Part shown: positions 1 to 64,000 of the stretch, piece after piece
Layout: each line of letters begins with the position of its first letter
Position numbering within the stretch: position 1 is the first letter of the stretch
From: Acidobacteriota bacterium
GTDB taxonomy: Bacteria > Acidobacteriota > UBA890 > WLXD01
DNA: 64,000 bases
NCBI GenBank assembly: GCA_012103255.1
Contig: WLXD01000002.1
Coordinates: forward strand, 744,001-808,000
Reading direction: 5' to 3'
The notes under the pieces: generated by a model
Database searches by the model: none
Told to the model about the DNA's origin: nothing
What the model saw: the letters and a program-made list of their open reading frames with translations, nothing else
Position numbers and translations under genes: made by a program

Positions 1-1551
1 GACCTGGAGCAACAACCGAACGGCCCGGCCGGCAGGCAGCGCCCCGTGCTGGGTCACCAGCTCGGCCAACTGAAGACCCGGCAGATATTCCATCGCGTAG
101 TAGAACAGCCCATCCGGGGTGTGACCGTAGTCGTAGATGGCAACGGTGTTCGGGTGCGTTAGCTGACTCGTCGCCTGCACCTCACGCTCAAAGCGCGCCA
201 ACTCGATGGCGCCCTCACGACCAGGCGGCAGCAGCTTGATGGCGGTGGGGCGGCGTAGCAATGCGTGCGAGGCCCGGTAGACCTCCCCCATCCCGCCCTT
301 TCCAATGCGCTTCTCGAGGGTGTACTGGCCCAGGCGCTTGGCCCGCGCCATCGCGGCATCTGCGCGATCACCGAGTCGTGCCAGTGAGACGGTGGCCAGG
401 AGGGTTCCAGTGGACGCGAGCACGAGCAGCAGGAACAAGCCTCGGAACAGCCACCTCACCCGATGCAGCGCGACAAACGCCTCGGCGACATCGATCTCTG
501 TGGCAATGCCAAAACCGTAGTCGCCCAGCCAACGCCAGGCGCCAATGACGTCGACACCGCGATAGTCGCGGTATCCGTCCACGTTAACTCCGTCCAGCCC
601 CTCGACCGCGTTGGCCGCCATATGCGTCAGTGGCTGCTTGGCCCTGGGCTGCGCCGGCGTGAACCCGGTGACCATGTTGCCGCCCGGGTCCCGGATTTCG
701 ATGTTGAAGATCGCCCTGACGTTGGGGTCAGGTGGCAACAGGCCGATATCTCGCAAATCGGAGTCGAACCGACTCTGCGACACCATGAGTCCATTTACAT
801 CGAACGCGTAGGTTTCGCCGGTTTCACCAGGACGCGCGACGTGCAAAATCCGAGTGAAATCGATCTCCGGCCGGATCCGGAGCCCAAGAGCGGCGATCAC
901 GCCGCCCTCGGCATCCAGTACAGGTGCTGCCACGAACATCGTCGGCCGCCCCCAGCTCGGCTGGCCGGTATCGTCGGGCAGAGGGATCTCGGCGCGAAAC
1001 GGCCGGCTGACCAACGTTTGTCCATCGAGAGCCGGAAACACGAACTGAAAGTGTCGGGTGAGCGAGAGGTTCCCCACCGCTGTATCGAAGCCGGCGGAGA
1101 GCACAAGGCCGTCGGGGCCGGTCACGAGATAGTCGAGATAGCGCTGGGTGCGCGCAATGGGGGCCATGTAGGTGCGCAGTTCGCGCTGTGCAGCGGCCGC
1201 GAGCAGACTCTCGCGATCAGTGTACGCACTGAGTTGCACCACCAGATCGCGAACCACCGGATCCTGACCCAGCAGCTCGGCCAGGCCCTTCTGTGAGTCG
1301 AACCAGACTTCGAGTGCAGTAACGTCCGCGCTCAGCAGCGTCTCGAGCTCCGTCGCCTTTTGCTGTTTGATCGACTGCTCGAGCAGCGTGTTGGCGGTGA
1401 ACCCGAGCGCGCCGAGCACCAGCACCGCGGCGGGCAGGTACCACCAGCGGAACCCGAAACGCGAGCGGAAGTTCTGGGCAATCGAGAACGTTGCGCGCAC
1501 ATCGCGCGACTTGAGGAGGTTGGAGAGCGTGCCCGAGAACGTATTCGCCAT
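1..1551 (-). CDS. Membrane sensor Ser/Thr protein kinase, partial (C-terminus beyond window)
   Basis: The frame is open from an ATG at 1551 to the window edge, giving 517 residues. Residues about 38-54 form a first membrane helix, about 60-360 an extracytoplasmic region that looks like a Cache-type sensor (inference from length and topology), and about 364-388 a second helix. A Hanks-type kinase then starts: glycine loop GKGGMGEVY near 415-423, the ATP-binding lysine in AIKLLPP (Lys439), and hinge MEYLPG. The catalytic loop lies outside the window. The order sensor-membrane-kinase is the reverse of the usual PknB layout. It phosphorylates Ser/Thr in the cytoplasm in response to an outside signal, presumably. 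The domain call is firm; the ligand is unknown. Confidence 0.9.
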
Positions 1552-1571
1552 TGGACCGGTGATTCTAGCAA

Positions 1572-2783
1572 TCAGTCTGCGGTTTGGTCCCACCACCACG
1601 ACGCGGCGCGGCGGCGGCCGCCGCCAACGATCCGATCAAGCCAGTACGCCACGCGGCGCAGCGGAGATCCCGCGAGGCGTCGCCACCCGCGGCCGATCCA
1701 ATCGGGCCAGCCGCGGTTGTAGGGACACACCCGAACGCAGATAGAACAGTCGCTGTTCTGCCGTTCCCAGAAACCGAAACAACTCTCGGCATCAACCGAC
1801 CACTTCTTGATGCCAACAATGTTGGACCTGTTGTACACCTTCTCGCTGGGCGATTCGCCTGCGATCGCTCCCACCGGACACGCATCCACGCAGAGGTTGC
1901 ACGAGTCACAGAACTCCTTGACCCCGAACGTCTTGGGCAGGTCCAGTTCCATGGGGAGGTCGGTGAAGATCTTGCCAAAACGGACCCGTGGCCCGAACTC
2001 GGGTGTGATCACCAAGCCCAGCTTGCCGTACTCCCCTAGCCCCGCCTTGATCGCGTAGGGCACTGCCAACGCCGTGTCGTTCAGCGTGGGGATGGCCTGG
2101 TAGCCGAGGTTGCGTATGTACTGAGAAAGGGCGAGCAACGTGAGCGTGTCGGCCGAGTAGCCCCAGCCGGTGGCCGCGCCGCTGAGCGCCGACGGCACCG
2201 TCTCGATCAAGCTGTGGTCCATCGCCTTGGCGACCACGATCACGTGCGTCAATCCGTCGGGCTGTTCATTGGGCTTGGGCGCCTCGCGCTCTCGGCTGTA
2301 CTTGTGCGTGTAGAGCCAGCGTTCGTCGTAGTCGGTGATGCCGACCAGATCAGCCCCGAACAACTGAGCTACCCGCTTGATCTCGGCGGCGGCGGCCTGC
2401 GGCGATTCGTACTCGACCTGCTCATCAGGTGCATCCCGAAGAACGGTCAACTCATCGAGGTAGCCCTCGCGCCGATCCTCGCTCTCCTTGAGCTCGGCGA
2501 AGACGTCCGTGACATGCCAGGAGGCGTTCCGCAGCGCGTAGTCGCGCTGGGTGAATCCGTCGACCGCGCGCCAATTGGCCAGAGCCTCGCGGTAGGTCGC
2601 GTAGAAGCGATCGGTGGCCTCCGATCGGACCTCGGGGTCCCAGAAGGAGCGACAGAAGATGTCGTCACGCTGATTGAAGCGCTCGAAATCGCCCTGGACC
2701 TCGAAACTCGCGGCGTTACCCAGACCGAGCGTCGGATCGGCACTCGGCGATGGCCTCTGCTCTGTGGACGCTTCTTCACTCAT
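1572..2783 (-). CDS. Reductive-dehalogenase-like double 4Fe-4S protein
   Basis: A protein of 403 residues resembling the RdhA core. Its cobalamin-domain-like middle contains the family-typical stretch [17 protein letters not shown]. It is followed by a ferredoxin-type site [12 protein letters not shown] and a second cluster site ending CSICVRVCP. Related proteins include reductive dehalogenases and epoxyqueuosine reductase QueG. There is no Tat signal (no RR motif at the N-terminus) and no RdhB membrane-anchor gene beside it, so a soluble cytoplasmic enzyme is likely rather than a respiratory one. ATG at 2783 is preferred over an adjacent GTG. It lies 20 bases downstream of the kinase start and is divergent from the sigma factor gene. 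Dehalogenase activity is not proven by this sequence. Confidence 0.8.
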
Positions 2784-2853
2784 CACCGCAGCCTAGCAGG
2801 AGCTACCGACGCCGGGGTTCGACAAATCCGTCGCGTTTGTTAATCCTCGTTCC

Positions 2854-4152
2854 ATGGAGTCAGTCGAGAACTCACGCACAGCCATGGAAACGATCTTCCG
2901 TCGGGAGTCGGCGCGCCTCGTTTCCGTCCTCACTCGCATCTTCGGACCTCACAATCTCGACCTTGCCGAAGACGTGGTGCAGGAGTCGTTCACCCGGGCC
3001 GTCGAGCGTTGGACTACAGAGGGGCTCCCCGAGAACCCTGGCGGCTGGCTCCTCGCAACAGCGAGAAACCGGGCGATCGATGTGATCCGCCGCGAGCGCA
3101 CGCGGCGCACTTTCGCTGGCGACCTCGCAATGCAGCTGGGCAGCGAATGGACGGTATCGGCAACTCTCCGCGAGGCTTTCGAGCCCGATGCGCTCCGCGA
3201 CGATCAACTCCGGATGATCTTCATGTGCTGCCACGAGGATCTCCGTCCAGAGAATCGAGTCACCCTGATTCTGAAGACGCTCTGCGGGCTGAGCGTTCCG
3301 GCGATTGCGCGTGCTCTTGTGACAACCGAGAGCACGATCAACAAGCGCCTCTATCGAACGAGACGGCAAGTCCGGGACTTCTCTTTCGGCGTTCCTACAG
3401 GCAGCGAGCTGCACGAGTCGCTCGAAACCGTCCACACCTCACTCTACCTCGTCTTCAACGAGGGCTACCTGTCCACCGGCGCCGAGCCGATACGCAGAGA
3501 TCTTTGCCGCGACGCGGTAGCCATGACCAACCTGCTCGCTACGTCCCCCGGAATCGCCAGCAGTGCCACGTACGCTCTTCTCGCAGTCATGAGCTTCCAT
3601 CGAGCCCGGCAGGAGTCACGCGTGGATGAGGACGGCGATCTCGTGCCGCTCGACCGGCAGGATCGCGGGCTGTGGGATCGCGCGATGATCAATGCCGGAT
3701 TCGACTATCTGAACCGAGCCCGGCGCATCGATCCGGTGGCAAAGAGCCGATACCACTACGAGGCTGCGATCGCCGCGCGGCACTGCTCAGCGCCGACGTT
3801 TGAAAACACGGACTGGGAGTCGATCTGCAAGCTCCACGATGGACTCATCGAGATCCAGCCCACGCCGGTGGTCGCCCTGAGTCGAGCCGTCGCGATCTCG
3901 TTCAGAGATGGTCCGGAGGCCGCGATTCCGGTTGTGGATCGGCTCCGCACTAGCGGTCAACTTGACCACTCGCACGCGGTCGCCGCCGTGCTTGCCAACC
4001 TCTACGCAAGAGCCGGCTCAATCGAGCCGGCTCTCGGGTTCCTCGAGGAAGCGCTCGCGCAGGCTACCACCAGCCATGAGCGCCGCCTCCTCGAACTCCA
4101 GATCCGTAGAGCCCGCGAACAGGCCGCTACTCGTACTCCTCGGCCGTCATGA
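2854..4152 (+). CDS. RNA polymerase sigma factor, ECF42 type
   Basis: This 432-residue protein has sigma region 2 near residues 15-85 (DLAEDVVQESF, then GWLLATARNRAIDVIRR) and region 4 near 120-175 (CGLSVPAIARAL plus the TESTINKRLYRTR recognition helix). A long C-terminal helical extension of about 240 residues marks ECF42 (formerly SigJ-like, COG4941). That family has no classical anti-sigma factor and is usually encoded beside DGPF/YCII proteins. Here such a gene is present, convergent and overlapping by 26 bases. The start at 2854 lacks an obvious ribosome-binding site, and ATG 2884 is an alternative. Family identity is secure; target genes are unknown. Confidence 0.92.
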   Translation: MESVENSRTAMETIFRRESARLVSVLTRIFGPHNLDLAEDVVQESFTRAVERWTTEGLPENPGGWLLATARNRAIDVIRRERTRRTFAGDLAMQLGSEWTVSATLREAFEPDALRDDQLRMIFMCCHEDLRPENRVTLILKTLCGLSVPAIARALVTTESTINKRLYRTRRQVRDFSFGVPTGSELHESLETVHTSLYLVFNEGYLSTGAEPIRRDLCRDAVAMTNLLATSPGIASSATYALLAVMSFHRARQESRVDEDGDLVPLDRQDRGLWDRAMINAGFDYLNRARRIDPVAKSRYHYEAAIAARHCSAPTFENTDWESICKLHDGLIEIQPTPVVALSRAVAISFRDGPEAAIPVVDRLRTSGQLDHSHAVAAVLANLYARAGSIEPALGFLEEALAQATTSHERRLLELQIRRAREQAATRTPRPS

Positions 4153-4495
4153 TGCGGCGCACGAGAATCCGGCCGGCAGCGTTGTTGTCGAGAAACGGGC
4201 AGCCCTGCGCTAGCTCCGTTGCCTCTTCGAGCGACGGAGCTGCGACGACGCTGTAGCCGCCCACGAGGTCCTTGACTTCCGCCATGCTCGCGTCGGTGGC
4301 GAAACCGTCTGCACTCTTGGTCAGCGCGGTGCCTTCCGGGTGCAGGGCCGCGCCCGGATTCCGGAGATGGCCGGAGCCCTCGAGCTGCTGGAACCACGCA
4401 CCCCAGGCTTGCATGGTCGCAGCGCGCTCCTCCGGTGTTGTGGTCTCGTGCCAGTCGGGATCACCGTTCTGATAGATGAGCAGGTAGTCGTGCAC
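4127..4495 (-). CDS. DGPF/YCII-related protein, ECF42 partner
   Basis: The protein has 122 residues starting at a GTG (HDYLLIYQNGDPDW) with a ribosome-binding site CGGAG about eight bases upstream; a longer upstream frame is not needed. The sequence fits the YCII-related DGPF family (conserved WGAWFQQLEGSGHL, then VGGYSVVAAPSLEEATELAQGCPFL). Such proteins adopt a small ferredoxin-like fold and are the conserved genomic partners of ECF42 sigma factors. The biochemical role is not established. The gene ends inside the 3' end of the convergent sigma factor gene, so transcripts of the two would be complementary over 26 bases. Confidence 0.88.
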   Translation of the reverse strand: MHDYLLIYQNGDPDWHETTTPEERAATMQAWGAWFQQLEGSGHLRNPGAALHPEGTALTKSADGFATDASMAEVKDLVGGYSVVAAPSLEEATELAQGCPFLDNNAAGRILVRRIMTAEEYE

Positions 4496-4629
4496 CGTTT
4501 TCTCCGTTTGCTCGGCCGATGAATTCCGGCCGCTCTTACCTTGATAACGATCGGCAGCTCGGAAATGAGACAGCCAAAGTGAGTCTTTCTCGCGGTGGCG
4601 ATCAATTCCTCGCTCGGCACGGGCGGCCG

Positions 4630-6276
4630 CTATCGCGCGCCCGGCGGCGCCACACCGTTCAGCTCCCAACGCACCATCGAAACCGGAATCACACCCACTT
4701 CTCCGAAGTCATCCATGAACCGTTTGATCGAGAACGCACTACCGCGTTCGACCGCGTATTCGGCCATCAATTGTTCGATCTCGATCTTGCCGAGCACGTA
4801 GCTGATGCCGTAACCCGGCTGGGTCAGATAGAAGTGCTCTTCACCCTTGATGGTGGCGCCATCCGCCGGCAGCCAGCCTCGCGGCGTCCACCTCGAGGCA
4901 AATTCGGAGGCCTCTTGATGGGTCCACTCGTGACCGTGCTGCATGAGACCGCCGACCGCGCGTGCGGCGCGCTGAGCCAGCAGGATCCAGATGAGTTCGC
5001 GCGCGCGCGGACGATCGTCGAACGCCCCGGCGTGCATCATCATCTCCTCGATCCCCGTCGCCATCCCTTCCGACCTGTGGTCGTAGATATTCGATAGCGC
5101 CGGCACGCTCCGGATCGGGCTTGCGTGGGGCTCCTCGCGCATCCGCGCCAGATCGAACCAGTGATATCCGTGCGTTCGCATCACCTCGCCGTCGCGATAG
5201 GTGACCTCAGAGAAGAAGCCACGTAGACCGTCCGAACGCGACGGCGGCGAGAAGCTGCCAATCCGTTCGCGCAACGCCTGATCCATCCAGGGGCGCAACG
5301 TCATGATCTCTTCTTCCTCGAGGAATTCGAGATATTCCGTCACCCCGCGATTCAAGGCTTCGTCGAACTCTTCGGGAGTCTCATACCGGCTGAGAGTCGG
5401 CAAGTCGCGGTTGCGGTTCTCCTCCAGAAGAAGCGCGGCGTTGGCGCGCCAGAGTTCGCGACGCATCAGCGTGAGAGCCTCTTCCCACGAGTACGGCACC
5501 AGGTGCACGTTCTGCAGGTACCAGCTGTAGTTGTCTTTGCCCACACCGGACAGACCATTCTTGTAGGGCAGTTCCGACTCGATCCACTCCACGAAGCTGT
5601 CTGTCGCGACGATGGCGTCGGCGAGCGCCCTGTCGAGAGCGTCGGCTGCACCCTCGACATCCGAACGGTACGAGGCCAGTTCCGCGCTCTGGCGGCGCAA
5701 CGAACCAACGCTGAGATTCCATAGGTCTTCGCCCGGCCCCACGAGATTGCCGCGCGCCTGCTCCAACAGCGCAGGGATGATCGAGAAGCGGCCGGCGAGT
5801 TCCTGCGCGTCGGTTGCGGAGAGCGGGTACTCGTAGGTCCAAGTATCGATCCAGGTATGGATCACCGGGCCCTCGTGAGCCGGCACGTCGGACTCGGCCG
5901 TGAACATCATCACGTAGAAAGCGGGGTTGTTCGCCCACGGCTTCCGCACGCGCAGATCGAAGTCGAGCCCGCGCATCTCGGCTCGAACCAACTGCCAATC
6001 AATCCGCTGAGGCAGCGGCCAGCCCGTGGGGTCCATAGCGTCCAATCGCGCCATGAGCTCGGGTAGGTCGCGGCGCTTGGAATCCATGGCGACCGGTGAG
6101 TAGTCCGGCACGCCATCGACCAAGGTCGGAGCTTCGAACTCGCGCCAGTCCTCGAAGAGGTTCAAGAGCGCGGCGTAGTCCTCGGGCAGCGTGGCGGCGC
6201 CGGATGCCGGCGCCGCGAGCAACCCAATGAGGCCCAGGGATATCGCAATACCTCGCGCGGTTCCGGAGCCCTTCAC
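4630..6276 (-). CDS. DUF885 family exported protein (putative metallopeptidase-like)
   Basis: The product has 548 residues starting at GTG 6276, four bases inside the upstream SnoaL-like gene (GTGA overlap) and with GGGGAG upstream, so translation is probably coupled. A signal peptide covers about the first 27 residues (GIAISLGLIGLLAAPASGA). The body matches DUF885, including the late motifs SEGMATGIEEMMMHAG and HEWTHQEASEF with conserved His and Glu typical of that family. DUF885 members are mostly uncharacterised; a zinc-peptidase-like fold has been proposed. Likely periplasmic. Function beyond the family label is open. Confidence 0.85.
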   Translation of the reverse strand: MKGSGTARGIAISLGLIGLLAAPASGAATLPEDYAALLNLFEDWREFEAPTLVDGVPDYSPVAMDSKRRDLPELMARLDAMDPTGWPLPQRIDWQLVRAEMRGLDFDLRVRKPWANNPAFYVMMFTAESDVPAHEGPVIHTWIDTWTYEYPLSATDAQELAGRFSIIPALLEQARGNLVGPGEDLWNLSVGSLRRQSAELASYRSDVEGAADALDRALADAIVATDSFVEWIESELPYKNGLSGVGKDNYSWYLQNVHLVPYSWEEALTLMRRELWRANAALLLEENRNRDLPTLSRYETPEEFDEALNRGVTEYLEFLEEEEIMTLRPWMDQALRERIGSFSPPSRSDGLRGFFSEVTYRDGEVMRTHGYHWFDLARMREEPHASPIRSVPALSNIYDHRSEGMATGIEEMMMHAGAFDDRPRARELIWILLAQRAARAVGGLMQHGHEWTHQEASEFASRWTPRGWLPADGATIKGEEHFYLTQPGYGISYVLGKIEIEQLMAEYAVERGSAFSIKRFMDDFGEVGVIPVSMVRWELNGVAPPGAR

Positions 6277-6686
6277 AGTGCGCGCTCCCCGCTCACGGCT
6301 GCCACTACCTGGTGGGTGTCTGCGTACTGCTGGAACCGAACGACCTTGCCATCGCGCAGCCACCACACATGCGCGAACTGGGCATCGATGCTCTCTACCG
6401 TGGGGATGTAGGTACCCGTGTACCGCCCCATCGCCAGCACCACGTCGCCACAGCCGTGGATCGCCTCGGGCTTGGCGCTGAAATCTGCCCACTCGTCAGC
6501 GATCCTGGCGAAGACCCCTGTGGCGATACCGTCCGGACCAACGTATGGGTTCTTGTCCGCGTACGGGAAGTTCTCCGCCTCGTTCCACTCGATCTCCGGG
6601 TGCATCGGGCCGAGCACGCCGGCGACATTGCCGTCGGCAAACGCTTGGTACATGGACTCGATCACGGCGACGTTGGCATCGGACAT
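6273..6686 (-). CDS. SnoaL-like (NTF2-fold) small protein
   Basis: The protein has 137 residues from ATG 6686 (MSDANVAVIESMYQAFADGN). The pattern fits the SnoaL_2/NTF2-like alpha+beta barrel: a first helix with YQAFADGNV, then HPEIEWNE, and a final sheet with VWWLRDGKVVRFQQYADT. Such proteins are cone-shaped and bind small ligands or act as isomerases or hydrolases; no specific catalytic residues can be assigned. Its stop codon overlaps the GTG of the DUF885 gene, so both are one transcription unit. The nearest ribosome-binding site, GGAG, lies about 12 bases upstream, which is slightly far. Confidence 0.82.
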   Translation of the reverse strand: MSDANVAVIESMYQAFADGNVAGVLGPMHPEIEWNEAENFPYADKNPYVGPDGIATGVFARIADEWADFSAKPEAIHGCGDVVLAMGRYTGTYIPTVESIDAQFAHVWWLRDGKVVRFQQYADTHQVVAAVSGERAL

Positions 6687-6913
6687 GTTTCTTGACTGCT
6701 CCGGTGGCGAGCCTGATCGCAGCGGCGCGAAGGGCTTTCTAGGCTGGCGTATGGCCGGCACTGTATTCGATCGCGCACCCATTGGCGGAAACGCCGCCTC
6801 CATTCGGAACCAATCGGTGGCTCGATGCGTCTAACTACTAGATCCTCTGCATCATCAGTAGAACGATCACCGCGGCATCCATACCCAAGCCTGATCGCGT
6901 CGCCGGAGAGAAG

Positions 6914-9415
6914 ATGGGAACCCTGAAAATCGCCCTACGCACACTCCTCCAGACGCCCGTGGTCACTGGAGTCGCAGTCCTTTCCCTGGCGCTGGGTATC
7001 GGCGCCAACGCCGCGATCTATTCGCTCTTCGACCAGATGCTGATGCAGGCGCTGCCCGTGGAGGAGCCTGGCGAACTCGTGAACATCGCGAACCCGGGCC
7101 CGAAGTCCGGGTGGACGTCGTGTGGCCAGGCCGGAGGATGCGACGAGATCTTCAGCTATCCGATGTTCAAGGACCTGGAAAGCGCCGAAACGGGCTTTGC
7201 TGGAATCGCGGCCCACGTCCTGTTCGGTGCCAACCTCGCGAGCGACGGCCGCACGGTAAGCGGCCAGGGCATGATGGTGTCCGGCGGCTACTTCCCCCTT
7301 CTCGGCGTGCAACCCGCGCTCGGCCGGCTGATCGACCCCGAAGACGACGCCGGATTCGGCGAGAGTTTCGTCGCGGTGCTCAGTCACGACTACTGGCAAA
7401 ACCGACTCGGTGGCGAAGCCGGCGTGCTCAACCGCTCGATCGTCATCAACGGCCAGAGCTTCACGGTCGTCGGTGTTGCGGCCGAAGGCTTCCGCGGCAC
7501 GACGCTTGGCACACAACCTGACGTCTTTGTGCCCATCACCATGCGTGCCGCGCTCGTGCCCGGCTGGGACGCATTCGAACGTCGAAATGCCTACTGGGCC
7601 TACCTGTTCGCCCGCACAGCGCCTGGAGTTGATCCCGAGAGAGCCGGCGACGAACTCAATCAGGTCTACCGCGGCGTGATCAACGACGTCGAGGCCGAGC
7701 TACAGAACATGAGTCCGGCGACGCTCGAGCGGTTCCGGGCTCGCGAGCTTGTTTTCTCAGATGGCTACCGCGGACAGAGCTCGATCCATGAGGACGTCGC
7801 AACGCCGCTGTCGTTGCTGCTCGCGATCACGGGAACCGTGCTTCTCATCGCGTGCGCCAACGTGGCGAACCTGCTTCTGGCGCGCGGCGCGCAGCGGGGC
7901 CAGGAGATGGCGGTTCGTGGTGCGCTCGGCGCCAGCCGCCGGCATCTGCTGCGCCAGCTTCTGACCGAGTCGGCGCTTCTCGCGCTAGCCGGTGGCGCCG
8001 CGAGTCTCCTCATCGCTGTTTGGACTCTACGCGGACTGTCTCTGACGGTGGACGCCGATACGATGGCCGCTCTGAGTTTCGGTTTGAGCCCGCAGATCGT
8101 CGGGTTCACTGCGGCACTGTCTCTTCTGACCGGGTTTGTGTTCGGCATGTACCCGGCACTGCATGCAACGCGATCGGATCTAGCCGCCGTCCTGCGATCG
8201 AACACCGGGCAACCGTCCGGGTCACGCGACGCTGCGCGGTTCCGCAACACGATGGTGATTGTCCAGCTCGCCCTCTCCACCGCGCTGCTTGTCGCCGCCG
8301 GGCTCTTTGTGCGCAGCCTCGTCAATGTCACCAGGGTCGACCTTGGCATCGACAGCCAGGCCATCGTCCAGTTCGGGATCTCCCCGGAACTCAACGGCTA
8401 CACGCCCGACGAGAGCCAGGAGTTGTTCCGTCAGGTCGAGGAGTCCCTGGACACGTTGCCGGGTGCGAGCGCAGTAACTGCCAGTCTCGTAGCGATCTTC
8501 ACCGGTAGCAACTGGGGGCAGAGTTTCTCGGTCGAGGGTTTCGAGGGGGGTCCGGATATCGACTCCAACGCACGGCTCAACTACGTCGGCCCCGGCTACT
8601 TCAGCGCGCTGGGGGTGCCGCTGCTCGCCGGTCGCGAATTCACCACGTCTGACACGCTAGACACCCCACGGGTCGCCGTCATCAACGTTGCGTTCGCCGA
8701 GAAGTTCGGCCTCGACCCGCGCCGTGCTGTTGGCAAGCGACTCTCGGACAACGGCGCCGGCGTTGAAGAGCTCGATGTCGAAATCATCGGCGTCATCGAG
8801 AACGCCAAGTACGCCGAAGTCAAACAGACGGTTCCGCCGCTGTACTACGCGCCGTATCGCCAGAACGACAGTCTCGGCGACATGACGTTCTACGTCCGCG
8901 CGGATGGCGACCCCGACCAGATTCTCCGGGCGGTACCTTCGGTGATCGAGCGTCTGGATCCTAATCTGCCGGTCGAGAACCTCAAGACGCTCGAGACCCA
9001 GATCAAGGAAAACATCGTGCTGGACCGCGTCATCAGCATGCTATCGAGCGGATTCGCGAGCCTCGCGACGATACTCGCCGCCGTCGGCCTCTACGGCGTA
9101 CTCGCCTTCACGGTGTCTCAACGCACTCGAGAGATCGGGGTGCGGATGGCGCTCGGGGCGAATCCCTGGACCGTCCGCGGACTCGTCCTTGGTCAGTTGG
9201 GCAAGATGACGGTGATCGGCGTTGTGCTGGGGATGGCCGGTGCGTACGCGCTGGGCCAGGCAGCCGAGTCACTTCTGTTCGAACTCGAAGGCACTGACCC
9301 GCTGACCATCACGCTTTCCGTAGCCGGTCTATTCACCGTGGCACTGCTCGCCGGCTACTTGCCGGCCCGTCGCGCATCCCGGGTCGATCCGATGCGCGCC
9401 CTCCGCAACGAGTAG
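6914..9415 (+). CDS. ADOP-type duplicated ABC permease A (no prefix domain, no PadR)
   Basis: A 833-residue protein in two repeat halves. Half one has a membrane helix near 18-42, a MacB-like extracytoplasmic core to about 270, and an FtsX domain of three helices (LLLAITGTVLLIACANVANLLLA onward). Half two starts near 440 with another helix, a second core, and a final FtsX domain ending YLPARRASRVDPMRALRNE, a typical ADOP end. No ABC ATPase is encoded nearby. The protein begins directly with the first helix region (MGTLKIALRTLLQTP) and lacks the cytoplasmic prefix seen in four relatives here; no PadR gene adjoins. The ribosome-binding site GGAGAGAAG supports the start. The family's function is unknown. 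Confidence 0.9.
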   Translation: MGTLKIALRTLLQTPVVTGVAVLSLALGIGANAAIYSLFDQMLMQALPVEEPGELVNIANPGPKSGWTSCGQAGGCDEIFSYPMFKDLESAETGFAGIAAHVLFGANLASDGRTVSGQGMMVSGGYFPLLGVQPALGRLIDPEDDAGFGESFVAVLSHDYWQNRLGGEAGVLNRSIVINGQSFTVVGVAAEGFRGTTLGTQPDVFVPITMRAALVPGWDAFERRNAYWAYLFARTAPGVDPERAGDELNQVYRGVINDVEAELQNMSPATLERFRARELVFSDGYRGQSSIHEDVATPLSLLLAITGTVLLIACANVANLLLARGAQRGQEMAVRGALGASRRHLLRQLLTESALLALAGGAASLLIAVWTLRGLSLTVDADTMAALSFGLSPQIVGFTAALSLLTGFVFGMYPALHATRSDLAAVLRSNTGQPSGSRDAARFRNTMVIVQLALSTALLVAAGLFVRSLVNVTRVDLGIDSQAIVQFGISPELNGYTPDESQELFRQVEESLDTLPGASAVTASLVAIFTGSNWGQSFSVEGFEGGPDIDSNARLNYVGPGYFSALGVPLLAGREFTTSDTLDTPRVAVINVAFAEKFGLDPRRAVGKRLSDNGAGVEELDVEIIGVIENAKYAEVKQTVPPLYYAPYRQNDSLGDMTFYVRADGDPDQILRAVPSVIERLDPNLPVENLKTLETQIKENIVLDRVISMLSSGFASLATILAAVGLYGVLAFTVSQRTREIGVRMALGANPWTVRGLVLGQLGKMTVIGVVLGMAGAYALGQAAESLLFELEGTDPLTITLSVAGLFTVALLAGYLPARRASRVDPMRALRNE

Positions 9416-9447
9416 CGGCCGCCCGGAGCCGCAACGCGGAGCTCTGG

Positions 9448-9954
9448 CTAGCGGCCCGAGCCGCGCGTGTAGACGGCTTGCCCGAAGCCGCGCTCGCCGG
9501 CCTCGGTGAATACGGTGTCCGTAACCTCAACCTGGTCGTCGGTCGCGGCGTAACGCGTGCGGCCGCGCTCGGTGCTGGAATCGCCCCACTCCGTCACCAG
9601 AGCTCCGTCCACGATCTCAGCGCGCAGGGGCAAGATCAGGCCGCGCGAGTCCACCCAGACGCCCGTGAGCGAGGTCGGACTCTCGACACGGTAGAAGGCT
9701 TCGGCAGTCAGAACCGTCTGTTCGGCCCCATCCACGACGAAAGCATTGCTGAAGCGCAGACGTACGAAGCGGTCGCCCAGGGCGTGCGACCAGGACATCG
9801 TGAACCGAGCCGGACGACCCATGAGTTCACCCTCGCCCTGCCAGTCCCCCAGTAGCAGGCGAACGGGTTCCGGGAGGTCCGACTGAGCCCCGGCCGTGGA
9901 CGTCACGAGCAGTAGCGCGGTGAGTAGGACCGGAACAACTCTGCGAATACTCAT
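9448..9954 (-). CDS. Exported lipocalin-like beta-barrel protein
   Basis: The 168-residue product has a clear signal peptide (VLLTALLLVTSTAGAQ, cleavage near residue 24). The mature part reads as alternating beta strands with LLGDWQGEGELMG at its start, similar to DUF1579 or other lipocalin-like families, and ends in short charged strands. No catalytic motif is visible. The start codon overlaps the stop of the upstream membrane phosphodiesterase gene by four bases (ATGA), making this the last gene of a five-gene leftward operon. Family placement is tentative; export is well supported. Confidence 0.75.
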   Translation of the reverse strand: MSIRRVVPVLLTALLLVTSTAGAQSDLPEPVRLLLGDWQGEGELMGRPARFTMSWSHALGDRFVRLRFSNAFVVDGAEQTVLTAEAFYRVESPTSLTGVWVDSRGLILPLRAEIVDGALVTEWGDSSTERGRTRYAATDDQVEVTDTVFTEAGERGFGQAVYTRGSGR

Positions 9955-11819
9955 CCTTCTGTGTCCTCTGTCGCTGCGGGCTCGCGAGGCTCGAGCCCGA
10001 CGTAGAAAGCCGCCGCCAATAGTAGTCGCTGAGCGGAAGAGAGTTCCTGTCGCGACGCGATCACATCTCGAGTCCGATCCGGGAAGTCGGTGATGATGCC
10101 GTCTACACCCTGGCTGATCATGCGCGACATGTTCAAGGAGTCGTTGATCGTCCAGACGTAGACATCCTGCCCGGCCGCGCGAGCCCGATTGATGAAGGCC
10201 GGACCCACGATGGCGTGATTGACGGCAAGAAAGTCTGCTGAAGTCGTCGTCAGGTCGCCCAGGGCGCGCGCCGTCAGGAGTCCGACGCGCCAGTCGGGTC
10301 GCAGTGTCTTGAGCTTGGTCACGGCGTCGTACTTCAGGGACATGGCCACGATCTGATCTGCCATCCCCAATCGCTCCACCTCCTCCACGAAGCGCTCCTC
10401 GAGCCGGACTTCGCGTCCGTAGTACTTCAACTCGATCATCACCCGGACACGTCCGCGACTGAGTTCTAGAACTTCCGCCAGCGTGGGGACGCGCTGGTTG
10501 GCGAAGTTGGGCGCAAACCAGCTTCCGATATCGACGCCCCGCAACTCATCCGCAGTGGTCGACCAGATGGGCAGCGGCTGCCTGCCGATCTTCATCAGGT
10601 CGCTGTCGTGCACCACCATCACTTCGCCGTCAGCGCTCTCCTGTACGTCGATCTCGATGAAGTCGGCACCCTGTTCGATAGCGAGTTCGAACGCCGCGAT
10701 CGTGTTCTCTGGAGCCGCGCCCGAGGCGCCTCGATGGGCGATCACGAGGACGTCGTCGTCGGTTCGGACGCCATCGATGAGCAACGCTGTGCTGATCCCA
10801 GCAGCGAGAACGGTGACTCCAACACCGAGAGTCATCTGCAATCGGGTTGGCCGCCACTGTGTCGCGCTCCGACGGAGACCGGCGGGCATCTCTTGCGAGC
10901 CCGGATCGCCGAGCGTGTCGTACAGGCGCACGGCGAGCGCCGCAAAGTAGGCGGCGAAGAAGAGCGTCGCCAACGCGTTCAGGACGGCCCAGACCCCCAT
11001 GAGGAGGCTCAGGAGAATCACCACCCCGGCCATCGAGTCGGCGACCCATGGCAAGAAGATCCGAGCCGTCGCCGAGAGGAGGACGAGCGGCACGCTCCCC
11101 ACAAGAGCGCTCAGCGCCAGCCAGCCGATCACGACCGATGCCAGGACTCCGCGGTGCCCTGACGCGCGCTTGGTGCTGGTGCGAAGAGCATCCGAAGGGC
11201 CGACTCCTTCGAACAAGAAGACCGGCAGCGCGACGATCCAGCCCAGCGCGCGATACAGGATCACCCCGGCACCGATGGTGAGCAATGCGCCAATGCTGGC
11301 AACCACAACAAGGAAGATCGGCGGCCGGTCCGCCAGATAGAAGTTGATGTCGTGCTCAGCAAGGAGCGCGAAGTACACGCCGGCCCCCGCCAGAAGAAAT
11401 GGCGCGGCAATCAACAGGCATCGGGCCACGATGCGCCCAGCGATCTCGACCAATCCCGGCACCCGGCGGAGAGCAAAGGCGACCGCCGCCCAGAAGCCCA
11501 CGACGTGCCCCCGGCGGTGGCCATAGCAGATCGACATCAGGCCGGCGTGATCCAGGGCCGTCGCGGTGCCCGCAACCGCGCCCACCACGAGTGCCGTGGC
11601 GACGCCGATCGGACTCAGAAAGAAGAAGAAAATGTCCGTATCGGCCACCACGTCGCCGCCGGAGGACCGGACAAACAACGTAACCAACGCGCCGACCAGA
11701 GGCGTCAAAACGGCGAAGGCCAACACCTTGTAGACCAGACCGGCGAGGATGAGTTGGCCGGCGCTGGCCCGGAGATCGGCCAGTCCGCCCCAACCAATGT
11801 CAACCGCCGGACGACTCAC
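9951..11819 (-). CDS. Membrane glycerophosphodiester phosphodiesterase
   Basis: The protein of 622 residues has an N-terminal multi-helix membrane domain of about 340 residues (GDPD membrane-domain type). It is joined to a GDPD TIM-barrel domain. The catalytic start HRGASGAAPENT, the metal-binding FIEIDVQ and the HDSDLMKI histidine are all present, as is the late VYVWTINDSL. The family hydrolyses glycerophosphodiesters to glycerol-3-phosphate and an alcohol; with this topology it may act on membrane lipid products. It starts at GTG 11819, sharing one base with the stop of the upstream GNAT gene (TAGTG). The enzyme class is firm; substrate is unknown. Confidence 0.9.
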   Translation of the reverse strand: MSRPAVDIGWGGLADLRASAGQLILAGLVYKVLAFAVLTPLVGALVTLFVRSSGGDVVADTDIFFFFLSPIGVATALVVGAVAGTATALDHAGLMSICYGHRRGHVVGFWAAVAFALRRVPGLVEIAGRIVARCLLIAAPFLLAGAGVYFALLAEHDINFYLADRPPIFLVVVASIGALLTIGAGVILYRALGWIVALPVFLFEGVGPSDALRTSTKRASGHRGVLASVVIGWLALSALVGSVPLVLLSATARIFLPWVADSMAGVVILLSLLMGVWAVLNALATLFFAAYFAALAVRLYDTLGDPGSQEMPAGLRRSATQWRPTRLQMTLGVGVTVLAAGISTALLIDGVRTDDDVLVIAHRGASGAAPENTIAAFELAIEQGADFIEIDVQESADGEVMVVHDSDLMKIGRQPLPIWSTTADELRGVDIGSWFAPNFANQRVPTLAEVLELSRGRVRVMIELKYYGREVRLEERFVEEVERLGMADQIVAMSLKYDAVTKLKTLRPDWRVGLLTARALGDLTTTSADFLAVNHAIVGPAFINRARAAGQDVYVWTINDSLNMSRMISQGVDGIITDFPDRTRDVIASRQELSSAQRLLLAAAFYVGLEPREPAATEDTEG

Positions 11820-12352
11820 TACGCGCCGCCATCGGGTCGAGTCGAGTACAACGCCAGATCGATGGTCTCACCGGGTAGCCGCACAGATCCCGCACGGTGC
11901 ATGCCGATCTTCTCGAGGACGCGGAGCGACGCGCCATTCTCGGGCTGGGCGATCGCTAGCACCGGATCGATGCCGCGCCTGTCCGCCTCCGCCAGCACAG
12001 CCACCGCTGCCTCGGTGGCGTAGCCACTGCCGCAGTGCGGCGGTAGGAGCGCAAAACCCACATCCGCGTGATCAAGGCCATCCCGGAGAATGAGTCCGCA
12101 GATTCCGGCCGCGATTCCAGTCGACTTGAGCTCAATCACGTAGAACCCGTACCCGCGCTCACGGTAGCTGGCTCGCGGCCCGCGCTCGATGTAGTCGCGC
12201 GCGTCGGCAGGGCTGCGGATACCGCGATCCCCGATATTGCGCAGGAATTCCTCGCCAGTGAAGAGTTCGTGAATGAACTCGGCGTCGGTCGCGATCAACT
12301 CTCGCAGAACCAGCCTGTCGGTCTGAGCGAAAACGCTGATCTGATCGACCAC
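11819..12352 (-). CDS. GNAT acetyltransferase, RimJ/RimL type
   Basis: The 177-residue protein starts LVLRELIATDAEFIHELF, as in RimJ/RimL-type acetyltransferases, and has a recognizable acetyl-CoA loop (PPHCGSGYATEAAVAVL) followed by the usual ENGASLRVLEKIGM motif. The family transfers acetyl groups to amines, including ribosomal protein N-termini; the acceptor here is unknown. The GTG start at 12352 directly abuts the stop of the aminotransferase gene, with a weak ribosome-binding site, so coupling to the upstream gene is likely. Confidence 0.87.
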   Translation of the reverse strand: MVDQISVFAQTDRLVLRELIATDAEFIHELFTGEEFLRNIGDRGIRSPADARDYIERGPRASYRERGYGFYVIELKSTGIAAGICGLILRDGLDHADVGFALLPPHCGSGYATEAAVAVLAEADRRGIDPVLAIAQPENGASLRVLEKIGMHRAGSVRLPGETIDLALYSTRPDGGA

Positions 12353-13624
12353 CTATCCGTTCATGGCTGCGGCCAGCGCATCCATGTCGTCCGCGGTGTT
12401 GTAGATCGCCGGGGAGACCCGCAGCCTCGGACGCTGGCGCAACGGGGAACCCGGGCCTCGCTCACGCGGTGCAGGGCCGTTCCCGAGAGCCAGATTCGCG
12501 GCGGCGAAACGCTCCCCGAGTCCATCCGTATCGCGCAGTAGGAACGTAACGATGGGCGACGTTGCCGGATCGGGGGTAATGCACTCAGATCGCGACGCGT
12601 CCACGTTGTCCAGGAGCCGTGTGTTCAGGGACACAGAATGCGCGAGGAGATGTTCGACTCCCACCTGGGCGACGAACCTCAAACCAGCGTTCAGCGCAGC
12701 GTAGTTCAAGTAGCCCACGTGGCCCGGCTCGTAACGACGTGAATCGTCCAGGGGCTCAGATCTCGCCACGGGATCAAGCGCGCCATCGGGCGTCTCAACC
12801 CACGGCGCGTAGTTCGCCCACGCGCCGCCTGGGAAGACACGGTCCTGGAGGGCCGAGCCCTGGTGCTCCTCTGCGACATACAAATAGCCGGCTCCGTGTG
12901 GACCGAAGAGCCACTTGTAGCCGTTGCCCGCAGCAAAGTCGATTCCCATCGCACGCACGTCGAGCGGCACGATCCCTGCCGCCTGGATCACGTCCGCGTA
13001 CACGTAGGCGCCGTGAGCGTGTGCAATCTCCGCGAGTTCGCGGATCGGCTCGATGTTTCCGTTGATATTGGACACGAGCGCGACGCTCACGAGCGCCGTC
13101 GAGTCATCAATTGCCTCGCGCATGGCGTCGATATCGGTTCGCCAGTCACGATTCGCAACGATACGGACGTCAACTCCTGCGCGCTGTAGCCCGAGAAGAT
13201 TGCCCAGCGAACCACCGAAGTGCAGATCGTTCGTCACGACGTTGCCGCCGTCGCGGATGGATGGCAGTCCATCAAGGACGATTTGTTCGCCTTCCTTCGT
13301 GCAGTGTACGAAAGCGATCTCGTTCGGCTTGGCGCCGAGCAAGTCCGCTAGCCCGCTGCGGGTGGCGGCGAAGTCGGCGCGGATCGTATCGATCCGACCG
13401 TCACCCGGGCCGAACCGCCAGTAGTCCTCGTATGCGCGCAAGGCGTCGCCGGTGAACGTACTCAATGGCGTACCCGCTGCAGCCGCGAGATAACGTTCGC
13501 GCTCGAGCCGAGGGAACAGCGCACGGAAATCCGCAGCCGGCGCCGAAACCGTCTGCCCGCTGGTCTCCGCTCCCGGGGCAGCTGCCGCCAACGCTCCCGT
13601 GGCGATGAACTCGCGCCGATTCAA
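12353..13624 (-). CDS. Class V aminotransferase family PLP enzyme with Tat-like leader
   Basis: The protein has 423 residues, beginning at a TTG with GGAAGAG upstream. The N-terminus NRREFIATGALAAAAPGAE is a twin-arginine-type export signal. The PLP fold follows: ADVIQAAG (Asp211, cofactor ring) and NGYKWLFGPHG (Lys237, Schiff base), as in cysteine desulfurase/isopenicillin-N-epimerase-like enzymes. Export of a PLP enzyme is unusual but known in this subgroup. The start is three bases past the yaaA stop, in the same frame. The substrate cannot be told; desulfurase, kynureninase-like or epimerase-type chemistry are all possible. Confidence 0.85.
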   Translation of the reverse strand: MNRREFIATGALAAAAPGAETSGQTVSAPAADFRALFPRLERERYLAAAAGTPLSTFTGDALRAYEDYWRFGPGDGRIDTIRADFAATRSGLADLLGAKPNEIAFVHCTKEGEQIVLDGLPSIRDGGNVVTNDLHFGGSLGNLLGLQRAGVDVRIVANRDWRTDIDAMREAIDDSTALVSVALVSNINGNIEPIRELAEIAHAHGAYVYADVIQAAGIVPLDVRAMGIDFAAGNGYKWLFGPHGAGYLYVAEEHQGSALQDRVFPGGAWANYAPWVETPDGALDPVARSEPLDDSRRYEPGHVGYLNYAALNAGLRFVAQVGVEHLLAHSVSLNTRLLDNVDASRSECITPDPATSPIVTFLLRDTDGLGERFAAANLALGNGPAPRERGPGSPLRQRPRLRVSPAIYNTADDMDALAAAMNG

Positions 13625-13627
13625 GGG

Positions 13628-14410
13628 CTAGCTCTTCCAGTGCTGATCACGAACGAACAGCATCGTGGACTCGTCGGAGAGATCTGGACGATAGGAGTAG
13701 CCCTCCTCGTTGAAATCCTGCATCCCTTCAGGGGAATCCACCCGATTCTGGACGATAAATCGGGCCATCAAACCGCGCGCCCGCTTTGCGGAGAAGCTGA
13801 TCGTGCGAATCGTCCCTTCGCGATCTTCCTTGAACAGGGCCGTCACCAGCGGTGCCTTGAGACCGGCCGGCTGAACTCCCTTGAAGTACTCGTTGGACGC
13901 GAGATTCACGACTGCTTTGGTGCCGCGGCCCTTGAGATCATCGTTGATTGCTTCGGTGATTCGCGGACCCCAGAACTCGTACAGGTTCTTGCCGCGCTTG
14001 TTCGACAGCCGCGTGCCCATCTCCAGACGATACGGCTGCATCATGTCGAGCGGTCGCAACATCCCGTAGAAGCCTGACAAAATCCGGATCCGGCGCTGAC
14101 TCCAGTTGAGGTCGCGCCGCGACAACGAAGCCGCATCGAACCCCCGATACACGTCGCCCCCGAAGGTCAGGAGGGCGGGCTTCGAATTGGATTCCGTAAA
14201 CGGTAGCTCCATCGTACGGAACCGGTCGCGATTGAGCTCCGCCAGTTTCGGACTGAGCCGCATCAGGTCGCGAAGCTTCGGCGCAGTCAGCTTGCGGCAT
14301 GTGCCTAGCAATTCGGCAATGTCGCCCTCGAATCTGGGCGCGCTGAGTTTCAGGCCGTCCGAGTCGAAGTCGAAATTGAGAGTCTTGGCGGGTGAGAGCA
14401 GCGTCAACAC
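13628..14410 (-). CDS. yaaA: YaaA family peroxide-stress protein (UPF0246)
   Basis: The protein has 260 residues (E. coli YaaA 258) from GTG 14410, preceded by GGAG at six bases. The family start LTLLSPAKTLNFD is conserved, as are LMRLSPKLAELN and the central ILSGFYGMLRPLDMMQPYRLEMG. YaaA limits intracellular free iron during hydrogen peroxide stress and binds DNA; it is cytoplasmic. It is the first gene of the five-gene leftward operon that ends in the GDPD and lipocalin-like genes. Recognition is by whole-length similarity and is secure. Confidence 0.93.
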   Translation of the reverse strand: MLTLLSPAKTLNFDFDSDGLKLSAPRFEGDIAELLGTCRKLTAPKLRDLMRLSPKLAELNRDRFRTMELPFTESNSKPALLTFGGDVYRGFDAASLSRRDLNWSQRRIRILSGFYGMLRPLDMMQPYRLEMGTRLSNKRGKNLYEFWGPRITEAINDDLKGRGTKAVVNLASNEYFKGVQPAGLKAPLVTALFKEDREGTIRTISFSAKRARGLMARFIVQNRVDSPEGMQDFNEEGYSYRPDLSDESTMLFVRDQHWKS

Positions 14411-14494
14411 GGCGAACTCCACGAACGTAACGATGGCTGGATCGATGCGCCTCAGCCTACCAAACCTGCCGCCCAGCACCCGCGCGTGGTGCGA

Positions 14495-16027
14495 CTAGCG
14501 GTTCGTGCAGGTCAGCAAGCGGGCAGGCCGGCACGAGGCTGGGCCCCAGAAACGGACCTGTTGGGAGCCTGGCTCGAGCTGCAGCCGTCCGCGCGCGCGC
14601 TTTCGCTTGATCTCGAGATAGCCCGCCACATCCCCAAGTCCGATCTGCGCAAACCCGCCGTGGTAGTCCTTCGACCGGAGTTTGACGGTCACGAGTGCGT
14701 CGCCCCCGACACATCGCGCCGCGACCTTGCGGATCTGTGCGCAAGGCAAGGTTCCCGCCGACGCGACGCCGTGGAACAGCTTGTCAGGCCCGCGCCTGCT
14801 GATGACAAGAAGGTCGGCGATCCCGTCTCCGGTGAAATCCGCCACCTCGAGATCGAAGGGGTTCGCGTCGTCGAAGAGGCCCACGGTGGCCGAGGTCCCA
14901 TCCACGAAGTTGCCGCGACCGTCGTTGACCATGACGCGCACGCTCACGTCGCTGTTGGACGGGGCGCCCACGTCCGGCACTGCCGCGTAGCCGATAACCA
15001 GATCCATGTCGGAGTCGCCGTCGATGTCGACCAGATCGGCGTCGTAGCTCGACCCATTGTCGTCTGGAACGATCTGCCTCGCGGCGCTCTCGGCGAAGAA
15101 GCCGGCGCCGTCGTTGAGCAAGAGGCGATTCGTACCGCTTACGCCTTCGACGAAGAGCTCGACGTTTGAAAAGTAGATGTCGAGGTCACCATCGCCATCC
15201 ACGTCCCCGAAATCCGCTTCGCGGGTCTCCTCGTCTGAGCGCCCAGGCAGCCTCGCTGTCGTCAGGTCACGAAAGAACCCGGCACCGTCGTTGATCCACA
15301 GCCGGTTGCCATCCTCGTTGCCCTCGAGAAGGTCGAGATCGCCATCGCCATCGACGTCGCCAAGTTCCACGTCTTGGGTGGTGCCTGAACTCCCCGGGAG
15401 GCGGTCGGGCTCGGAAGTGAAGAAGCCGTCCCCGTCATTCACCAGAATCATGTTGGCGCCCTGGTTGCCAAGAACGAGATCAGGCGCTCCGTCGTTGTTG
15501 AGATCGGCAACTGCCAGCGCATTGGTGATCCCGGTTTCGGTGATCCGGCCGCTCGCGTCCTTGAACAACCCTTTCCCGTCGTTGAGAAACAGCTCATTGA
15601 CCAGGTCATCCTCGGTAACGAAGACGAGGTCGAGATCACCGTCGGCGTCGACATCAACAATCGTTATGTCTTCACTGTCGTGCGTCGTCCGCGGCAGCTG
15701 ATCGGAGCCGTCCACGAACGTGCCGTCGCCCTGATTCAGCCACAGGAGATTCCGGCAGAACTCGCAGGCAACGACCACGTCCAAGTCGCCGTCGGCGTCG
15801 ATATCCCCCACATCGGCATCCATATGCGCGCCAGACGTCGCGGACTTCGGCAGTGCCGCCGAAGTGACGTCTCGGAAGAGCGTATCCGTGGCTGCGGCGG
15901 GGTGAGCAACCGCGAGCTCGGCGGCGCTCCGGTTCGGCGGGTTTCGTTCAGCACCACCGGCACCGCCACCGAGAGACAACACGAGAGCGAACGCAGCTAC
16001 GCCAGAGGCGATGCGTGAACACGACAT
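14495..16027 (-). CDS. Exported FG-GAP/VCBS repeat protein
   Basis: The protein has 510 residues from ATG 16027, with AAGGA six bases upstream and a signal peptide of about 26 residues. Seven integrin-like FG-GAP repeats follow, each with a calcium-binding loop of the form DxDxDGDxD (for example VGDIDADGDLDVV, LGDVDGDGDLDLL, FGDVDGDGDLDIY). This predicts a seven-bladed beta-propeller. A C-terminal region of about 90 residues is rich in Lys and Arg and carries four cysteines. Such proteins are secreted and often cell-surface ligand binders. It is divergent from the PQQ-type propeller gene. Ligand unknown. Confidence 0.9.
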   Translation of the reverse strand: MSCSRIASGVAAFALVLSLGGGAGGAERNPPNRSAAELAVAHPAAATDTLFRDVTSAALPKSATSGAHMDADVGDIDADGDLDVVVACEFCRNLLWLNQGDGTFVDGSDQLPRTTHDSEDITIVDVDADGDLDLVFVTEDDLVNELFLNDGKGLFKDASGRITETGITNALAVADLNNDGAPDLVLGNQGANMILVNDGDGFFTSEPDRLPGSSGTTQDVELGDVDGDGDLDLLEGNEDGNRLWINDGAGFFRDLTTARLPGRSDEETREADFGDVDGDGDLDIYFSNVELFVEGVSGTNRLLLNDGAGFFAESAARQIVPDDNGSSYDADLVDIDGDSDMDLVIGYAAVPDVGAPSNSDVSVRVMVNDGRGNFVDGTSATVGLFDDANPFDLEVADFTGDGIADLLVISRRGPDKLFHGVASAGTLPCAQIRKVAARCVGGDALVTVKLRSKDYHGGFAQIGLGDVAGYLEIKRKRARGRLQLEPGSQQVRFWGPASCRPARLLTCTNR

Positions 16028-16171
16028 GGGCGTCCTTCGGGAGCGGGGGTAGGAGTTCCCAAGGTACAAAGCGGGCGTACCAGGGTCCAGTCGGCGGGGG
16101 CCCTCATGGGGGCCGGTCGCCGGGCTAAGATAGTTGCTCGAACTTCCCCAGACAGGTCGAGCCGCCACGTG

Positions 16172-17620
16172 ATGACGAAACGAAATCTCTCCGCCCTCAA
16201 TTTGCTGACCGCGCTTCTTGTTTTCGGAGCGGTCGCCGCGGCCGCGGCTCCCAACGACGAGGCCCCCGACAACTGGCCTCAGTTCCGTGGGCCGAACGGA
16301 ATGCCCGTCAGTAACCATCCTGATCTCCCGACGAGCTGGTCAACCACCGAGAATGTCGAGTGGGTCGCCGATGTTCCGGGCGTGGGGTGGTCTTCGCCGA
16401 TCGTCTGGAACGGCGTCGTCTACATCACCGCTGCAGCCAGCGATGCGGACATGAAACAGCCCTCGCTGGGAGTCGACTTCTCCAACGAGTACGTCGCGGA
16501 GATGCAGGAAGAGGGTCTTAGCGCGGAAGCGATTGAGCGTCGAATCAACGAGCGCGATACCGAGTTCCCCGATGAGGTGACGCTCAGGTACCACCTGTAC
16601 GCCTTCGACATCGAGAACGGCACGCAGCTCTGGGCCCAGGAGATCTACGCGGGCGCGCCGCCGGTCGGGCGTCATCGCAAAAACAGCTACATGTCCGAGA
16701 CCCCGGTCACCGATGGCGAATCGATCTATGTCTACGTGGCGCACCTCGGACTGTACGCCTACGACCTCGACGGGAACCACCAGTGGACCGCGCCGCTGGA
16801 GCCGCACCCGGTGTATCTGGAGTTCGGCGGGGGCGCGTCGCCGGCAGTGCATGGCGACCGTGTCTTCGTTCTGAACGACAGCCAGGAAGGCAGCTTCATC
16901 GCCGCGTTCGACAAGAACACCGGTGAACAGATCTGGATGAAGGAACGCGAGGGACTGGGAAACCAGATGCTGCGCTCGGGCTGGTCTTCCCCCTACGTCT
17001 GGGAGAACGACGTCCGTACAGAGATCGTCACTGTGGGCCCCATGGTTGCAATCAGCTACGACGTCGACGGCAACGAACTCTGGCGGATGAACGGCCAAGG
17101 GATGATGGTGTGCCAGACACCCTTCGCATGGGACGGCCACCTCTACCTGAGCTCGGGAGCGAAGGGCCGGAGTGACACCCCGCTCGCGGCGATCAAACCC
17201 GGCGCCACCGGTGACATCACCATGGGCGAGATGGAGCAAAGCAGCGAGCACGTGCTCTGGTTTGAGCAGCGAGCCGGCGGGACCTACCTGCCGACTCCAG
17301 TCCTCTACGACAGCGCGGTCTACGTGCTGACGGACAAGGGAATCTTCACCCGTCACGATGCGAAATCAGGCGAGCGTACCTACCAGACCCGTATCCACGG
17401 AACGGCAAGGAACTTCACCTCGTCGCCCTGGGCGTATAACGGCATGGTTTTCGCCATCAACGAGGAAGGCGACACCTTCGTGATGAAGGCGGGCGAGGAA
17501 TTCGAATTCGTCGGCGTCAATAGCTTGGACGAATTCGTCCAGGCGACCCCCGCGATCTCCGGTGATCGCTTGCTGATTCGCACGCAGAGCAAGCTCTACT
17601 CGATCCGCGAAACGAACTAG
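16172..17620 (+). CDS. Exported PQQ-like beta-propeller protein
   Basis: The protein has 482 residues from ATG 16172 (GTG 16169 is possible). The signal peptide is LSALNLLTALLVFGAVAAAAA. It begins DNWPQFRGPNGMPVS, the WPQFRGP signature of PQQ-like outer-membrane repeat proteins. Repeats such as LYAYDLDGNHQW, FDKNTGEQIWM, YDVDGNELWRM and HDAKSGERTYQ show WD/PQQ-type blades, so an eight-bladed propeller resembling BamB/quinoprotein domains is likely. Residues for actual PQQ binding cannot be assigned. The gene ends convergently with the GNAT gene, sharing a CTAG. Confidence 0.88.
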   Translation: MTKRNLSALNLLTALLVFGAVAAAAAPNDEAPDNWPQFRGPNGMPVSNHPDLPTSWSTTENVEWVADVPGVGWSSPIVWNGVVYITAAASDADMKQPSLGVDFSNEYVAEMQEEGLSAEAIERRINERDTEFPDEVTLRYHLYAFDIENGTQLWAQEIYAGAPPVGRHRKNSYMSETPVTDGESIYVYVAHLGLYAYDLDGNHQWTAPLEPHPVYLEFGGGASPAVHGDRVFVLNDSQEGSFIAAFDKNTGEQIWMKEREGLGNQMLRSGWSSPYVWENDVRTEIVTVGPMVAISYDVDGNELWRMNGQGMMVCQTPFAWDGHLYLSSGAKGRSDTPLAAIKPGATGDITMGEMEQSSEHVLWFEQRAGGTYLPTPVLYDSAVYVLTDKGIFTRHDAKSGERTYQTRIHGTARNFTSSPWAYNGMVFAINEEGDTFVMKAGEEFEFVGVNSLDEFVQATPAISGDRLLIRTQSKLYSIRETN

Positions 17621-18231
17621 GCGTCGGGCCGGAAGAAGCCCCAGGTCGTCAGTTCGCCTGCCGTCTGCTCGCCGACAACCTCGTAGCCGAGGTGTCGATA
17701 GAAGGCGACATTCGCGGGCAGTTCCGTGGTGAGAGACACACCGCGCGAGTTGGGATCGGCCGCGGAGCGCGCGTGCGCATCCTCGAGAAGTGCGCGCGCG
17801 AGTCCGGTGCCTTGATGGGCGCCGACAACGCCGACCATGTTGACGTGCCAGTTGGGTAACGGTGCGTCGACCGCGTTGGCGGCCTCGACGAAGGCGTCGT
17901 AGCAGGCCCGGGCAGCAGTGCCAGCCTCTTCCCATGTGGTCGTCGTCAGCGCGCCAAGCGCTGCGAGGTTTTCGTCGGTCGGTTCGGGAAGGGAGCCGTC
18001 CGGCGGGGTGAGCGTCATCGCCGCAACCGGCGTGCCCTGCATTTCAATTACTCGCATGGGGTGACCACGCATCGCCCGCCCCATGACGAAGAGCCGGATG
18101 AGTCGCTCCTGATGTTCTGCCGGACTCGCTGGGCCAGCCACGAACTCCATCACTGGATAGCCGGCAAAAGCGTCGCAAAAGACATCGCTCGCCTCGTCGG
18201 CCGTTCCGTCGCGCATTGCCCAATCCGTCAT
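17617..18231 (-). CDS. GNAT acetyltransferase, tandem copy 2
   Basis: The 204-residue protein carries a GNAT fold with acetyl-CoA loop GVVGAHQGTGLARALLEDAH and final NVAFYRHLGYEVVGEQT. It is clearly a paralogue of the gene immediately upstream: both share the N-terminal pattern VFxDAFAxYPVM and the C-terminal WGFFR. It overlaps that gene by four bases (ATGA). The substrate is unknown. The product is likely cytoplasmic, as no leader is present. Confidence 0.88.
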   Translation of the reverse strand: MTDWAMRDGTADEASDVFCDAFAGYPVMEFVAGPASPAEHQERLIRLFVMGRAMRGHPMRVIEMQGTPVAAMTLTPPDGSLPEPTDENLAALGALTTTTWEEAGTAARACYDAFVEAANAVDAPLPNWHVNMVGVVGAHQGTGLARALLEDAHARSAADPNSRGVSLTTELPANVAFYRHLGYEVVGEQTAGELTTWGFFRPDA

Positions 18232-18851
18232 GCCGCGCCCTCGTCTTGCGGCGCATCCTCGCGAAAGAACCCCCAGGTTTCCATGGAGTCAGTCACGTGC
18301 TCGTGCGCGACAACTTCATAGCCGAACTTCTCGTAGAAGGCTACGTTGACCGGGTTCTCCGTGGTCAGCAGTACGCCCTCCGAAGTCGCATCGGCGTCCG
18401 ATCGTGCCTGAATCTCTTCGAGGAGTACGCGGCCAAGCCCGTGGCCCTGGAAGTCCGCGCGCACGCCCAGCATGTCGAGATACCAGCCCGGGCGCGTCGA
18501 ATGCACTTTGTGGGCCGCCACTGAGTAGCGCCGATAGCGCGCCTCTGACGCGTCCCCGAGTCGCCTCCATGTCTCACTTTCCAAGGCCGCGTGCTCGTCC
18601 GAGTCGTGTGTGGTCCCAGGTCGAGCAGCCGTTGCAGCTGCCGCGACTACGCCATCCACCTCAGCCACAATCACATCAAACCCATGCAGCACGGCTTCGT
18701 GCGACCAGAGGTCGTGCAGGAGCGACAGCCGTTCCGCATAGGGCTCTTCATCACCGAGGACGAACCGCATGACGGGATAGTCGGCAAAAGCGTCGTCGAA
18801 GACTCGCGCTACTTCCTCGGCCGTCGCCGCACGGATATCTATTCTTGCCAA
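18228..18851 (-). CDS. GNAT acetyltransferase, tandem copy 1
   Basis: The product has 207 residues starting at TTG 18851, with the strong ribosome-binding site GGAGGAG five bases upstream. The acetyl-CoA loop is GVRADFQGHGLGRVLLEEIQ, and the family end NVAFYEKFGYEVVAHEH is present. The start lies 13 bases inside the 3' end of the M28 peptidase gene, so all three genes form one unit. The paralogue downstream suggests a local duplication, with divergence in the middle of the fold where substrates bind. Confidence 0.88.
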   Translation of the reverse strand: MARIDIRAATAEEVARVFDDAFADYPVMRFVLGDEEPYAERLSLLHDLWSHEAVLHGFDVIVAEVDGVVAAAATAARPGTTHDSDEHAALESETWRRLGDASEARYRRYSVAAHKVHSTRPGWYLDMLGVRADFQGHGLGRVLLEEIQARSDADATSEGVLLTTENPVNVAFYEKFGYEVVAHEHVTDSMETWGFFREDAPQDEGAA

Positions 18852-21121
18852 GGGAACTCCTCCGTCGTCTGAACGATGGAGACCACGCCGCGGCCCATTG
18901 TACCCACCGGATGTGGCCTCACCTCGCCCGGCAGTCCGGGAACGGTCGTGCGCGCTTGCAGCGCGACTGGCGCATCCACATCGAACTCCAGTTCCAGATC
19001 AAAACCCTCCGCTGGCGTCCCGAGGAGTGTCGCCAGCCTACGCGCCTGGTCCGGGCTCGTATCGATTTGCTCCAACCTGCGTCCGTACGACCGGGCCGCG
19101 ATCGGACTGGCCGCACCAGCGGGTGCGAACAGCACCGTGCGGTGCGTGCCGGCGGGAACACGAACACGCACTTGCAGCACCCGCCTGCCGCCCGTGATCT
19201 CGTCCGAAACGATGTCGAATGTCGTAGCCGCCGCGAGGCCGGGTTCCGCCTCTCGCACCCAGAGTTCGCGGCCGCCGAAACCGAGCTCGGGAAGAGCCGC
19301 CCGTTCCGGAGAATCGCCCAACCAACTGGCCGACCACTCATCGACTTCCGGGTCAGCGCTGTACCAATACGCCGCGCCAGCCGACACGTCGGCCGCATAG
19401 GCAACCTGATGCGGCCGGCGACGATCCGCATCGTATTCCGGAGACATCACGCCCCAGATCCACGCCGCCGCCGCAACAACGGTGGCCGCAACCGGCAGCG
19501 ACCAACCGCTGCCCTGAATGATCGTCGCAACCTGACCTGTCAGAAGCGCCAGCACCAGCCCGAGCAGCACAACGCAGATACCGATCATGCTGAGCGTCAT
19601 GGCCACCTCGAGCCAAACGACCCAGGGGAACGTGAGGAGCAGCGCTGGTGCCGCCAACAGCGCCAGGACCGCGACGTCTCGCCATTCCACAGGCTCTTCC
19701 TTCGCAACGCACCACAGGGCACCTGCTCCCGCGAGCGTCGGCCACGCCATCAGGTAGCTCGCGCCTGGCGCAGCCCACGCAAGGCCGACTCCGATAGCAC
19801 CGCCAGCAACGAGGGGCAGTGCCGCAAGCTCGGCCGGCGTCGCCCAGCGCAACCCGAACTTCAGTGCGACGCCCACGAGGGCGATGGTGAGCGCCACAAA
19901 CGTGAGCACGAACGGGCCACTCTCGTAGAAGAGCCGGTAGCTATCCCATCGGGGCGAGGTCATGTTGGACGCAAGCCAACCCCAACCCGCGTCGGCGATC
20001 AAATAGGCCGTAACGATGCCCGCCCCCAACGCGGCGAGACCCAGCGGCAGCCGACCGAGGCGCATTTGCCCGACTCGTAGCCCAGCGACGATCGCGCCGA
20101 GCGCTGCTAGCAACCCAATGATCGCGATCGGCTTGGCCCAGCCGGAGGGATAGCGCACGAGCGCCAGCGAACCGGCATTGAAGTAGGTCAGGTCGCTGCC
20201 GGGCGGCGCGGCCAGATCGGCGTTTCCGAGGTCGCCGGCGAGCCCGAGGAGATACGAGCCGTGGTGTTGCAGGCTCGCAGGGTCCTGCGTCTCGAGAGAG
20301 TCCAACGGCGTGTGATAGTGGGACAGTCCACGGATATAGGCAAAATCCATTCCGGCCACATGGGTCCCCATGAACAGGGTCAGGTCGGTGCCGTTGGGTA
20401 GCCGCTGGTACACCTCCTGCATGACGGTGTTCGCCACCGGACGCGGCGTCGCGCTGGCAAGCGAACGGATCAGGGTGCCGTTCGGCCCGGTGGTCTGGAA
20501 CATGTACGCCGCGCCGTGCGACCCACGCGCTTCTACGTTCAGCACCACGCTCACGTCCGCGAACCAGGAGTGCTCGTCGACGAAGGCCGTGGCACCGAGC
20601 AAGCCGACCTCCTCGGCGTCCGAGATCAGCACGATCACGTCGTTGCGGAGGGGCTCGCTCGAGCGCAGCGCCCGAACCGTCTCCAGAATCGCGGCCACGC
20701 CGGCCCCGTCGTCGCTAGCCCCATAGGACCCCACAACGGAGTCGTAGTGCGCCAGCAGCAGCACCGCACCGGTCGAATCCGTACCCGGGAAGCGCCCGAG
20801 CACGTTGAAAACTTCCGCGCCGTAGTTGGTGCTGTAGCGCGACCACGCCATCGTGTGCTGCACCTCGGTCTCGGCTCCAAGCCTTTCGAGACTGGCGACA
20901 AGGTAGTCGCGCAGGCGTCCGTGGGCGACAGATCCCACTGGATGCGGGTCCCGGGCGATCTCCTCCAGGTGCTCCCTCGCGCGACCGGCCGAAAACGCTT
21001 CAGGCTGCGCGTCAGAGCCAACCGGCACCGGGGGCACTTCTGCCCGCATGCCGAGCCATCCGAGCCCGAGCAGACTGATGAGGAGAACCAGAGGCATGAG
21101 CCGTTCGTACCGAGTGTCCAT
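18839..21121 (-). CDS. M28 family zinc aminopeptidase with C-terminal membrane domain
   Basis: The 760-residue protein has an N-terminal anchor (LVLLISLLGLGWLGM) and an M28 peptidase domain at about 40-300. The two-zinc ligands are visible: AHYDSV (His125), SDDGAG (Asp137), the catalytic/ligand pair DAEEVG (Glu170, Glu171), NVEARG (Glu197) and SHYHTPLD. Residues about 330-560 hold eight or so membrane helices, and a soluble lumenal-type tail follows, the architecture of ER metallopeptidase/Fxna-like proteins. It probably trims peptides at the outer face of the inner membrane. The ribosome-binding site GGAGGAACAT supports the ATG. It is divergent from the acylase gene. Confidence 0.9.
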   Translation of the reverse strand: MDTRYERLMPLVLLISLLGLGWLGMRAEVPPVPVGSDAQPEAFSAGRAREHLEEIARDPHPVGSVAHGRLRDYLVASLERLGAETEVQHTMAWSRYSTNYGAEVFNVLGRFPGTDSTGAVLLLAHYDSVVGSYGASDDGAGVAAILETVRALRSSEPLRNDVIVLISDAEEVGLLGATAFVDEHSWFADVSVVLNVEARGSHGAAYMFQTTGPNGTLIRSLASATPRPVANTVMQEVYQRLPNGTDLTLFMGTHVAGMDFAYIRGLSHYHTPLDSLETQDPASLQHHGSYLLGLAGDLGNADLAAPPGSDLTYFNAGSLALVRYPSGWAKPIAIIGLLAALGAIVAGLRVGQMRLGRLPLGLAALGAGIVTAYLIADAGWGWLASNMTSPRWDSYRLFYESGPFVLTFVALTIALVGVALKFGLRWATPAELAALPLVAGGAIGVGLAWAAPGASYLMAWPTLAGAGALWCVAKEEPVEWRDVAVLALLAAPALLLTFPWVVWLEVAMTLSMIGICVVLLGLVLALLTGQVATIIQGSGWSLPVAATVVAAAAWIWGVMSPEYDADRRRPHQVAYAADVSAGAAYWYSADPEVDEWSASWLGDSPERAALPELGFGGRELWVREAEPGLAAATTFDIVSDEITGGRRVLQVRVRVPAGTHRTVLFAPAGAASPIAARSYGRRLEQIDTSPDQARRLATLLGTPAEGFDLELEFDVDAPVALQARTTVPGLPGEVRPHPVGTMGRGVVSIVQTTEEFPWQE

Positions 21122-21273
21122 ATGTTCCTCCGATCAGCTCGCGGCCCCCGGGGCAGGGATACGCGGCGTCAATCGCATTCGAGCGCCGGCAGCTTAGACC
21201 GCTGGTCGCCGCGTTGCTACGCCCGTAGAATGGCGCCGCCACCAGTTCGTCACGGACGCCACCAAGGACTGTC

Positions 21274-23457
21274 ATGAAGAAAGTCGTCGCCGCGCTACTC
21301 CTCGCTTGCGCCTGTGCGCCCGCCGCAGCACCCGAGAATCCAGACATGGCTCGGCTCGCCGCCAGAGCCGATGGCGTCACGATCGTTCGCGATTCCTGGG
21401 GAATCCCCCATATCTACGCCGCAACGGATGCCGACGCTGTCTTCGGGATGATCTACGCGCAGGCAGAGGACGACTTCAATCGCATCGAGGTCAACTTCAT
21501 GAACGCGATGGGACGCCTGGCCGAGGCCGAGGGCGAAGACGAGATCTGGCGCGATCTACGGATGAAGCTGTTCATCGATCCCGACGACATGCGCGAGCTC
21601 TACGCGGCAGCCGAGCCGTGGCTACGGGATCTGATGGACGCGTGGGCTGACGGGCTCAACTACTTCCTCCTCACCAATCCACAGGTCCGACCTCGGGCGA
21701 TCGATCGGTTCGAGCCCTGGATGGCATTGACCTTCAGCGAGGGCAGCATCGGAGGCGACATCGAGCGCGTATCGCTCCGCCGACTCGAGTCGCTCTACGG
21801 CACTCCCATGGAGGTGGTGGCGGACGCCGGTGGCCCGGACGAACTACATCCCGACCTGGTAGAGCCAGGGGGATCGAACGGCTTCGCCATTGCGCCCAGC
21901 AACACCGCCGGCGGCAATGCGCTGCTGCTCATCAACCCGCACACGTCCTTCTACTTCCGACACGAACTCCACGTGGTGAGCGACGAGGGACTCCACGCGT
22001 ACGGCGCGGTGACCTGGGGGCAGTTCTTCGTCTACCAGGGCTTCAATGAGACCGCCGGCTGGATGCACACGTCGACCGGCGCCGACGCGATCGACGAGTA
22101 CTACTACGACGTCGAGATCCGCGAAGACGGCGTGTTCTATCCGTACGGCGACGAAGAGCGTCAGATGGACGAGTCCGTCGTGACCGTTCCGTATCGCACG
22201 GCAACCGGAATGGCGGACCGCGAGTTCACCGTCTATCGAAGTCACCATGGACCGATCGTGCGCGTCGACGACGACGGCCGTTGGATCGCGGTGAAGCTCA
22301 TGGAGGAACCGCTCAAGGCCCTGACTCAGTCATATCTGCGGACCAAGGCCGCCAACTACGACGAATTCAAGCAAACCATGCAGCTGCACACGAACTCATC
22401 GAACAACACGGTATTCGCCGACGCGGAAGGCAACATCGCCTACTTCCACGCCAACTTCATCCCGATCAGGAATCTGGACTACGACTGGACGGCACCCGTT
22501 ACCGGCATGACGCCGGACACAGAGTGGCAGGGAATTCTTGCGGTGGACGACTCCCCCAACGCCCTCAATCCCCCTGACGGCTGGATCCAGAACACCAACA
22601 ACTGGCCGTACTCGGTCACTGGTGACACCAGTCCGCGGCAGTCCGACTACGCACCCTACGTCGACCGCTACGGCGAAAACGCGCGCGGGCTTCACGCGCT
22701 CAAGGTGCTCGACGGTGCGAGCGACTTCACTCTCGAGACGCTTCGCGACGCCGCCTACGACAGCTACCTGATCGCCTTCGAGCCCATGATCCCGGCGCTC
22801 CTCGAAGCGCACGCGTCGTCGACGAACGGACCGCTAAAACGAACGACTAGCGAGGCAATCGAACTTCTACGCGGCTGGGACCTGCGCTTCGGCGTGGACT
22901 CCGTTGCGACGGCGGTCGCGATCTTCTGGGGTCGGGAGCTGATCGACAATCATGCCGACGAAGTGTCGGACGACAGTCCGCTCCTGGAAGCCCTCGCGAA
23001 CGAAGTGAGCGCGGACGACCAACTGGCCTCGTTGGCCGCGGCGCTCGTGAAGCTGACCGAGGACTTCGGCGACTGGCGGCAGACACCCTGGGGCGAGATC
23101 AATCGTTTCCAGCGCCTCACCGGCGACATAGTGCAGCCCTTCGACGACAACGCGCCCAGCGCCCCCGTGGGCTTCACATCGGCCCGCTGGGGATCGCTCG
23201 CAGCGTATGGGCAGCGAACGTTCAACGACACCAACCGCATCTACGGCACGCGCGGCAACAGCTTCGTCGCGGTGGTCGAGTTCGGCGAACGCCTCCGCGC
23301 TCTGGCGATCACGGCTGGCGGACTCAACAGCGATCCCGCGTCGCCCCACTTCAACGACCAGGCCGAGCGCTACGCGTCCGGAGACCTGCGCGACGTCTAC
23401 TTCTATCGCGAAGACATAGACGCGGTCGCGGAACGCACCTATCACCCTGGCCAGTAG
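21274..23457 (+). CDS. Penicillin-acylase-type Ntn hydrolase, lipoprotein
   Basis: The 727-residue precursor has a lipobox-like N-terminus (LLLACAC, Cys12 or Cys14). The family start VTIVRDSWGIPHIYA is followed by an alpha chain. The predicted autoproteolysis site is Gly200-Ser201 (GGSNGFAIAPSNT), where the serine becomes the beta-chain N-terminal nucleophile. The Asn after NPHTSF fits the oxyanion/Asn region. Relatives hydrolyse amide bonds in penicillins, acyl-homoserine lactones or N-acyl amino acids; substrate here is unknown. Likely periplasmic, membrane-anchored. AAGGA supports the start. Confidence 0.9.
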   Translation: MKKVVAALLLACACAPAAAPENPDMARLAARADGVTIVRDSWGIPHIYAATDADAVFGMIYAQAEDDFNRIEVNFMNAMGRLAEAEGEDEIWRDLRMKLFIDPDDMRELYAAAEPWLRDLMDAWADGLNYFLLTNPQVRPRAIDRFEPWMALTFSEGSIGGDIERVSLRRLESLYGTPMEVVADAGGPDELHPDLVEPGGSNGFAIAPSNTAGGNALLLINPHTSFYFRHELHVVSDEGLHAYGAVTWGQFFVYQGFNETAGWMHTSTGADAIDEYYYDVEIREDGVFYPYGDEERQMDESVVTVPYRTATGMADREFTVYRSHHGPIVRVDDDGRWIAVKLMEEPLKALTQSYLRTKAANYDEFKQTMQLHTNSSNNTVFADAEGNIAYFHANFIPIRNLDYDWTAPVTGMTPDTEWQGILAVDDSPNALNPPDGWIQNTNNWPYSVTGDTSPRQSDYAPYVDRYGENARGLHALKVLDGASDFTLETLRDAAYDSYLIAFEPMIPALLEAHASSTNGPLKRTTSEAIELLRGWDLRFGVDSVATAVAIFWGRELIDNHADEVSDDSPLLEALANEVSADDQLASLAAALVKLTEDFGDWRQTPWGEINRFQRLTGDIVQPFDDNAPSAPVGFTSARWGSLAAYGQRTFNDTNRIYGTRGNSFVAVVEFGERLRALAITAGGLNSDPASPHFNDQAERYASGDLRDVYFYREDIDAVAERTYHPGQ

Positions 23458-23461
23458 GCGC

Positions 23462-26074
23462 TCACTCGGCGGCCAGTGACTCGCGCGGGTCAACGAAAGC
23501 GATGCTGCGCGCCGGTATCCACGATGCGACGACCGTCATACCGAGGACAAAGCTAGCTCCGGCAACGATGGTGGCCAGGTCGGTGGACGCGATCCCGAAG
23601 AGCCGACTCTCCAGCACGCGGGCCCCGAGCAGCGTCCCCGGAACGCCCAACCCGATGGCAGCCGCACCAAGCCAGCCCGCCCGCCGAACCACAGCGAGGA
23701 TCAGCCGATTCGGCATCGCACCAAGTGCGAGTCTGACTCCGAACTCGCGCCGGCGACGCGCCACCTGCTGCGCGATCAAACCGTAGAGGCCGAGGCCGGC
23801 AACCAACGCTGCTGCCGCCGAGAACCCGGAACCGATCGCCGCAAGTGCGCGATCGGTTGCCAGCGAGTCGGCAACCGCGGCGTCGAGTGTGCGAACGTCG
23901 AAAGGAACCACCCGCGGATTGACCGAAGCCACGGTCTCCCTCACCGAGTCGAGTAGCCCGCCGGCTGGCCCGCCGGCGCGAACCACGATTCCGATCGTCG
24001 GTCCGGGTCCCGAACGCACATCCATGTAGATCCTTCGGGTTGGCCTTGATCTCGGGCCGCCGCTCAGAATGCTTCCTACCACGGCTGACACCGTGAAGGG
24101 CCGCCAGGCCATGGCCTCCCCGTCCCACGAGTGAAATTCGATCAGCTCCCCGACCGGGCTAGTTTCGCCGAAGAGCGCTTCCGCCAGTGCCGCGTCAATC
24201 ACGACGCTGCGCTCGGCGCCAGACTCCGCAAACGGCTCGCCTGCGAGCAACGGGATACCTGCAGCCGCGAAGTACTCCGTTGTCGCCCGGGAGAAGATCG
24301 CCACTTGCTCGCGCTCGTCCGCTTGTCCCGGTCGCCGTACGCTGAAGCCACCACTCATCCCGTCGCTCAGAGGGGGCAGGTCCGTGATTCCCACGCTCCA
24401 GACGCCCGGCAGCTCGGCCAAGGCCTGCTCCAGTTCCGTTAGGTAGTCCCGGCGACTGTCCGCGTCCGGCGCCTCTGCCTCCGGTAGGAAGATCCGTAGG
24501 CTGAGACTGTGTTCCGGTTCGAACCCCAGGCCTTCGCTGGCGAGATTCTGGAAACTACGGACCATCAACCCGGCGCCGATCAGAAGGACTAGCGCCAAAG
24601 CCCCCTGCGCAATGACCAGTCCGACCTGGGCCCGGTGCGTGCGCTGACTCGCGCCGCGACCCCCGCGCGCCTCCGAAAGACGCACACCGCGCCACGCCGC
24701 GAGACCGCCGAATCCGACCGCCATCAACCCGGAGAGGAGGAATCCGACCAGGATCGTGAGGGGCTCGACGCCCACCGCACTCACGCCGGGTAGCTCCCCC
24801 GGCAAGCGAGTACGCGCCGCCTCCGTCACCAGGGCTGCGACGGCCAGCGCTGCCACACATCCGAGGCCAGTCACCGCCAGCGTCTCGGCCACGAGCTGGC
24901 CACAGAGACGGAGTCGTGATGCGCCTAGAGCCCGTCGCATGGTGAGTTCCCGGCGGCGCCCGACGACCTGGCTCGTCCAGACCCCGGCGAGATTGAGCCC
25001 GCCCAGAACGAAGACCAGACTCGCGGCACCTGCCAGTATCCCGAGTGGCCCACTCAGGTCGCGCACGAGGTGGGCGCGCAGTGGCACGAGTCGTGGCGAA
25101 GGTCGCGAGAAGCCTGGCGGCGCCTCACCCGAGCTCTCGGCAAGGCTTTCCTCGACCATTTTGGCTTCGATCGAGGCTCGATCCGCGATCGAAGCGAGCC
25201 GGGCCAGGCCCTTCGCTCCGTAGGCCATCCCGAAGAACTGGGACTCCACCGGCAGCGACAACCACGCCTGTGCGGCCGATGGGTAGCTCACCTCCGGAGA
25301 CGCAACGCCAACGACTCTGTAGTCGAGTCCGTTGAGTTCCAGCGTTCGGCCGACGACATCGTCGGCGCCGGCAAAAGCGTCTTGCCACAGCGCATGCCCA
25401 ATCACCGCAGACCGAGTGCCAGTATCGTCTTCGGTCAGCGCTCGGCCGCGCACGAAATGGACGCCGAGGGCATCGAAGAACCTCGCCGATACGTGGGCCA
25501 ACTTGACCCGCGCGGCCGCGTCGCCGGTGGTGAGCGAGGCCGAGCCCCCGTCGAAGTACTGCCCTACAACCTCAACCCCCGGCATGCTCTCGAACTCTTC
25601 CCTAGGGCCGGACATGCTAACCATCCCGCCGCGGTCAGCGATCACGACGCGGTCGGCATGCTCGTAGGGCAACGCGCGGATCAGCAACGCTCGGGCTACT
25701 GCGAAGAGCGATGCATTGGCCCCCACCGCGATGGCCAAGGTCAATACGACAACAACCGTTTGCATGGGGCGAGTCCGTATCCCGCGCCAACCGGCCACGA
25801 ACCCCTGTCGGCCGATCTCGCCGGCACCGAGGACGGCGCGTCCCAGACGGTGAACCGGCGCCACGAGCAGTTCACGCCAAGCACTCAAGAGCGTGGCGCA
25901 CGCCTCGAGCACCGCCAACTGCGCGCGACTCCGTTTCTCGTCGTCGGTCGCGCCGCCACTCACCCACTCGACGAATAGCGACTGTGACGGGGGCCCGAAC
26001 CGCGCCCGGAATCTAGAAGGGTGCAACCGAATCAACAACGCGTGCAGCCGCTCGAGCGGCGCTCGTGTTCCCAT
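23462..26074 (-). CDS. ADOP-type duplicated ABC permease B, prefix type
   Basis: The protein has 870 residues from ATG 26074, four bases past the PadR-1 stop. The first 100 residues are a cytoplasmic prefix with LIRLHPSRFRARFG, matching the prefix motif RLxPxxFRxxxG of ADOP-D and ADOP-F. Then comes the ADOP core: membrane helix QTVVVVLTLAIAVGANASLF, MacB-like periplasmic core, FtsX helices, and a second copy of the set ending WIPARSIAFVDPRESLAAE. There is no ATPase domain or gene. Permeation, lipid handling or signalling are all possible, as the family role is unknown. An upstream alternative start would overlap PadR-1 by about 40 bases. Confidence 0.9.
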   Translation of the reverse strand: MGTRAPLERLHALLIRLHPSRFRARFGPPSQSLFVEWVSGGATDDEKRSRAQLAVLEACATLLSAWRELLVAPVHRLGRAVLGAGEIGRQGFVAGWRGIRTRPMQTVVVVLTLAIAVGANASLFAVARALLIRALPYEHADRVVIADRGGMVSMSGPREEFESMPGVEVVGQYFDGGSASLTTGDAAARVKLAHVSARFFDALGVHFVRGRALTEDDTGTRSAVIGHALWQDAFAGADDVVGRTLELNGLDYRVVGVASPEVSYPSAAQAWLSLPVESQFFGMAYGAKGLARLASIADRASIEAKMVEESLAESSGEAPPGFSRPSPRLVPLRAHLVRDLSGPLGILAGAASLVFVLGGLNLAGVWTSQVVGRRRELTMRRALGASRLRLCGQLVAETLAVTGLGCVAALAVAALVTEAARTRLPGELPGVSAVGVEPLTILVGFLLSGLMAVGFGGLAAWRGVRLSEARGGRGASQRTHRAQVGLVIAQGALALVLLIGAGLMVRSFQNLASEGLGFEPEHSLSLRIFLPEAEAPDADSRRDYLTELEQALAELPGVWSVGITDLPPLSDGMSGGFSVRRPGQADEREQVAIFSRATTEYFAAAGIPLLAGEPFAESGAERSVVIDAALAEALFGETSPVGELIEFHSWDGEAMAWRPFTVSAVVGSILSGGPRSRPTRRIYMDVRSGPGPTIGIVVRAGGPAGGLLDSVRETVASVNPRVVPFDVRTLDAAVADSLATDRALAAIGSGFSAAAALVAGLGLYGLIAQQVARRRREFGVRLALGAMPNRLILAVVRRAGWLGAAAIGLGVPGTLLGARVLESRLFGIASTDLATIVAGASFVLGMTVVASWIPARSIAFVDPRESLAAE

Positions 26075-26078
26075 CGGC

Positions 26079-26423
26079 CTAGTGCTCGGCGCGCAGACCA
26101 AGCGCGCGCGCCTGGTCAACGATATCGGTCAGGACGCCGAGTTCGGATTCGAGCCATTCTCGGCCCACGTCGGTCATGCGGAAATACCTGCGCTGCTCGG
26201 CATGCGGCTCATCGCTCGCGCCTGGCCCTTCCGCCTCTTCAATGAGACCGTGATCGGCTAAGCGACCGAGCGTGTAGTACAGGCTGCTCGGGCCGAGGTT
26301 AACGGCGCCACGCGAGCGGCGATCCATATCCGACAGCAGCGCGTAGCCGTGGCTTTCGCCCTCGGCGAGGGACAACAGTAAATGCATGATCGCGGGCGTC
26401 ATGCGGAGTTTCTGACTCGCCAT
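26079..26423 (-). CDS. PadR-family repressor 1, ADOP-B partner
   Basis: The protein has 114 residues. It has a PadR-type winged helix: LRMTPAIMHLLLSLAEGESHGYALLSDM, then LGPSSLYYTLGRLADHGLIEE (recognition helix and turn) and a wing with RRYFRMTDVGREWLESEL. It is the small PadR type with a short C-terminal helix for dimerisation. GGAGG seven bases upstream supports the ATG. Its promoter carries two inverted repeats, so autorepression is likely, relieved by an unknown ligand. It is the coupled partner of the ADOP gene downstream, as commonly seen in Acidobacteriota. Confidence 0.93.
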   Translation of the reverse strand: MASQKLRMTPAIMHLLLSLAEGESHGYALLSDMDRRSRGAVNLGPSSLYYTLGRLADHGLIEEAEGPGASDEPHAEQRRYFRMTDVGREWLESELGVLTDIVDQARALGLRAEH

Positions 26424-26448
26424 CGGTCGGCCTCCAAGAGATCGGAGC

Positions 26449-26484
26449 TTCCAAATCTTGGAACACTATAGTCCAATCTTTGGA
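26449..26484 (-). promoter_or_regulatory. Tandem PadR-1 operator
   Basis: Two inverted repeats: TTCCAA-N3-TTGGAA at 26449-26463 and TCCAA-N3-TTGGA at 26472-26484. Centres are 22 bases apart, about two helical turns. One lies between the -35 and -10 boxes, the other downstream of the -10 box, so a bound repressor would block polymerase. Confidence 0.65.
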
Positions 26485-26493
26485 ATATGCCAA
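26465..26493 (-). promoter_or_regulatory. PadR-1 promoter
   Basis: Read on the minus strand: -35 TTGGCA (26488-26493), a 17-base spacer and -10 TATAGT (26465-26470). The spacer holds one operator repeat. The box matches are five and four of six. Confidence 0.6.
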
Positions 26494-26531
26494 GTTCTGG
26501 ATGGTCTAGGTGGCGCTATCCCGATCCACGG

Positions 26532-27359
26532 CTACCACTTCAGTTCGACGAAGAGCGGACGGTGATCAGAGATCACGGGCTCGTCGAGCAGTCTTTGGCT
26601 CGCCACACGGAAAACAGCGCCCGGCCAGAGGGCAACGAAGTCGATCTCGACTTCTGGCTGCATCGACGAAAAGGTCAGTCGATCGGCGCCCTTGTCGATG
26701 AACTGCCAGCGGTTCGCCAGGAACTCGATGACCTCCGAGTCGGGCGTGGAATTGAAGTCACCGGCCAGGATGACCGGCACGTCTGCACCGTCGTATGCCG
26801 CCGCCAGGGCTCTGGCCTGCGCAAGCCGCTCCTCGGCGGTGCGGTAGAAGTGAATCCCCACGAAGTCGAGTTCGCGCCCGGAATCTGGCGACCGAACTCG
26901 AACACCCAGCGCAGAGCGCGGCTCCTCGCCGTCAGGCAGGCGGTGGTTCGTGACGCGAACGATTGGCCAGCGCGATAGCACTGCCATGCCGTAGTCACCT
27001 CCCTGGTAGGGCATGAACTGGCCAAACTCGGCAGCGAGTCCGGTGAGTTCGCCGAGCACGGCAGCCTGATCAACGAATCCTGTACGTTCGGCTTCGCGAT
27101 CGACTTCCTGGAGTGCCACGAGGTCGGGATCGAGATCCGAGATCAAGGCGGCAATTCGCTCAAGGTCCAGTATCTCGTCCATACCTTCGCCGTGGTGGAT
27201 GTTGTAGACCACGATACGGATGGCTTCGCCCGACTGGATCGCCGAAGTGACATCGCCGGTGGCCTGCGCCGCGAACGCTGCGGCCAGCGTAGACACCAAC
27301 ACGAGCGCAGCGGTCAGCCACCCGCGGCGGGGACCGGAGCCCCGGTCCGGCGACTTCAT
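26532..27359 (-). CDS. Exported endonuclease/exonuclease/phosphatase-fold hydrolase
   Basis: The 275-residue protein has a signal peptide or anchor (GWLTAALVLVSTLAAAFAAQA). The EEP fold is complete: VVYNIHHGEG, VALQEVDRE (metal Glu), GDFNSTPDS and the C-terminal ISDHRPLFVEL with its catalytic His. Members cleave phosphodiesters in nucleic acids or lipids (sphingomyelinase-like); the histidine and acidic residues are present, so activity is expected. Acts outside the cytoplasm. It overlaps the upstream beta-lactamase-like gene by four bases (ATGA). Confidence 0.9.
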   Translation of the reverse strand: MKSPDRGSGPRRGWLTAALVLVSTLAAAFAAQATGDVTSAIQSGEAIRIVVYNIHHGEGMDEILDLERIAALISDLDPDLVALQEVDREAERTGFVDQAAVLGELTGLAAEFGQFMPYQGGDYGMAVLSRWPIVRVTNHRLPDGEEPRSALGVRVRSPDSGRELDFVGIHFYRTAEERLAQARALAAAYDGADVPVILAGDFNSTPDSEVIEFLANRWQFIDKGADRLTFSSMQPEVEIDFVALWPGAVFRVASQRLLDEPVISDHRPLFVELKW

Positions 27360-28621
27360 TCGACGATGGCCTGGTAGACGAGTGCGCGGAGGCGCGCATG
27401 GTCATCGAGCCCGCCTGCGGGGAAGATCTGCGTGAAGTAGACGACCACGAGTTCCTCTGCGGGATCGACCCAGTAGGCAGAGTGGTAGGCGCCGCCCCAG
27501 GCGTATTCGCCGACCGTACCCATCGTTCCCCGCGCGCCCAGGTCCGCCAGAACGGAGAAACCGAGTCCGAATCCCGTGCCGGCTCCCCAGAGGAACTTGT
27601 CTCCAACGTGGTTGGCAGTCATCAGTTCCACTGTCTTGGGTGAAAGCAGGCGCACGCCATCCAGCTCCCCACCGTTGAGCGTCATCTGGAGGAAGCGGGC
27701 GTAGTCATCTGCTGCAGACAGCAAGCCGGCGCCGCCGGAGAAGCTCTGCCTAGGCCCCTCGACGTACTGCCCCTGGGTGAACATCCCGGGGCCTTCCGGA
27801 GCTGCAGCGAGGCCAGATTCGTCGGAGACGTAGACCACGGCGAGCCGGTCCACCTTCGACTCCGGCAGGTAAGAGTGAGTGTCCTTCATACCCAGGGGTT
27901 CGAAGATTCGCTCCGCGAGGAACAGATCCAACGGCTGCTCGGCCACGACCTCCACCAGAGCACCGAGAATGTCGGTCGAGTACCCGTACACGAAGGCATC
28001 GCCCGGTTGCGACTCGAAGGGCAACTCAGCGATGCGGCGCGCCGGGTCACGGATCGGCTCTTCGAGATGCGCGAAGTACCAGCCCTGAATTGCAGCCTCT
28101 GCCCACTTCTCGGCGCCCGGCCCGCCGCCGTAACCAACGCCGGCCGTGTGCGTCAGTAGATCCCGAATGGTGATTGGTCGCTCCGCCGGCACGATCGCGT
28201 AGCCGTCTTCGTCCTGCACCGCAACCGTCGTTTCGGCGTACTCAGGCATGTACTTGCCCACTCGGTCCGAGATCAGGAGCTTGCCCTCCTCGTGCAGCAG
28301 CATCACTGCCACGCTGACTATCGCCTTCGTCTGCGACGCGATGCGGAAGATCGAGTCCCCGTGCATCGGTGCCCCGCTTTCCAGATCTCGCACGCCGAAG
28401 GCGTGGCGGAACACGGCCTCACCACGTCGCATCACCATCGCCACCCCGCCAGAGAGTTGACCCGATTCGGCATAGTGATCGAGCGCGTCGGTGAGCCGGT
28501 TCAGCCGACTCGCCGACATGCCCACGCTCTCCGGAACGGCTAGTTCCTGCGCGTCGACGGACTGGTTGTCGGCTACGAGCGCGGAGACCGTCAGGATGGC
28601 GATCAATAGCTTTCGGGTCAT
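27356..28621 (-). CDS. Exported beta-lactamase-family serine hydrolase
   Basis: The product has 421 residues with a signal peptide of about 24 residues ending VDAQ. The class C/esterase-type motifs are visible: SxxK as SQTK (Ser96, Lys99), a tyrosine motif YGYS and a late GGAYHS in place of KTG. Such proteins include esterases, D-aminopeptidases and lactamases; this sequence does not show which. AGGAGAACCGAG before the ATG is a good ribosome-binding site. It is the first gene of the leftward unit EEP, PadR-1, ADOP-B, although PadR-1 has its own promoter. Confidence 0.9.
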   Translation of the reverse strand: MTRKLLIAILTVSALVADNQSVDAQELAVPESVGMSASRLNRLTDALDHYAESGQLSGGVAMVMRRGEAVFRHAFGVRDLESGAPMHGDSIFRIASQTKAIVSVAVMLLHEEGKLLISDRVGKYMPEYAETTVAVQDEDGYAIVPAERPITIRDLLTHTAGVGYGGGPGAEKWAEAAIQGWYFAHLEEPIRDPARRIAELPFESQPGDAFVYGYSTDILGALVEVVAEQPLDLFLAERIFEPLGMKDTHSYLPESKVDRLAVVYVSDESGLAAAPEGPGMFTQGQYVEGPRQSFSGGAGLLSAADDYARFLQMTLNGGELDGVRLLSPKTVELMTANHVGDKFLWGAGTGFGLGFSVLADLGARGTMGTVGEYAWGGAYHSAYWVDPAEELVVVYFTQIFPAGGLDDHARLRALVYQAIVE

Positions 28622-28725
28622 CTCGGTTCTCCTGTCGGGTTGGACCTGCGGCGCACATTACCTCTCCGCCCGATCGATGACAGCCAGCGGTTCGGTGCAC
28701 CGACGGCCTCGAGTCCCCTGGAGAC

Positions 28726-28777
28726 TTGAAATACGAAGCCTTACGTAGTTAACCTACGAAGACGTTCGTATAACGAA
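28726..28777 (+). promoter_or_regulatory. Promoter region with ACGAA/TTCGT repeats upstream of the unknown exported protein
   Basis: A possible -35 TTGAAA (28726-28731) and -10 TAACCT (28750-28755), spacing 18. Overlapping repeats are CGTAG-N5-CTACG (28744-28758), TACGAA-N4-TTCGTA (28755-28770) and TTCGT-N3-ACGAA (28765-28777). They suggest a regulator site; the regulator is unknown. Confidence 0.4.
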
Positions 28778-28802
28778 AATCCCCAACCTCGGTCAACCCA
28801 CC

Positions 28803-29705
28803 ATGTCTACACGCAAGAATGCAGTTCATTCCACGGTCACAGCGCTAGGCGCTTTGCTGACAGTCGTTGCCAGCGCGCTGGTACCCGGCACGGCAGCTGC
28901 GCAGGAAGCGCCGCCGCTCCCGCACGACGTGCCTGTAATGCTCATCGGAGATCCCGGGTTCGAGCCCGACAGAATCGTGCCCTTCGAAGCCACGCTCACC
29001 ATGGGGCGCGGCGACAAGGCCGGGCCCCTGGAGATCGGCGAAGCACTAGAACCGCGCGCGTTTCAGACTCTTTCACTGGAAAGGGCCGTGCGCGACGGCC
29101 GCGACGTCTTCGTACGCAGCTTCAGCACGGCGCTGCCCGACGGAACCGTGGTCGCGACGGGCCACATCGTCCTCGATGCGGAGACGCTGATCCCGCTCGG
29201 ATCTGAGATCGAGCAGCAGGGCAACGTTCGCAGCTTCGCGTACGACTGGGAGACCTTCACTATCACCCAGTCTCCGGCGCCGGCGGACGGAAGCGCACCT
29301 GCGATCGAGCACGCCGACCTGCGCATGTTCGAGGCTGCCGTGCACGACATCTGGATGGCTGCGTTGCCATTGCGCCAGGGATTCCGTGCGCGAGTCCCGG
29401 TCATGATGGCTGGTGGCGGCGGCAAGTACTGGGCCGTTCCACACGTGGTCGGCAGCACCAACTTCGACCCGGGCAACGGCGATCGACTGGAGGCCTGGGT
29501 CGTCGAGCTCGACTGGTGGGGCATGGGCAAAGATGGCGCCATGTTTTTCCCCGGTGGCGGCGCGAACGATACCGGCGGCACCGGTGGGAAGTACTGGATT
29601 CTCAAGAACCCGCCAGCTGGAACTCCCGCAGTTGTCCGAGTCCGGACAGAGGTCGACGCGGACAACGACTCGGTGATCCAGCTACAGGGCCAGTCTGACG
29701 AGTAG
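28803..29705 (+). CDS. Exported protein of unknown function (DUF3108-like pattern)
   Basis: I do not recognise this 300-residue protein. It has a signal peptide of about 34 residues ending GTAAAQ, then beta-rich sequence with a typical GxxFxxR pattern (RQGFRARVPVMMAGGGGKYW) and two Gly-rich GGKYW stretches (near residues 203 and 260). The alternation resembles DUF3108-type periplasmic beta domains, but that is a weak guess. No ribosome-binding site is visible at the ATG. Upstream are ACGAA/TTCGT inverted repeats. It converges on the decarboxylase gene across a 13-base-pair hairpin. Confidence 0.72.
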   Translation: MSTRKNAVHSTVTALGALLTVVASALVPGTAAAQEAPPLPHDVPVMLIGDPGFEPDRIVPFEATLTMGRGDKAGPLEIGEALEPRAFQTLSLERAVRDGRDVFVRSFSTALPDGTVVATGHIVLDAETLIPLGSEIEQQGNVRSFAYDWETFTITQSPAPADGSAPAIEHADLRMFEAAVHDIWMAALPLRQGFRARVPVMMAGGGGKYWAVPHVVGSTNFDPGNGDRLEAWVVELDWWGMGKDGAMFFPGGGANDTGGTGGKYWILKNPPAGTPAVVRVRTEVDADNDSVIQLQGQSDE

Positions 29706-29776
29706 CGCGGCAGCAGTCGGCGCTCGAGTTCGGCGCACCAGTACAAGATCGGCCGGGTGCCTTGCGTCGCGCGCAA

Positions 29777-29807
29777 GCCTATCGCCGCCTGACCGGCGGC
29801 GATAGGC
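29777..29807. terminator. Hairpin between convergent genes, no T tract
   Basis: Perfect 13-base-pair stem (GCCTATCGCCGCC and GGCGGCGATAGGC) with a 5-base loop, centred in the 134-base gap between the convergent genes. No T run on either side, so it may stop transcripts weakly or protect their 3' ends. Confidence 0.55.
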
Positions 29808-29839
29808 CCGACGCGTACGCGGGGGTGTCCGCGGCGTGG

Positions 29840-31342
29840 TCAATTCCCCGCGTAAATGGATCTTCCGAGACGGACGGTCTCTTCAGCGAGATGTTCGAGG
29901 TCCGCGAACGTCGTGCGGTGGTTGGTGTTCGCAACTCGGAGCGCGAAGCTTCCGTCGATTCGTGTGCTTGATGGCACCGCGATGCCCTCCTCCTGGAGGC
30001 GCATGAGAATCTCTCGATTCAGACCGTCGAGCTGGTCGTCCGGCACTCCGCGCGGGGCGTAGCGGAAGCAGGCGATGCACATGGGTGCCGGAGCCATCAG
30101 CTCGAGGTCGTCCCGCCGCTCGACCAGCGCTGAGAACTCGCTCGTCTGGCGCACGCAGTCGGCGGCGACCTCGCCGAAGCGGGCCATGCCGTGCTCCTTG
30201 ATCGACATCCACACCTTCAGCGCACGGAAACCGCGCGACAACTGCAGGCCGCGGCCGTTGGTGGGATCCTGAACGGCGGCCGTGCCGCGATCGAGCGGCT
30301 CGAGGTAGTTCGCGGCGGAAGCGAAACTCCGATGGTGCGCGTCCGCGTCGCGCACGAGCACGCAGCCGACGTCGTAAGGCACTGACGTCCACTTGTGAAG
30401 GTCGAACGCCAACGAGTCGGCACGGTCGAGGCCGCGAACCAGGTGCCGTGTCTCATCCGACCACGCCGCGATGGCACCAAACGCACCATCAACGTGGAAC
30501 CACAGGTTCGCGTCCGCGGCGATATCGGCGAGGAGATCCAGGTCATCAGTCGCGCCGGTGCCAACGGTGCCCGCGTTCCCTATGAGAACCGCCGGCCGGT
30601 GCCCTGCCTTGCGATCACGCTGGATGGCCTCAGCAAGCGCAGCGGCGTCGATTTCGAATCGATCGTTGATGGGAACCAGCACTACATTGTCGCGCCCGAT
30701 CCCGAGCAACTGCGCCGCCTTTACAACCGACGAGTGCGTCTCAACCGATCCGTAGACCCGCAACGCGTCTTCGCCCGCGAGCCCTCCAGCGACAGTGTCG
30801 AAGCCCGCCTGTGCGTCGCGCCCAACCGCAATGCCAACCAGGTTGGCCACCGAGCCACCGCTCGTCAGGATCCCTGAGGCAGTGGTGGGGAACCCCATCG
30901 CATCGATCATCCAGGTGATCACCTGGTCGTGCACGCGAGATGCACCATCGTTGAACTGACCTGACACGTTGTTCATGCCACCGGCGAGTAGTGCCGCGAT
31001 CAGGCCACCTGGTGTCCCCTGCCCCGGAACCCAACCCCAGAAGCGCGGGTGAGCGTTCCCCGTTGGATACGGCATGACGAGGCGGAGGAAGTCATCGTAG
31101 GCGCGCTCGATACCCTGAGCTTCAAGTGGCGCTGGGGTCTGATACTCGGCATCGAGCTCAGCCGGCACCGCTCGCCACGCCGGCCCGTCGGCGACGCCTT
31201 GCTGGTAGTCAAGCATCTCGTCGAGTGCTCGGTGGGCCACGTCTCGGTGCGCGCGCCAGTCGCTCGGATCGAGTGTTCGCTTGGGTACGCGCGCGACATG
31301 CTGTCTGTGCTGTTCGGTCATCGAGTAGTAGGCATCCAGCAT
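29840..31342 (-). CDS. PLP-dependent group II decarboxylase
   Basis: The 500-residue protein belongs to the aromatic-L-amino-acid/glutamate decarboxylase family. Motifs are RFWGWVPGQGTPGGLI, TSGGSVANL (PLP phosphate), HVDGAFGA (Asp285, cofactor ring) and the Schiff-base lysine in FDLHKWTS (Lys317). It removes the carboxyl group of an amino acid to make an amine or, in some relatives, an aldehyde; substrate is unknown. It starts four bases after the natural end of the ADOP-C reading frame (see frameshift), so both belong to one operon. No leader; cytoplasmic. Confidence 0.9.
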   Translation of the reverse strand: MLDAYYSMTEQHRQHVARVPKRTLDPSDWRAHRDVAHRALDEMLDYQQGVADGPAWRAVPAELDAEYQTPAPLEAQGIERAYDDFLRLVMPYPTGNAHPRFWGWVPGQGTPGGLIAALLAGGMNNVSGQFNDGASRVHDQVITWMIDAMGFPTTASGILTSGGSVANLVGIAVGRDAQAGFDTVAGGLAGEDALRVYGSVETHSSVVKAAQLLGIGRDNVVLVPINDRFEIDAAALAEAIQRDRKAGHRPAVLIGNAGTVGTGATDDLDLLADIAADANLWFHVDGAFGAIAAWSDETRHLVRGLDRADSLAFDLHKWTSVPYDVGCVLVRDADAHHRSFASAANYLEPLDRGTAAVQDPTNGRGLQLSRGFRALKVWMSIKEHGMARFGEVAADCVRQTSEFSALVERRDDLELMAPAPMCIACFRYAPRGVPDDQLDGLNREILMRLQEEGIAVPSSTRIDGSFALRVANTNHRTTFADLEHLAEETVRLGRSIYAGN

Positions 31343-31346
31343 CGCT

Positions 31347-31502
31347 CTATTCCCCTCGCAGTACCGTCATGGGATGGATTCGTGTTGCACGTAGCGCCGG
31401 CACGAGGCACGCCGCTGCGACGACACCCCGCACCGCCGCGCTGACCACTCCGAAGGTCGCGGGATCAGTCGGACTCACCTGATAGAGAGTCGAGGCGAGC
31501 AG
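31347..31502 (-). pseudogene. Out-of-frame C-terminal tail of ADOP-C
   Basis: This 51-codon open stretch, ending in TAG at 31347, reads LLASTLYQVSPTDPATFG, then a helix with VVSAAVRGVVAAACLVPALR and a final IHPMTVLRGE, the normal ADOP C-terminus. It contains no stop and keeps the codon composition of the gene, so the break is recent or artificial. The decarboxylase ATG follows four bases later, which is the spacing expected of an intact operon. Confidence 0.85.
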
Positions 31503-33784
31503 GCGCGTAAGAGCTCCGCCGCGCCCATGCCCAGCCCGATGCCGAGCACGGCCAGGACAAGTCCCTGCGCCAGGACTCGCCGCAGAACCGCTGTCGGCCA
31601 GGCACCGAGCGCCATGCGCAGTCCGATCTCGCGGCGTTGGCCGGCGACTCCGTAGGCGACGACGCTGTAGAGCCTCACGGCTGCTAGCGCCAGCGCGAGA
31701 ACGGCGGTACTTGCTGCGAGCGCTGCCGTTACCTTGGGAGTGGCTTCCTCAGCGCCGACCCGCTCACGCATCGTCTGAACATCGTGAACGGGTACATCGG
31801 GAGCGAGTCGCGCGAAGACGTCGCGCACGCCCGTCGCAACGGTATCGCCACCGCCGCGGACCAGGAGTGCGATGTCGGCCTGAGGCTCCATGGCCAGCGG
31901 GAAATAGACATCGCGGTGAATCTCGCCGCCAGGCCCTTGCCTGCCCTGCAAGAACGCGTCTTCGACAACGCCCACCACCTCGGTCCACGTCTCGCGATTC
32001 CAACGCCTCAGGATCTTCCCGACCGCATCCTCGCCGGGCCACAAGGCGTCGGCCAGGGACGCGCTGACGATGACGACCTGCCGAGCCAGGCCGTCAGAAT
32101 TGTCGAAGTCGCGCCCTGACTCGAACCGCAGGCCGAGTGCCGAGATCGCGCCGGGGCCCACGTAGTGGAAGCGCACCACGGCGAGCTCGTCGTCGCGGAG
32201 TTCTGGTCGATCCTGCGGTCGGACGGCGGTGTACCAGAACGCCGCTCCCGGCACGTGCGGTGCCCAAGCAAAGGCATCGAGAACTCCCGGGAGCGCCCCG
32301 GCTGCTTCTACAAGCTCGTCGCTCAGTACGCGCATCTGCTCCGGGCCACGGCTCTCCAACGGAATCCGCGCGCGCAGTGTGAGCAGGTCCTGGTGATCGA
32401 ACCCCACGTCGGTGCGAACGAGTTCAACCGCGCTTCGCGTGAACAGGCCGGCGCCGGTGAGGAGCAGCACGGCAGCCGCGACCTCCGCCACGACCAGTGA
32501 TCGTCGGAGCCGTACTCCAGCTACCGACTCAGAACTACCCCGACCGGTGGCCACGAGCTTCTTCTTCAAGTCTCCACGGTCGAGCCCGAGCAGGGGTACG
32601 AGTCCAAAGCCGACTCCTGCCGCTCCCGTAACGGCGGCTGCGATGAGCAGCGACGACGCGTCCACCGCGATTTCCACGAAGCCCGGGAACTGGAGCGGCA
32701 ACGCCGAGACCAGCGCCGGCATCAGCAGTACGGCCGCCAGCGCGCCAGCGCCACCGCCAACCAGAGTCAGCACCGCGCTCTCGGTCAGCGTCTCGCGCCA
32801 CAGGTGGACCCGCGTCGCACCGAGAGCCACCCTCAGGGCCAACTCACTTGACTTGGCTCGCGAACGCGCCAATTGAAGATTCGCGATGTTCGCGCATCCG
32901 ATGAAGAGCAGGAAGACGCTACCTGCCAGCAGCGCGAGCACCGGCGCACGATATCCGCCCATGTAGAGGTCGCGCACGGGTTGCATCGACGTTACCCAGT
33001 CGGCATGGGTTGACGGGTACGCGGTGGAAAGGCGGTCGCTGAGCACAACCATCTCGGCCCGAGCTGCGTCGAGCGTCACGCCCTCGCGCAGGCGCGCGAT
33101 CACGGGGAGCGTCCGGTTGATCCGGTCCTCGAGCATCGACGCTTGCACCAGCACCGGCCCCATCATCAGCGGCAGCCACACATCGGTGCGTTGCAGAACG
33201 TTGGGGAAGTCCGAGAATCCCGCCGGCATCACCCCGACGATGTCGTAGGGACTCCCGTTCACCACAAGTACTCGGCCGATCACGTCCGCGTCGCTCTCGA
33301 ACCGACGTGCCCACAGCTCCGCACTGATCATCGCGATCGGATGACCACCCGGGCGCTCGTGGTCGCTGGAGTCGAAGACGCGGCCCACGACTGGGCTAGC
33401 CCCAAGCAGATCGAAGTAATCGGGCGTTACGAGGGTTGCGACGACCGTGGTGCTCTCTTCGTCCACACCGATCACGGCATTGAGCGGGTTGTAGGCCACG
33501 GCCAATGCTTCGAACGAGTCTGCCTCGCGCCAGTCCAGATAGGTCTGATACGACGTCACCACACCGCTCATACCCTGAGCCGGATTGTCCTCGAACACTG
33601 ACACGAGTCGGTCGCCGTCCGGGTACGGCAGGGCCTCCACGAGCAACGCCTGCGCGATCGAAAGAATGGCGGTGCTCGTGCCAATTCCGAGAGCAAGCAC
33701 CACCACTGCTGTGGCGGTAAATCCGGAATCTCGCACCAGCGTACGCACCGCGACCCGAACCGAACGTGCCAGGGACTCGATCAT
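31475..33784 (-). CDS. ADOP-type duplicated ABC permease C, frameshifted near its end
   Basis: The frame gives 769 residues from ATG 33784 (GGAG six bases upstream; GTG 33796 is possible). It has no prefix: the first helix follows at about 20. Two MacB-like cores and FtsX domains are present, but the last FtsX domain breaks off at residues about 762-769 (LLRACSPRLSIR) within a membrane helix. The missing tail is encoded in the next frame from 31502 to 31347. A one-base deletion, or a sequencing error, near 31500 explains it. No PadR is adjacent; a MocR-type regulator is divergent. Confidence 0.87.
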   Translation of the reverse strand: MIESLARSVRVAVRTLVRDSGFTATAVVVLALGIGTSTAILSIAQALLVEALPYPDGDRLVSVFEDNPAQGMSGVVTSYQTYLDWREADSFEALAVAYNPLNAVIGVDEESTTVVATLVTPDYFDLLGASPVVGRVFDSSDHERPGGHPIAMISAELWARRFESDADVIGRVLVVNGSPYDIVGVMPAGFSDFPNVLQRTDVWLPLMMGPVLVQASMLEDRINRTLPVIARLREGVTLDAARAEMVVLSDRLSTAYPSTHADWVTSMQPVRDLYMGGYRAPVLALLAGSVFLLFIGCANIANLQLARSRAKSSELALRVALGATRVHLWRETLTESAVLTLVGGGAGALAAVLLMPALVSALPLQFPGFVEIAVDASSLLIAAAVTGAAGVGFGLVPLLGLDRGDLKKKLVATGRGSSESVAGVRLRRSLVVAEVAAAVLLLTGAGLFTRSAVELVRTDVGFDHQDLLTLRARIPLESRGPEQMRVLSDELVEAAGALPGVLDAFAWAPHVPGAAFWYTAVRPQDRPELRDDELAVVRFHYVGPGAISALGLRFESGRDFDNSDGLARQVVIVSASLADALWPGEDAVGKILRRWNRETWTEVVGVVEDAFLQGRQGPGGEIHRDVYFPLAMEPQADIALLVRGGGDTVATGVRDVFARLAPDVPVHDVQTMRERVGAEEATPKVTAALAASTAVLALALAAVRLYSVVAYGVAGQRREIGLRMALGAWPTAVLRRVLAQGLVLAVLGIGLGMGAAELLRACSPRLSIR

Positions 33785-33816
33785 CGCGCTCTCCACAAGG
33801 AAATGGATACAGAACG

Positions 33817-33850
33817 ATCGAATTGATCTATTTTTCTAGATCAATTCGAT
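33817..33850. promoter_or_regulatory. Long perfect inverted repeat between ADOP-C and the MocR-type gene
   Basis: Arms ATCGAATTGATCTA (33817-33830) and TAGATCAATTCGAT (33837-33850), 14 of 14, with a 6-base TTTTTC centre. TCAATTCGA recurs at 33912-33920. The site lies between the divergent starts, where a MocR regulator would be expected to bind. Confidence 0.6.
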
Positions 33851-33873
33851 GAATCAGCACTCTAAGCGCGACT

Positions 33874-33897
33874 TTGTAGTGGTTCAATTGCTACAAT
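33874..33897 (+). promoter_or_regulatory. Possible MocR-gene promoter region with inverted repeat
   Basis: A -10-like TACAAT is at 33892-33897, without a good -35. It overlaps an inverted repeat TTGTAG-N11-CTACAA (33874-33896). The GTG start is 45 bases further on. Low certainty. Confidence 0.35.
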
Positions 33898-33941
33898 TCC
33901 GGGACATTGTCTCAATTCGACTCAGAATCAGGAGCCACCGT

Positions 33942-35420
33942 GTGACCGTGCCCATCGAACTCGAGCGCGGCGTCGGCAAGAAGGCGCCGCTGTACCGGCA
34001 GATCGCCGAACAGATCACCGATCAGATCTGCTCCGGCCGACTCACCATCGGCGCCCGCCTTCCCACGGTGCGGGAGTTGGCCTCACAGCTCGATGTAACC
34101 GTGGTTACCGTGCAGAACGCATACGCCGAATTGCAGGAGGCCGGCTTGGCCGAGGCTGTCGTGGGTCGCGGCACGTTCGTCACGCGCCCGGAACCCGCGG
34201 ATCCAGCGGCGCTGCTGAGCGATGGGAGACGCACCTCGGATGTGATGGCCGACATGGTGCGGCTCGAGCGCAACCTTCGAGAGGTCTACCCGCTCGCGCA
34301 GGCGAACGCCAATGATGACCTGAGTCCTGAAGCCGCCTTCTTTCGATGTCTGCGAGCCGCCGAGCCGGAAGGCGCATCTTCGCTGCGCTACGGCCATCCC
34401 CAGGGATGTCCAACGCTACGCGGCGAACTCTGCGAACTGCTTGCCGGCCGCGACCTCGACGCCCGTGCCGATGAATTGATTGTCACCCAGGGGGTGACGC
34501 AGGGGCTCGACCTGCTGCTGACCGTTCTTTGCAAACCAGGCGACACGGTAGTCGTGGAAGAACCCACCTATCTCGGTCTGCTCGGCCTCCTGGAACTCCA
34601 TGGGGTGACGGCGGTCGGAGTCCCACTCGATGCGGAGGGGCCGGACCTACGCCGACTGGAGCGCGTTCTGCGTAGCGAACGGCCGCGCATGTTCTATACG
34701 ACCGCCACGTTCCAGAACCCGACCGGCATCTGCATGTCCGAGCAGCGGCGGCACGACCTGCTCGCGTTGGCAGAGAACTACGATCTGCTGTTGGTGGAAG
34801 ACGATATCTATCGCGACATCGCGCTCACGGTGGATCCACCGCCACCGCTCAAGGCTCTGCCCGGCGGACGCGAGCTCGTGGTCTATCTGGATGGCTTTGC
34901 AAAATCGCTCGTTCCCGGCCTGCGGATCGGCTACATGATTCCCCCGCCGGATCTGTACGGCCCGCTTCTCGACGCGCACAGGCTCAGGACACTGTGCGGT
35001 CCACTCGTGATGCAAACCGCTTTCACGGAATTCCTCCGACGCGGTGAACGTGAACTTCATCTCGAGCGGGTACTCCCGATCTTCAGGGAGCGGCGGGAGG
35101 TCATGCTCGAGAGTCTCGGCGAGTCCATGCCAGAAGACGCCGAGTGGACCGATCCGGCCGGCGGGCTCTGTATCTGGCTCACGCTGCCCGAGGGCGTATG
35201 CACCCACGAGACCTATCGCGCGGCGCTCTCTGCCGGCGTCTCGGTCGCGCCGGGAGATCACTTCATGCCGAGATCCACCGCCCGTGGCCACCTACGACTC
35301 GCGTTCGGTGGCCTCCCGACGACCGAGATCCCCACCGCAATCCGCGTACTGAGCGACGTCATTCGCGCCGCCACGACGCGATCGGGGCGAGGAGAACGCG
35401 AGGCCGTGCCGCTGGTCTGA
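33942..35420 (+). CDS. MocR/PdxR-type GntR regulator with aminotransferase domain
   Basis: The product has 492 residues from GTG 33942, seven bases after GGAG; a longer frame from 33849 lacks such support. A GntR winged helix covers about 15-85 (APLYRQIAEQITDQI, then LPTVRELASQL and VGRGTFVT). A fold-type I aminotransferase domain follows: EEPTYLGL, the substrate/PLP residues ATFQNPTG and VEDDIYRD, and the lysine in DGFAKSLVPGLRIGYM. MocR proteins use PLP or its amino-acid adducts as the effector and often regulate a divergent gene. Here the divergent unit is ADOP-C plus a PLP decarboxylase, a plausible target. Confidence 0.9.
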   Translation: MTVPIELERGVGKKAPLYRQIAEQITDQICSGRLTIGARLPTVRELASQLDVTVVTVQNAYAELQEAGLAEAVVGRGTFVTRPEPADPAALLSDGRRTSDVMADMVRLERNLREVYPLAQANANDDLSPEAAFFRCLRAAEPEGASSLRYGHPQGCPTLRGELCELLAGRDLDARADELIVTQGVTQGLDLLLTVLCKPGDTVVVEEPTYLGLLGLLELHGVTAVGVPLDAEGPDLRRLERVLRSERPRMFYTTATFQNPTGICMSEQRRHDLLALAENYDLLLVEDDIYRDIALTVDPPPPLKALPGGRELVVYLDGFAKSLVPGLRIGYMIPPPDLYGPLLDAHRLRTLCGPLVMQTAFTEFLRRGERELHLERVLPIFRERREVMLESLGESMPEDAEWTDPAGGLCIWLTLPEGVCTHETYRAALSAGVSVAPGDHFMPRSTARGHLRLAFGGLPTTEIPTAIRVLSDVIRAATTRSGRGEREAVPLV

Positions 35421-35539
35421 GGACGAAGTCCTTGGATCGGCTGGTTCATCTCCGCTGTGGTGCGGCCGCCACTCGCCGCGCGAGCAACTGGTGCCGGGTA
35501 GGATACGGATTCTCGTAGAACCAACCCACCGAGGTCGCC

Positions 35540-38287
35540 ATGACGCCGTTCCGCGCTATTCGTCTTCTCGCCGCCGTGACCGCGCTTGGCGTGCTTCTTA
35601 CTCCCAGTGTCACGATCGCCGCTCCGCCTGCCGATCCGATTCCGACGCCCGAGGAGTTCTTCGGGTTCAGCATGGGAACGGCGGAGAAGCTGGCCCGCTG
35701 GGACCGGATCGTCGAGTACTTCGAGTTCATCGATGCCAACTCGGACCGCGTGCAGGTGTCCAATCTCGGGCCGACCACCCTTGGGAACCCCTTCCTTTCC
35801 ATCGCGATCTCTTCGCCGGAGAACCTCGCCGATCTCACCGGCCACCAGGACCGCGCCCGCCGACTGGCGCGCGGCAATGGCCTGGATGAAGCGGGTGCCC
35901 GCGACCTGGCACAGGGGCCAGCCATTGCGATGTTGCATCACAACATCCATTCAACCGAGATCGCTGCTTCTCAGACCAGTGTTCAGCTGGTGTACGAACT
36001 GGCGACGCAGAACGATCCCGCCACGCTCGAAATACTCGACGGCGCGATCGCCGTTCTTCTTCCCTCTGGCAATCCTGACGGCCAGATGATGGTTGTGGAC
36101 TGGTACAACGAGAACCTCGGCACGGACTTCGACGAGGCCGGCATGCCGTGGCTCTATCACCACTACGCCGGCCACGATAACAACCGCGATTTCTTCTTCG
36201 GGGCACTCACTGAAACTCGCTACTGGTTCAGTGAGGTCTTCGACGTGTGGCAACCGCAGGTCTACCTCGACCAGCACCAGATGGGCAGCACGGGTCCGCG
36301 CATGTTCGTGCCACCCTTCCCTGACCCACAGAGCCCTGACATCCCCGCGCTCATGTACCAGCAGATTCGACTGCTCGGTGGCGGCATCGCGACTGACCTG
36401 GCTGCCGAGGACAAGTCGGGAGTTCTGACGGGCGCGATGTATCGGATCTACGGTCAGGAGGGTGCACTCAACGGCAGGTTCCACGGCATCGTCTCGTTGC
36501 TCACAGAGACGGCCAGCGTTCAAACGGCATCCGACGTTGAGATTGAACAGGAAGAGCTGGATCGCGCGGCGCGGCGCATGGGACAGCCCTACGAGTTCAG
36601 CGTCGCATTCGTCGACCCCTGGCCGGCCGGGACCTGGCGGCTGCAGGACATCGTCGACTACCAGATGATCGCCGCGAAGGCCTTCCTGAAGCAGACCGCC
36701 AAGTACTCCGAAGACTTCCAGATGAATCGGTGGCGGATGGCCATGGACTCGGTTGAGGCAGCCGAAGGAGACGGCCCCTACGCCTGGTTGGTCCGTGTCG
36801 ATCAGCACGACCCGCTGGCGGCCGCCGATATGGTCGAGCGTCTGCGCTGGCAGGGAATCGAGATCTATCAGGCCGGCGACGAGTTCGCGGCCTTTCCCGC
36901 ACCCGCGACCGACCCCTGGGCACCGGCACCACCGCCCGCGCCGGAGCCTGAGCCAGAGCCGGAAGCCGACGGAGCAGAGGAGACCGAAGACGGCAACGAG
37001 GACGCAGAGAACGAACCCGCTGCGGAGCCCGAGCCAGAACCAGAGCCGGTGACCTACCCGGCAGGCACGTTCGTGATTCCGGGCGCGCAGACCGGACGCC
37101 CGGCCCTCATCGACGTACTGGAGGTGCGATCACCGGACGAAAAGCAGATGTGGCCGGACGGTCCCTATCTGCGGCGCTACGACTCGGCTGCTTACACGCT
37201 GCCGCAGATGCTCGGCGTTGACGTGGTCCGTGTCGACAGCGAGTTCGACGCGGAACTCCGGCCGGTCCGCGGCTCAGCCACGGCACCGAATCCCGGCCCG
37301 CTCCCCAACGCTTCCAACTGGTTCGTCCTCGACGCCGGGCTGATCCACAGCTACCACGCAGCGAACCGTCTGCTCGCGGAAGGTGTCGCCGTGTCGCGCG
37401 CCACGGAGGCGATCGAAGCCTCAGGCCGCGAGTTCGCCGCCGGTGCCTTCCTGGTAGAGGCGACCTCGACGTCACGGCAAATGCTCAGCGAAATCAGTTC
37501 GGCGATGCAGCTACCCGTCGCTGCCGATCCCGCCAGCAGCACGGCTTCCACCACGGTCACGCCAGCGCGGGTAGGGATTTTCAAGCCCTGGCAGCCGTCG
37601 ATGGATGAAGGATGGACGCGGCTCGTCATGGAGAACTTCGAGTTCCCGTACACGTCGCTGCACAACGCGGACATCCGCGCGGGTGATCTCGGCGCCAGCT
37701 ACGACGTGATCATGATCCCGTCGCAGATCTCGCTACGGACAATTCTCGAAGGGCGCGACGCCGAGACCACACCTGAACGCTACGCTGGCGGCATCGGAGA
37801 CGAAGGCACCGACGCACTGCGCGAGTTCGTGGAAGGCGGCGGCACGGTGCTGACGTTCGAGCGCGGCGACGCCTTCGCGATCGAGGAATTGGATGTGCCC
37901 GTGCAGGACGCACTCGCTGGCCTCAACCAGCAGGAGTTCTTCTACTCCGCTTCGCTGGTCAACATCGATGTAGACACCGAATCGCCTCTAGGCTGGGGCA
38001 TGCGCCCACGTGCTGCGGCGTTCTTTGGCGGCGGGCGCGCCTACGAGCCGAGCAACTGGGCGGCGGCCGATGACACGATTCGTGTCGTGGCGAGCTACCC
38101 GAGCGAGGATCGCGTGCTGGCCAGCGGCCTGATGGTGGGTGATGAACACCTGGCCGGACGAGGCGCGATGCTCGAGGCGAGCGTCGGAGAAGGTCGGGTC
38201 ATCCTGTACGGCTTCCGCCCGCAACACCGCGCGCAGACCCGCGGCACATTCAAGCTGGTATTCAACGCCCTCTACTCGATGGAGTGA
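35540..38287 (+). CDS. Large exported M14 zinc carboxypeptidase
   Basis: The 915-residue protein has a signal peptide ending TIAAP and an M14 domain at about 40-400. The zinc motif HxxE is in HHNIHSTEIAAS, the third ligand is in YLDQHQMG and the catalytic Glu lies in SLLTETASV. A Pro/Glu-rich linker of about 45 residues (458-505) separates it from a C-terminal domain that resembles a class I glutamine-amidotransferase fold (YDVIMIPSQISL, EFVEGGGTVLTFERG). GAGG upstream supports the ATG. It cleaves C-terminal residues from peptides outside the cell, presumably. Confidence 0.9.
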   Translation: MTPFRAIRLLAAVTALGVLLTPSVTIAAPPADPIPTPEEFFGFSMGTAEKLARWDRIVEYFEFIDANSDRVQVSNLGPTTLGNPFLSIAISSPENLADLTGHQDRARRLARGNGLDEAGARDLAQGPAIAMLHHNIHSTEIAASQTSVQLVYELATQNDPATLEILDGAIAVLLPSGNPDGQMMVVDWYNENLGTDFDEAGMPWLYHHYAGHDNNRDFFFGALTETRYWFSEVFDVWQPQVYLDQHQMGSTGPRMFVPPFPDPQSPDIPALMYQQIRLLGGGIATDLAAEDKSGVLTGAMYRIYGQEGALNGRFHGIVSLLTETASVQTASDVEIEQEELDRAARRMGQPYEFSVAFVDPWPAGTWRLQDIVDYQMIAAKAFLKQTAKYSEDFQMNRWRMAMDSVEAAEGDGPYAWLVRVDQHDPLAAADMVERLRWQGIEIYQAGDEFAAFPAPATDPWAPAPPPAPEPEPEPEADGAEETEDGNEDAENEPAAEPEPEPEPVTYPAGTFVIPGAQTGRPALIDVLEVRSPDEKQMWPDGPYLRRYDSAAYTLPQMLGVDVVRVDSEFDAELRPVRGSATAPNPGPLPNASNWFVLDAGLIHSYHAANRLLAEGVAVSRATEAIEASGREFAAGAFLVEATSTSRQMLSEISSAMQLPVAADPASSTASTTVTPARVGIFKPWQPSMDEGWTRLVMENFEFPYTSLHNADIRAGDLGASYDVIMIPSQISLRTILEGRDAETTPERYAGGIGDEGTDALREFVEGGGTVLTFERGDAFAIEELDVPVQDALAGLNQQEFFYSASLVNIDVDTESPLGWGMRPRAAAFFGGGRAYEPSNWAAADDTIRVVASYPSEDRVLASGLMVGDEHLAGRGAMLEASVGEGRVILYGFRPQHRAQTRGTFKLVFNALYSME
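36921..37050 (+). repeat. Low-complexity Pro/Glu codon tract in the M14 gene
   Basis: Runs of CCN-GAG/CAA-type codons encode alternating Pro-Glu (PEPEPEPE) in two blocks around an acidic stretch, forming the linker between the peptidase and its C-terminal domain. The blocks are near-repeats, prone to length change. Confidence 0.7.
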
Positions 38288-38300
38288 CGTCGCGCCCGAC

Positions 38301-39413
38301 CTAGCCGATCACGTCGAATGTCAGGCCAGGATGCAGCGCGCCGTTCAACAGCACCTCGATGCGGTGCTCGCCTGGATAGTGCTTTCGCGTGGAATGCTGC
38401 GCCAGCGAGATCGTCTTGCGCACGAGCGTGTTCGAGCGCGGCGCTATGGTGCGCTCGGCACCCTTGAAAACCTTTGCGGCTGCATGACCATTGGCCTTCA
38501 CGAAATGAACCTTGAGGTCCGCCAGCACTCCCGCGGGCTCCTCCGACGGGTTCTCGATCGACACCTCGATACGGATCTTGTCGCCGATCTGAACGCTCGC
38601 AGGCTCGCACGTGATCGACGCAATTGTCGCCGGCGATGTGCTGTCGTATCCCAGCACAGCGAGAGCACCGGGATCGGCTTGCTTGATGAGGGTGCGCAGT
38701 CCGTGCCGGACGAGACGTCGCCGATTGTGGCTGCCGTCGTCCCACCAACGTGCTGCCGTGTCCACGACCACGTTCGGATGGTCCTTGGCGATGTCGTTGA
38801 GATTGTTGGCCACCGACCGCCGGACATACTCCTCGGGGTCGTCGCGGAGGATTTCCAGCAACTCCAGTACGGATGATGGATCCTCCTGGAACCCGCGCAG
38901 CCGCGGTGCCCACGGCAAGCGCGGCCGCGTGCCTTCCGACACGAGCCGGCGAACGTGCATGCTCGGGTCGCCGGTCCACTCCCGCAACCGCTGCAGAGTC
39001 GCGTCGGGATAGCGCTCGATGAACGCCCGGATACTGAACTCCGCGGTGAATCGCTGCGTCAGCTCGTACTGGGCGAGCATCGACTCCTCGAAGCAGTCGA
39101 CGCCGTGGTCGGCAACAAAGAACACCAGTGGCATGTAGATGAAAGACTCCATGCCCTTGAGCTCGGGCGCATCCGCCAGATCGCCGAGAGAGTCGATGAC
39201 GATCCGCACGGCAGTGGCAGGATCGGCCGGCAGGTGCGCTGCGAGAGCGTCCGACACCTGGCGTGCGCGTGGTGTCAGCTCGAGATCCTCGTAGCCCGCG
39301 AGCGCATCGGCGAGGAAGGCCGGCCGATCGAAGTCGGGGTAGACCGGCTCGACCATGTCGGCGAGCCGAACCGGCACGTCTTCACCGAATGAATTCTTGA
39401 GGGGTTCAGCCAC
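38301..39413 (-). CDS. DNA alkylation repair protein, AlkC-like with Ig-like C-terminus
   Basis: The 370-residue protein starts MAEPLKNSFGEDVPVRLADM from a GTG, like AlkC. Residues to about 245 are HEAT-like helical repeats with AlkC/AlkD signatures (LQRLREWTGDPSMHVRRLVSEGTRPRLP, VRRSVANNLNDIAKDHP). These bind DNA and, in relatives, excise alkylated bases by glycosylase activity. Residues about 260-370 read as a beta-sandwich (KIRIEVSIENPSEEPAGV, RKHYPGEHRIEVLLNG), as in Ig-bearing AlkC. It is three bases behind the hexosaminidase stop and is the last gene of the eight-gene operon. Confidence 0.9.
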   Translation of the reverse strand: MAEPLKNSFGEDVPVRLADMVEPVYPDFDRPAFLADALAGYEDLELTPRARQVSDALAAHLPADPATAVRIVIDSLGDLADAPELKGMESFIYMPLVFFVADHGVDCFEESMLAQYELTQRFTAEFSIRAFIERYPDATLQRLREWTGDPSMHVRRLVSEGTRPRLPWAPRLRGFQEDPSSVLELLEILRDDPEEYVRRSVANNLNDIAKDHPNVVVDTAARWWDDGSHNRRRLVRHGLRTLIKQADPGALAVLGYDSTSPATIASITCEPASVQIGDKIRIEVSIENPSEEPAGVLADLKVHFVKANGHAAAKVFKGAERTIAPRSNTLVRKTISLAQHSTRKHYPGEHRIEVLLNGALHPGLTFDVIG

Positions 39414-39416
39414 CGG

Positions 39417-41051
39417 CTAGTGGTCCAACGGCCGGTAGTTCAACTCGAGCTCATCGAGTAGAGGCTGTATTGCACGTAGACGCGCCAAGAAGCCGTCGTA
39501 GTCACGTGCGCCCCGCGCCGACCAGGCCACCTCGGAGAGCGCGATCGCGCGCGGGTAAGCCATGTACTCGACGTAGTCGGCGGTCTTGATGTACTCGGTC
39601 CACACATTGGCCTGGGGGCCAAGAATATGGACCGCCTCGTCGTCCGTCAGCACGTCCGGCACCGGCTCGAATGCGTACACAGTGGCGAGATCGATTCCGA
39701 AGCCAGCCCAACTCATGGCGAGCGGCTCGGTGGCCGGGTCGCCCTGATAGAAGTCGAAGTCGGCATGCTCAACAGGAGTCATGATCACGTCGTGTCCCTG
39801 CTGCGCTGCCGCGATGCCGCCTTCGGTGCCACGCCACGACATCACCGTGGCGTCGGGTGCGAGGCCGCCCTCGAGGATCTCGTCCCAGCCCACCAGACGA
39901 CGGCCGTGTGCCGCCAACATGACCTCGACTCGACGAATGAACCAGCTCTGTAGTTCGTCTTCGTCGGCCAGTCCCTCGCGCTGAATGATCTGCTGCGCAA
40001 GTTCGCTCTCGCGCCACTGTCGTTTCGGCACCTCATCAGCACCGATATGGATGTACTCCGACGGGAACAGCTCGACCACCTCGGCCAACACCGCTTCGAT
40101 GAAATCGAACGTCGCCTCGCTGGGGCAGAAAATCGTGTCGTGCACGCCCCAGTTTGTGGACACTTCCAGGGCCGCGCCCGTACAACCCAGCTCCGGGTAC
40201 GCGGCGATCGCCGCCGTGGCGTGACCTGGCATTTCGATCTCCGGAATGACCGTCACGAACCGCTCTGCGGCATAGGCAACGATCTCGCGGATCTCGTCCT
40301 TGGTGTAGTAGCCACCGTGCGGCACGCCGTCGCCGATATAAGGGTCGACGTTCTTGTCGACGGTCGTCTCACTTCGCCAGGCTCCTACCGACGTGAGCCG
40401 TGGGTACGCATCGATCTCAACCCGCCACCCCTGGTCCTCGGTCAGATGCCAGTGAAACTGGTTGAACTTGAAGCGCGCCATCGTATCGATGTAGCGCTTT
40501 ACGAACGCCACATCGAAGAAGTGACGTCCGACATCCAGATGCATGCCGCGATACGGGAACCGCGGCCAGTCCTCGATGCGGCCAGCCGGGACGGACCAGC
40601 CGTCGAAGTCGCTGCTACCGGCCTCCGCGCGGGGAAGCATCTGCGAGATCGTCTGGAAGGCATAGAAGACCCCGGCCTCGTCGGCCGCGTCGATTTGCAG
40701 CGCCCCACTCGAGATCTGCAGGCGGTAACCCTCCGCCGGCAATCCAACGTCGAGTCGCACCGCGATCCGTCCTTGCTCCGGATCGACCTCTAGGGAGTAT
40801 CCAGTGGCATCCCGGAGCATCCCCAACTGCTGGCGAGTGACCGCTGCGAACTCTGGCACCACCGCCACACGCGTGGCCGCAGAGAATCGAAAGCCACCGT
40901 CGGCGGACTCGACAACCTGCGGTGCCGGCACCACGTTGATCGGCCGCGACGGGACGGGGCTCAGCGCCTCCAACGAAACCGGAGCGTCTGCCGGCGCACA
41001 GGCGACGACCAGGAGGAGGGTGCTTCCAGCGACCGAGCGGAGTCTGCTCAT
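39417..41051 (-). CDS. GH20 beta-N-acetylhexosaminidase, lipoprotein
   Basis: The 544-residue protein has a lipobox VVAC (Cys18). A GH20b-type N-terminal domain (about 35-165) is followed by the GH20 barrel: FPYRGMHLDVGRHF, NQFHWHLTEDQGWR, VIPEIEMPGH and the catalytic Asp-Glu pair in HIGADEVPKRQW (Asp339, Glu340). The family releases terminal N-acetylglucosamine or N-acetylgalactosamine from chitin fragments, peptidoglycan or glycans by substrate-assisted catalysis. It probably sits on the outer face of a membrane. It overlaps the upstream acetyltransferase by four bases (ATGA). Confidence 0.93.
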   Translation of the reverse strand: MSRLRSVAGSTLLLVVACAPADAPVSLEALSPVPSRPINVVPAPQVVESADGGFRFSAATRVAVVPEFAAVTRQQLGMLRDATGYSLEVDPEQGRIAVRLDVGLPAEGYRLQISSGALQIDAADEAGVFYAFQTISQMLPRAEAGSSDFDGWSVPAGRIEDWPRFPYRGMHLDVGRHFFDVAFVKRYIDTMARFKFNQFHWHLTEDQGWRVEIDAYPRLTSVGAWRSETTVDKNVDPYIGDGVPHGGYYTKDEIREIVAYAAERFVTVIPEIEMPGHATAAIAAYPELGCTGAALEVSTNWGVHDTIFCPSEATFDFIEAVLAEVVELFPSEYIHIGADEVPKRQWRESELAQQIIQREGLADEDELQSWFIRRVEVMLAAHGRRLVGWDEILEGGLAPDATVMSWRGTEGGIAAAQQGHDVIMTPVEHADFDFYQGDPATEPLAMSWAGFGIDLATVYAFEPVPDVLTDDEAVHILGPQANVWTEYIKTADYVEYMAYPRAIALSEVAWSARGARDYDGFLARLRAIQPLLDELELNYRPLDH

Positions 41052-41494
41052 GGATCGATCCGGCGCGAAAAACAGATGATTCGTTCGGCCTCTTCGAAGC
41101 CGAGCGCGAGGTGGAAGTCTCGGCTGCCGCGATTGTCGATATCGCAGTCGGATGCGAATTCACGGTGCCCGCGATCGGCAGACCATGCCATGGCCTGGTC
41201 GACCAGGCACCGAGCCACACCCCGGCGGCGCGTATCGGCGTCCACCCAGATGCCTTCCAGATAGCCCACTGGCGAAGTGGAGCACCCTTCGGCATAGGGG
41301 CGCGCTCCTACCTCGGCAAACCCCTCGAGACCGCCGTTCGGGCGCACGGCTACGAGAACCGTGTACTCCTTCGAATCCCTCTCCAGGAGTTCGACCGCTT
41401 CGTGATCCTCACAGTCTGGCCACAGGGCCCGCCGCATCCTTCGGAACTCCCCGAGGTCGGCGACACATAGCGGCCGAATCTCGACGGGGTTCAT
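41048..41494 (-). CDS. Aminoglycoside 6'-N-acetyltransferase-like GNAT
   Basis: The 148-residue protein (ATG 41494) follows the AAC(6')-I pattern through its length: MRRALWPDCEDHEAV, GGLEGFAEVGARPY, SPVGYLEGIWVDADTRRRG, a GHREFASDCDIDN helix and the end LGFEEAERIICFSRR. In AAC(6') proteins these segments build the aminoglycoside and acetyl-CoA sites. Many environmental members have other substrates, so resistance is not shown. It overlaps the ankyrin gene (ATGA) and the hexosaminidase gene (ATGA), giving a tight operon. Confidence 0.85.
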   Translation of the reverse strand: MNPVEIRPLCVADLGEFRRMRRALWPDCEDHEAVELLERDSKEYTVLVAVRPNGGLEGFAEVGARPYAEGCSTSPVGYLEGIWVDADTRRRGVARCLVDQAMAWSADRGHREFASDCDIDNRGSRDFHLALGFEEAERIICFSRRIDP

Positions 41495-42636
41495 TCCAGC
41501 TGTTCGAGCAATGACATGACCGTCGGGTTCACCCAGGTCGAGTCGTGGAACTGTCGGCCCCATTCTATTGCCGAGACGTCGTGATATTCGTGTTCGGTTT
41601 CATCGGCCACGAACCGAAGTCGCTTCCGCAGCGAGGCACGGATCGTGGCATCCGCCCCGGCATCGAGAAGACGCCGTGCGATCACGGCATCCCGACGCAG
41701 ACCAACTCTCCACGGCTGGGACACAACCGCACCGAACAACGCCGTGTGTCCGCCGAACCCGTCCGCATCGACTGCTGCACGGGCATCCGCAGAACACCCA
41801 CGCGCGATAAGCCCGTCGACGATCTCCACTTCGTCGTAGTCCACGGCCATGTGGAGAAGCGTTCCACCGGCGAGGGGCGTCCCGTGCAGGGCAAGCGAAT
41901 GATCGGAGTGGCAGCCCAAAGCCGGCGGATAGAGGTCCTCGTGACGGTAGGTCCGAGAAAGCAGGGCGGGGTCCTGACCGAGCAACGTGTCTAGCTGGTC
42001 GAGACAACCGCGGTGCACGGCCATCGGGGCCGTTTCCGGCAGCTCCACGCCCCACTCCTCCACCAGGGCGAGGCAAGCTCGCTTGCCCGACGGGCTGCGC
42101 GAGTAGGTCTGAAGCAGCAAAGCCACCGGGGCCAGAACGTTGCCGTGCTCGTCGGCGAGCTCAGCGCCACTCTCGAGAAGAAACCGAAGTCCGGCCGCAT
42201 TGAGCGTCTCGGCTGGCCCCATGACCGCGCCAGGCTCCGGCGCCGCCCCCCAGCTCACCAGTTCGCGCGCCAACTCGATGTGACCCTGCAGGCAGGCTCG
42301 ATCGAACGCCCACTGAGTATCCTCCGCCCCGACTTCGTGCAGCGCTCGAACAACATCCCGCTGACCGAGATTGGCCGCGTGCGTCATTGGCGGCCCCCAA
42401 TTGCTGCCGGGGCCCAACACGTTCTCATCGCGGAGCGCCGGCGATGCTTCGATCAAGTCGACGACATGCTCGGACGCGCCCGCGTGGATCGCCGCCGAGA
42501 GCTCGCACGCGACCTCGAGTCGCTGCCAGGTGTCGAAGCCAAACTCACGGGCTCGGGCGTCTCGGGAGGCGGCATCCGGCGCGTCGCCACCGATCAGCGA
42601 AGCATCCGGACGGTGAGGAAGGTGGCGGTCCCCCAT
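41491..42636 (-). CDS. Ankyrin-repeat protein
   Basis: The product has 381 residues from ATG 42636, with GGAG eight bases upstream. It shows several ankyrin-type helix-turn-helix repeats: AIHAGASEHVVDLIEASP, MTHAANLGQRDVVRALHEVGA, ACLQGHIELARELVSWGA, TLLHMAVDYDEVEIVDGLIARG and a last with ARRLLDAGADATI. Bacterial ankyrin proteins bind other proteins; no enzyme motif is present here. No leader; probably cytoplasmic. Gap of four bases from the upstream small membrane protein gene. Confidence 0.88.
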   Translation of the reverse strand: MGDRHLPHRPDASLIGGDAPDAASRDARAREFGFDTWQRLEVACELSAAIHAGASEHVVDLIEASPALRDENVLGPGSNWGPPMTHAANLGQRDVVRALHEVGAEDTQWAFDRACLQGHIELARELVSWGAAPEPGAVMGPAETLNAAGLRFLLESGAELADEHGNVLAPVALLLQTYSRSPSGKRACLALVEEWGVELPETAPMAVHRGCLDQLDTLLGQDPALLSRTYRHEDLYPPALGCHSDHSLALHGTPLAGGTLLHMAVDYDEVEIVDGLIARGCSADARAAVDADGFGGHTALFGAVVSQPWRVGLRRDAVIARRLLDAGADATIRASLRKRLRFVADETEHEYHDVSAIEWGRQFHDSTWVNPTVMSLLEQLE

Positions 42637-42640
42637 CCCG

Positions 42641-42853
42641 TCAGCTCCGCATCTGCATGAACGCCGCCACGGCAAGATCCCCGACCGCCGCGACAATCAA
42701 GACGGCGCCCAGAATCACGTTCCCGCCGAACGCGAGGATACCGATGCCACCGAGCATCATGACGGCACCGCTCGCAGCCATGAATTTCGCCACCATCCGC
42801 AAAGGCGTTTGGTCTTCTGCCACAAGGTGCCCCCGTTTTTCAGTTGAACTCAT
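42641..42853 (-). CDS. Small two-helix membrane protein
   Basis: A 70-residue protein with an N-terminal polar part (MSSTEKRGHLVAEDQTP) and two membrane helices (AASGAVMMLGGIGILAF and GAVLIVAAVGDLAVAAF). ATG 42853 is supported by GGAG six bases upstream; it is one base after the GNAT stop. No family is recognised. Its conserved position between operon genes makes it a real gene rather than chance. Confidence 0.75.
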   Translation of the reverse strand: MSSTEKRGHLVAEDQTPLRMVAKFMAASGAVMMLGGIGILAFGGNVILGAVLIVAAVGDLAVAAFMQMRS

Positions 42854-42854
42854 C

Positions 42855-43334
42855 TCATGCTCCACTGGCTGGGATCCGCAGCCTCAGCAACGGCAACGTC
42901 CTGTCAATCCCGCAAACCGGTGCCGGCACGTCACCGCAGTGAACGGCACCCAGATGTTCGTAGAACTGCCGCGCATTTGGATCGGATTCGATGCGAAGCT
43001 CGTCCCAGTTGTTGCCCCGTGCTGCGGCGACCCCGGCAGCCAGGAGCGCCTTGCCGACGCCGAGGCCCTGGTGTTCTGGCCCCACCCATAGGTGACCGAT
43101 CTCTGGACCGTCCGCCCCATCGCCCACGGCAATGACTCCAGCTAGGCCATTGCCCACCTCTGCCACGATCACGTGGTTGGCGCCGATGTACTCCCGGGAA
43201 AAACTCAGATCGTCACGCCATGCCTCAAGCCAGGCAGGCGGGTAGTCCCATATCGCTTTCGAGGCGCGGGCTAACTCAGTGAGAATGGTCGACTCTTCTG
43301 GGCGAGCCGCTCTGAGTGCGATGTGACTAGTCAT
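42855..43334 (-). CDS. GNAT acetyltransferase
   Basis: The protein has 159 residues from ATG 43334, with GGGGAGG five bases upstream. The acetyl-CoA loop GHLWVGPEHQGLGVGKALLAAGV and the final ARQFYEHLGAV are typical of PhnO/RimI-like GNATs. An earlier segment ASKAIWDYPPAWLEAW is common to small-molecule acetyltransferases. Acceptor unknown. It overlaps the pyrophosphatase gene by eight bases, which favours coupled translation. Confidence 0.88.
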   Translation of the reverse strand: MTSHIALRAARPEESTILTELARASKAIWDYPPAWLEAWRDDLSFSREYIGANHVIVAEVGNGLAGVIAVGDGADGPEIGHLWVGPEHQGLGVGKALLAAGVAAARGNNWDELRIESDPNARQFYEHLGAVHCGDVPAPVCGIDRTLPLLRLRIPASGA

Positions 43335-43962
43335 GTAGGCCTCCCCCCGGTCCGTCGCCCAGTACGGCGTCCTGAACAACCTCGAGCGCGACGGCAGTGT
43401 TCTCGAATCCAAGTGACTGGATCCGGCCGGGCCCCTTGTAGTTCACGAACCACGTTTCGATGATCTCCAGCACGCCGGGATAATCATCACGCAACTCCTC
43501 GAAGTTCGTCACATCGCTCAATGGTCCTTCAAGGAGAACGCAGATCAACTTGTCATCGCGCGCCCCGGAGTCCTGCAACCGCAGAATGGCTACGGGCCGC
43601 GTCAGCACCGCGGTGCCGCGTGGCACCGCTGGCCCGAGGACAAGCACATCCAACGGGTCGCCGTCCCCGCCGGATTCCACAGCAAGAAGCGTCCCCGGAA
43701 CGATGCCGTAGTTGCCGGGATATCCCAGATAGTCGACGACTCGGGGGGCTCCACCGACCTGTTCGACCGAAAGCGCGCCCGTATCCTTGTCGATCTCCCA
43801 CTTCAGGTTCGTGCCGGCGGGGATCTCAATCACCGCGTGCACCAGTCCGTCGCGCGTCACCGGAGGTAGCCTGAGCGCGTCCGGATCCACCGTAACCACC
43901 GGGCTCGCGCACCCCGTCCCGACGATGCAGACGGACGCCGCCAGAACGATGGAGGGTCGCAT
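43327..43962 (-). CDS. Family I inorganic pyrophosphatase with lipoprotein-type leader
   Basis: The 211-residue protein has the family I PPase core: VIEIPAGTNLKWEID, DYLGYPGNYGIVPGTL, the metal motif GDGDPLDVLVLG and ARDDKLICVLL, with YKGPG near the end. These Asp, Lys and Tyr residues match the active site that hydrolyses pyrophosphate to phosphate. Unlike the usual cytoplasmic enzyme, it begins MRPSIVLAASVCIVGTGC, a leader with a possible lipidation cysteine (Cys18). That suggests action in the periplasm. The start shares one base with the upstream stop (TGATG). Confidence 0.9.
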   Translation of the reverse strand: MRPSIVLAASVCIVGTGCASPVVTVDPDALRLPPVTRDGLVHAVIEIPAGTNLKWEIDKDTGALSVEQVGGAPRVVDYLGYPGNYGIVPGTLLAVESGGDGDPLDVLVLGPAVPRGTAVLTRPVAILRLQDSGARDDKLICVLLEGPLSDVTNFEELRDDYPGVLEIIETWFVNYKGPGRIQSLGFENTAVALEVVQDAVLGDGPGGGLHD

Positions 43963-44348
43963 CAAGTTCGACTGTCTTCGCGCGCGGCGACCGTCATCGC
44001 GATTCCGACGAGCAGCAACAACGTTGCGGCAGCGACGAAGATCGTCCGGATGAAGGGTTCAGCGATGAACACCATCCAGGCCCATGGGCCGAGGCTCACG
44101 CCGGCCACCATGGCACCGGCGCCGGCGAGCATCCGCACGCGAGGAGCAGCGCCGGCGACGAGTCCGGGAACTGCGAGAACCACCATCAATGGCCCGACCA
44201 CGCGGGCAGCGCCCCGACCCAGTGCGGGACCCAACCGAGTCGCCTCGGGCGCGAGCAGGTTGTAGGTGAGTACGAGCCCGACCGCGATTGCACCCACTCC
44301 CACGAGCCGCGCAACAACTACACCCCAGGACGGCTGGACCTGAACCAT
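43962..44348 (-). CDS. Small integral membrane protein (four helices)
   Basis: The product has 128 residues from ATG 44348, with GAGG four bases upstream. Four membrane helices are predicted: ARLVGVGAIAVGLVLTY, VVGPLMVVLAVPGLVAG, MLAGAGAMVAGVSLGPWAW and TIFVAAATLLLLVGIAM. No domain is recognised. It is the first gene of the eight-gene leftward operon ending in the AlkC-like gene, and its start faces the PadR-2 promoter region 156 bases away. Confidence 0.75.
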   Translation of the reverse strand: MVQVQPSWGVVVARLVGVGAIAVGLVLTYNLLAPEATRLGPALGRGAARVVGPLMVVLAVPGLVAGAAPRVRMLAGAGAMVAGVSLGPWAWMVFIAEPFIRTIFVAAATLLLLVGIAMTVAAREDSRT

Positions 44349-44433
44349 CGGACCTCGCGGGAATTCGGTAACTCTCCGGAGTGTAGCGCGGCCGATGCTC
44401 GGCCAGCTGGTCGTTGGCGAGCGTCCGGACAAC

Positions 44434-44484
44434 TACTTGCGCCGCGCGAGTACTTATGAGTAAGCTACTCGCGTAACGCAAGTA
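44434..44484 (+). promoter_or_regulatory. Tandem PadR-2 operator (two 19-base repeats)
   Basis: Two inverted repeats of form TACTYGCG-N3-CGCRAGTA at 44434-44452 and 44466-44484. Centres are 32 bases apart, about three helical turns. A further half-site GCGAGTAC lies at 44495-44502, just before the ATG. No convincing -35/-10 pair is visible. Confidence 0.65.
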
Positions 44485-44504
44485 CGAATCTCCAGCGAGT
44501 ACCC

Positions 44505-44858
44505 ATGTCTGACCGCAACGCGCACGACTACCTGCCTCTCCGCCCCGTCGAGTTCCAGATCCTGCTCAGCCTGAGCGCTGGTCCGCGACATGGCTATCGC
44601 ATCATCCAGGACGCCGAAGAACGCGGCGAGGAAGCCGCAGTTCCTGGCCTGGCGACCCTGTATCGAGCCCTGCGACGCCTCGAGGCCGAGGGTCTCATCG
44701 AACAGAGCGACACCGCGTCAGAGCAGGACGAGCGACGGCGCCCGTATCGCCTCTCCGGACTCGGCGTGGAAGTTGCCCGACTCGAAGCTCGTCGACTGGC
44801 CTCTCAGCTCGGGTCCGAGGCAGGTGCAGCTCTTCTGGACCCGGAGGCAAGTCGATGA
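44505..44858 (+). CDS. PadR-family repressor 2, ADOP-D partner
   Basis: The protein has 117 residues and a PadR winged helix: VEFQILLSLSAGPRHGYRIIQD, LATLYRALRRLEAEGLIEQ and a wing RRRPYRLSGLGVEVARLEA. Its stop overlaps the start of ADOP-D by four bases (ATGA). Two 19-base inverted repeats precede it, so autorepression together with ADOP-D is likely. The start ATG 44505 has no strong ribosome-binding site; AGCGAG is close. PadR identity is firm, effector unknown. Confidence 0.93.
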   Translation: MSDRNAHDYLPLRPVEFQILLSLSAGPRHGYRIIQDAEERGEEAAVPGLATLYRALRRLEAEGLIEQSDTASEQDERRRPYRLSGLGVEVARLEARRLASQLGSEAGAALLDPEASR

Positions 44859-47509
44859 TCGCGGCAAGCGTCCGTCAGATCTACCAGATCATCTTTCGTC
44901 TCTACCCAGCGGAGTTCCGCGCCGCCGTGGGGCAGTCGCTGCTGGCCGACTTCGACGAAGGTCTCGGCAAGGAAAATGCCGGTAGGGTCGGCTTCGGCAT
45001 TCGTCAGACGCTCGATCTCGCGCGCAACCTCAGCAGCGAGTGGAGGACCCCGAGCGGACCGAGGAGACCAGGACGAGATCGAGGCCGCACTTCACGGCTG
45101 CGCGCGATGCGCGAGGACATCCGGAGCGCCGGCCGGTCGCTCCACCGTGATCCGGCATTCACGCTCGTCGCCGTTGTTGTGATGGGACTGGGCATGGCGG
45201 GCTTGATTGCCGTCTACGGAATCGTGGAAGCGGTGTTGTTGGAGCCCCTGCCGTACCCCGATGCCAATCGGCTGGTTTCACTCACCGAGAGCTACCGCAT
45301 CGAGCAGCGCAAGTCGGTGGCCTACCCGAACTATCTCGACTGGCGAGCGCGTAACCGCACCTTGGAGGAACTCGGTGCCCGGGCATGGAATTCGATCAAT
45401 CTGACCGGGCTCGGCCCGGCTCGGAATATCGACGCCATGGGCATCACCCCGAACCTGCTCGGCATGCTGGGAGTCGGCACATTGCAGGGTCGGATCTTCA
45501 ACGAGACGGAAGCAGCCGATCGCGCCCGCGTGATCTTGCTATCGGAAGGGTTCTGGCGCGACACCATGGGCGCCAGACCCGACGTCGTCGGCGAGACGCT
45601 CTTGCTGGACGGCGAGCCGTTCATCGTCGTCGGCGTCCTAGAAGACCAGGCCGAGTTTCCACTCGCCGAGGCAGCGCTATGGATGCCGCTGCGCACATCT
45701 TTGTCGTCTGTCGATATGTCCAGCCGCAGCAGTCATCCGGGTATCGAGGCCATCGGTCGGATGACGAAAGGTACGAATGCTCACCAGGCACGTCTAGACT
45801 TCGAACGTATCGCCACCGAATTGGCAAGCGACTACCCGGAAACGAACGCGGAAGCCGGTGTGGTAGTCCGCCCCCTCCGCGAACGGGTCGTGGCGAACTC
45901 GACCACAACGCTATGGCTCCTGTTCGGAGCGGTCACGATCGTCATGCTCGCCATCAGCGCGAACGTCGCCGGCCTCATGCTGACCCGCGCGACGCGACGC
46001 GATGGAGAACTCGCGGTTCGTGCCGCGCTGGGAGCAGCGCGAAGTCGTCTGGCGACGCAATTGACGGCAGAGGCTCTCCTTCTCGCGATCAGCGCTGGTT
46101 TTCTTGGTTTGACCCTCGCAGCGATGGTTCTACGTCTTGTCAGAGGCAGCTCCGGGCTCGGCCTGGCACGCCTGAATGTGGTCCAGATGGACTCATCGGT
46201 GGCCGCCGCGGCCATTGCGATAGCCACTCTTTGCGGCCTGGTAGTTGCCGGTACGACCCTTACACGTCTCACACACATACGCGCCGCCGCGACGCTCCGC
46301 GATGCCGCGGAGCGCAGCGTCGTCGGGTCGAAACACCGCCTGCGTCGTCTTCTCGTCACGACGCAGGTCGCGCTCGCTGTTGTTCTGCTAGCGGGCGCCG
46401 GGCTCATGACACGAAGCCTTACCAACCTGGCTCAGGCCGGCGTCGGTATCGCGCCGGGGAATGTTCTGACCGCATATATCGGGCCGCCCCAGACGAGCTA
46501 CCCCGAGAACGCCGATCGCGTAGAACTCTACGCCGCCCTGGCGAGCGCCGCGCGGGCACTGCCCGGCGTCGTGGGTGTGTCTGGCGGCGATCCGCTACCG
46601 CTGTCGGGGCGCAACAACCAGACGACGCTCTCCGGCGATGGATTCCCGCAGATCGACGAGATGGGACATCGCGTCGAGGTGACCCGGATCATGCCGGACT
46701 ATTTCGCGACCATGGGCATCGATCTCCTCGAAGGTCGCGATGTACGTCTCGACGACACCATCGATTCCCCCGTGGTGCTGATCGACTCGACGCTGGCTGA
46801 AACGCTGTTTCCCGACGGCCGCGCGCTCGGTCAACGCCTGCGCATCCGCGGCCCCGCCGCGGACCGTCCATGGCACACGATTGTCGGAGTTGTTGGCCAC
46901 GTGAAGAACTACGGCATCCGCAACGAGTCGCGCGGACAGCTCTACGTGCCATTCACGACGAGTGCCTGGGGCATGACCCTCCTGGTTGAGACCGAACGCG
47001 GAGGTACGGACGCGGAGGTGATTGACGCGCTGCGCACGACGTTGTTCGACATCGATCCAGAGCTCCCACTGACTCGTGTGAGCACGGTGAACAGCTACCT
47101 CCACGACTCCATCGCCACCGAGACAATTCTGACGCAGACTCTCAGCGGCTTCGCCGCGGTGGCATTGATTGTTTCGATCATCGGGCTCTACGGGATGGTT
47201 GCCTACTCGGTCGCGCTACGGACGCGGGAGATCGGCATCCGCATGGCGCTCGGCGCCCGGGCCGCGCGCGTTCTCTCGACAGTCGTCCTGGAAGGTGCGC
47301 TACTGGGTACGGTCGGGGCCGCGGGCGGAGTGGTTGTGAGCCTCCTTGCCGGCCGCTGGATCGCCAGTGCCCTCTACGACATCACGCCTGCCGATCCAGG
47401 GACTCTCGGTGCGGCGGCGACGGGAATGATCGTCGTGGCCGTGCTCGCCGCTTTCGTGCCGGCCCTGCGCGCGATCCGGGTGCAACCGACGCAGGCGCTG
47501 CGCGGCTAG
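44855..47509 (+). CDS. ADOP-type duplicated ABC permease D, prefix type
   Basis: The 884-residue protein begins with a cytoplasmic prefix of about 85 residues (IFRLYPAEFRAAVGQSLLADFDEG). The ADOP core follows: helix FTLVAVVVMGLGMAGLIAVYGIV, MacB-like core with YPNYLDWRARNRTL, FtsX helices near 365-470, then a second core and FtsX domain ending FVPALRAIRVQPTQALRG. The two cores resemble MacB periplasmic domains, but no ATPase is encoded. Translational coupling to PadR-2 is shown by the ATGA overlap. Confidence 0.92.
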   Translation: MIAASVRQIYQIIFRLYPAEFRAAVGQSLLADFDEGLGKENAGRVGFGIRQTLDLARNLSSEWRTPSGPRRPGRDRGRTSRLRAMREDIRSAGRSLHRDPAFTLVAVVVMGLGMAGLIAVYGIVEAVLLEPLPYPDANRLVSLTESYRIEQRKSVAYPNYLDWRARNRTLEELGARAWNSINLTGLGPARNIDAMGITPNLLGMLGVGTLQGRIFNETEAADRARVILLSEGFWRDTMGARPDVVGETLLLDGEPFIVVGVLEDQAEFPLAEAALWMPLRTSLSSVDMSSRSSHPGIEAIGRMTKGTNAHQARLDFERIATELASDYPETNAEAGVVVRPLRERVVANSTTTLWLLFGAVTIVMLAISANVAGLMLTRATRRDGELAVRAALGAARSRLATQLTAEALLLAISAGFLGLTLAAMVLRLVRGSSGLGLARLNVVQMDSSVAAAAIAIATLCGLVVAGTTLTRLTHIRAAATLRDAAERSVVGSKHRLRRLLVTTQVALAVVLLAGAGLMTRSLTNLAQAGVGIAPGNVLTAYIGPPQTSYPENADRVELYAALASAARALPGVVGVSGGDPLPLSGRNNQTTLSGDGFPQIDEMGHRVEVTRIMPDYFATMGIDLLEGRDVRLDDTIDSPVVLIDSTLAETLFPDGRALGQRLRIRGPAADRPWHTIVGVVGHVKNYGIRNESRGQLYVPFTTSAWGMTLLVETERGGTDAEVIDALRTTLFDIDPELPLTRVSTVNSYLHDSIATETILTQTLSGFAAVALIVSIIGLYGMVAYSVALRTREIGIRMALGARAARVLSTVVLEGALLGTVGAAGGVVVSLLAGRWIASALYDITPADPGTLGAAATGMIVVAVLAAFVPALRAIRVQPTQALRG

Positions 47510-47568
47510 ACCCAGGCCTGCGGAACGTCGTGCAAAGCGGAATCCGAGATTCCGGTTAGCATCCGGCC

Positions 47569-50331
47569 ATGCGTCGTTCTTCAGTCCCCCCGCGCCCAGG
47601 GCAGCGGGTCGTCAGCGACTCCGAACCGGAGCTCGGCCTCGGCACGCTCGTGTCGATGGAAGGCCGCGCTGTCGTCGTGTACTTCGACGGAACCGGGGAA
47701 GAGCGTCGCTACGCCGCAGGCTCCTCTCCCCTGCACCGACTGTTGTTCGGCGCCGGCGATGAAATCGTCGATGCCGACGGCGGCCGATGGATCGTGGACG
47801 ATGTCGTCGAGCGTGACGGCATCGCCGTCTACCAATGCGCGGACCAGGAGATCCCGGAGAATCTACTGAACCCGCGGATGGCGCTCGGCGGCCCTCGCGA
47901 ACGGTTGCTGGCCGGCCGCTTCGACGCGCCGCATCTTTTCGACCTCCGGCTCAGAGCGCGCCAGGCCACCGAGGCACTCCGGTCCTCGCCAGGCCGCGGC
48001 CTTGTCGGTGCGCGGCTCGAACTGCTCCCGCATCAGTTCTTCATCGCGAGCGAGGTCGCAGGTCGCCGGCTGCCGCGGGTTCTGCTCGCCGATCAAACCG
48101 GGCTTGGGAAGACCATCGAAGCCTGCCTGATCCTTCACCGACTCCTGCTTACCGGCAGGGCGCAACGGGCGCTAATTCTCGTGCCGGACGCTCTGGTGCA
48201 TCAGTGGCTCGTTGAACTCTCTCGCCGGTTCAATCTGCGCGTGGCGCTCTATGACGAGGAACGTTGCGCCGCGGTTCAAGACAGCGAGCCCGGCGCGAAT
48301 CCGTTCGATGACGAACAAGTCGTGCTGGCGGGGTGGTCACTGCTGGTCGATCGCGACTCACGTGCCGCCGAGGCCGCCGAGGCCGGGTGGGATCTGGTGA
48401 TTGTCGACGAGGCACACCATCTAGGCTGGTCGCGAGGCGAGCCCAGCCCCGAATATGCCGCCGTCGAGCAGGTATCGGCCTCCGCGGAAGGCGTGTTGCT
48501 CCTCACGGCGACGCCTACCCAACTGGGCGAAGAAGGGCACTTCGCCCGCCTGCGCTTGCTGGATCCCGACCGCCATACCGACTTCGACACCTGGAAGCTC
48601 GAGTCCGAGCAGCACCGCCGCGTAGCAGACCTGGGCGAGGTGCTCATTGGTGATGCCGCTATCGCTGCCGCCGATCTCGACGAGTTGGTCGGCACCCTGG
48701 AGCGAGAGCGCGACGAAGTCGCCGAGGCGGTCCAAGATCGCGCAGGCCGCGATGCGCTCCTCGCCCAACTGATCGATCGCCACGGCCCCGGACGGGCCAT
48801 ATTCAGCAACACGCGCTCGGTGCTCCCCAAGCTGCCAAGCCGTGAGGTACAGCTTCATCCGCTGGCTCCTGCTGAGGATGATCCACGACTCGGCTTCCTC
48901 TTGCGGCGACTGCGGGAAACCGATGAGAAGCTACTGGTGATATGCCACTCGGCGAAGACCGCGCAGTCGATCAAGGCACAACTCGAGATTCAGACCCGAC
49001 AGCCGATCGCTCTTTTCCATGAGGACATCGACCTCGTTCAGCGCGACCGCAATGCGGCCTGGTTCGTCGAGCCCGACGGCGCCCGAATGATGATCTGCTC
49101 CGAAATTGGCAGCGAAGGGCGCAACTTCCAGCACGCCCGACGGCTCGTGATGTACGACCTGCCGCTGGACCCCGATCTCGTCGAGCAACGGATTGGGCGA
49201 GTCGACCGCATCGGGCAACGCCACGACGTGGCGATCGATGTCCCTTACCTGGTTGGCACGGGACACGAAGTTCGCGCGCGATGGCAACACGACGGAGTCA
49301 ACAGCCTGACTCGCCATGTCACGGTCGCGCAGCCTCTGCTGGAAGTGTTCGAAAACCGCGTGCAGCAACTCGCGGCCGGATGGGACGCAGGAAACGACTC
49401 CGCGGGAGACCTCGAGGATCTGATATCGGAGACAGCCGAACTGACTGCTGCTTTGGAGAGCCGCGTCGAAAGCGGCCGGGATCGGCTGCTGGAGATGTCT
49501 TCTCTCCGAGCTGACCGCGCCGAAGGGGTGTTGGAGCTTGTACGAACTCACGACGCAGACGTCGAAGCAGACGAGTTCTTCCTACGCCTCCTCGAGCATT
49601 TCCAGGTCATCGCGGATGAACTTGGCGAGCGAACCTACCGATTCGATCCCGATGGTCTCGCACGCGTGAACTTCTCAGCCCTCCGACAGGGAGACGTAAC
49701 ATTTACCTTCGACCGCGAGAAGGCGCTCCTTCGAGAGGACTATGAGTTCGCCACGGTCGACCACCCGCTGTTCGAGGACGCGCTAGGTGCACTGCTCGAC
49801 GCCGAAACAGGCAACGCGAGCTTCGCGGTGGTGGCGTCGGAGGATTCGCCACGACTGCTCGTCGAAACGGTTTTCGTTCTTGAGCCCGTAGCGCCGCCGG
49901 GCCTCCACGCGGATCGGTACCTGCCGCCCACCTGCATCCACATCACGGTCGACATCGGCGGCAATCCTGTTGCGGGCCCGCCAGAGGAGCCCGGCGGGCG
50001 CGGCAACCGGGAGTGGCTCCGTGCCTACCTGCCCGACTTGCGGACGCCCCTGCGCGCGGCTGTCTCCGCGGCCGAACGCATGGCGAACGAACGAGCGGAA
50101 GGCGTTCGGGAAGCGGCGAACGCTCGCGCCGAAACCGAGCTAGGCGGTGAAACTGATCGGTTGCGCGCGCTCGCCGTCAGCAACCCGAATGTCCGTCCCG
50201 AAGAGGTCGCCCTTCTCGAGTTGGAGCGCGAGGAACTCGCCCGTCACATCGTGCAGGCCAGGCTGCGCCTGGACGCTCTGAAGCTCATCTGGCACGGGCC
50301 TGCGGAGAAGGGCCGGCCCAAGACCGGTTAG
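47569..50331 (+). CDS. rapA: RNA polymerase-associated SNF2-type ATPase RapA
   Basis: The 920-residue protein (E. coli RapA 968) matches RapA along its length. N-terminal Tudor-like domains (GQRVVSDSEPELGLGTLVS) precede an SNF2 helicase: LLPHQFFIASEV, LLADQTGLGKTIEACLIL (Lys181, ATP), DEAH near 280, and the C-lobe FHEDIDLVQRD, SEIGSEGRNFQHARR and VEQRIGRVDRIGQ. RapA binds core RNA polymerase and helps recycle it after transcription. Most characterised members are gammaproteobacterial; here DQTGLGKT replaces the commoner DEVGLGKT. It stands 59 bases after ADOP-D and may be separately expressed. Confidence 0.93.
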   Translation: MRRSSVPPRPGQRVVSDSEPELGLGTLVSMEGRAVVVYFDGTGEERRYAAGSSPLHRLLFGAGDEIVDADGGRWIVDDVVERDGIAVYQCADQEIPENLLNPRMALGGPRERLLAGRFDAPHLFDLRLRARQATEALRSSPGRGLVGARLELLPHQFFIASEVAGRRLPRVLLADQTGLGKTIEACLILHRLLLTGRAQRALILVPDALVHQWLVELSRRFNLRVALYDEERCAAVQDSEPGANPFDDEQVVLAGWSLLVDRDSRAAEAAEAGWDLVIVDEAHHLGWSRGEPSPEYAAVEQVSASAEGVLLLTATPTQLGEEGHFARLRLLDPDRHTDFDTWKLESEQHRRVADLGEVLIGDAAIAAADLDELVGTLERERDEVAEAVQDRAGRDALLAQLIDRHGPGRAIFSNTRSVLPKLPSREVQLHPLAPAEDDPRLGFLLRRLRETDEKLLVICHSAKTAQSIKAQLEIQTRQPIALFHEDIDLVQRDRNAAWFVEPDGARMMICSEIGSEGRNFQHARRLVMYDLPLDPDLVEQRIGRVDRIGQRHDVAIDVPYLVGTGHEVRARWQHDGVNSLTRHVTVAQPLLEVFENRVQQLAAGWDAGNDSAGDLEDLISETAELTAALESRVESGRDRLLEMSSLRADRAEGVLELVRTHDADVEADEFFLRLLEHFQVIADELGERTYRFDPDGLARVNFSALRQGDVTFTFDREKALLREDYEFATVDHPLFEDALGALLDAETGNASFAVVASEDSPRLLVETVFVLEPVAPPGLHADRYLPPTCIHITVDIGGNPVAGPPEEPGGRGNREWLRAYLPDLRTPLRAAVSAAERMANERAEGVREAANARAETELGGETDRLRALAVSNPNVRPEEVALLELEREELARHIVQARLRLDALKLIWHGPAEKGRPKTG

Positions 50332-50335
50332 AACC

Positions 50336-52417
50336 TCAGCGCTCGAAAATGTCGAGTGGCAGGATCGCGGTCACGCCCACGTTGGGCGCGTCCACGAGCT
50401 GCCCGATACGGAGATCCACGGCAACCGAGGCAATGATGAACGCCTGCTCACGCGAGTAGCCGTACCTGTCGACGATGAAGTCGATCATCTGCAACAGCGC
50501 GTTGCGCGCGGCGAGCCCGATGTCCTTGGATAGGTTTTCCAATCCGGGGATTCTCGCGGCCTCCAGATACTCGAGATCAGGAGGAGTCTCGCCAGCTCTC
50601 TTCAACGGCAGTCCCGTGGTGGCATGGAACCGTTCGGAGGGGATCCCGAGCAGCGTCGCTGGCCCCTCGTATTGCGGTCCCTGGCTCACGTCCATCTCCC
50701 CGGCCGGAAGCAGCTCAGTCGTCAACATCACGGTGGCGTCCATCTCAATCGCCGTGCCAGCAACTTCCCCATCGCCCTGCGCGTAGTGCAGGTCGCCCAC
50801 CGAAAGGCCGCACCCGTCGACCTGGCACGGCAGATAGATCGTTGATCCCACGCCAAGGTAGCGGATGTCCATATTGCCGCCGTTCTCGCGGGGCGGGAAC
50901 GTCCGTAAACACTCGTGTTCGTGAGCCGTCCCCGCGCCGCAGATCCCAACCGGCGCCGCATTCGCCGACAAGGGCGGGCTCACGGCTCCGCCGGCCTCGA
51001 GCAGTTCCGCCTCGCGCGCAAGCATCGCCGCGTGGTCCGACTCGCCAGGTAACGTCGTGACGATTCCTGGAAAGCTTCGGTTGGGGATCCGAACTCCGGG
51101 CAGCTGCTCGCTCTCGGCATAGCGCGAGTTGAGATCCCAGATCACACGCAGATTCGACTCCATAGTGTCCGTGACCAGACCGTTCCGTGTAATCGTGGTG
51201 AAGCCCCACGCACCGGGCACGATGCCGAGAAGCCGAACCATCAGCACATCCCCCGCTCGTGCTCCCTCGATCCGGATGGGGCCAACCAGGGGATGTACCG
51301 CGCTTCCAGGCGGCCCCGCTGCGCGCGGATCGCGATCGGCCCCCGGCTCCAGATCGAAGTCAGAGGCGTTCCGGCTATCCAGCATCACCACGTCGCCTGG
51401 CGCGACGGTGGCCACCATTGGAATGGCTGGGTGCATGCGATTCATGCAATGCGGGTCATCGGGACAGCCTCTCGCGAAATCACCCAGGTCGACGAGCCTC
51501 CGGCCGCCGACCGGCGACAGACGAGCTTGAACCGCCTCCGGGCCGGGGGCTGCCGGAGCGGCCACTGCCCGCTCTCGCATATCAAAGGCATCGCCCGCCG
51601 ATAGCAAGAAGTAGGGCCGAGCCTCCGCATCGTAGTCACGCGTATTGTCGTGAACCGCCACGTCACCAACACCAACAACTTCGAACCGATCGCCGTGCAC
51701 GACGACCGCGGTGCTCTCGGAGATCCCGAGCCCCAGAAGATGTGGTTGCTGCGCGATCACTGGAATGATGTCGTCCCAGCGGTCGCGGGTATCGATGTGT
51801 TGATCGATTGCCGAGCGGCGCAGGAACTCGAAGCCGCGCTGGTGGTTGGACTCATCCGTCATCACGATGCCGGAGCCCCGTGTGTCACCCCTCACCAGAT
51901 ACTCGCCCTGGATCGTGGCGCCGGCCGAACTCCCGCCGATCACGCCACCGCGGGCCAGAACGTCGTGCATGGCCTCGTAGGTCCGGGTTCCGGCGTAGGA
52001 GTCGACGATGTTCCATTGGCGGCCGCCGTTGAACCAAACTGCGGTCGCCTCTTCGAGCGTTGCGATGAATTCGTCCGTGTCGGCCACCGCGGGGTCGTGC
52101 GTGTGCAACATGCTCACACTGCGGAGACCGCGAGCGCGCCAGCGAGCGAGGACACGATCCTCGTCGAAGGACCTGACAGTTCCATCCTGATTGCGGTTCC
52201 CGCCGGCTGTGGGCACGATCACAAAATGCCCGTCGCTGGCGCCGCCACCGAGCTCGATGAACCTCTCGAGGATGCCGGACTCGTCGAGCGGCCCGCCCCC
52301 GGCGATCACCAGAGCGCCGCGACCGGGGCCGTACTCCGTCGATTCCTGACCCAACGCGGCTCCCGCCGAGCCGACGACGAAAAACACCAGCACAACCCCA
52401 AGCACTTCGCGCCGCAT
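50336..52417 (-). CDS. Exported fusion: cyanophycinase-like S51 domain + acetamidase/formamidase domain
   Basis: The 693-residue protein starts at ATG 52417 (GGAGG six bases upstream) with a signal peptide ending ALGQ. Residues about 30-290 match cyanophycinase-like peptidase S51: WFNGGRQWNI (GGxQ motif), nucleophile Ser164 in GGSSAGAT and DQHIDTRDRWDDI. Residues about 325-693 match the FmdA/AmdA acetamidase/formamidase family: HPAIPMVATVAPGDVVMLDSRN, VHPLVGPIRIEGARAGDVL, GGNMDIRYLGVGSTIYLPC and a final ASVAVDLRIGQLVDAPNVG. The first would cut Asp-linked dipeptides and the second small amides. It ends five bases from rapA, convergent. Confidence 0.88.
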   Translation of the reverse strand: MRREVLGVVLVFFVVGSAGAALGQESTEYGPGRGALVIAGGGPLDESGILERFIELGGGASDGHFVIVPTAGGNRNQDGTVRSFDEDRVLARWRARGLRSVSMLHTHDPAVADTDEFIATLEEATAVWFNGGRQWNIVDSYAGTRTYEAMHDVLARGGVIGGSSAGATIQGEYLVRGDTRGSGIVMTDESNHQRGFEFLRRSAIDQHIDTRDRWDDIIPVIAQQPHLLGLGISESTAVVVHGDRFEVVGVGDVAVHDNTRDYDAEARPYFLLSAGDAFDMRERAVAAPAAPGPEAVQARLSPVGGRRLVDLGDFARGCPDDPHCMNRMHPAIPMVATVAPGDVVMLDSRNASDFDLEPGADRDPRAAGPPGSAVHPLVGPIRIEGARAGDVLMVRLLGIVPGAWGFTTITRNGLVTDTMESNLRVIWDLNSRYAESEQLPGVRIPNRSFPGIVTTLPGESDHAAMLAREAELLEAGGAVSPPLSANAAPVGICGAGTAHEHECLRTFPPRENGGNMDIRYLGVGSTIYLPCQVDGCGLSVGDLHYAQGDGEVAGTAIEMDATVMLTTELLPAGEMDVSQGPQYEGPATLLGIPSERFHATTGLPLKRAGETPPDLEYLEAARIPGLENLSKDIGLAARNALLQMIDFIVDRYGYSREQAFIIASVAVDLRIGQLVDAPNVGVTAILPLDIFER

Positions 52418-52593
52418 TCGCAACCTCCACTGTCGGGACAACGGTCGAGATCCTACCGGATCGAAGTCCTTCAGCTCACGAAGCAGACACGAAATGCCCT
52501 TGCTGCCCCAACGCGGATATGGCTCGATAATCCCTGCGATCAGCGCCCTCCCTCAAAGACCCTCGCCACCTTGGCCCCCGCTCTGGAGCACCT

Positions 52594-53310
52594 ATGCGCA
52601 TCGCAGTCGCCGCCATCGCACTCTTCGCGTTCCTGCCGCAGCAGGGAATCGATTCCGCAGTTCTGAATCACGCCGCCCGTATGGACGCTGACCGCGCCAC
52701 GGACGCCGGCCGCAAGGTACTCGAAGTGTACGAGTGGATCGGCATCCGGCCAGGCATGGACGTGGCCGACGTCTTTGCGGGCACGGGCTACAACACTCAA
52801 CTCCTGGGCCTGGCGCTGGGGAACGAAAGTCAGATCCACTCGGTTCTGGGTTTCTTCGCAGCCACCGCGAAAGAGAACTTCGGTCTCGACTTCAAGGCAA
52901 ACACAGAGCAACGTATCGAGGCTGCGGATCTGACCAACGTGACGATCCACAGCACCCTTGCCGACCTGCCTGATATGTCACTCGATGCGATCGTTTCGAT
53001 TCGCAACTATCACGACATCGGTTTCTTCGGCGGCGATGCGGCCGAGGCTCTCGCCAACATGCACCGCGCGCTGCGCAGTGGCGGTGTGGTCGGAGTAGTG
53101 GAGGTGGCGACAGACAACTCAGGCTGGGACGCCAACACGCACCGACTGGGCCGAGAGGCCGTGATCAGCGAGTTCACCTCGAACGGCTTCGAACTCGTGG
53201 ACGAGTCGGACATGCTCGCCAACCCGGACGATGACCACTCCGCGGATGGCTTCGCCACGGGCCGTCATCTCTCGGACCGGTACCTGCTGAAGTTCCGCAA
53301 AGCCGGCTAA
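52594..53310 (+). CDS. Exported class I SAM-dependent methyltransferase-like protein
   Basis: The protein has 238 residues from an ATG with GGAG five bases upstream. A hydrophobic leader (MRIAVAAIALFAFLPQQG) precedes a Rossmann-type methyltransferase domain: motif I VADVFAGTGYNTQLLG, a weak motif II, then LDAIVSIRNYHDIGF and RSGGVVGVVEVATDN. It resembles predicted methyltransferases of the COG4798 type, which commonly carry leaders. S-adenosylmethionine is cytoplasmic, so an exported enzyme is puzzling; the leader could be an anchor. Target unknown. Confidence 0.82.
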   Translation: MRIAVAAIALFAFLPQQGIDSAVLNHAARMDADRATDAGRKVLEVYEWIGIRPGMDVADVFAGTGYNTQLLGLALGNESQIHSVLGFFAATAKENFGLDFKANTEQRIEAADLTNVTIHSTLADLPDMSLDAIVSIRNYHDIGFFGGDAAEALANMHRALRSGGVVGVVEVATDNSGWDANTHRLGREAVISEFTSNGFELVDESDMLANPDDDHSADGFATGRHLSDRYLLKFRKAG

Positions 53311-53369
53311 TCACAATGGTCGCGGTGGATTCCGCGCCATGTGCCCGTTGTCGAGGAATGGTCGTGGCG

Positions 53370-54608
53370 CTAGCTCTCCGCGCAGACCACCTCGACGCGC
53401 CGGTTCATGGCGCGGCCGGATTCGTCGTCGTTGGTCGCAATCGGGCGCACCTCGCCGATACCAGCGGCCTCGATACGATCCGCGGAGATGCCGCGCCGGA
53501 CCAGGTCATCGACCACGGACTGGGCTCGGCGGCCCGAGAGCGCCAGGTTGTAGTCGTCGGCGCCCTCGCTTGAGGTGTGTCCTTCAATCAGGATTCTTGC
53601 CGCAGCGTCGGCAGCCAAGCCATCGTAGAGCTGCTCGAGAACTGGCGCGGCGTCGGCACGGAGATCTGCCGAATCGAAGTCGAAATTGATGCCGTGGATC
53701 ACTGACCCACAGCCCAGTTCGGGTTCGGGCGTTTCCGTGCAACGGGTCGTCGTTCCGTCCGGAGCGATGCCTCCTGCATAGAGACGGAAGGGAGCCCCGT
53801 TTGAGGACGACACTCCGCTGATTCCGCCTTCCCCGTCGAGAAGAAGCACGAAAAGGCTCTCCACTCCGGAAGTCATGTCTTCACCGCGCGCGCGGAGCAC
53901 GTTGCCTGAGACAGTTCCCGAGAGCAGTCCTCCCGACGCGCCGTAGCACCCGGTCACGGTCGGTCCTACCTGCTTGAGCTCGACGAGCACACCGCGGCCG
54001 CGCCAGATCCCGTTGAAGCCCTCAGACAACGGCACCGTCTCCTGTTCACCGTTGCCGATGATCTCGCTGAACTCGTAGTACATCTGCTCACGCTGGACGT
54101 CGATGCCTCCGACGAGACGCACTTTCACCCAGCGAACAGCTGGCGACGCGACGATATCGAGATCCGTCACCAGGCCCCGCTCGGCGTGCGTTGCCAACTC
54201 GCCCTGGGCGATGAGTTCAAAGTCGGCGTCCAAGCCGTCCGCGCTCCCGTAGATCTCGACGATTCGGGAGAAGGTCTGGGAAGGGCTCGGGGTCTCGTGA
54301 ATCTCGGGCACCGCGAATCGATCGAACGAGGTGAGTGCGGGCAGCTCGAACACGAACTCCGTCGCTGTTTCGGCGTCCGCCAGACCTACCAGTGAGAACC
54401 CGCCATGGTTCCCATCCACCACCGCGAGAGCGATGTCGTTGCCCGGCTGGCGTGGGCCGGTGGTGCTCCAGCTGATCGGAAGAGCCCCCTGAGCCAACGT
54501 GAGGAAGTCGGTACGCGACGCCGTTTCCTGCGCCGGCGCTGAGCCGATCGCTGCGATCGTCGCGCACGCAGCCAAGACAGGGATGGCGTGCCCAGATCTC
54601 TTCGTCAT
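53370..54608 (-). CDS. Exported OmpA-family peptidoglycan-binding protein
   Basis: The product has 412 residues from ATG 54608 (GGAAG five bases upstream) with a signal peptide ending SAPAQ. A novel N-terminal region of about 300 residues contains a discoidin-like beta part (FELPALTSFDRFAVPEI, VRWVKVRLVGGIDV). The C-terminus (about 305-412) is an OmpA/MotB domain: FDFDSADLRADAAPVLEQL, LIEGHTSSEGADDYNLALSGRRAQSV, and AMNRRVEV. It would anchor the outer layers to peptidoglycan. The N-terminal role is unknown. Confidence 0.9.
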   Translation of the reverse strand: MTKRSGHAIPVLAACATIAAIGSAPAQETASRTDFLTLAQGALPISWSTTGPRQPGNDIALAVVDGNHGGFSLVGLADAETATEFVFELPALTSFDRFAVPEIHETPSPSQTFSRIVEIYGSADGLDADFELIAQGELATHAERGLVTDLDIVASPAVRWVKVRLVGGIDVQREQMYYEFSEIIGNGEQETVPLSEGFNGIWRGRGVLVELKQVGPTVTGCYGASGGLLSGTVSGNVLRARGEDMTSGVESLFVLLLDGEGGISGVSSSNGAPFRLYAGGIAPDGTTTRCTETPEPELGCGSVIHGINFDFDSADLRADAAPVLEQLYDGLAADAAARILIEGHTSSEGADDYNLALSGRRAQSVVDDLVRRGISADRIEAAGIGEVRPIATNDDESGRAMNRRVEVVCAES

Positions 54609-54657
54609 CAGCTCTTCCCCGGGGGTCTTCTGGGTAGGGTGACGCGGTGCCGGAATC

Positions 54658-55119
54658 TTACCCTTCTGAACTAAGTCGTTCGCGAACCGCCCGGTTGACG
54701 GCCGTACCATCGAGACCATCGTGATTCTTCATGATGTGTCCCATCACGCGACCGATCGCTGAAGGGTCCGACGCTCCCAGCTCCGCGATGGCGGCATCAA
54801 CGATTTCTCCGAGATCTGCGGCCGACACGCTCTCCGGCAACCACCGCTGCAGGTATTCGACCTCGAAGCGAAGCTTCGCTGCCGCCTCAGCGCCGCGCTC
54901 ACCGTAGCCCTCGTACTCGACCAGCGCTTTGCGCATCTTCTTGGCGTACGCGGCGATCGTGACGCGATATAGGTCGTCGTCGGGTTCGGCATCGAAGCCC
55001 GGAGCGGTAACCACGCGTTGGATCTCGGTGTTGATCTGCCGTACGACGTCCGCACGGGCGCCATCACGCTCTCGCATGGCGTCCTTCAGTTCTGCTGCAA
55101 GGTCGTCCTTGATCGTCAC
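54658..55119 (-). CDS. YqeY/GatB-related protein
   Basis: The 153-residue protein starts at GTG 55119, seven bases after GGAG, overlapping the upstream P-loop gene by four bases. It has the YqeY pattern: IKDDLAAELKDAMRERD, YLQRWLPESVSAADL, and the tail domain DPSAIGRVMGHIMKNHDGLDGTAVNRAVRERL shared with GatB and Glu-tRNA amidotransferase tail domains. The domain binds tRNA in GatB; the role of free YqeY is not settled. Cytoplasmic. Confidence 0.93.
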   Translation of the reverse strand: MTIKDDLAAELKDAMRERDGARADVVRQINTEIQRVVTAPGFDAEPDDDLYRVTIAAYAKKMRKALVEYEGYGERGAEAAAKLRFEVEYLQRWLPESVSAADLGEIVDAAIAELGASDPSAIGRVMGHIMKNHDGLDGTAVNRAVRERLSSEG

Positions 55120-55685
55120 TTCCGCTCTCCTGATCCGCCCGCTGGTGCGCCGCCGCGCATCGTTTCCACGTGTGCCACGAGTTCGTCGGCATCACGCGAT
55201 CGCCTGAGTTCTACAAACGGTAGTTTCCGCCATTCCGGCGCAGCGCGTAGGCGGCCATATTTCTCGCGGTTGTGGCGATGGGTTGCGAGCACCCAGATCA
55301 GGATCGAGTCGTGTGACAGAAAGGTCCGACGCCACGACTCCCGATTGCCGGCGTACAGCGGTTCACGACTGATAACGCGGCGCATGGTGCGCGCGAGCGC
55401 GCGGCGAAACACGAGCGGCAAGGGGTAGTTCAGCCAGACCACATGCGTCGCGCGAGCCCAGACCAGGTCACGCGCCTTTGAGTAGTTCCCATCAATGATC
55501 CAGCGATCGGCCGAGGCGATCTTCTCGACTCGGTCGCGAAACTCATCGGTCGGCCGCTCCTGCCAATCAGGAAGAAAGTACTCCGCGTCCAATTGGGTAT
55601 GCGGCAAGCCGGTCGCCCGGGACAGACGCGCCGCGACGTGGCTCTTGCCACTGCAACTGGTGCCCACCACGGATACCCGGAGCAT
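55116..55685 (-). CDS. P-loop kinase, adenylate-kinase/topology-modulation-like
   Basis: The protein has 189 residues from ATG 55685; GTG 55709, which overlaps the PIN gene stop by four bases, is a second possibility. Walker A is GTSCSGKSH, followed by HTQLDAEYFLPDWQERP, a helix RWIIDGNYSK and an Arg-rich lid (RRALARTMRRVISREPLYAG). This is the layout of FlaR/DNA topology modulation-type proteins, related to adenylate kinase. It likely phosphorylates a small substrate. It belongs to the unit PIN, P-loop, yqeY. Confidence 0.87.
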   Translation of the reverse strand: MLRVSVVGTSCSGKSHVAARLSRATGLPHTQLDAEYFLPDWQERPTDEFRDRVEKIASADRWIIDGNYSKARDLVWARATHVVWLNYPLPLVFRRALARTMRRVISREPLYAGNRESWRRTFLSHDSILIWVLATHRHNREKYGRLRAAPEWRKLPFVELRRSRDADELVAHVETMRGGAPAGGSGERK

Positions 55686-55705
55686 CGGGTCGTCTGCGCG
55701 GTCGC

Positions 55706-56158
55706 TCACCGGAGCCACCAGCTCAAGAACTCGGAAGGCGAAAAGACTCGCACCGGCAGTCGGCTCCGCGGACCCAGCAGGTCATCGTCGCTGGAGACGA
55801 GAGTTGAGTTCGACGCGTCGGCTAGCGCCACGAATTCGCGATCCACCTCACCCTTCACGAAATCGAATGGCCCGGTGTCGAGCGGCGCTGTGATTTCCAA
55901 CTCAGGCAAAAACAACGCGGCCACCCGACTCCAGGAGAGCGGCGGGATCTGGCTGAGAATGCGCTGAGTCTCACCGCGAGTCCGCTGATTCCAGCGAATC
56001 GCGAACTCGCCGGCTCGGGCCGACTCGAGAATCCTCGCGGATGCGCTGCCCTCATTGAAGCCCGCAGCGACGAAGACGTTGGTGTCGACAACCAACGGCA
56101 ATCGAGAGCCAGGCTGTCCACGCGCGGGGGAACTAGGATTCGGTGCGCCGCCAGCCAT
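55706..56158 (-). CDS. PIN-domain ribonuclease-like protein
   Basis: The 150-residue protein starts at ATG 56158 (GAGG six bases upstream) and has a PIN fold: first acidic residue in PLVVDTNVFVAAGF, middle EITAPLDTG, and the last acidic pair in ADASNSTLVSSDDDLL. It resembles PIN proteins annotated as toxins of type II toxin-antitoxin systems (COG1569-like). No small antitoxin-type gene is visible; the upstream gene encodes a membrane peptide. RNA cleavage is expected from the acidic residues. A cellular housekeeping role is also possible. Confidence 0.83.
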   Translation of the reverse strand: MAGGAPNPSSPARGQPGSRLPLVVDTNVFVAAGFNEGSASARILESARAGEFAIRWNQRTRGETQRILSQIPPLSWSRVAALFLPELEITAPLDTGPFDFVKGEVDREFVALADASNSTLVSSDDDLLGPRSRLPVRVFSPSEFLSWWLR

Positions 56159-56315
56159 GCAAGACCTCGGCCCAGATGCCGATTTCACCGACCGCCCCGA
56201 GCAAGAACAACGCGCCGAACGCGAGACCGGCCAGGCCAGAGACGAAGGCCAGGCCGTAGCCACTTACGGCCAAGAGCACGAATCCGACAAGGCGGCGCGG
56301 GCGAAGAAAACTCAT
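56133..56315 (-). CDS. Small hydrophobic membrane protein
   Basis: A 60-residue protein with a positively charged start (MSFLRPRRLVGF) and two membrane segments (VLLAVSGYGLAFVSGLAGL and AFGALFLLGAVGEIGIW), ending in LHGWRRTES. It is translated from ATG 56315 with a weak ribosome-binding site and overlaps the PIN gene by 26 bases. No family is recognised. Its reality is uncertain but the hydrophobic pattern and position favour it. Confidence 0.6.
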   Translation of the reverse strand: MSFLRPRRLVGFVLLAVSGYGLAFVSGLAGLAFGALFLLGAVGEIGIWAEVLHGWRRTES

Positions 56316-56336
56316 ACCCGCAACTTAGCATGCAAC

Positions 56337-56365
56337 TTGACTGACGAGTCCTTCGTTCTTATTGT
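56337..56365 (+). promoter_or_regulatory. PadR-3 promoter
   Basis: -35 TTGACT (56337-56342), 17-base spacer, -10 TATTGT (56360-56365). The tandem repeat starts at the last bases of the -10 box, so a repressor there would cover the start site. Confidence 0.55.
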
Positions 56366-56393
56366 TGACAATATCAACGTTGACAACATCAAC
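56364..56393 (+). repeat. 15-base tandem repeat, probable PadR-3 operator
   Basis: Two adjoining 15-base copies, GTTGACAATATCAAC and GTTGACAACATCAAC, differing at one base. Each is an inverted repeat GTTGA-N5-TCAAC, and the junction adds TCAACGTTGA. The tract is AT-rich and unlike its surroundings. Confidence 0.65.
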
Positions 56394-56419
56394 CAAACTC
56401 GAAATCGAAGGTAACCGCC

Positions 56420-56752
56420 ATGTCGAAGGACTCGCTAGGCGATCTGGAATTCCTGGTTCTACTTGCCATTCTGCGGCTCGAGGACCATGCGTACGGCGTA
56501 TCGATCGCCGAGGAACTCGACGAGCGTGCCGGGCGTAGCCTGTCGCGAGCGACGATCCACGTCACCCTGCGACGGCTAGAAGAGCATGGCCTTGTAGGCT
56601 CTGAGCTCGGCGCGCCACGCGACGACCGTGGCGGAAAACCGCGGCGCTACTACCGCGTTCGCGCCGCGGGACTGCAGTTGGTGCGGCGGTCCAAGGAAAC
56701 GTACTCCCGCATGTGGCACGGCCTCGGTGCCGTCCTTGAAGGCTCCCGGTGA
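56420..56752 (+). CDS. PadR-family repressor 3, ADOP-E partner
   Basis: The protein has 110 residues and a PadR winged helix: LEFLVLLAILRLEDHAYGVSIAEEL, LSRATIHVTLRRLEEHGLV and a wing GGKPRRYYRVRAAGLQLV. The stop overlaps the GTG of ADOP-E by four bases. A 15-base tandem repeat with inner inverted repeats lies just downstream of its promoter, fitting self-repression. The start ATG 56420 has AAGGT at a good distance. Effector unknown. Confidence 0.92.
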   Translation: MSKDSLGDLEFLVLLAILRLEDHAYGVSIAEELDERAGRSLSRATIHVTLRRLEEHGLVGSELGAPRDDRGGKPRRYYRVRAAGLQLVRRSKETYSRMWHGLGAVLEGSR

Positions 56753-59403
56753 ATCCGCCTCGACTCTGGCGAGCACTCGTCAACCGTGTCGTGTGGCGGG
56801 ATCGCCGCCATGACATCGCTGCCGATCTGACGGAGGAATTCCGCCACCGCGCGCACGCCGATTCGCCGCGATCCGCACGCCGTTGGTACCGCCGGCAAGC
56901 GCTTGGTTTTGTGAATGCTCGGCTCAAGGAACTCCGGACAATCCCGTTTTCTACTTTGGTAACACGGTCCGACATCCGCGTCGCAGCCCGTCAGGCACGC
57001 CGGCAGCCTGCCGCGACCCTCACGGTAGTCGTCGCGCTGGCCGCTGTGATCGGCCTATCCGTGATCGCATTCACGCTAGCCAAAGGGTTCTTCTTGGTGA
57101 GCTCGGTGTTCCCGAGCGGCGACACCGTCTACGCCGCCCTGGTCAACCGTGCCGAGATCGGTGCCACCCAGGACGTGTATCCCGACGAGGTCCGAGCGTG
57201 GGCGGAACGCGCTCGTTCGATCGAGATGATCGGCGCCGCTCAGATCATCTTCCCGGCAATCGAGCACGGCGATCGACCGCCCTTCCCTCTGGAGTCCGCT
57301 CGCGTGTCGCCCGCCGCTTTTGCGCGGATCGCGCCACCGCCCGTCCTCGGACGCCACTTGTCGGAGGACGATGCGCTGCCAGGCGCCGAACCTGTCATGG
57401 TGATCAGCTATTTCATCTGGCGGAGCCTCTTCGACGAGTCGGATGAGATCGTTGGCACCGTGGTGCCATTCGGCGGCCGCCAACACACCGTCGTCGGCGT
57501 CATGCCGCGTGGCTGGCTCTTCCCAGCCGCTCAGGAGGCGTGGATCCCGTTGTCGCTGGATGCGACTGGCGAGGCTGCCGCGGCCCGGGTGGCTGCAGGC
57601 CCGACGGAGCGTAACGATCAGTACTCGATCACCTGGGTAATTCTCGAGGAAGGCGCGAGCCCGCAGAGCGCCTCCGAGGAACTCACGGTGATTGCGCGCG
57701 AACTCGCGAACGGCCCCTCGGAGTTGGGCGTCCAGGTTGTCCTCTACGCCGACGCACTGGTGCCAGGCCCCTTCAAGATCGCGGCCGGCCTGGTTCTCGG
57801 AATCCTTCTGGTGTTCCTGTGCGGCGTGAGTCTCAACGTGGCCACGCTCGTGCTGTCGCGCTGCGCCATGCGCTCTGACGAACTTGCTGTACGGGCTGCC
57901 ATGGGTGCGCCTCGCGTGCGCATTGTGACCCAGCTCTTTCTGGAGTCGCTGCTCCCAAGTCTCCTGGCCGCCCTTCTCGCGACCTTCCTGCTCAAGTGGG
58001 TACTCCTCGGACTCGACCGCGCCATCGATGGAGCGCTGCCGATGTTCATCAACCTCGACGTGTCACCGGTCGTCTTCATCTACGCGGCGACGCTGGCCTT
58101 CGTCGCCAGCGGGCTCGCCGGGGTGTTGCCGGCCTTGAGAGTGACCAGGACCGATCATGCTGCGCGCCTGCTCAACTCCGGTGGCGCACGCAGCTCGAAC
58201 GCTTCGCTGGGCCGCGTGGCTGCGGTGATGCTCGAACTGCAGTTGGTGGCAGCGCTTACGCTGCTGGGCCTTGGCGGGCTCTTCGCCAACGCATTCGCAA
58301 CCTATACGCAGGTTGCCGCGGGACCAGTGCCGGAGGACCGCGTTCTTACCGCGATGCTCTACCGCGATCCTCGAATCGCGGAGCAAACGGGTGCCAACGG
58401 TGCGAACCGGGAGGAGATGCAGGAGCGCCTCAAGCAGTGGACCGATGCGCTCCGCAGTATTCCTGGGGCGGAGGCTGCCGCCATCACCCAACAGATCCCC
58501 AAGCAGAGCAACAGCGAGGAGCTGGTGCAGGTCGACGGCGACACTGAAACGATCACCCGGCGGGTACGCAGAACCCGCGTTGGTCCAGGCCTCTTCGAAA
58601 CTCTGAGCGTCACGCCGACTCTAGGTAGAGTCTTTGACGCGGCCGACGCCGAGCTGGAGGCCTTTCCCGTGGTCGTTGTCAGCGAGAGTTTCGCGGCGGA
58701 CGTTCTGGGCAGCGGCACGCCTCTAGGTCGCAAGTTGCGTACGGTGATGGACGACGGCGCACTTGGCGAGTGGGCGGAGATCGTCGGCGTGGTACCGGAT
58801 CTGGCGCCTCCGCTGCGCAGCGCCACTGCCGGCGGCGAGATCTATCGGCCGTTGGCGGCTGCAAACCCTGTCTACGCCGCGGTCCGGTTCTCCGGTTCGG
58901 TGCGTGACCTCGCGCAGGGGCTGCGCGCCACCGTCCAGGAGATGGACCCCACGGTGCGGGTCACGGACACGATGCCCTACTCAAGGGCGGGCTGGGAGGT
59001 TCGCAGCACATTCGCCGCCGTGGGATCCGCCCTCGCCGGGCTCGGCGGTGTGGCGATGCTGTTGTCGCTCGCCGGCGTGTATTCACTCGCCTCGCTGGCC
59101 GTCACAACTCGCACTCGAGAGATCGGCACACGGGTAGCCCTGGGTGCGCCGAGGCGAGCCGTGCTTCAGGCGGTACTCGGGCGCACGGCACGTCAACTCG
59201 GGATCGGCTTCGCCGCCGGCATCGTGCTGGCTCTATTGCTCGCGCAGCTCACCAGCCTGCTGCCGTTCGAGATCCCCATGAGCGTGGGCGTGGTGGTCCC
59301 CCTGCTGGCGTTTCTGCTCTTGCTCGGTGGACTGCTCGCCTCCTGGGTACCAGCGCGACGCGCTTTGCGCATCGAACCGATGGACGCGCTGCGCTCGGAG
59401 TAA
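56749..59403 (+). CDS. ADOP-type duplicated ABC permease E, second prefix type
   Basis: The 884-residue protein starts at GTG 56749 within the PadR-3 stop. Its prefix differs from ADOP-B, D and F: WRDRRHDIAADLTEEFRHRA, with a charged helix and no RLxP motif, about 80 residues. The core has the first helix near 85-110, MacB-like domain, FtsX helices near 340-465, and a second half ending LLASWVPARRALRIEPMDALRSE. No ATPase. It ends six bases from the convergent protease gene. Confidence 0.9.
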   Translation: MNPPRLWRALVNRVVWRDRRHDIAADLTEEFRHRAHADSPRSARRWYRRQALGFVNARLKELRTIPFSTLVTRSDIRVAARQARRQPAATLTVVVALAAVIGLSVIAFTLAKGFFLVSSVFPSGDTVYAALVNRAEIGATQDVYPDEVRAWAERARSIEMIGAAQIIFPAIEHGDRPPFPLESARVSPAAFARIAPPPVLGRHLSEDDALPGAEPVMVISYFIWRSLFDESDEIVGTVVPFGGRQHTVVGVMPRGWLFPAAQEAWIPLSLDATGEAAAARVAAGPTERNDQYSITWVILEEGASPQSASEELTVIARELANGPSELGVQVVLYADALVPGPFKIAAGLVLGILLVFLCGVSLNVATLVLSRCAMRSDELAVRAAMGAPRVRIVTQLFLESLLPSLLAALLATFLLKWVLLGLDRAIDGALPMFINLDVSPVVFIYAATLAFVASGLAGVLPALRVTRTDHAARLLNSGGARSSNASLGRVAAVMLELQLVAALTLLGLGGLFANAFATYTQVAAGPVPEDRVLTAMLYRDPRIAEQTGANGANREEMQERLKQWTDALRSIPGAEAAAITQQIPKQSNSEELVQVDGDTETITRRVRRTRVGPGLFETLSVTPTLGRVFDAADAELEAFPVVVVSESFAADVLGSGTPLGRKLRTVMDDGALGEWAEIVGVVPDLAPPLRSATAGGEIYRPLAAANPVYAAVRFSGSVRDLAQGLRATVQEMDPTVRVTDTMPYSRAGWEVRSTFAAVGSALAGLGGVAMLLSLAGVYSLASLAVTTRTREIGTRVALGAPRRAVLQAVLGRTARQLGIGFAAGIVLALLLAQLTSLLPFEIPMSVGVVVPLLAFLLLLGGLLASWVPARRALRIEPMDALRSE

Positions 59404-59408
59404 TTCCT

Positions 59409-60662
59409 TCAGCTGAGCAATTCGCGGGCAGTGAGCGTTACGTCGAAGTCCTCCCCCGCGCGGCGAACACGCAAAGTAATCGACGTACCTGCTCCGCTTT
59501 CCCAAACAGTGAAGATGCGCGTAAGCGGCAGCTCGCTCAGCGACGACCCATCGATCGTAATGATCTCGTCCCCACGCATCATGCCCGCGCGCTCCGCCGG
59601 CGAACCCGGGACGAGCCAGGCCACGGTCATCGAGCTTTCGCCCGGCGCCCACGGTGCCGGTACCACGCCGGTGGTGTTGTACGGAAAGGGCACGGCGTAG
59701 CGATCACCCTTCTCAAAGATCGCGCGTCCGCCGCGATAGTCCACAAAGAGACGGAATCGACGAAGTGCCTCGACACCAATGGCACCGTCGAGACGCAGAC
59801 CCGGCGCCATTCGAGCCAGCGGGGCGTCTGGCTTGAATCCGGCCGGAATCGATTCCAGTCGTAGCCCACCGAGCTCAACACTCGCGACACGCCCAACGCT
59901 GGCACTCTCCGGTCCACTCACGCCCCAGCCCACTATGGATTCGACCGTGGCGTAGCCGGCTGACGGCGAGTCCATCCAGAGTTGGAGAGCAGACGAGCGC
60001 CCCGTGTCCAGGTGGAGCTTGGCCAGAATCTCGTCTCGGCCCACTACTTCAACCGGGATATCGACCAGATACGGCTGTCCGTACGGTGAAACGCCCAATG
60101 CGACCTCGCGACCGGCGCCGTCGTACTCGAACGACACGGGCGGATGGAAGCGAACCACCTCTGCCTCGAAGTCAATCTCGACGACGGCGTTCTGGAATAC
60201 GGAGCCGCCGAACGCCCCGTCCAGCCCGCCCAGTACGTCTTTCCCCGGCCCGACCAGAACATTGGCATTGGAGATCTGGAGAGGCCCCAACGTGGCGCTC
60301 ACCCCCTGACTGAGATCGGCCGGGATCATGTCGCCGTCACCGCCTCCGCCGACCATGATGCGCTGCGAATCACCGAGCCCGAGGGTCGCGGCCGTACTCT
60401 CCTGCGGCACAAGGATCATCGGCGCTCCTGTATCGAGCACCATCCTCAAGGGGCGTGAGCCGTTGATCGACAGCTGAACCACGATCCAGTTCCGATAGGT
60501 CTCGAACGGAAGTTCCACGACGCCCTGATTCCCGGGCCACGTGACGTCAGCCGGAACCTCGAAGGGACTACTGCCGTGCTGTGCATCGACGGGCAGTCCG
60601 ACGAGGAAAAGGGCAACAAGAGCCGCGGCGTATCCAATCCTCAAACGGGTTTCACGCGTCAT
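59409..60662 (-). CDS. Exported retropepsin-like aspartyl protease with PDZ domain
   Basis: The 417-residue protein has a signal peptide ending LPVDAQ. Two aspartyl-protease-like halves are present: RMVLDTGAPMIL and LHLDTGRSSALQL, giving both catalytic Asp. A C-terminal PDZ domain (about 330-417) has VPGSPAERAGMMRGDEIITIDG. PDZ domains bind C-termini and could choose substrates. Similar proteins occur in Bacteroidota and Acidobacteriota. Likely periplasmic. It is divergent from PadR-4, 150 bases away. Confidence 0.9.
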   Translation of the reverse strand: MTRETRLRIGYAAALVALFLVGLPVDAQHGSSPFEVPADVTWPGNQGVVELPFETYRNWIVVQLSINGSRPLRMVLDTGAPMILVPQESTAATLGLGDSQRIMVGGGGDGDMIPADLSQGVSATLGPLQISNANVLVGPGKDVLGGLDGAFGGSVFQNAVVEIDFEAEVVRFHPPVSFEYDGAGREVALGVSPYGQPYLVDIPVEVVGRDEILAKLHLDTGRSSALQLWMDSPSAGYATVESIVGWGVSGPESASVGRVASVELGGLRLESIPAGFKPDAPLARMAPGLRLDGAIGVEALRRFRLFVDYRGGRAIFEKGDRYAVPFPYNTTGVVPAPWAPGESSMTVAWLVPGSPAERAGMMRGDEIITIDGSSLSELPLTRIFTVWESGAGTSITLRVRRAGEDFDVTLTARELLS

Positions 60663-60740
60663 AAAGAGGGAGTCCTTCGTCTGCGCGACGACACTGGGGA
60701 TGTAGTCCTACACGCCAGTACTCACCACCGACCGGAAGCG

Positions 60741-60769
60741 TTGACAGGAGAACTCGAAACTTAAATACT
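60741..60769 (+). promoter_or_regulatory. PadR-4 promoter
   Basis: A perfect TTGACA at 60741-60746, then 17 bases and a weak -10 AATACT (60764-60769). ATTG-N4-CAAT (60786-60797) follows. The operator is not clear here. Confidence 0.4.
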
Positions 60770-60812
60770 CTTTCGACGTATATGTATTGAGAGCAATTAC
60801 CGGGACAACACC

Positions 60813-61166
60813 ATGAGCCAGCGCGACGCCGACGGCATCAGCAATCTCGAATACCACGTGCTCCTCGCAATGGCCGAGGGCCCGCGCTACGGATACGCGA
60901 TCAAGACCGCGGTTGAGGGTGAGTCGAGTGGCGCGCTACAGCCGAGAGCCGGATCGCTCTATCGGGTACTCGCGCGGCTGATCAGCGCGGGCTGGGTGAC
61001 CGAAACAGAGGCGCCGGAACCCGATGAGCCTCATCCCGGCCGCGCCAGGAAGTACTACGGCCTCACGGAGCCAGGGCGCGAGGCCCTCGCGAACGAAGCC
61101 CGGCGCCTGCGCGATGTGGCGGCGCTGGCTGAGGACCGCCTTGGAATAGCGGACGGCGGCCGATGA
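60813..61166 (+). CDS. PadR-family repressor 4, ADOP-F partner
   Basis: The 117-residue protein shows a PadR winged helix: LEYHVLLAMAEGPRYGYAIKTAV, RAGSLYRVLARLISAGWVTE and wing ARKYYGLTEPGREALANEA. It is the nearest relative of PadR-1 in length and order of motifs. Its stop overlaps the ADOP-F start by four bases (ATGA). A promoter with a perfect TTGACA lies about 70 bases upstream. No ribosome-binding site is clear; GGGAC is near. Effector unknown. Confidence 0.92.
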   Translation: MSQRDADGISNLEYHVLLAMAEGPRYGYAIKTAVEGESSGALQPRAGSLYRVLARLISAGWVTETEAPEPDEPHPGRARKYYGLTEPGREALANEARRLRDVAALAEDRLGIADGGR

Positions 61167-63832
61167 AGGACTTCCCCCTGCCCCTCATCCGCCTGTTCCC
61201 GACGCCCTTCCGAGTGCAGTTTGGCGCGGACATCACCGAACAAATCCGGCGTGATGCCGAGCACGCCCACGCCCGTGGGCTGATGGCCGGCCTCTTCTTC
61301 CGCCTGCTCACGGCACTGGATCTCGTCCGGGCCGCCTTCGCCGAGCGCCGAGACCCGGCGTGGAGCCACCCAGGACTACCCTCCCCGAATCAACAGGACC
61401 GAGCAACGATGCTGACTTCCTGGCTCACCGATCTGCGGCACGCCATCTACACGCTACGCCGATCTCCCGGCTTCACAGTTGTCACGATCGCCACGCTCGC
61501 GCTGGCGATCGGCGTCAACGTTGCGATCTTCAGCGTCGTCGACGCGGTGCTTCTGCGTCCGCTCCCCTACGCCAATCCCGACCGGCTCGTCTACATCGCC
61601 GCGTCAGCTCCGGGCTCGGATTTCCCGGACGAATTCGGCGTCTCGAACGAATTCCTGGTGCACTACGCGGAGCGCTCGCAACTGTTGGAGAACGTCTCAA
61701 ACTTCAACTCCTTTACGAACACCCTGAAACTCGATGACCGCATCGAGCGCGTAAGGATGTCGTGGGTGCATTGGACGTTCTTCCACACTCTCGAGGCCAC
61801 GCCGATGATAGGCCGGCTGCCGCAGCCCGAGGACGAGGACCTCATCGTCGTTCTCAGTCATCGCACCTGGCGCACCTGGTTCGGCTCTGATCCCGATGTT
61901 GTGGGGCGCACCGTAGAGATCTCCGGCCAGCACCGCACCGTGATCGGAGTGATGGGTCCCGAGTTCTGGTTCCATCGCGAAGACGTTCATGTCTGGCTGT
62001 CCTACTGGCTCGACCCCGAGACCCTCAATCCGGGCCGCTTTGGTGACGCACTGGTTGGACGCATGGCGCCAGGTGCGGATCACGACTCTCTGTCGAACGA
62101 GCTCACCGCGCTTGCGGGAGAACTCCCCGAGCGTTTTGGCGGCTCCCCGAGATACGCCGCGGTCATCGAGCAGCACCGCGCGGTCGTTCGCGGCATCCGA
62201 GAGATGCTCGTCGGGCCCGTTGAGCAGGCGCTTTGGGTTCTGCTCGGCTCCGTGGCAATAGTTCTGCTCATCGCCTGCGGCAACGTCGCCAACCTGTTCG
62301 TGGTGCGTGCCGAAGGAAGACAACGGGACATGGCCGTCCGCCGCGCACTCGGGGCGGGACGCGGCGCTCTCGTGCGGGCTCAACTCGCTGAAGCATTCCT
62401 GATCGCTGCAGCCGCCGCCGTGTTTGCGGTCGGGCTCGCATGGATCAGTGTCCCGGCGTTGCAACAAATCGCACCCCGCCGAGTGCCGCGCCTCGGCGAC
62501 GCGGAGATCACCACGTTGAGCCTGGTATTCACCGCCGTGGCCGCTGCCTTCACCGCTCTCGCGTGCGGATTGGTGCCGGCGCTGCGCGCTTCGTCGCCCC
62601 GACTCACTCGGTTGCACGAGTCCGGTCGTGGTTCAACAAACCGACGTCACTGGGGACGAGACGCCCTGGTCGTAGGACAAACCGCTCTCGCACTTGTCTT
62701 GCTGATCGGCTCTGGACTCCTGGCACGCAGCTTCTGGGAACTCCGCAATGTGGACCCCGGCTACGACATCGAAGACGTGTTCACGTTCCAGATCGCACCT
62801 GGTGACGACCACCTCGTCGATGCGGCGACGTTTGCCCGATTCCACGCCGATTTCGCCGAACGGTTGGCGGCTCTCCCCGGAGTTGAGTCCGTCGGGATGG
62901 TTGAGAACCTCCCCCTCAATGAGGGCGTCAGCATGACGAGGTTCCTCACCGAGGACACCCCCGGCGCCGAAGAGGAGGCGGGGGTACGTTTGCCGCAAAC
63001 ATGGGCGGCGCACGGGTATTTCGAGACCATGGGTATCGAGGTGCTCCGCGGCCGCGAATTCACGGCGAATGAGACCGCCGAAACCAGCGGCAACGTGGTA
63101 ATCAGCGAGACTGCGGCGGAGGCACTGTGGCCCGGCGAGGATCCGATAGGACGTCAGCTCCGCCGTGCGGATCTCGAAACCTGGGACACGGTTGTCGGCG
63201 TCGTGGAAGACGTGATGCAAAACAGCTTCCGCGACGACCCCATGGGGCATGTGTACTTCTCGTTCGTCGGTCAGCCGGGCAACGACCGCGTGATGGGCTC
63301 GCCGGCATATGTCATCCGGACGACTCGCACCGACAGCATCGGTCCCGAGGTTCGCGCTGCGGTCCGCGAGGCTTCCCCTACAGCCCCCATGTACCGGGTC
63401 TTCACGATGGAGGGTCTCGCCGCCGACTCCATGGCGGACGTGTCGTTCACGATGTTGACGATCGGAGTCGCTGCTTCGCTGGCGCTCGTTCTCGGAGCAC
63501 TCGGCCTCTTCGGCGTGCTCTCCTATGTGGTCACCCAGCGCACGCGTGAGATCGGGGTCCGCATGGCCCTGGGCGCCCGCGCGGTGAAGGTACAGCGCAT
63601 GGTCATTCGGCAGGGTGGACTTCTCCTCGCCATCGGCGTGGTGCTCGGACTCGTCGCCTCGGCTGGCGTCACCCGACTTTTGGAGAGCGTGCTGTTCGGC
63701 GTGCAGCCGGCCGATCTGATCACCTACCTGGGAATGTCGACCACGATGGTGCTGATCGGACTCCTGGCCAGCTACCTCCCGGCGCGCCGCGCGTCACGGG
63801 TCGACCCGATCGAATCACTTCGCAACGAGTAG
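61163..63832 (+). CDS. ADOP-type duplicated ABC permease F, prefix type
   Basis: The 889-residue protein has a prefix with LIRLFPTPFRVQFGADITEQ (RLxPxxFRxxxG type), about 95 residues, then the core: helix VVTIATLALAIGVNVAIFSVV, MacB-like domain, FtsX helices near 355-480, second half ending YLPARRASRVDPIESLRNE. It ends 35 bases before a strong hairpin terminator, so it closes the PadR-4 transcript. No ATPase nearby. Confidence 0.92.
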   Translation: MKDFPLPLIRLFPTPFRVQFGADITEQIRRDAEHAHARGLMAGLFFRLLTALDLVRAAFAERRDPAWSHPGLPSPNQQDRATMLTSWLTDLRHAIYTLRRSPGFTVVTIATLALAIGVNVAIFSVVDAVLLRPLPYANPDRLVYIAASAPGSDFPDEFGVSNEFLVHYAERSQLLENVSNFNSFTNTLKLDDRIERVRMSWVHWTFFHTLEATPMIGRLPQPEDEDLIVVLSHRTWRTWFGSDPDVVGRTVEISGQHRTVIGVMGPEFWFHREDVHVWLSYWLDPETLNPGRFGDALVGRMAPGADHDSLSNELTALAGELPERFGGSPRYAAVIEQHRAVVRGIREMLVGPVEQALWVLLGSVAIVLLIACGNVANLFVVRAEGRQRDMAVRRALGAGRGALVRAQLAEAFLIAAAAAVFAVGLAWISVPALQQIAPRRVPRLGDAEITTLSLVFTAVAAAFTALACGLVPALRASSPRLTRLHESGRGSTNRRHWGRDALVVGQTALALVLLIGSGLLARSFWELRNVDPGYDIEDVFTFQIAPGDDHLVDAATFARFHADFAERLAALPGVESVGMVENLPLNEGVSMTRFLTEDTPGAEEEAGVRLPQTWAAHGYFETMGIEVLRGREFTANETAETSGNVVISETAAEALWPGEDPIGRQLRRADLETWDTVVGVVEDVMQNSFRDDPMGHVYFSFVGQPGNDRVMGSPAYVIRTTRTDSIGPEVRAAVREASPTAPMYRVFTMEGLAADSMADVSFTMLTIGVAASLALVLGALGLFGVLSYVVTQRTREIGVRMALGARAVKVQRMVIRQGGLLLAIGVVLGLVASAGVTRLLESVLFGVQPADLITYLGMSTTMVLIGLLASYLPARRASRVDPIESLRNE

Positions 63833-63867
63833 CGCGGACTTTCAGCCTCAGAATCAAGATCTCCGGA

Positions 63868-63901
63868 GCCCCGGCGCGGCCACTCGCGCCGGGGCTTCTT
63901 T
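63868..63901 (+). terminator. Rho-independent terminator after ADOP-F
   Basis: An 11-base-pair GC stem (GCCCCGGCGCG and CGCGCCGGGGC), 6-base loop, then TTCTTT. It is 35 bases after the ADOP-F stop and closes the PadR-4/ADOP-F transcript. Confidence 0.85.
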
Positions 63902-64000
63902 GATCCTGGGGAGAAACGCGCCCTGGCGAGCCTCAATAGGTCGATCTCCGGTGAATCAGTGCGAGGACCCAACGCACCGACGCTCTCACCGGAAATGCCA

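Follow-up and report, generated by a model that had tools for sequence, protein, structure and literature searches.

The window, the whole 64,000-nucleotide stretch of DNA analyzed here, carries on its minus strand a single frame of 693 amino acids (50336..52417), in which a cyanophycinase-like peptidase domain is followed by an acetamidase/formamidase domain. The frame runs from an ATG at 52417 to a TGA ending at 50336, and the initial annotation had placed one continuous frame between exactly these coordinates without giving the strand. Six nucleotides ahead of the ATG, the upstream sequence reads as a Shine-Dalgarno GGAGG (52424..52428, minus strand). Residues 1 to 23 (MRREVLGVVLVFFVVGSAGAALG; 52349..52417, minus strand), followed by QES, form a putative Sec signal peptide with the n, h and c regions judged by inspection of the translation, and 38 of 40 stand-alone homologues of the first half also begin with a hydrophobic N-terminus. 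The protein appears to be exported, as had been claimed, on the strength of its signal-peptide-like start.

The Peptidase_S51 domain occupies residues 32 to 286, approximately (51560..52324, minus strand), and the FmdA_AmdA domain residues 302 to 693 (50339..51514, minus strand), both supported by Pfam, AF2, Foldseek and alignment. Between them lies a Pro/Ala-rich linker at about residues 287 to 301 (51515..51559, minus strand), near which stand-alone S51 homologues stop, while mature FmdA homologues begin at about residue 302. After the linker AAPAAPGPEAVQARLSPVGG, the FmdA half opens as a mature N-terminus would, with RRLVDLGD against QEIVEVGD in a stand-alone relative (L022). The GC profile by codon position, with high GC3 and low GC2, continues unbroken from one half into the other. 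No start codon for the FmdA half was found across residues 285 to 325, which rules out its separate translation from an internal start, and no signal peptide for it was found in any frame at the junction. Consequently, if the FmdA half is exported, it must ride on the S51 signal, and a simple frameshift error cannot explain the fusion.

Gene order around the fused gene

The window lies deep within a 1.04-Mb contig of a nine-contig assembly, and the fused gene has as neighbors a helicase, a methyltransferase and an OmpA protein. The helicase, of the RapA-type SNF2 group (47569..50331, plus strand; Pfam RapA_C and SNF2), is convergent with the fused gene, and only 4 nt separate the two stop codons; its ortholog holds the same place in a genome of the same genus (G001). 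On the other side, a small gene (54658..55119, minus strand; 71% by blastn to positions 6837-7276 of the G001 locus, L109), which we take to be YqeY/GatB-like, has its counterpart immediately upstream of the S51 gene in G001. The order RapA helicase, S51, small upstream gene, PadR (recognized by eye) and MacB is therefore common to the window and G001. Genes for MacB/FtsX-type permeases were seen on both sides of the fused gene, at 44855-47509 (from Pfam) and at 56749-59403 (from inspection and synteny with G001).

In G001, the S51 gene is stand-alone and complete, with 297 amino acids, its own stop codon and 72% identity to the fused S51 half. The slot matching the FmdA half contains two other genes there, one for an Amidohydro_1 protein and one for a methyltransferase. 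The Amidohydro_1 gene (L109:4564-6024, minus strand) follows S51 and encodes an apparently exported protein; the longest frame that can be read for it overlaps the end of S51. Judged from these sequences, the fusion in the window looks real.

The two halves of the protein

The S51 and FmdA halves were modeled separately in AF2 because a full-length MAFFT alignment had placed FmdA homologues over the S51 half. In the S51 half, Pfam Peptidase_S51 (PF03575) matches residues 48 to 247 (E = 1.7e-15; 57.7 bits against a curated cutoff of 23.9), and the AF2 model (pLDDT 93) superimposes in Foldseek on the cyanophycinase CphB structures 3en0 and 7uqw with TM scores of 0.72 to 0.76. The motifs GGSSAGA (161 to 167), DQH (205 to 207) and GISEST (231 to 236) supply the GxSxG nucleophile elbow and the Ser164-His207-Glu234 triad of the family, the latter invariant in all 52 alignment rows. 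The GGSSAGA and QH...R catalytic features read in the initial annotation are thus present. The half contains no cysteine. In the tree, it groups with the G001 protein and with sequences of Acidobacteriota, Gemmatimonadota and Bacteroidota, and a search for a gene neighborhood conserved across this clade found none. At two S51 loci (L072 and L073), the gene downstream of S51 resembles, by eye, a tryptophan 2,3-dioxygenase.

The closest solved relative of this half by both sequence and fold is 7uqv (28% identity), from Pseudobacteroides cellulosolvens and deposited as a pseudo-CphB, which is reportedly inactive on cyanophycin. Unlike the S51 half, it is unfused and, in the alignment, keeps an Arg at the position of CphB Arg183. 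Six residues are critical in CphB, namely, Q101, D172, Q173, R178, R180 and R183 (PMC3235067). Five of these have retained equivalents in the fused protein (Gln134, Asp205, Gln206, Arg211 and Arg213), and the sixth, the substrate-pocket Arg183, is replaced by Asp216 in the alignment to 3en0 (codon 51770..51772, minus strand). Across the family alignment, this position holds D, H or E in 43 of 52 rows and R in the other 9, the two sets being split by one fully supported branch of the tree. A single pocket change is not decisive alone, since active CphE carries a Thr at the Q173 position (PMC3235067).

The FmdA half matches FmdA_AmdA (PF03069) over residues 321 to 692 (E = 3.2e-78; 263.7 bits against a curated cutoff of 27) and covers profile positions 12 to 372 of 373. 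This agrees with the complete FmdA/AmdA pattern noted at the outset. Its score against the formamidase equivalog NF045496 is 197.2 bits, far from the cutoff of 500. The AF2 model (pLDDT 86) matches 2wkn, deposited as a formamidase/gamma-lactamase from Delftia acidovorans and the closest solved relative of this half, with a TM score of 0.83 and 30% identity; RE-GGN-D-type and GDLH--QGDGE-type core motifs are common to both. The deposited 2wkn chain is single-domain, whereas the FmdA half is fused and carries the six conserved cysteines of its exported subclade. Family-invariant positions are kept, among them R510, E511, G513 to N515, D517, D542, H544, D549, E551 and E558. The initial annotation had named loss of catalytic residues as grounds for doubt; no such loss is seen at family-conserved positions, as the alignment retains the S51 triad and the FmdA-family invariants and both halves model confidently.

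Each of the six FmdA-half cysteines is conserved in 27 to 33 of 33 rows, and they probably form disulfides. Their presence here and absence from the S51 half suits an oxidizing compartment. Stand-alone FmdA relatives have hydrophobic N-termini of their own. In its own tree, the FmdA half clusters, with good support but no resolved sister, among sequences of its own phylum, of Calditrichota and of some Pseudomonadota, and the fused protein is the sole PF03069 protein found in the genome. It is plausible, from the sequences compared, that the FmdA half was gained from outside the genus.

Occurrence of the domain combination

A pattern scan of an 84,980-species collection, requiring exact 8-residue matches, yielded 140 relatives or loci, of which the best 80 were kept. 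Among these 80, no protein combined S51 and FmdA, and the two did not occur as neighbors or in an operon within the fetched flanks of about 1.5 to 6 kb. In about 1,650 whole genomes, sampled from larger groups and with some searches returning strong matches only, no second fusion was found and the halves were separate. The genomes searched included about 400 of the same phylum, 395 of the phylum of a Gemmatimonadetes record (L098), 754 from two further classes (one with a Kordiimonas record, the other with a Woeseiaceae record) and 40 belonging to the same phylum as a Calditrichia record; the organism's own family was thinly represented, by three other genomes. S51 and FmdA are separate in all relatives examined, most of which have a hydrophobic N-terminus of their own. 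In the sample from the organism's own phylum, both families co-occurred in 2 of 395 genomes, which is not significantly above chance (P about 0.10), so that a pathway link between S51 and FmdA is unsupported.

In the literature searched, no paper pairs the two family accessions or the two family names. The view that these domains are not usually joined therefore stands, and the domain-architecture searches run here did not reveal an architecture already common or characterized. By these comparisons, S51 plus FmdA is a new combination of known families and apparently rare.

Other fusions occur in the same apparently exported S51 clade, all in one frame, and they differ from the protein described here in the partner domain and its side, none containing FmdA. 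They comprise an S51 domain with a C-terminal M14 zinc carboxypeptidase (1039 aa, Gemmatimonadetes; L098:2940-6059, plus strand), an S51 domain followed at the C-terminus by an M28 peptidase (L128:847-3162, minus strand; 772 aa, same phylum as G396), PD40 beta-propeller repeats followed by S51 in Kordiimonas aquimaris (L035:5005-6813, plus strand), and a weak alpha/beta-hydrolase-like (esterase-like) region below Pfam cutoffs, followed by an Ala/Pro-rich linker and S51 (L132:2396-3922, minus strand). This count is not systematic. On a different contig, K. aquimaris encodes a stand-alone FmdA relative (54%) as well. An 875-aa open frame in another genome (G526) was rejected as a further fusion, as its extra N-terminus resembles noncoding read-through. 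These cases make the S51-FmdA protein one example of a pattern, and we regard it as what one lineage has made of an exported hydrolase module that is prone to fusion.

Interpretation of the fusion

Domain fusions can mark enzymes acting together. The best explanation of the locus, to which we give a probability of about 0.58, is a lineage-specific in-frame gene fusion that created one exported bifunctional hydrolase, and the protein is probably bifunctional. An FmdA-type amidohydrolase of mature length is joined in frame where the G001 S51 protein ends. The single chain would be exported by Sec, its two domains folding independently on the short Pro/Ala linker. The S51 half, through Ser164, His207 and Glu234, would cut an acidic or isoaspartyl-type peptide bond, not chiefly cyanophycin, and the substrate of the FmdA half would be an amide that is small or cyclic. 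What the cell would gain is two amide-bond hydrolases exported and located together for extracellular nitrogen scavenging; two hydrolysis steps in series on one substrate are possible. Against this explanation stand the occurrence of the fusion in one genome, the fairly long branches of both halves, the pseudo-CphB name of the nearest S51 structure and the co-occurrence of the two families at no more than chance level.

The most serious competitor, although we consider it unlikely, is that only one half is an active enzyme, the other being catalytically dead and acting for it as a scaffold, oligomerization unit or binding module. The branches that lead to the two halves in their trees are fairly long (0.41 and 0.69), which makes relaxed selection on one half possible. 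Moreover, the nearest S51 structure is named a pseudo-CphB, so that cyanophycinase-like residues are no guarantee of activity, and members of the S51 clade are also joined to PD40 repeats. On the contrary, the full triad and the family-invariant FmdA residues are all kept, and both domains are confidently modeled as whole folds.

Less probable still, and in our view improbable, is an exported CphE-like S51 enzyme that degrades cyanophycin, after which FmdA would deaminate the products and release ammonia. The S51 half resembles CphB and CphE (MEROPS S51, TIGR02069) in its fold, its Ser-His-Glu triad and the equivalents of Gln101, Asp172, Gln173, Arg178 and Arg180, and it shares with CphE an apparent export. 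Exported cyanophycinases are known (PMC3235067), and the organism has a cyanophycin pathway, making the polymer part of its biology. However, the fused S51 differs from both enzymes in its separate clade, its fusion to FmdA, the Asp in place of Arg183 and its score of 109.6 bits against TIGR02069, below the equivalog cutoff of 126.6, as are two of its stand-alone relatives (105.7 and 113.1).

Genomic context points the same way. Cyanophycinase genes cluster with cphA1 or isoaspartyl dipeptidase in 78% of cyanophycinase genomes (PMC10206079), a feature that is typical but not strictly defining. The fused S51 shows no such clustering, and the clustered copy is a different gene: outside the window, the same genome holds a canonical cyanophycin cluster (G000:C2:175-6711, locus L122). 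Here the isoaspartyl dipeptidase IadA (361.5 bits; cutoff 331.25), a CphB without an apparent signal peptide (235.6 bits to TIGR02069) and the cyanophycin synthetase CphA1 (1139.5 bits; cutoff 850) lie within positions 175-4986, and a second, shorter synthetase-like gene is also present. Since these canonical enzymes are kept elsewhere, the fused protein is probably not the cyanophycin machine, and together with the subcutoff score and the noncyanophycin neighbors they make such a role less likely. In addition, beta-Asp-Arg lacks a simple primary amide that FmdA could release, and the known next enzymes are IadA and IaaA (PMC10206079). The suggestion in the initial annotation that the protein could take apart Asp-Arg-type polymers is accordingly weakened.

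An assembly or sequencing artifact welding two adjacent genes, for which it can be said that one genome only carries the fusion, is very improbable given the position deep in a large contig, the synteny on both flanks, the continuous codon periodicity and the lack of a hidden, lost FmdA signal peptide in any frame.

Returning to an exported bifunctional hydrolase as the preferred reading, the recurrence of fusions permits a broader and highly speculative proposal. The exported S51 clade could be a mobile "first-cut" module for an undescribed beta-linked or protease-resistant extracellular amide polymer, repeatedly welded to a finishing hydrolase (FmdA, M14 or M28), in which case the S51-FmdA protein would carry out two steps in the breakdown of this polymer. 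The S51-FmdA, S51-M14 and S51-M28 fusions draw attention to an apparently exported S51 clade whose members come mostly from Acidobacteriota and Gemmatimonadota; they resemble cyanophycinase, yet their substrate is probably a different one. Were this substrate found, annotations would be corrected, and a source of nitrogen that these bacteria use outside the cell might come to light.
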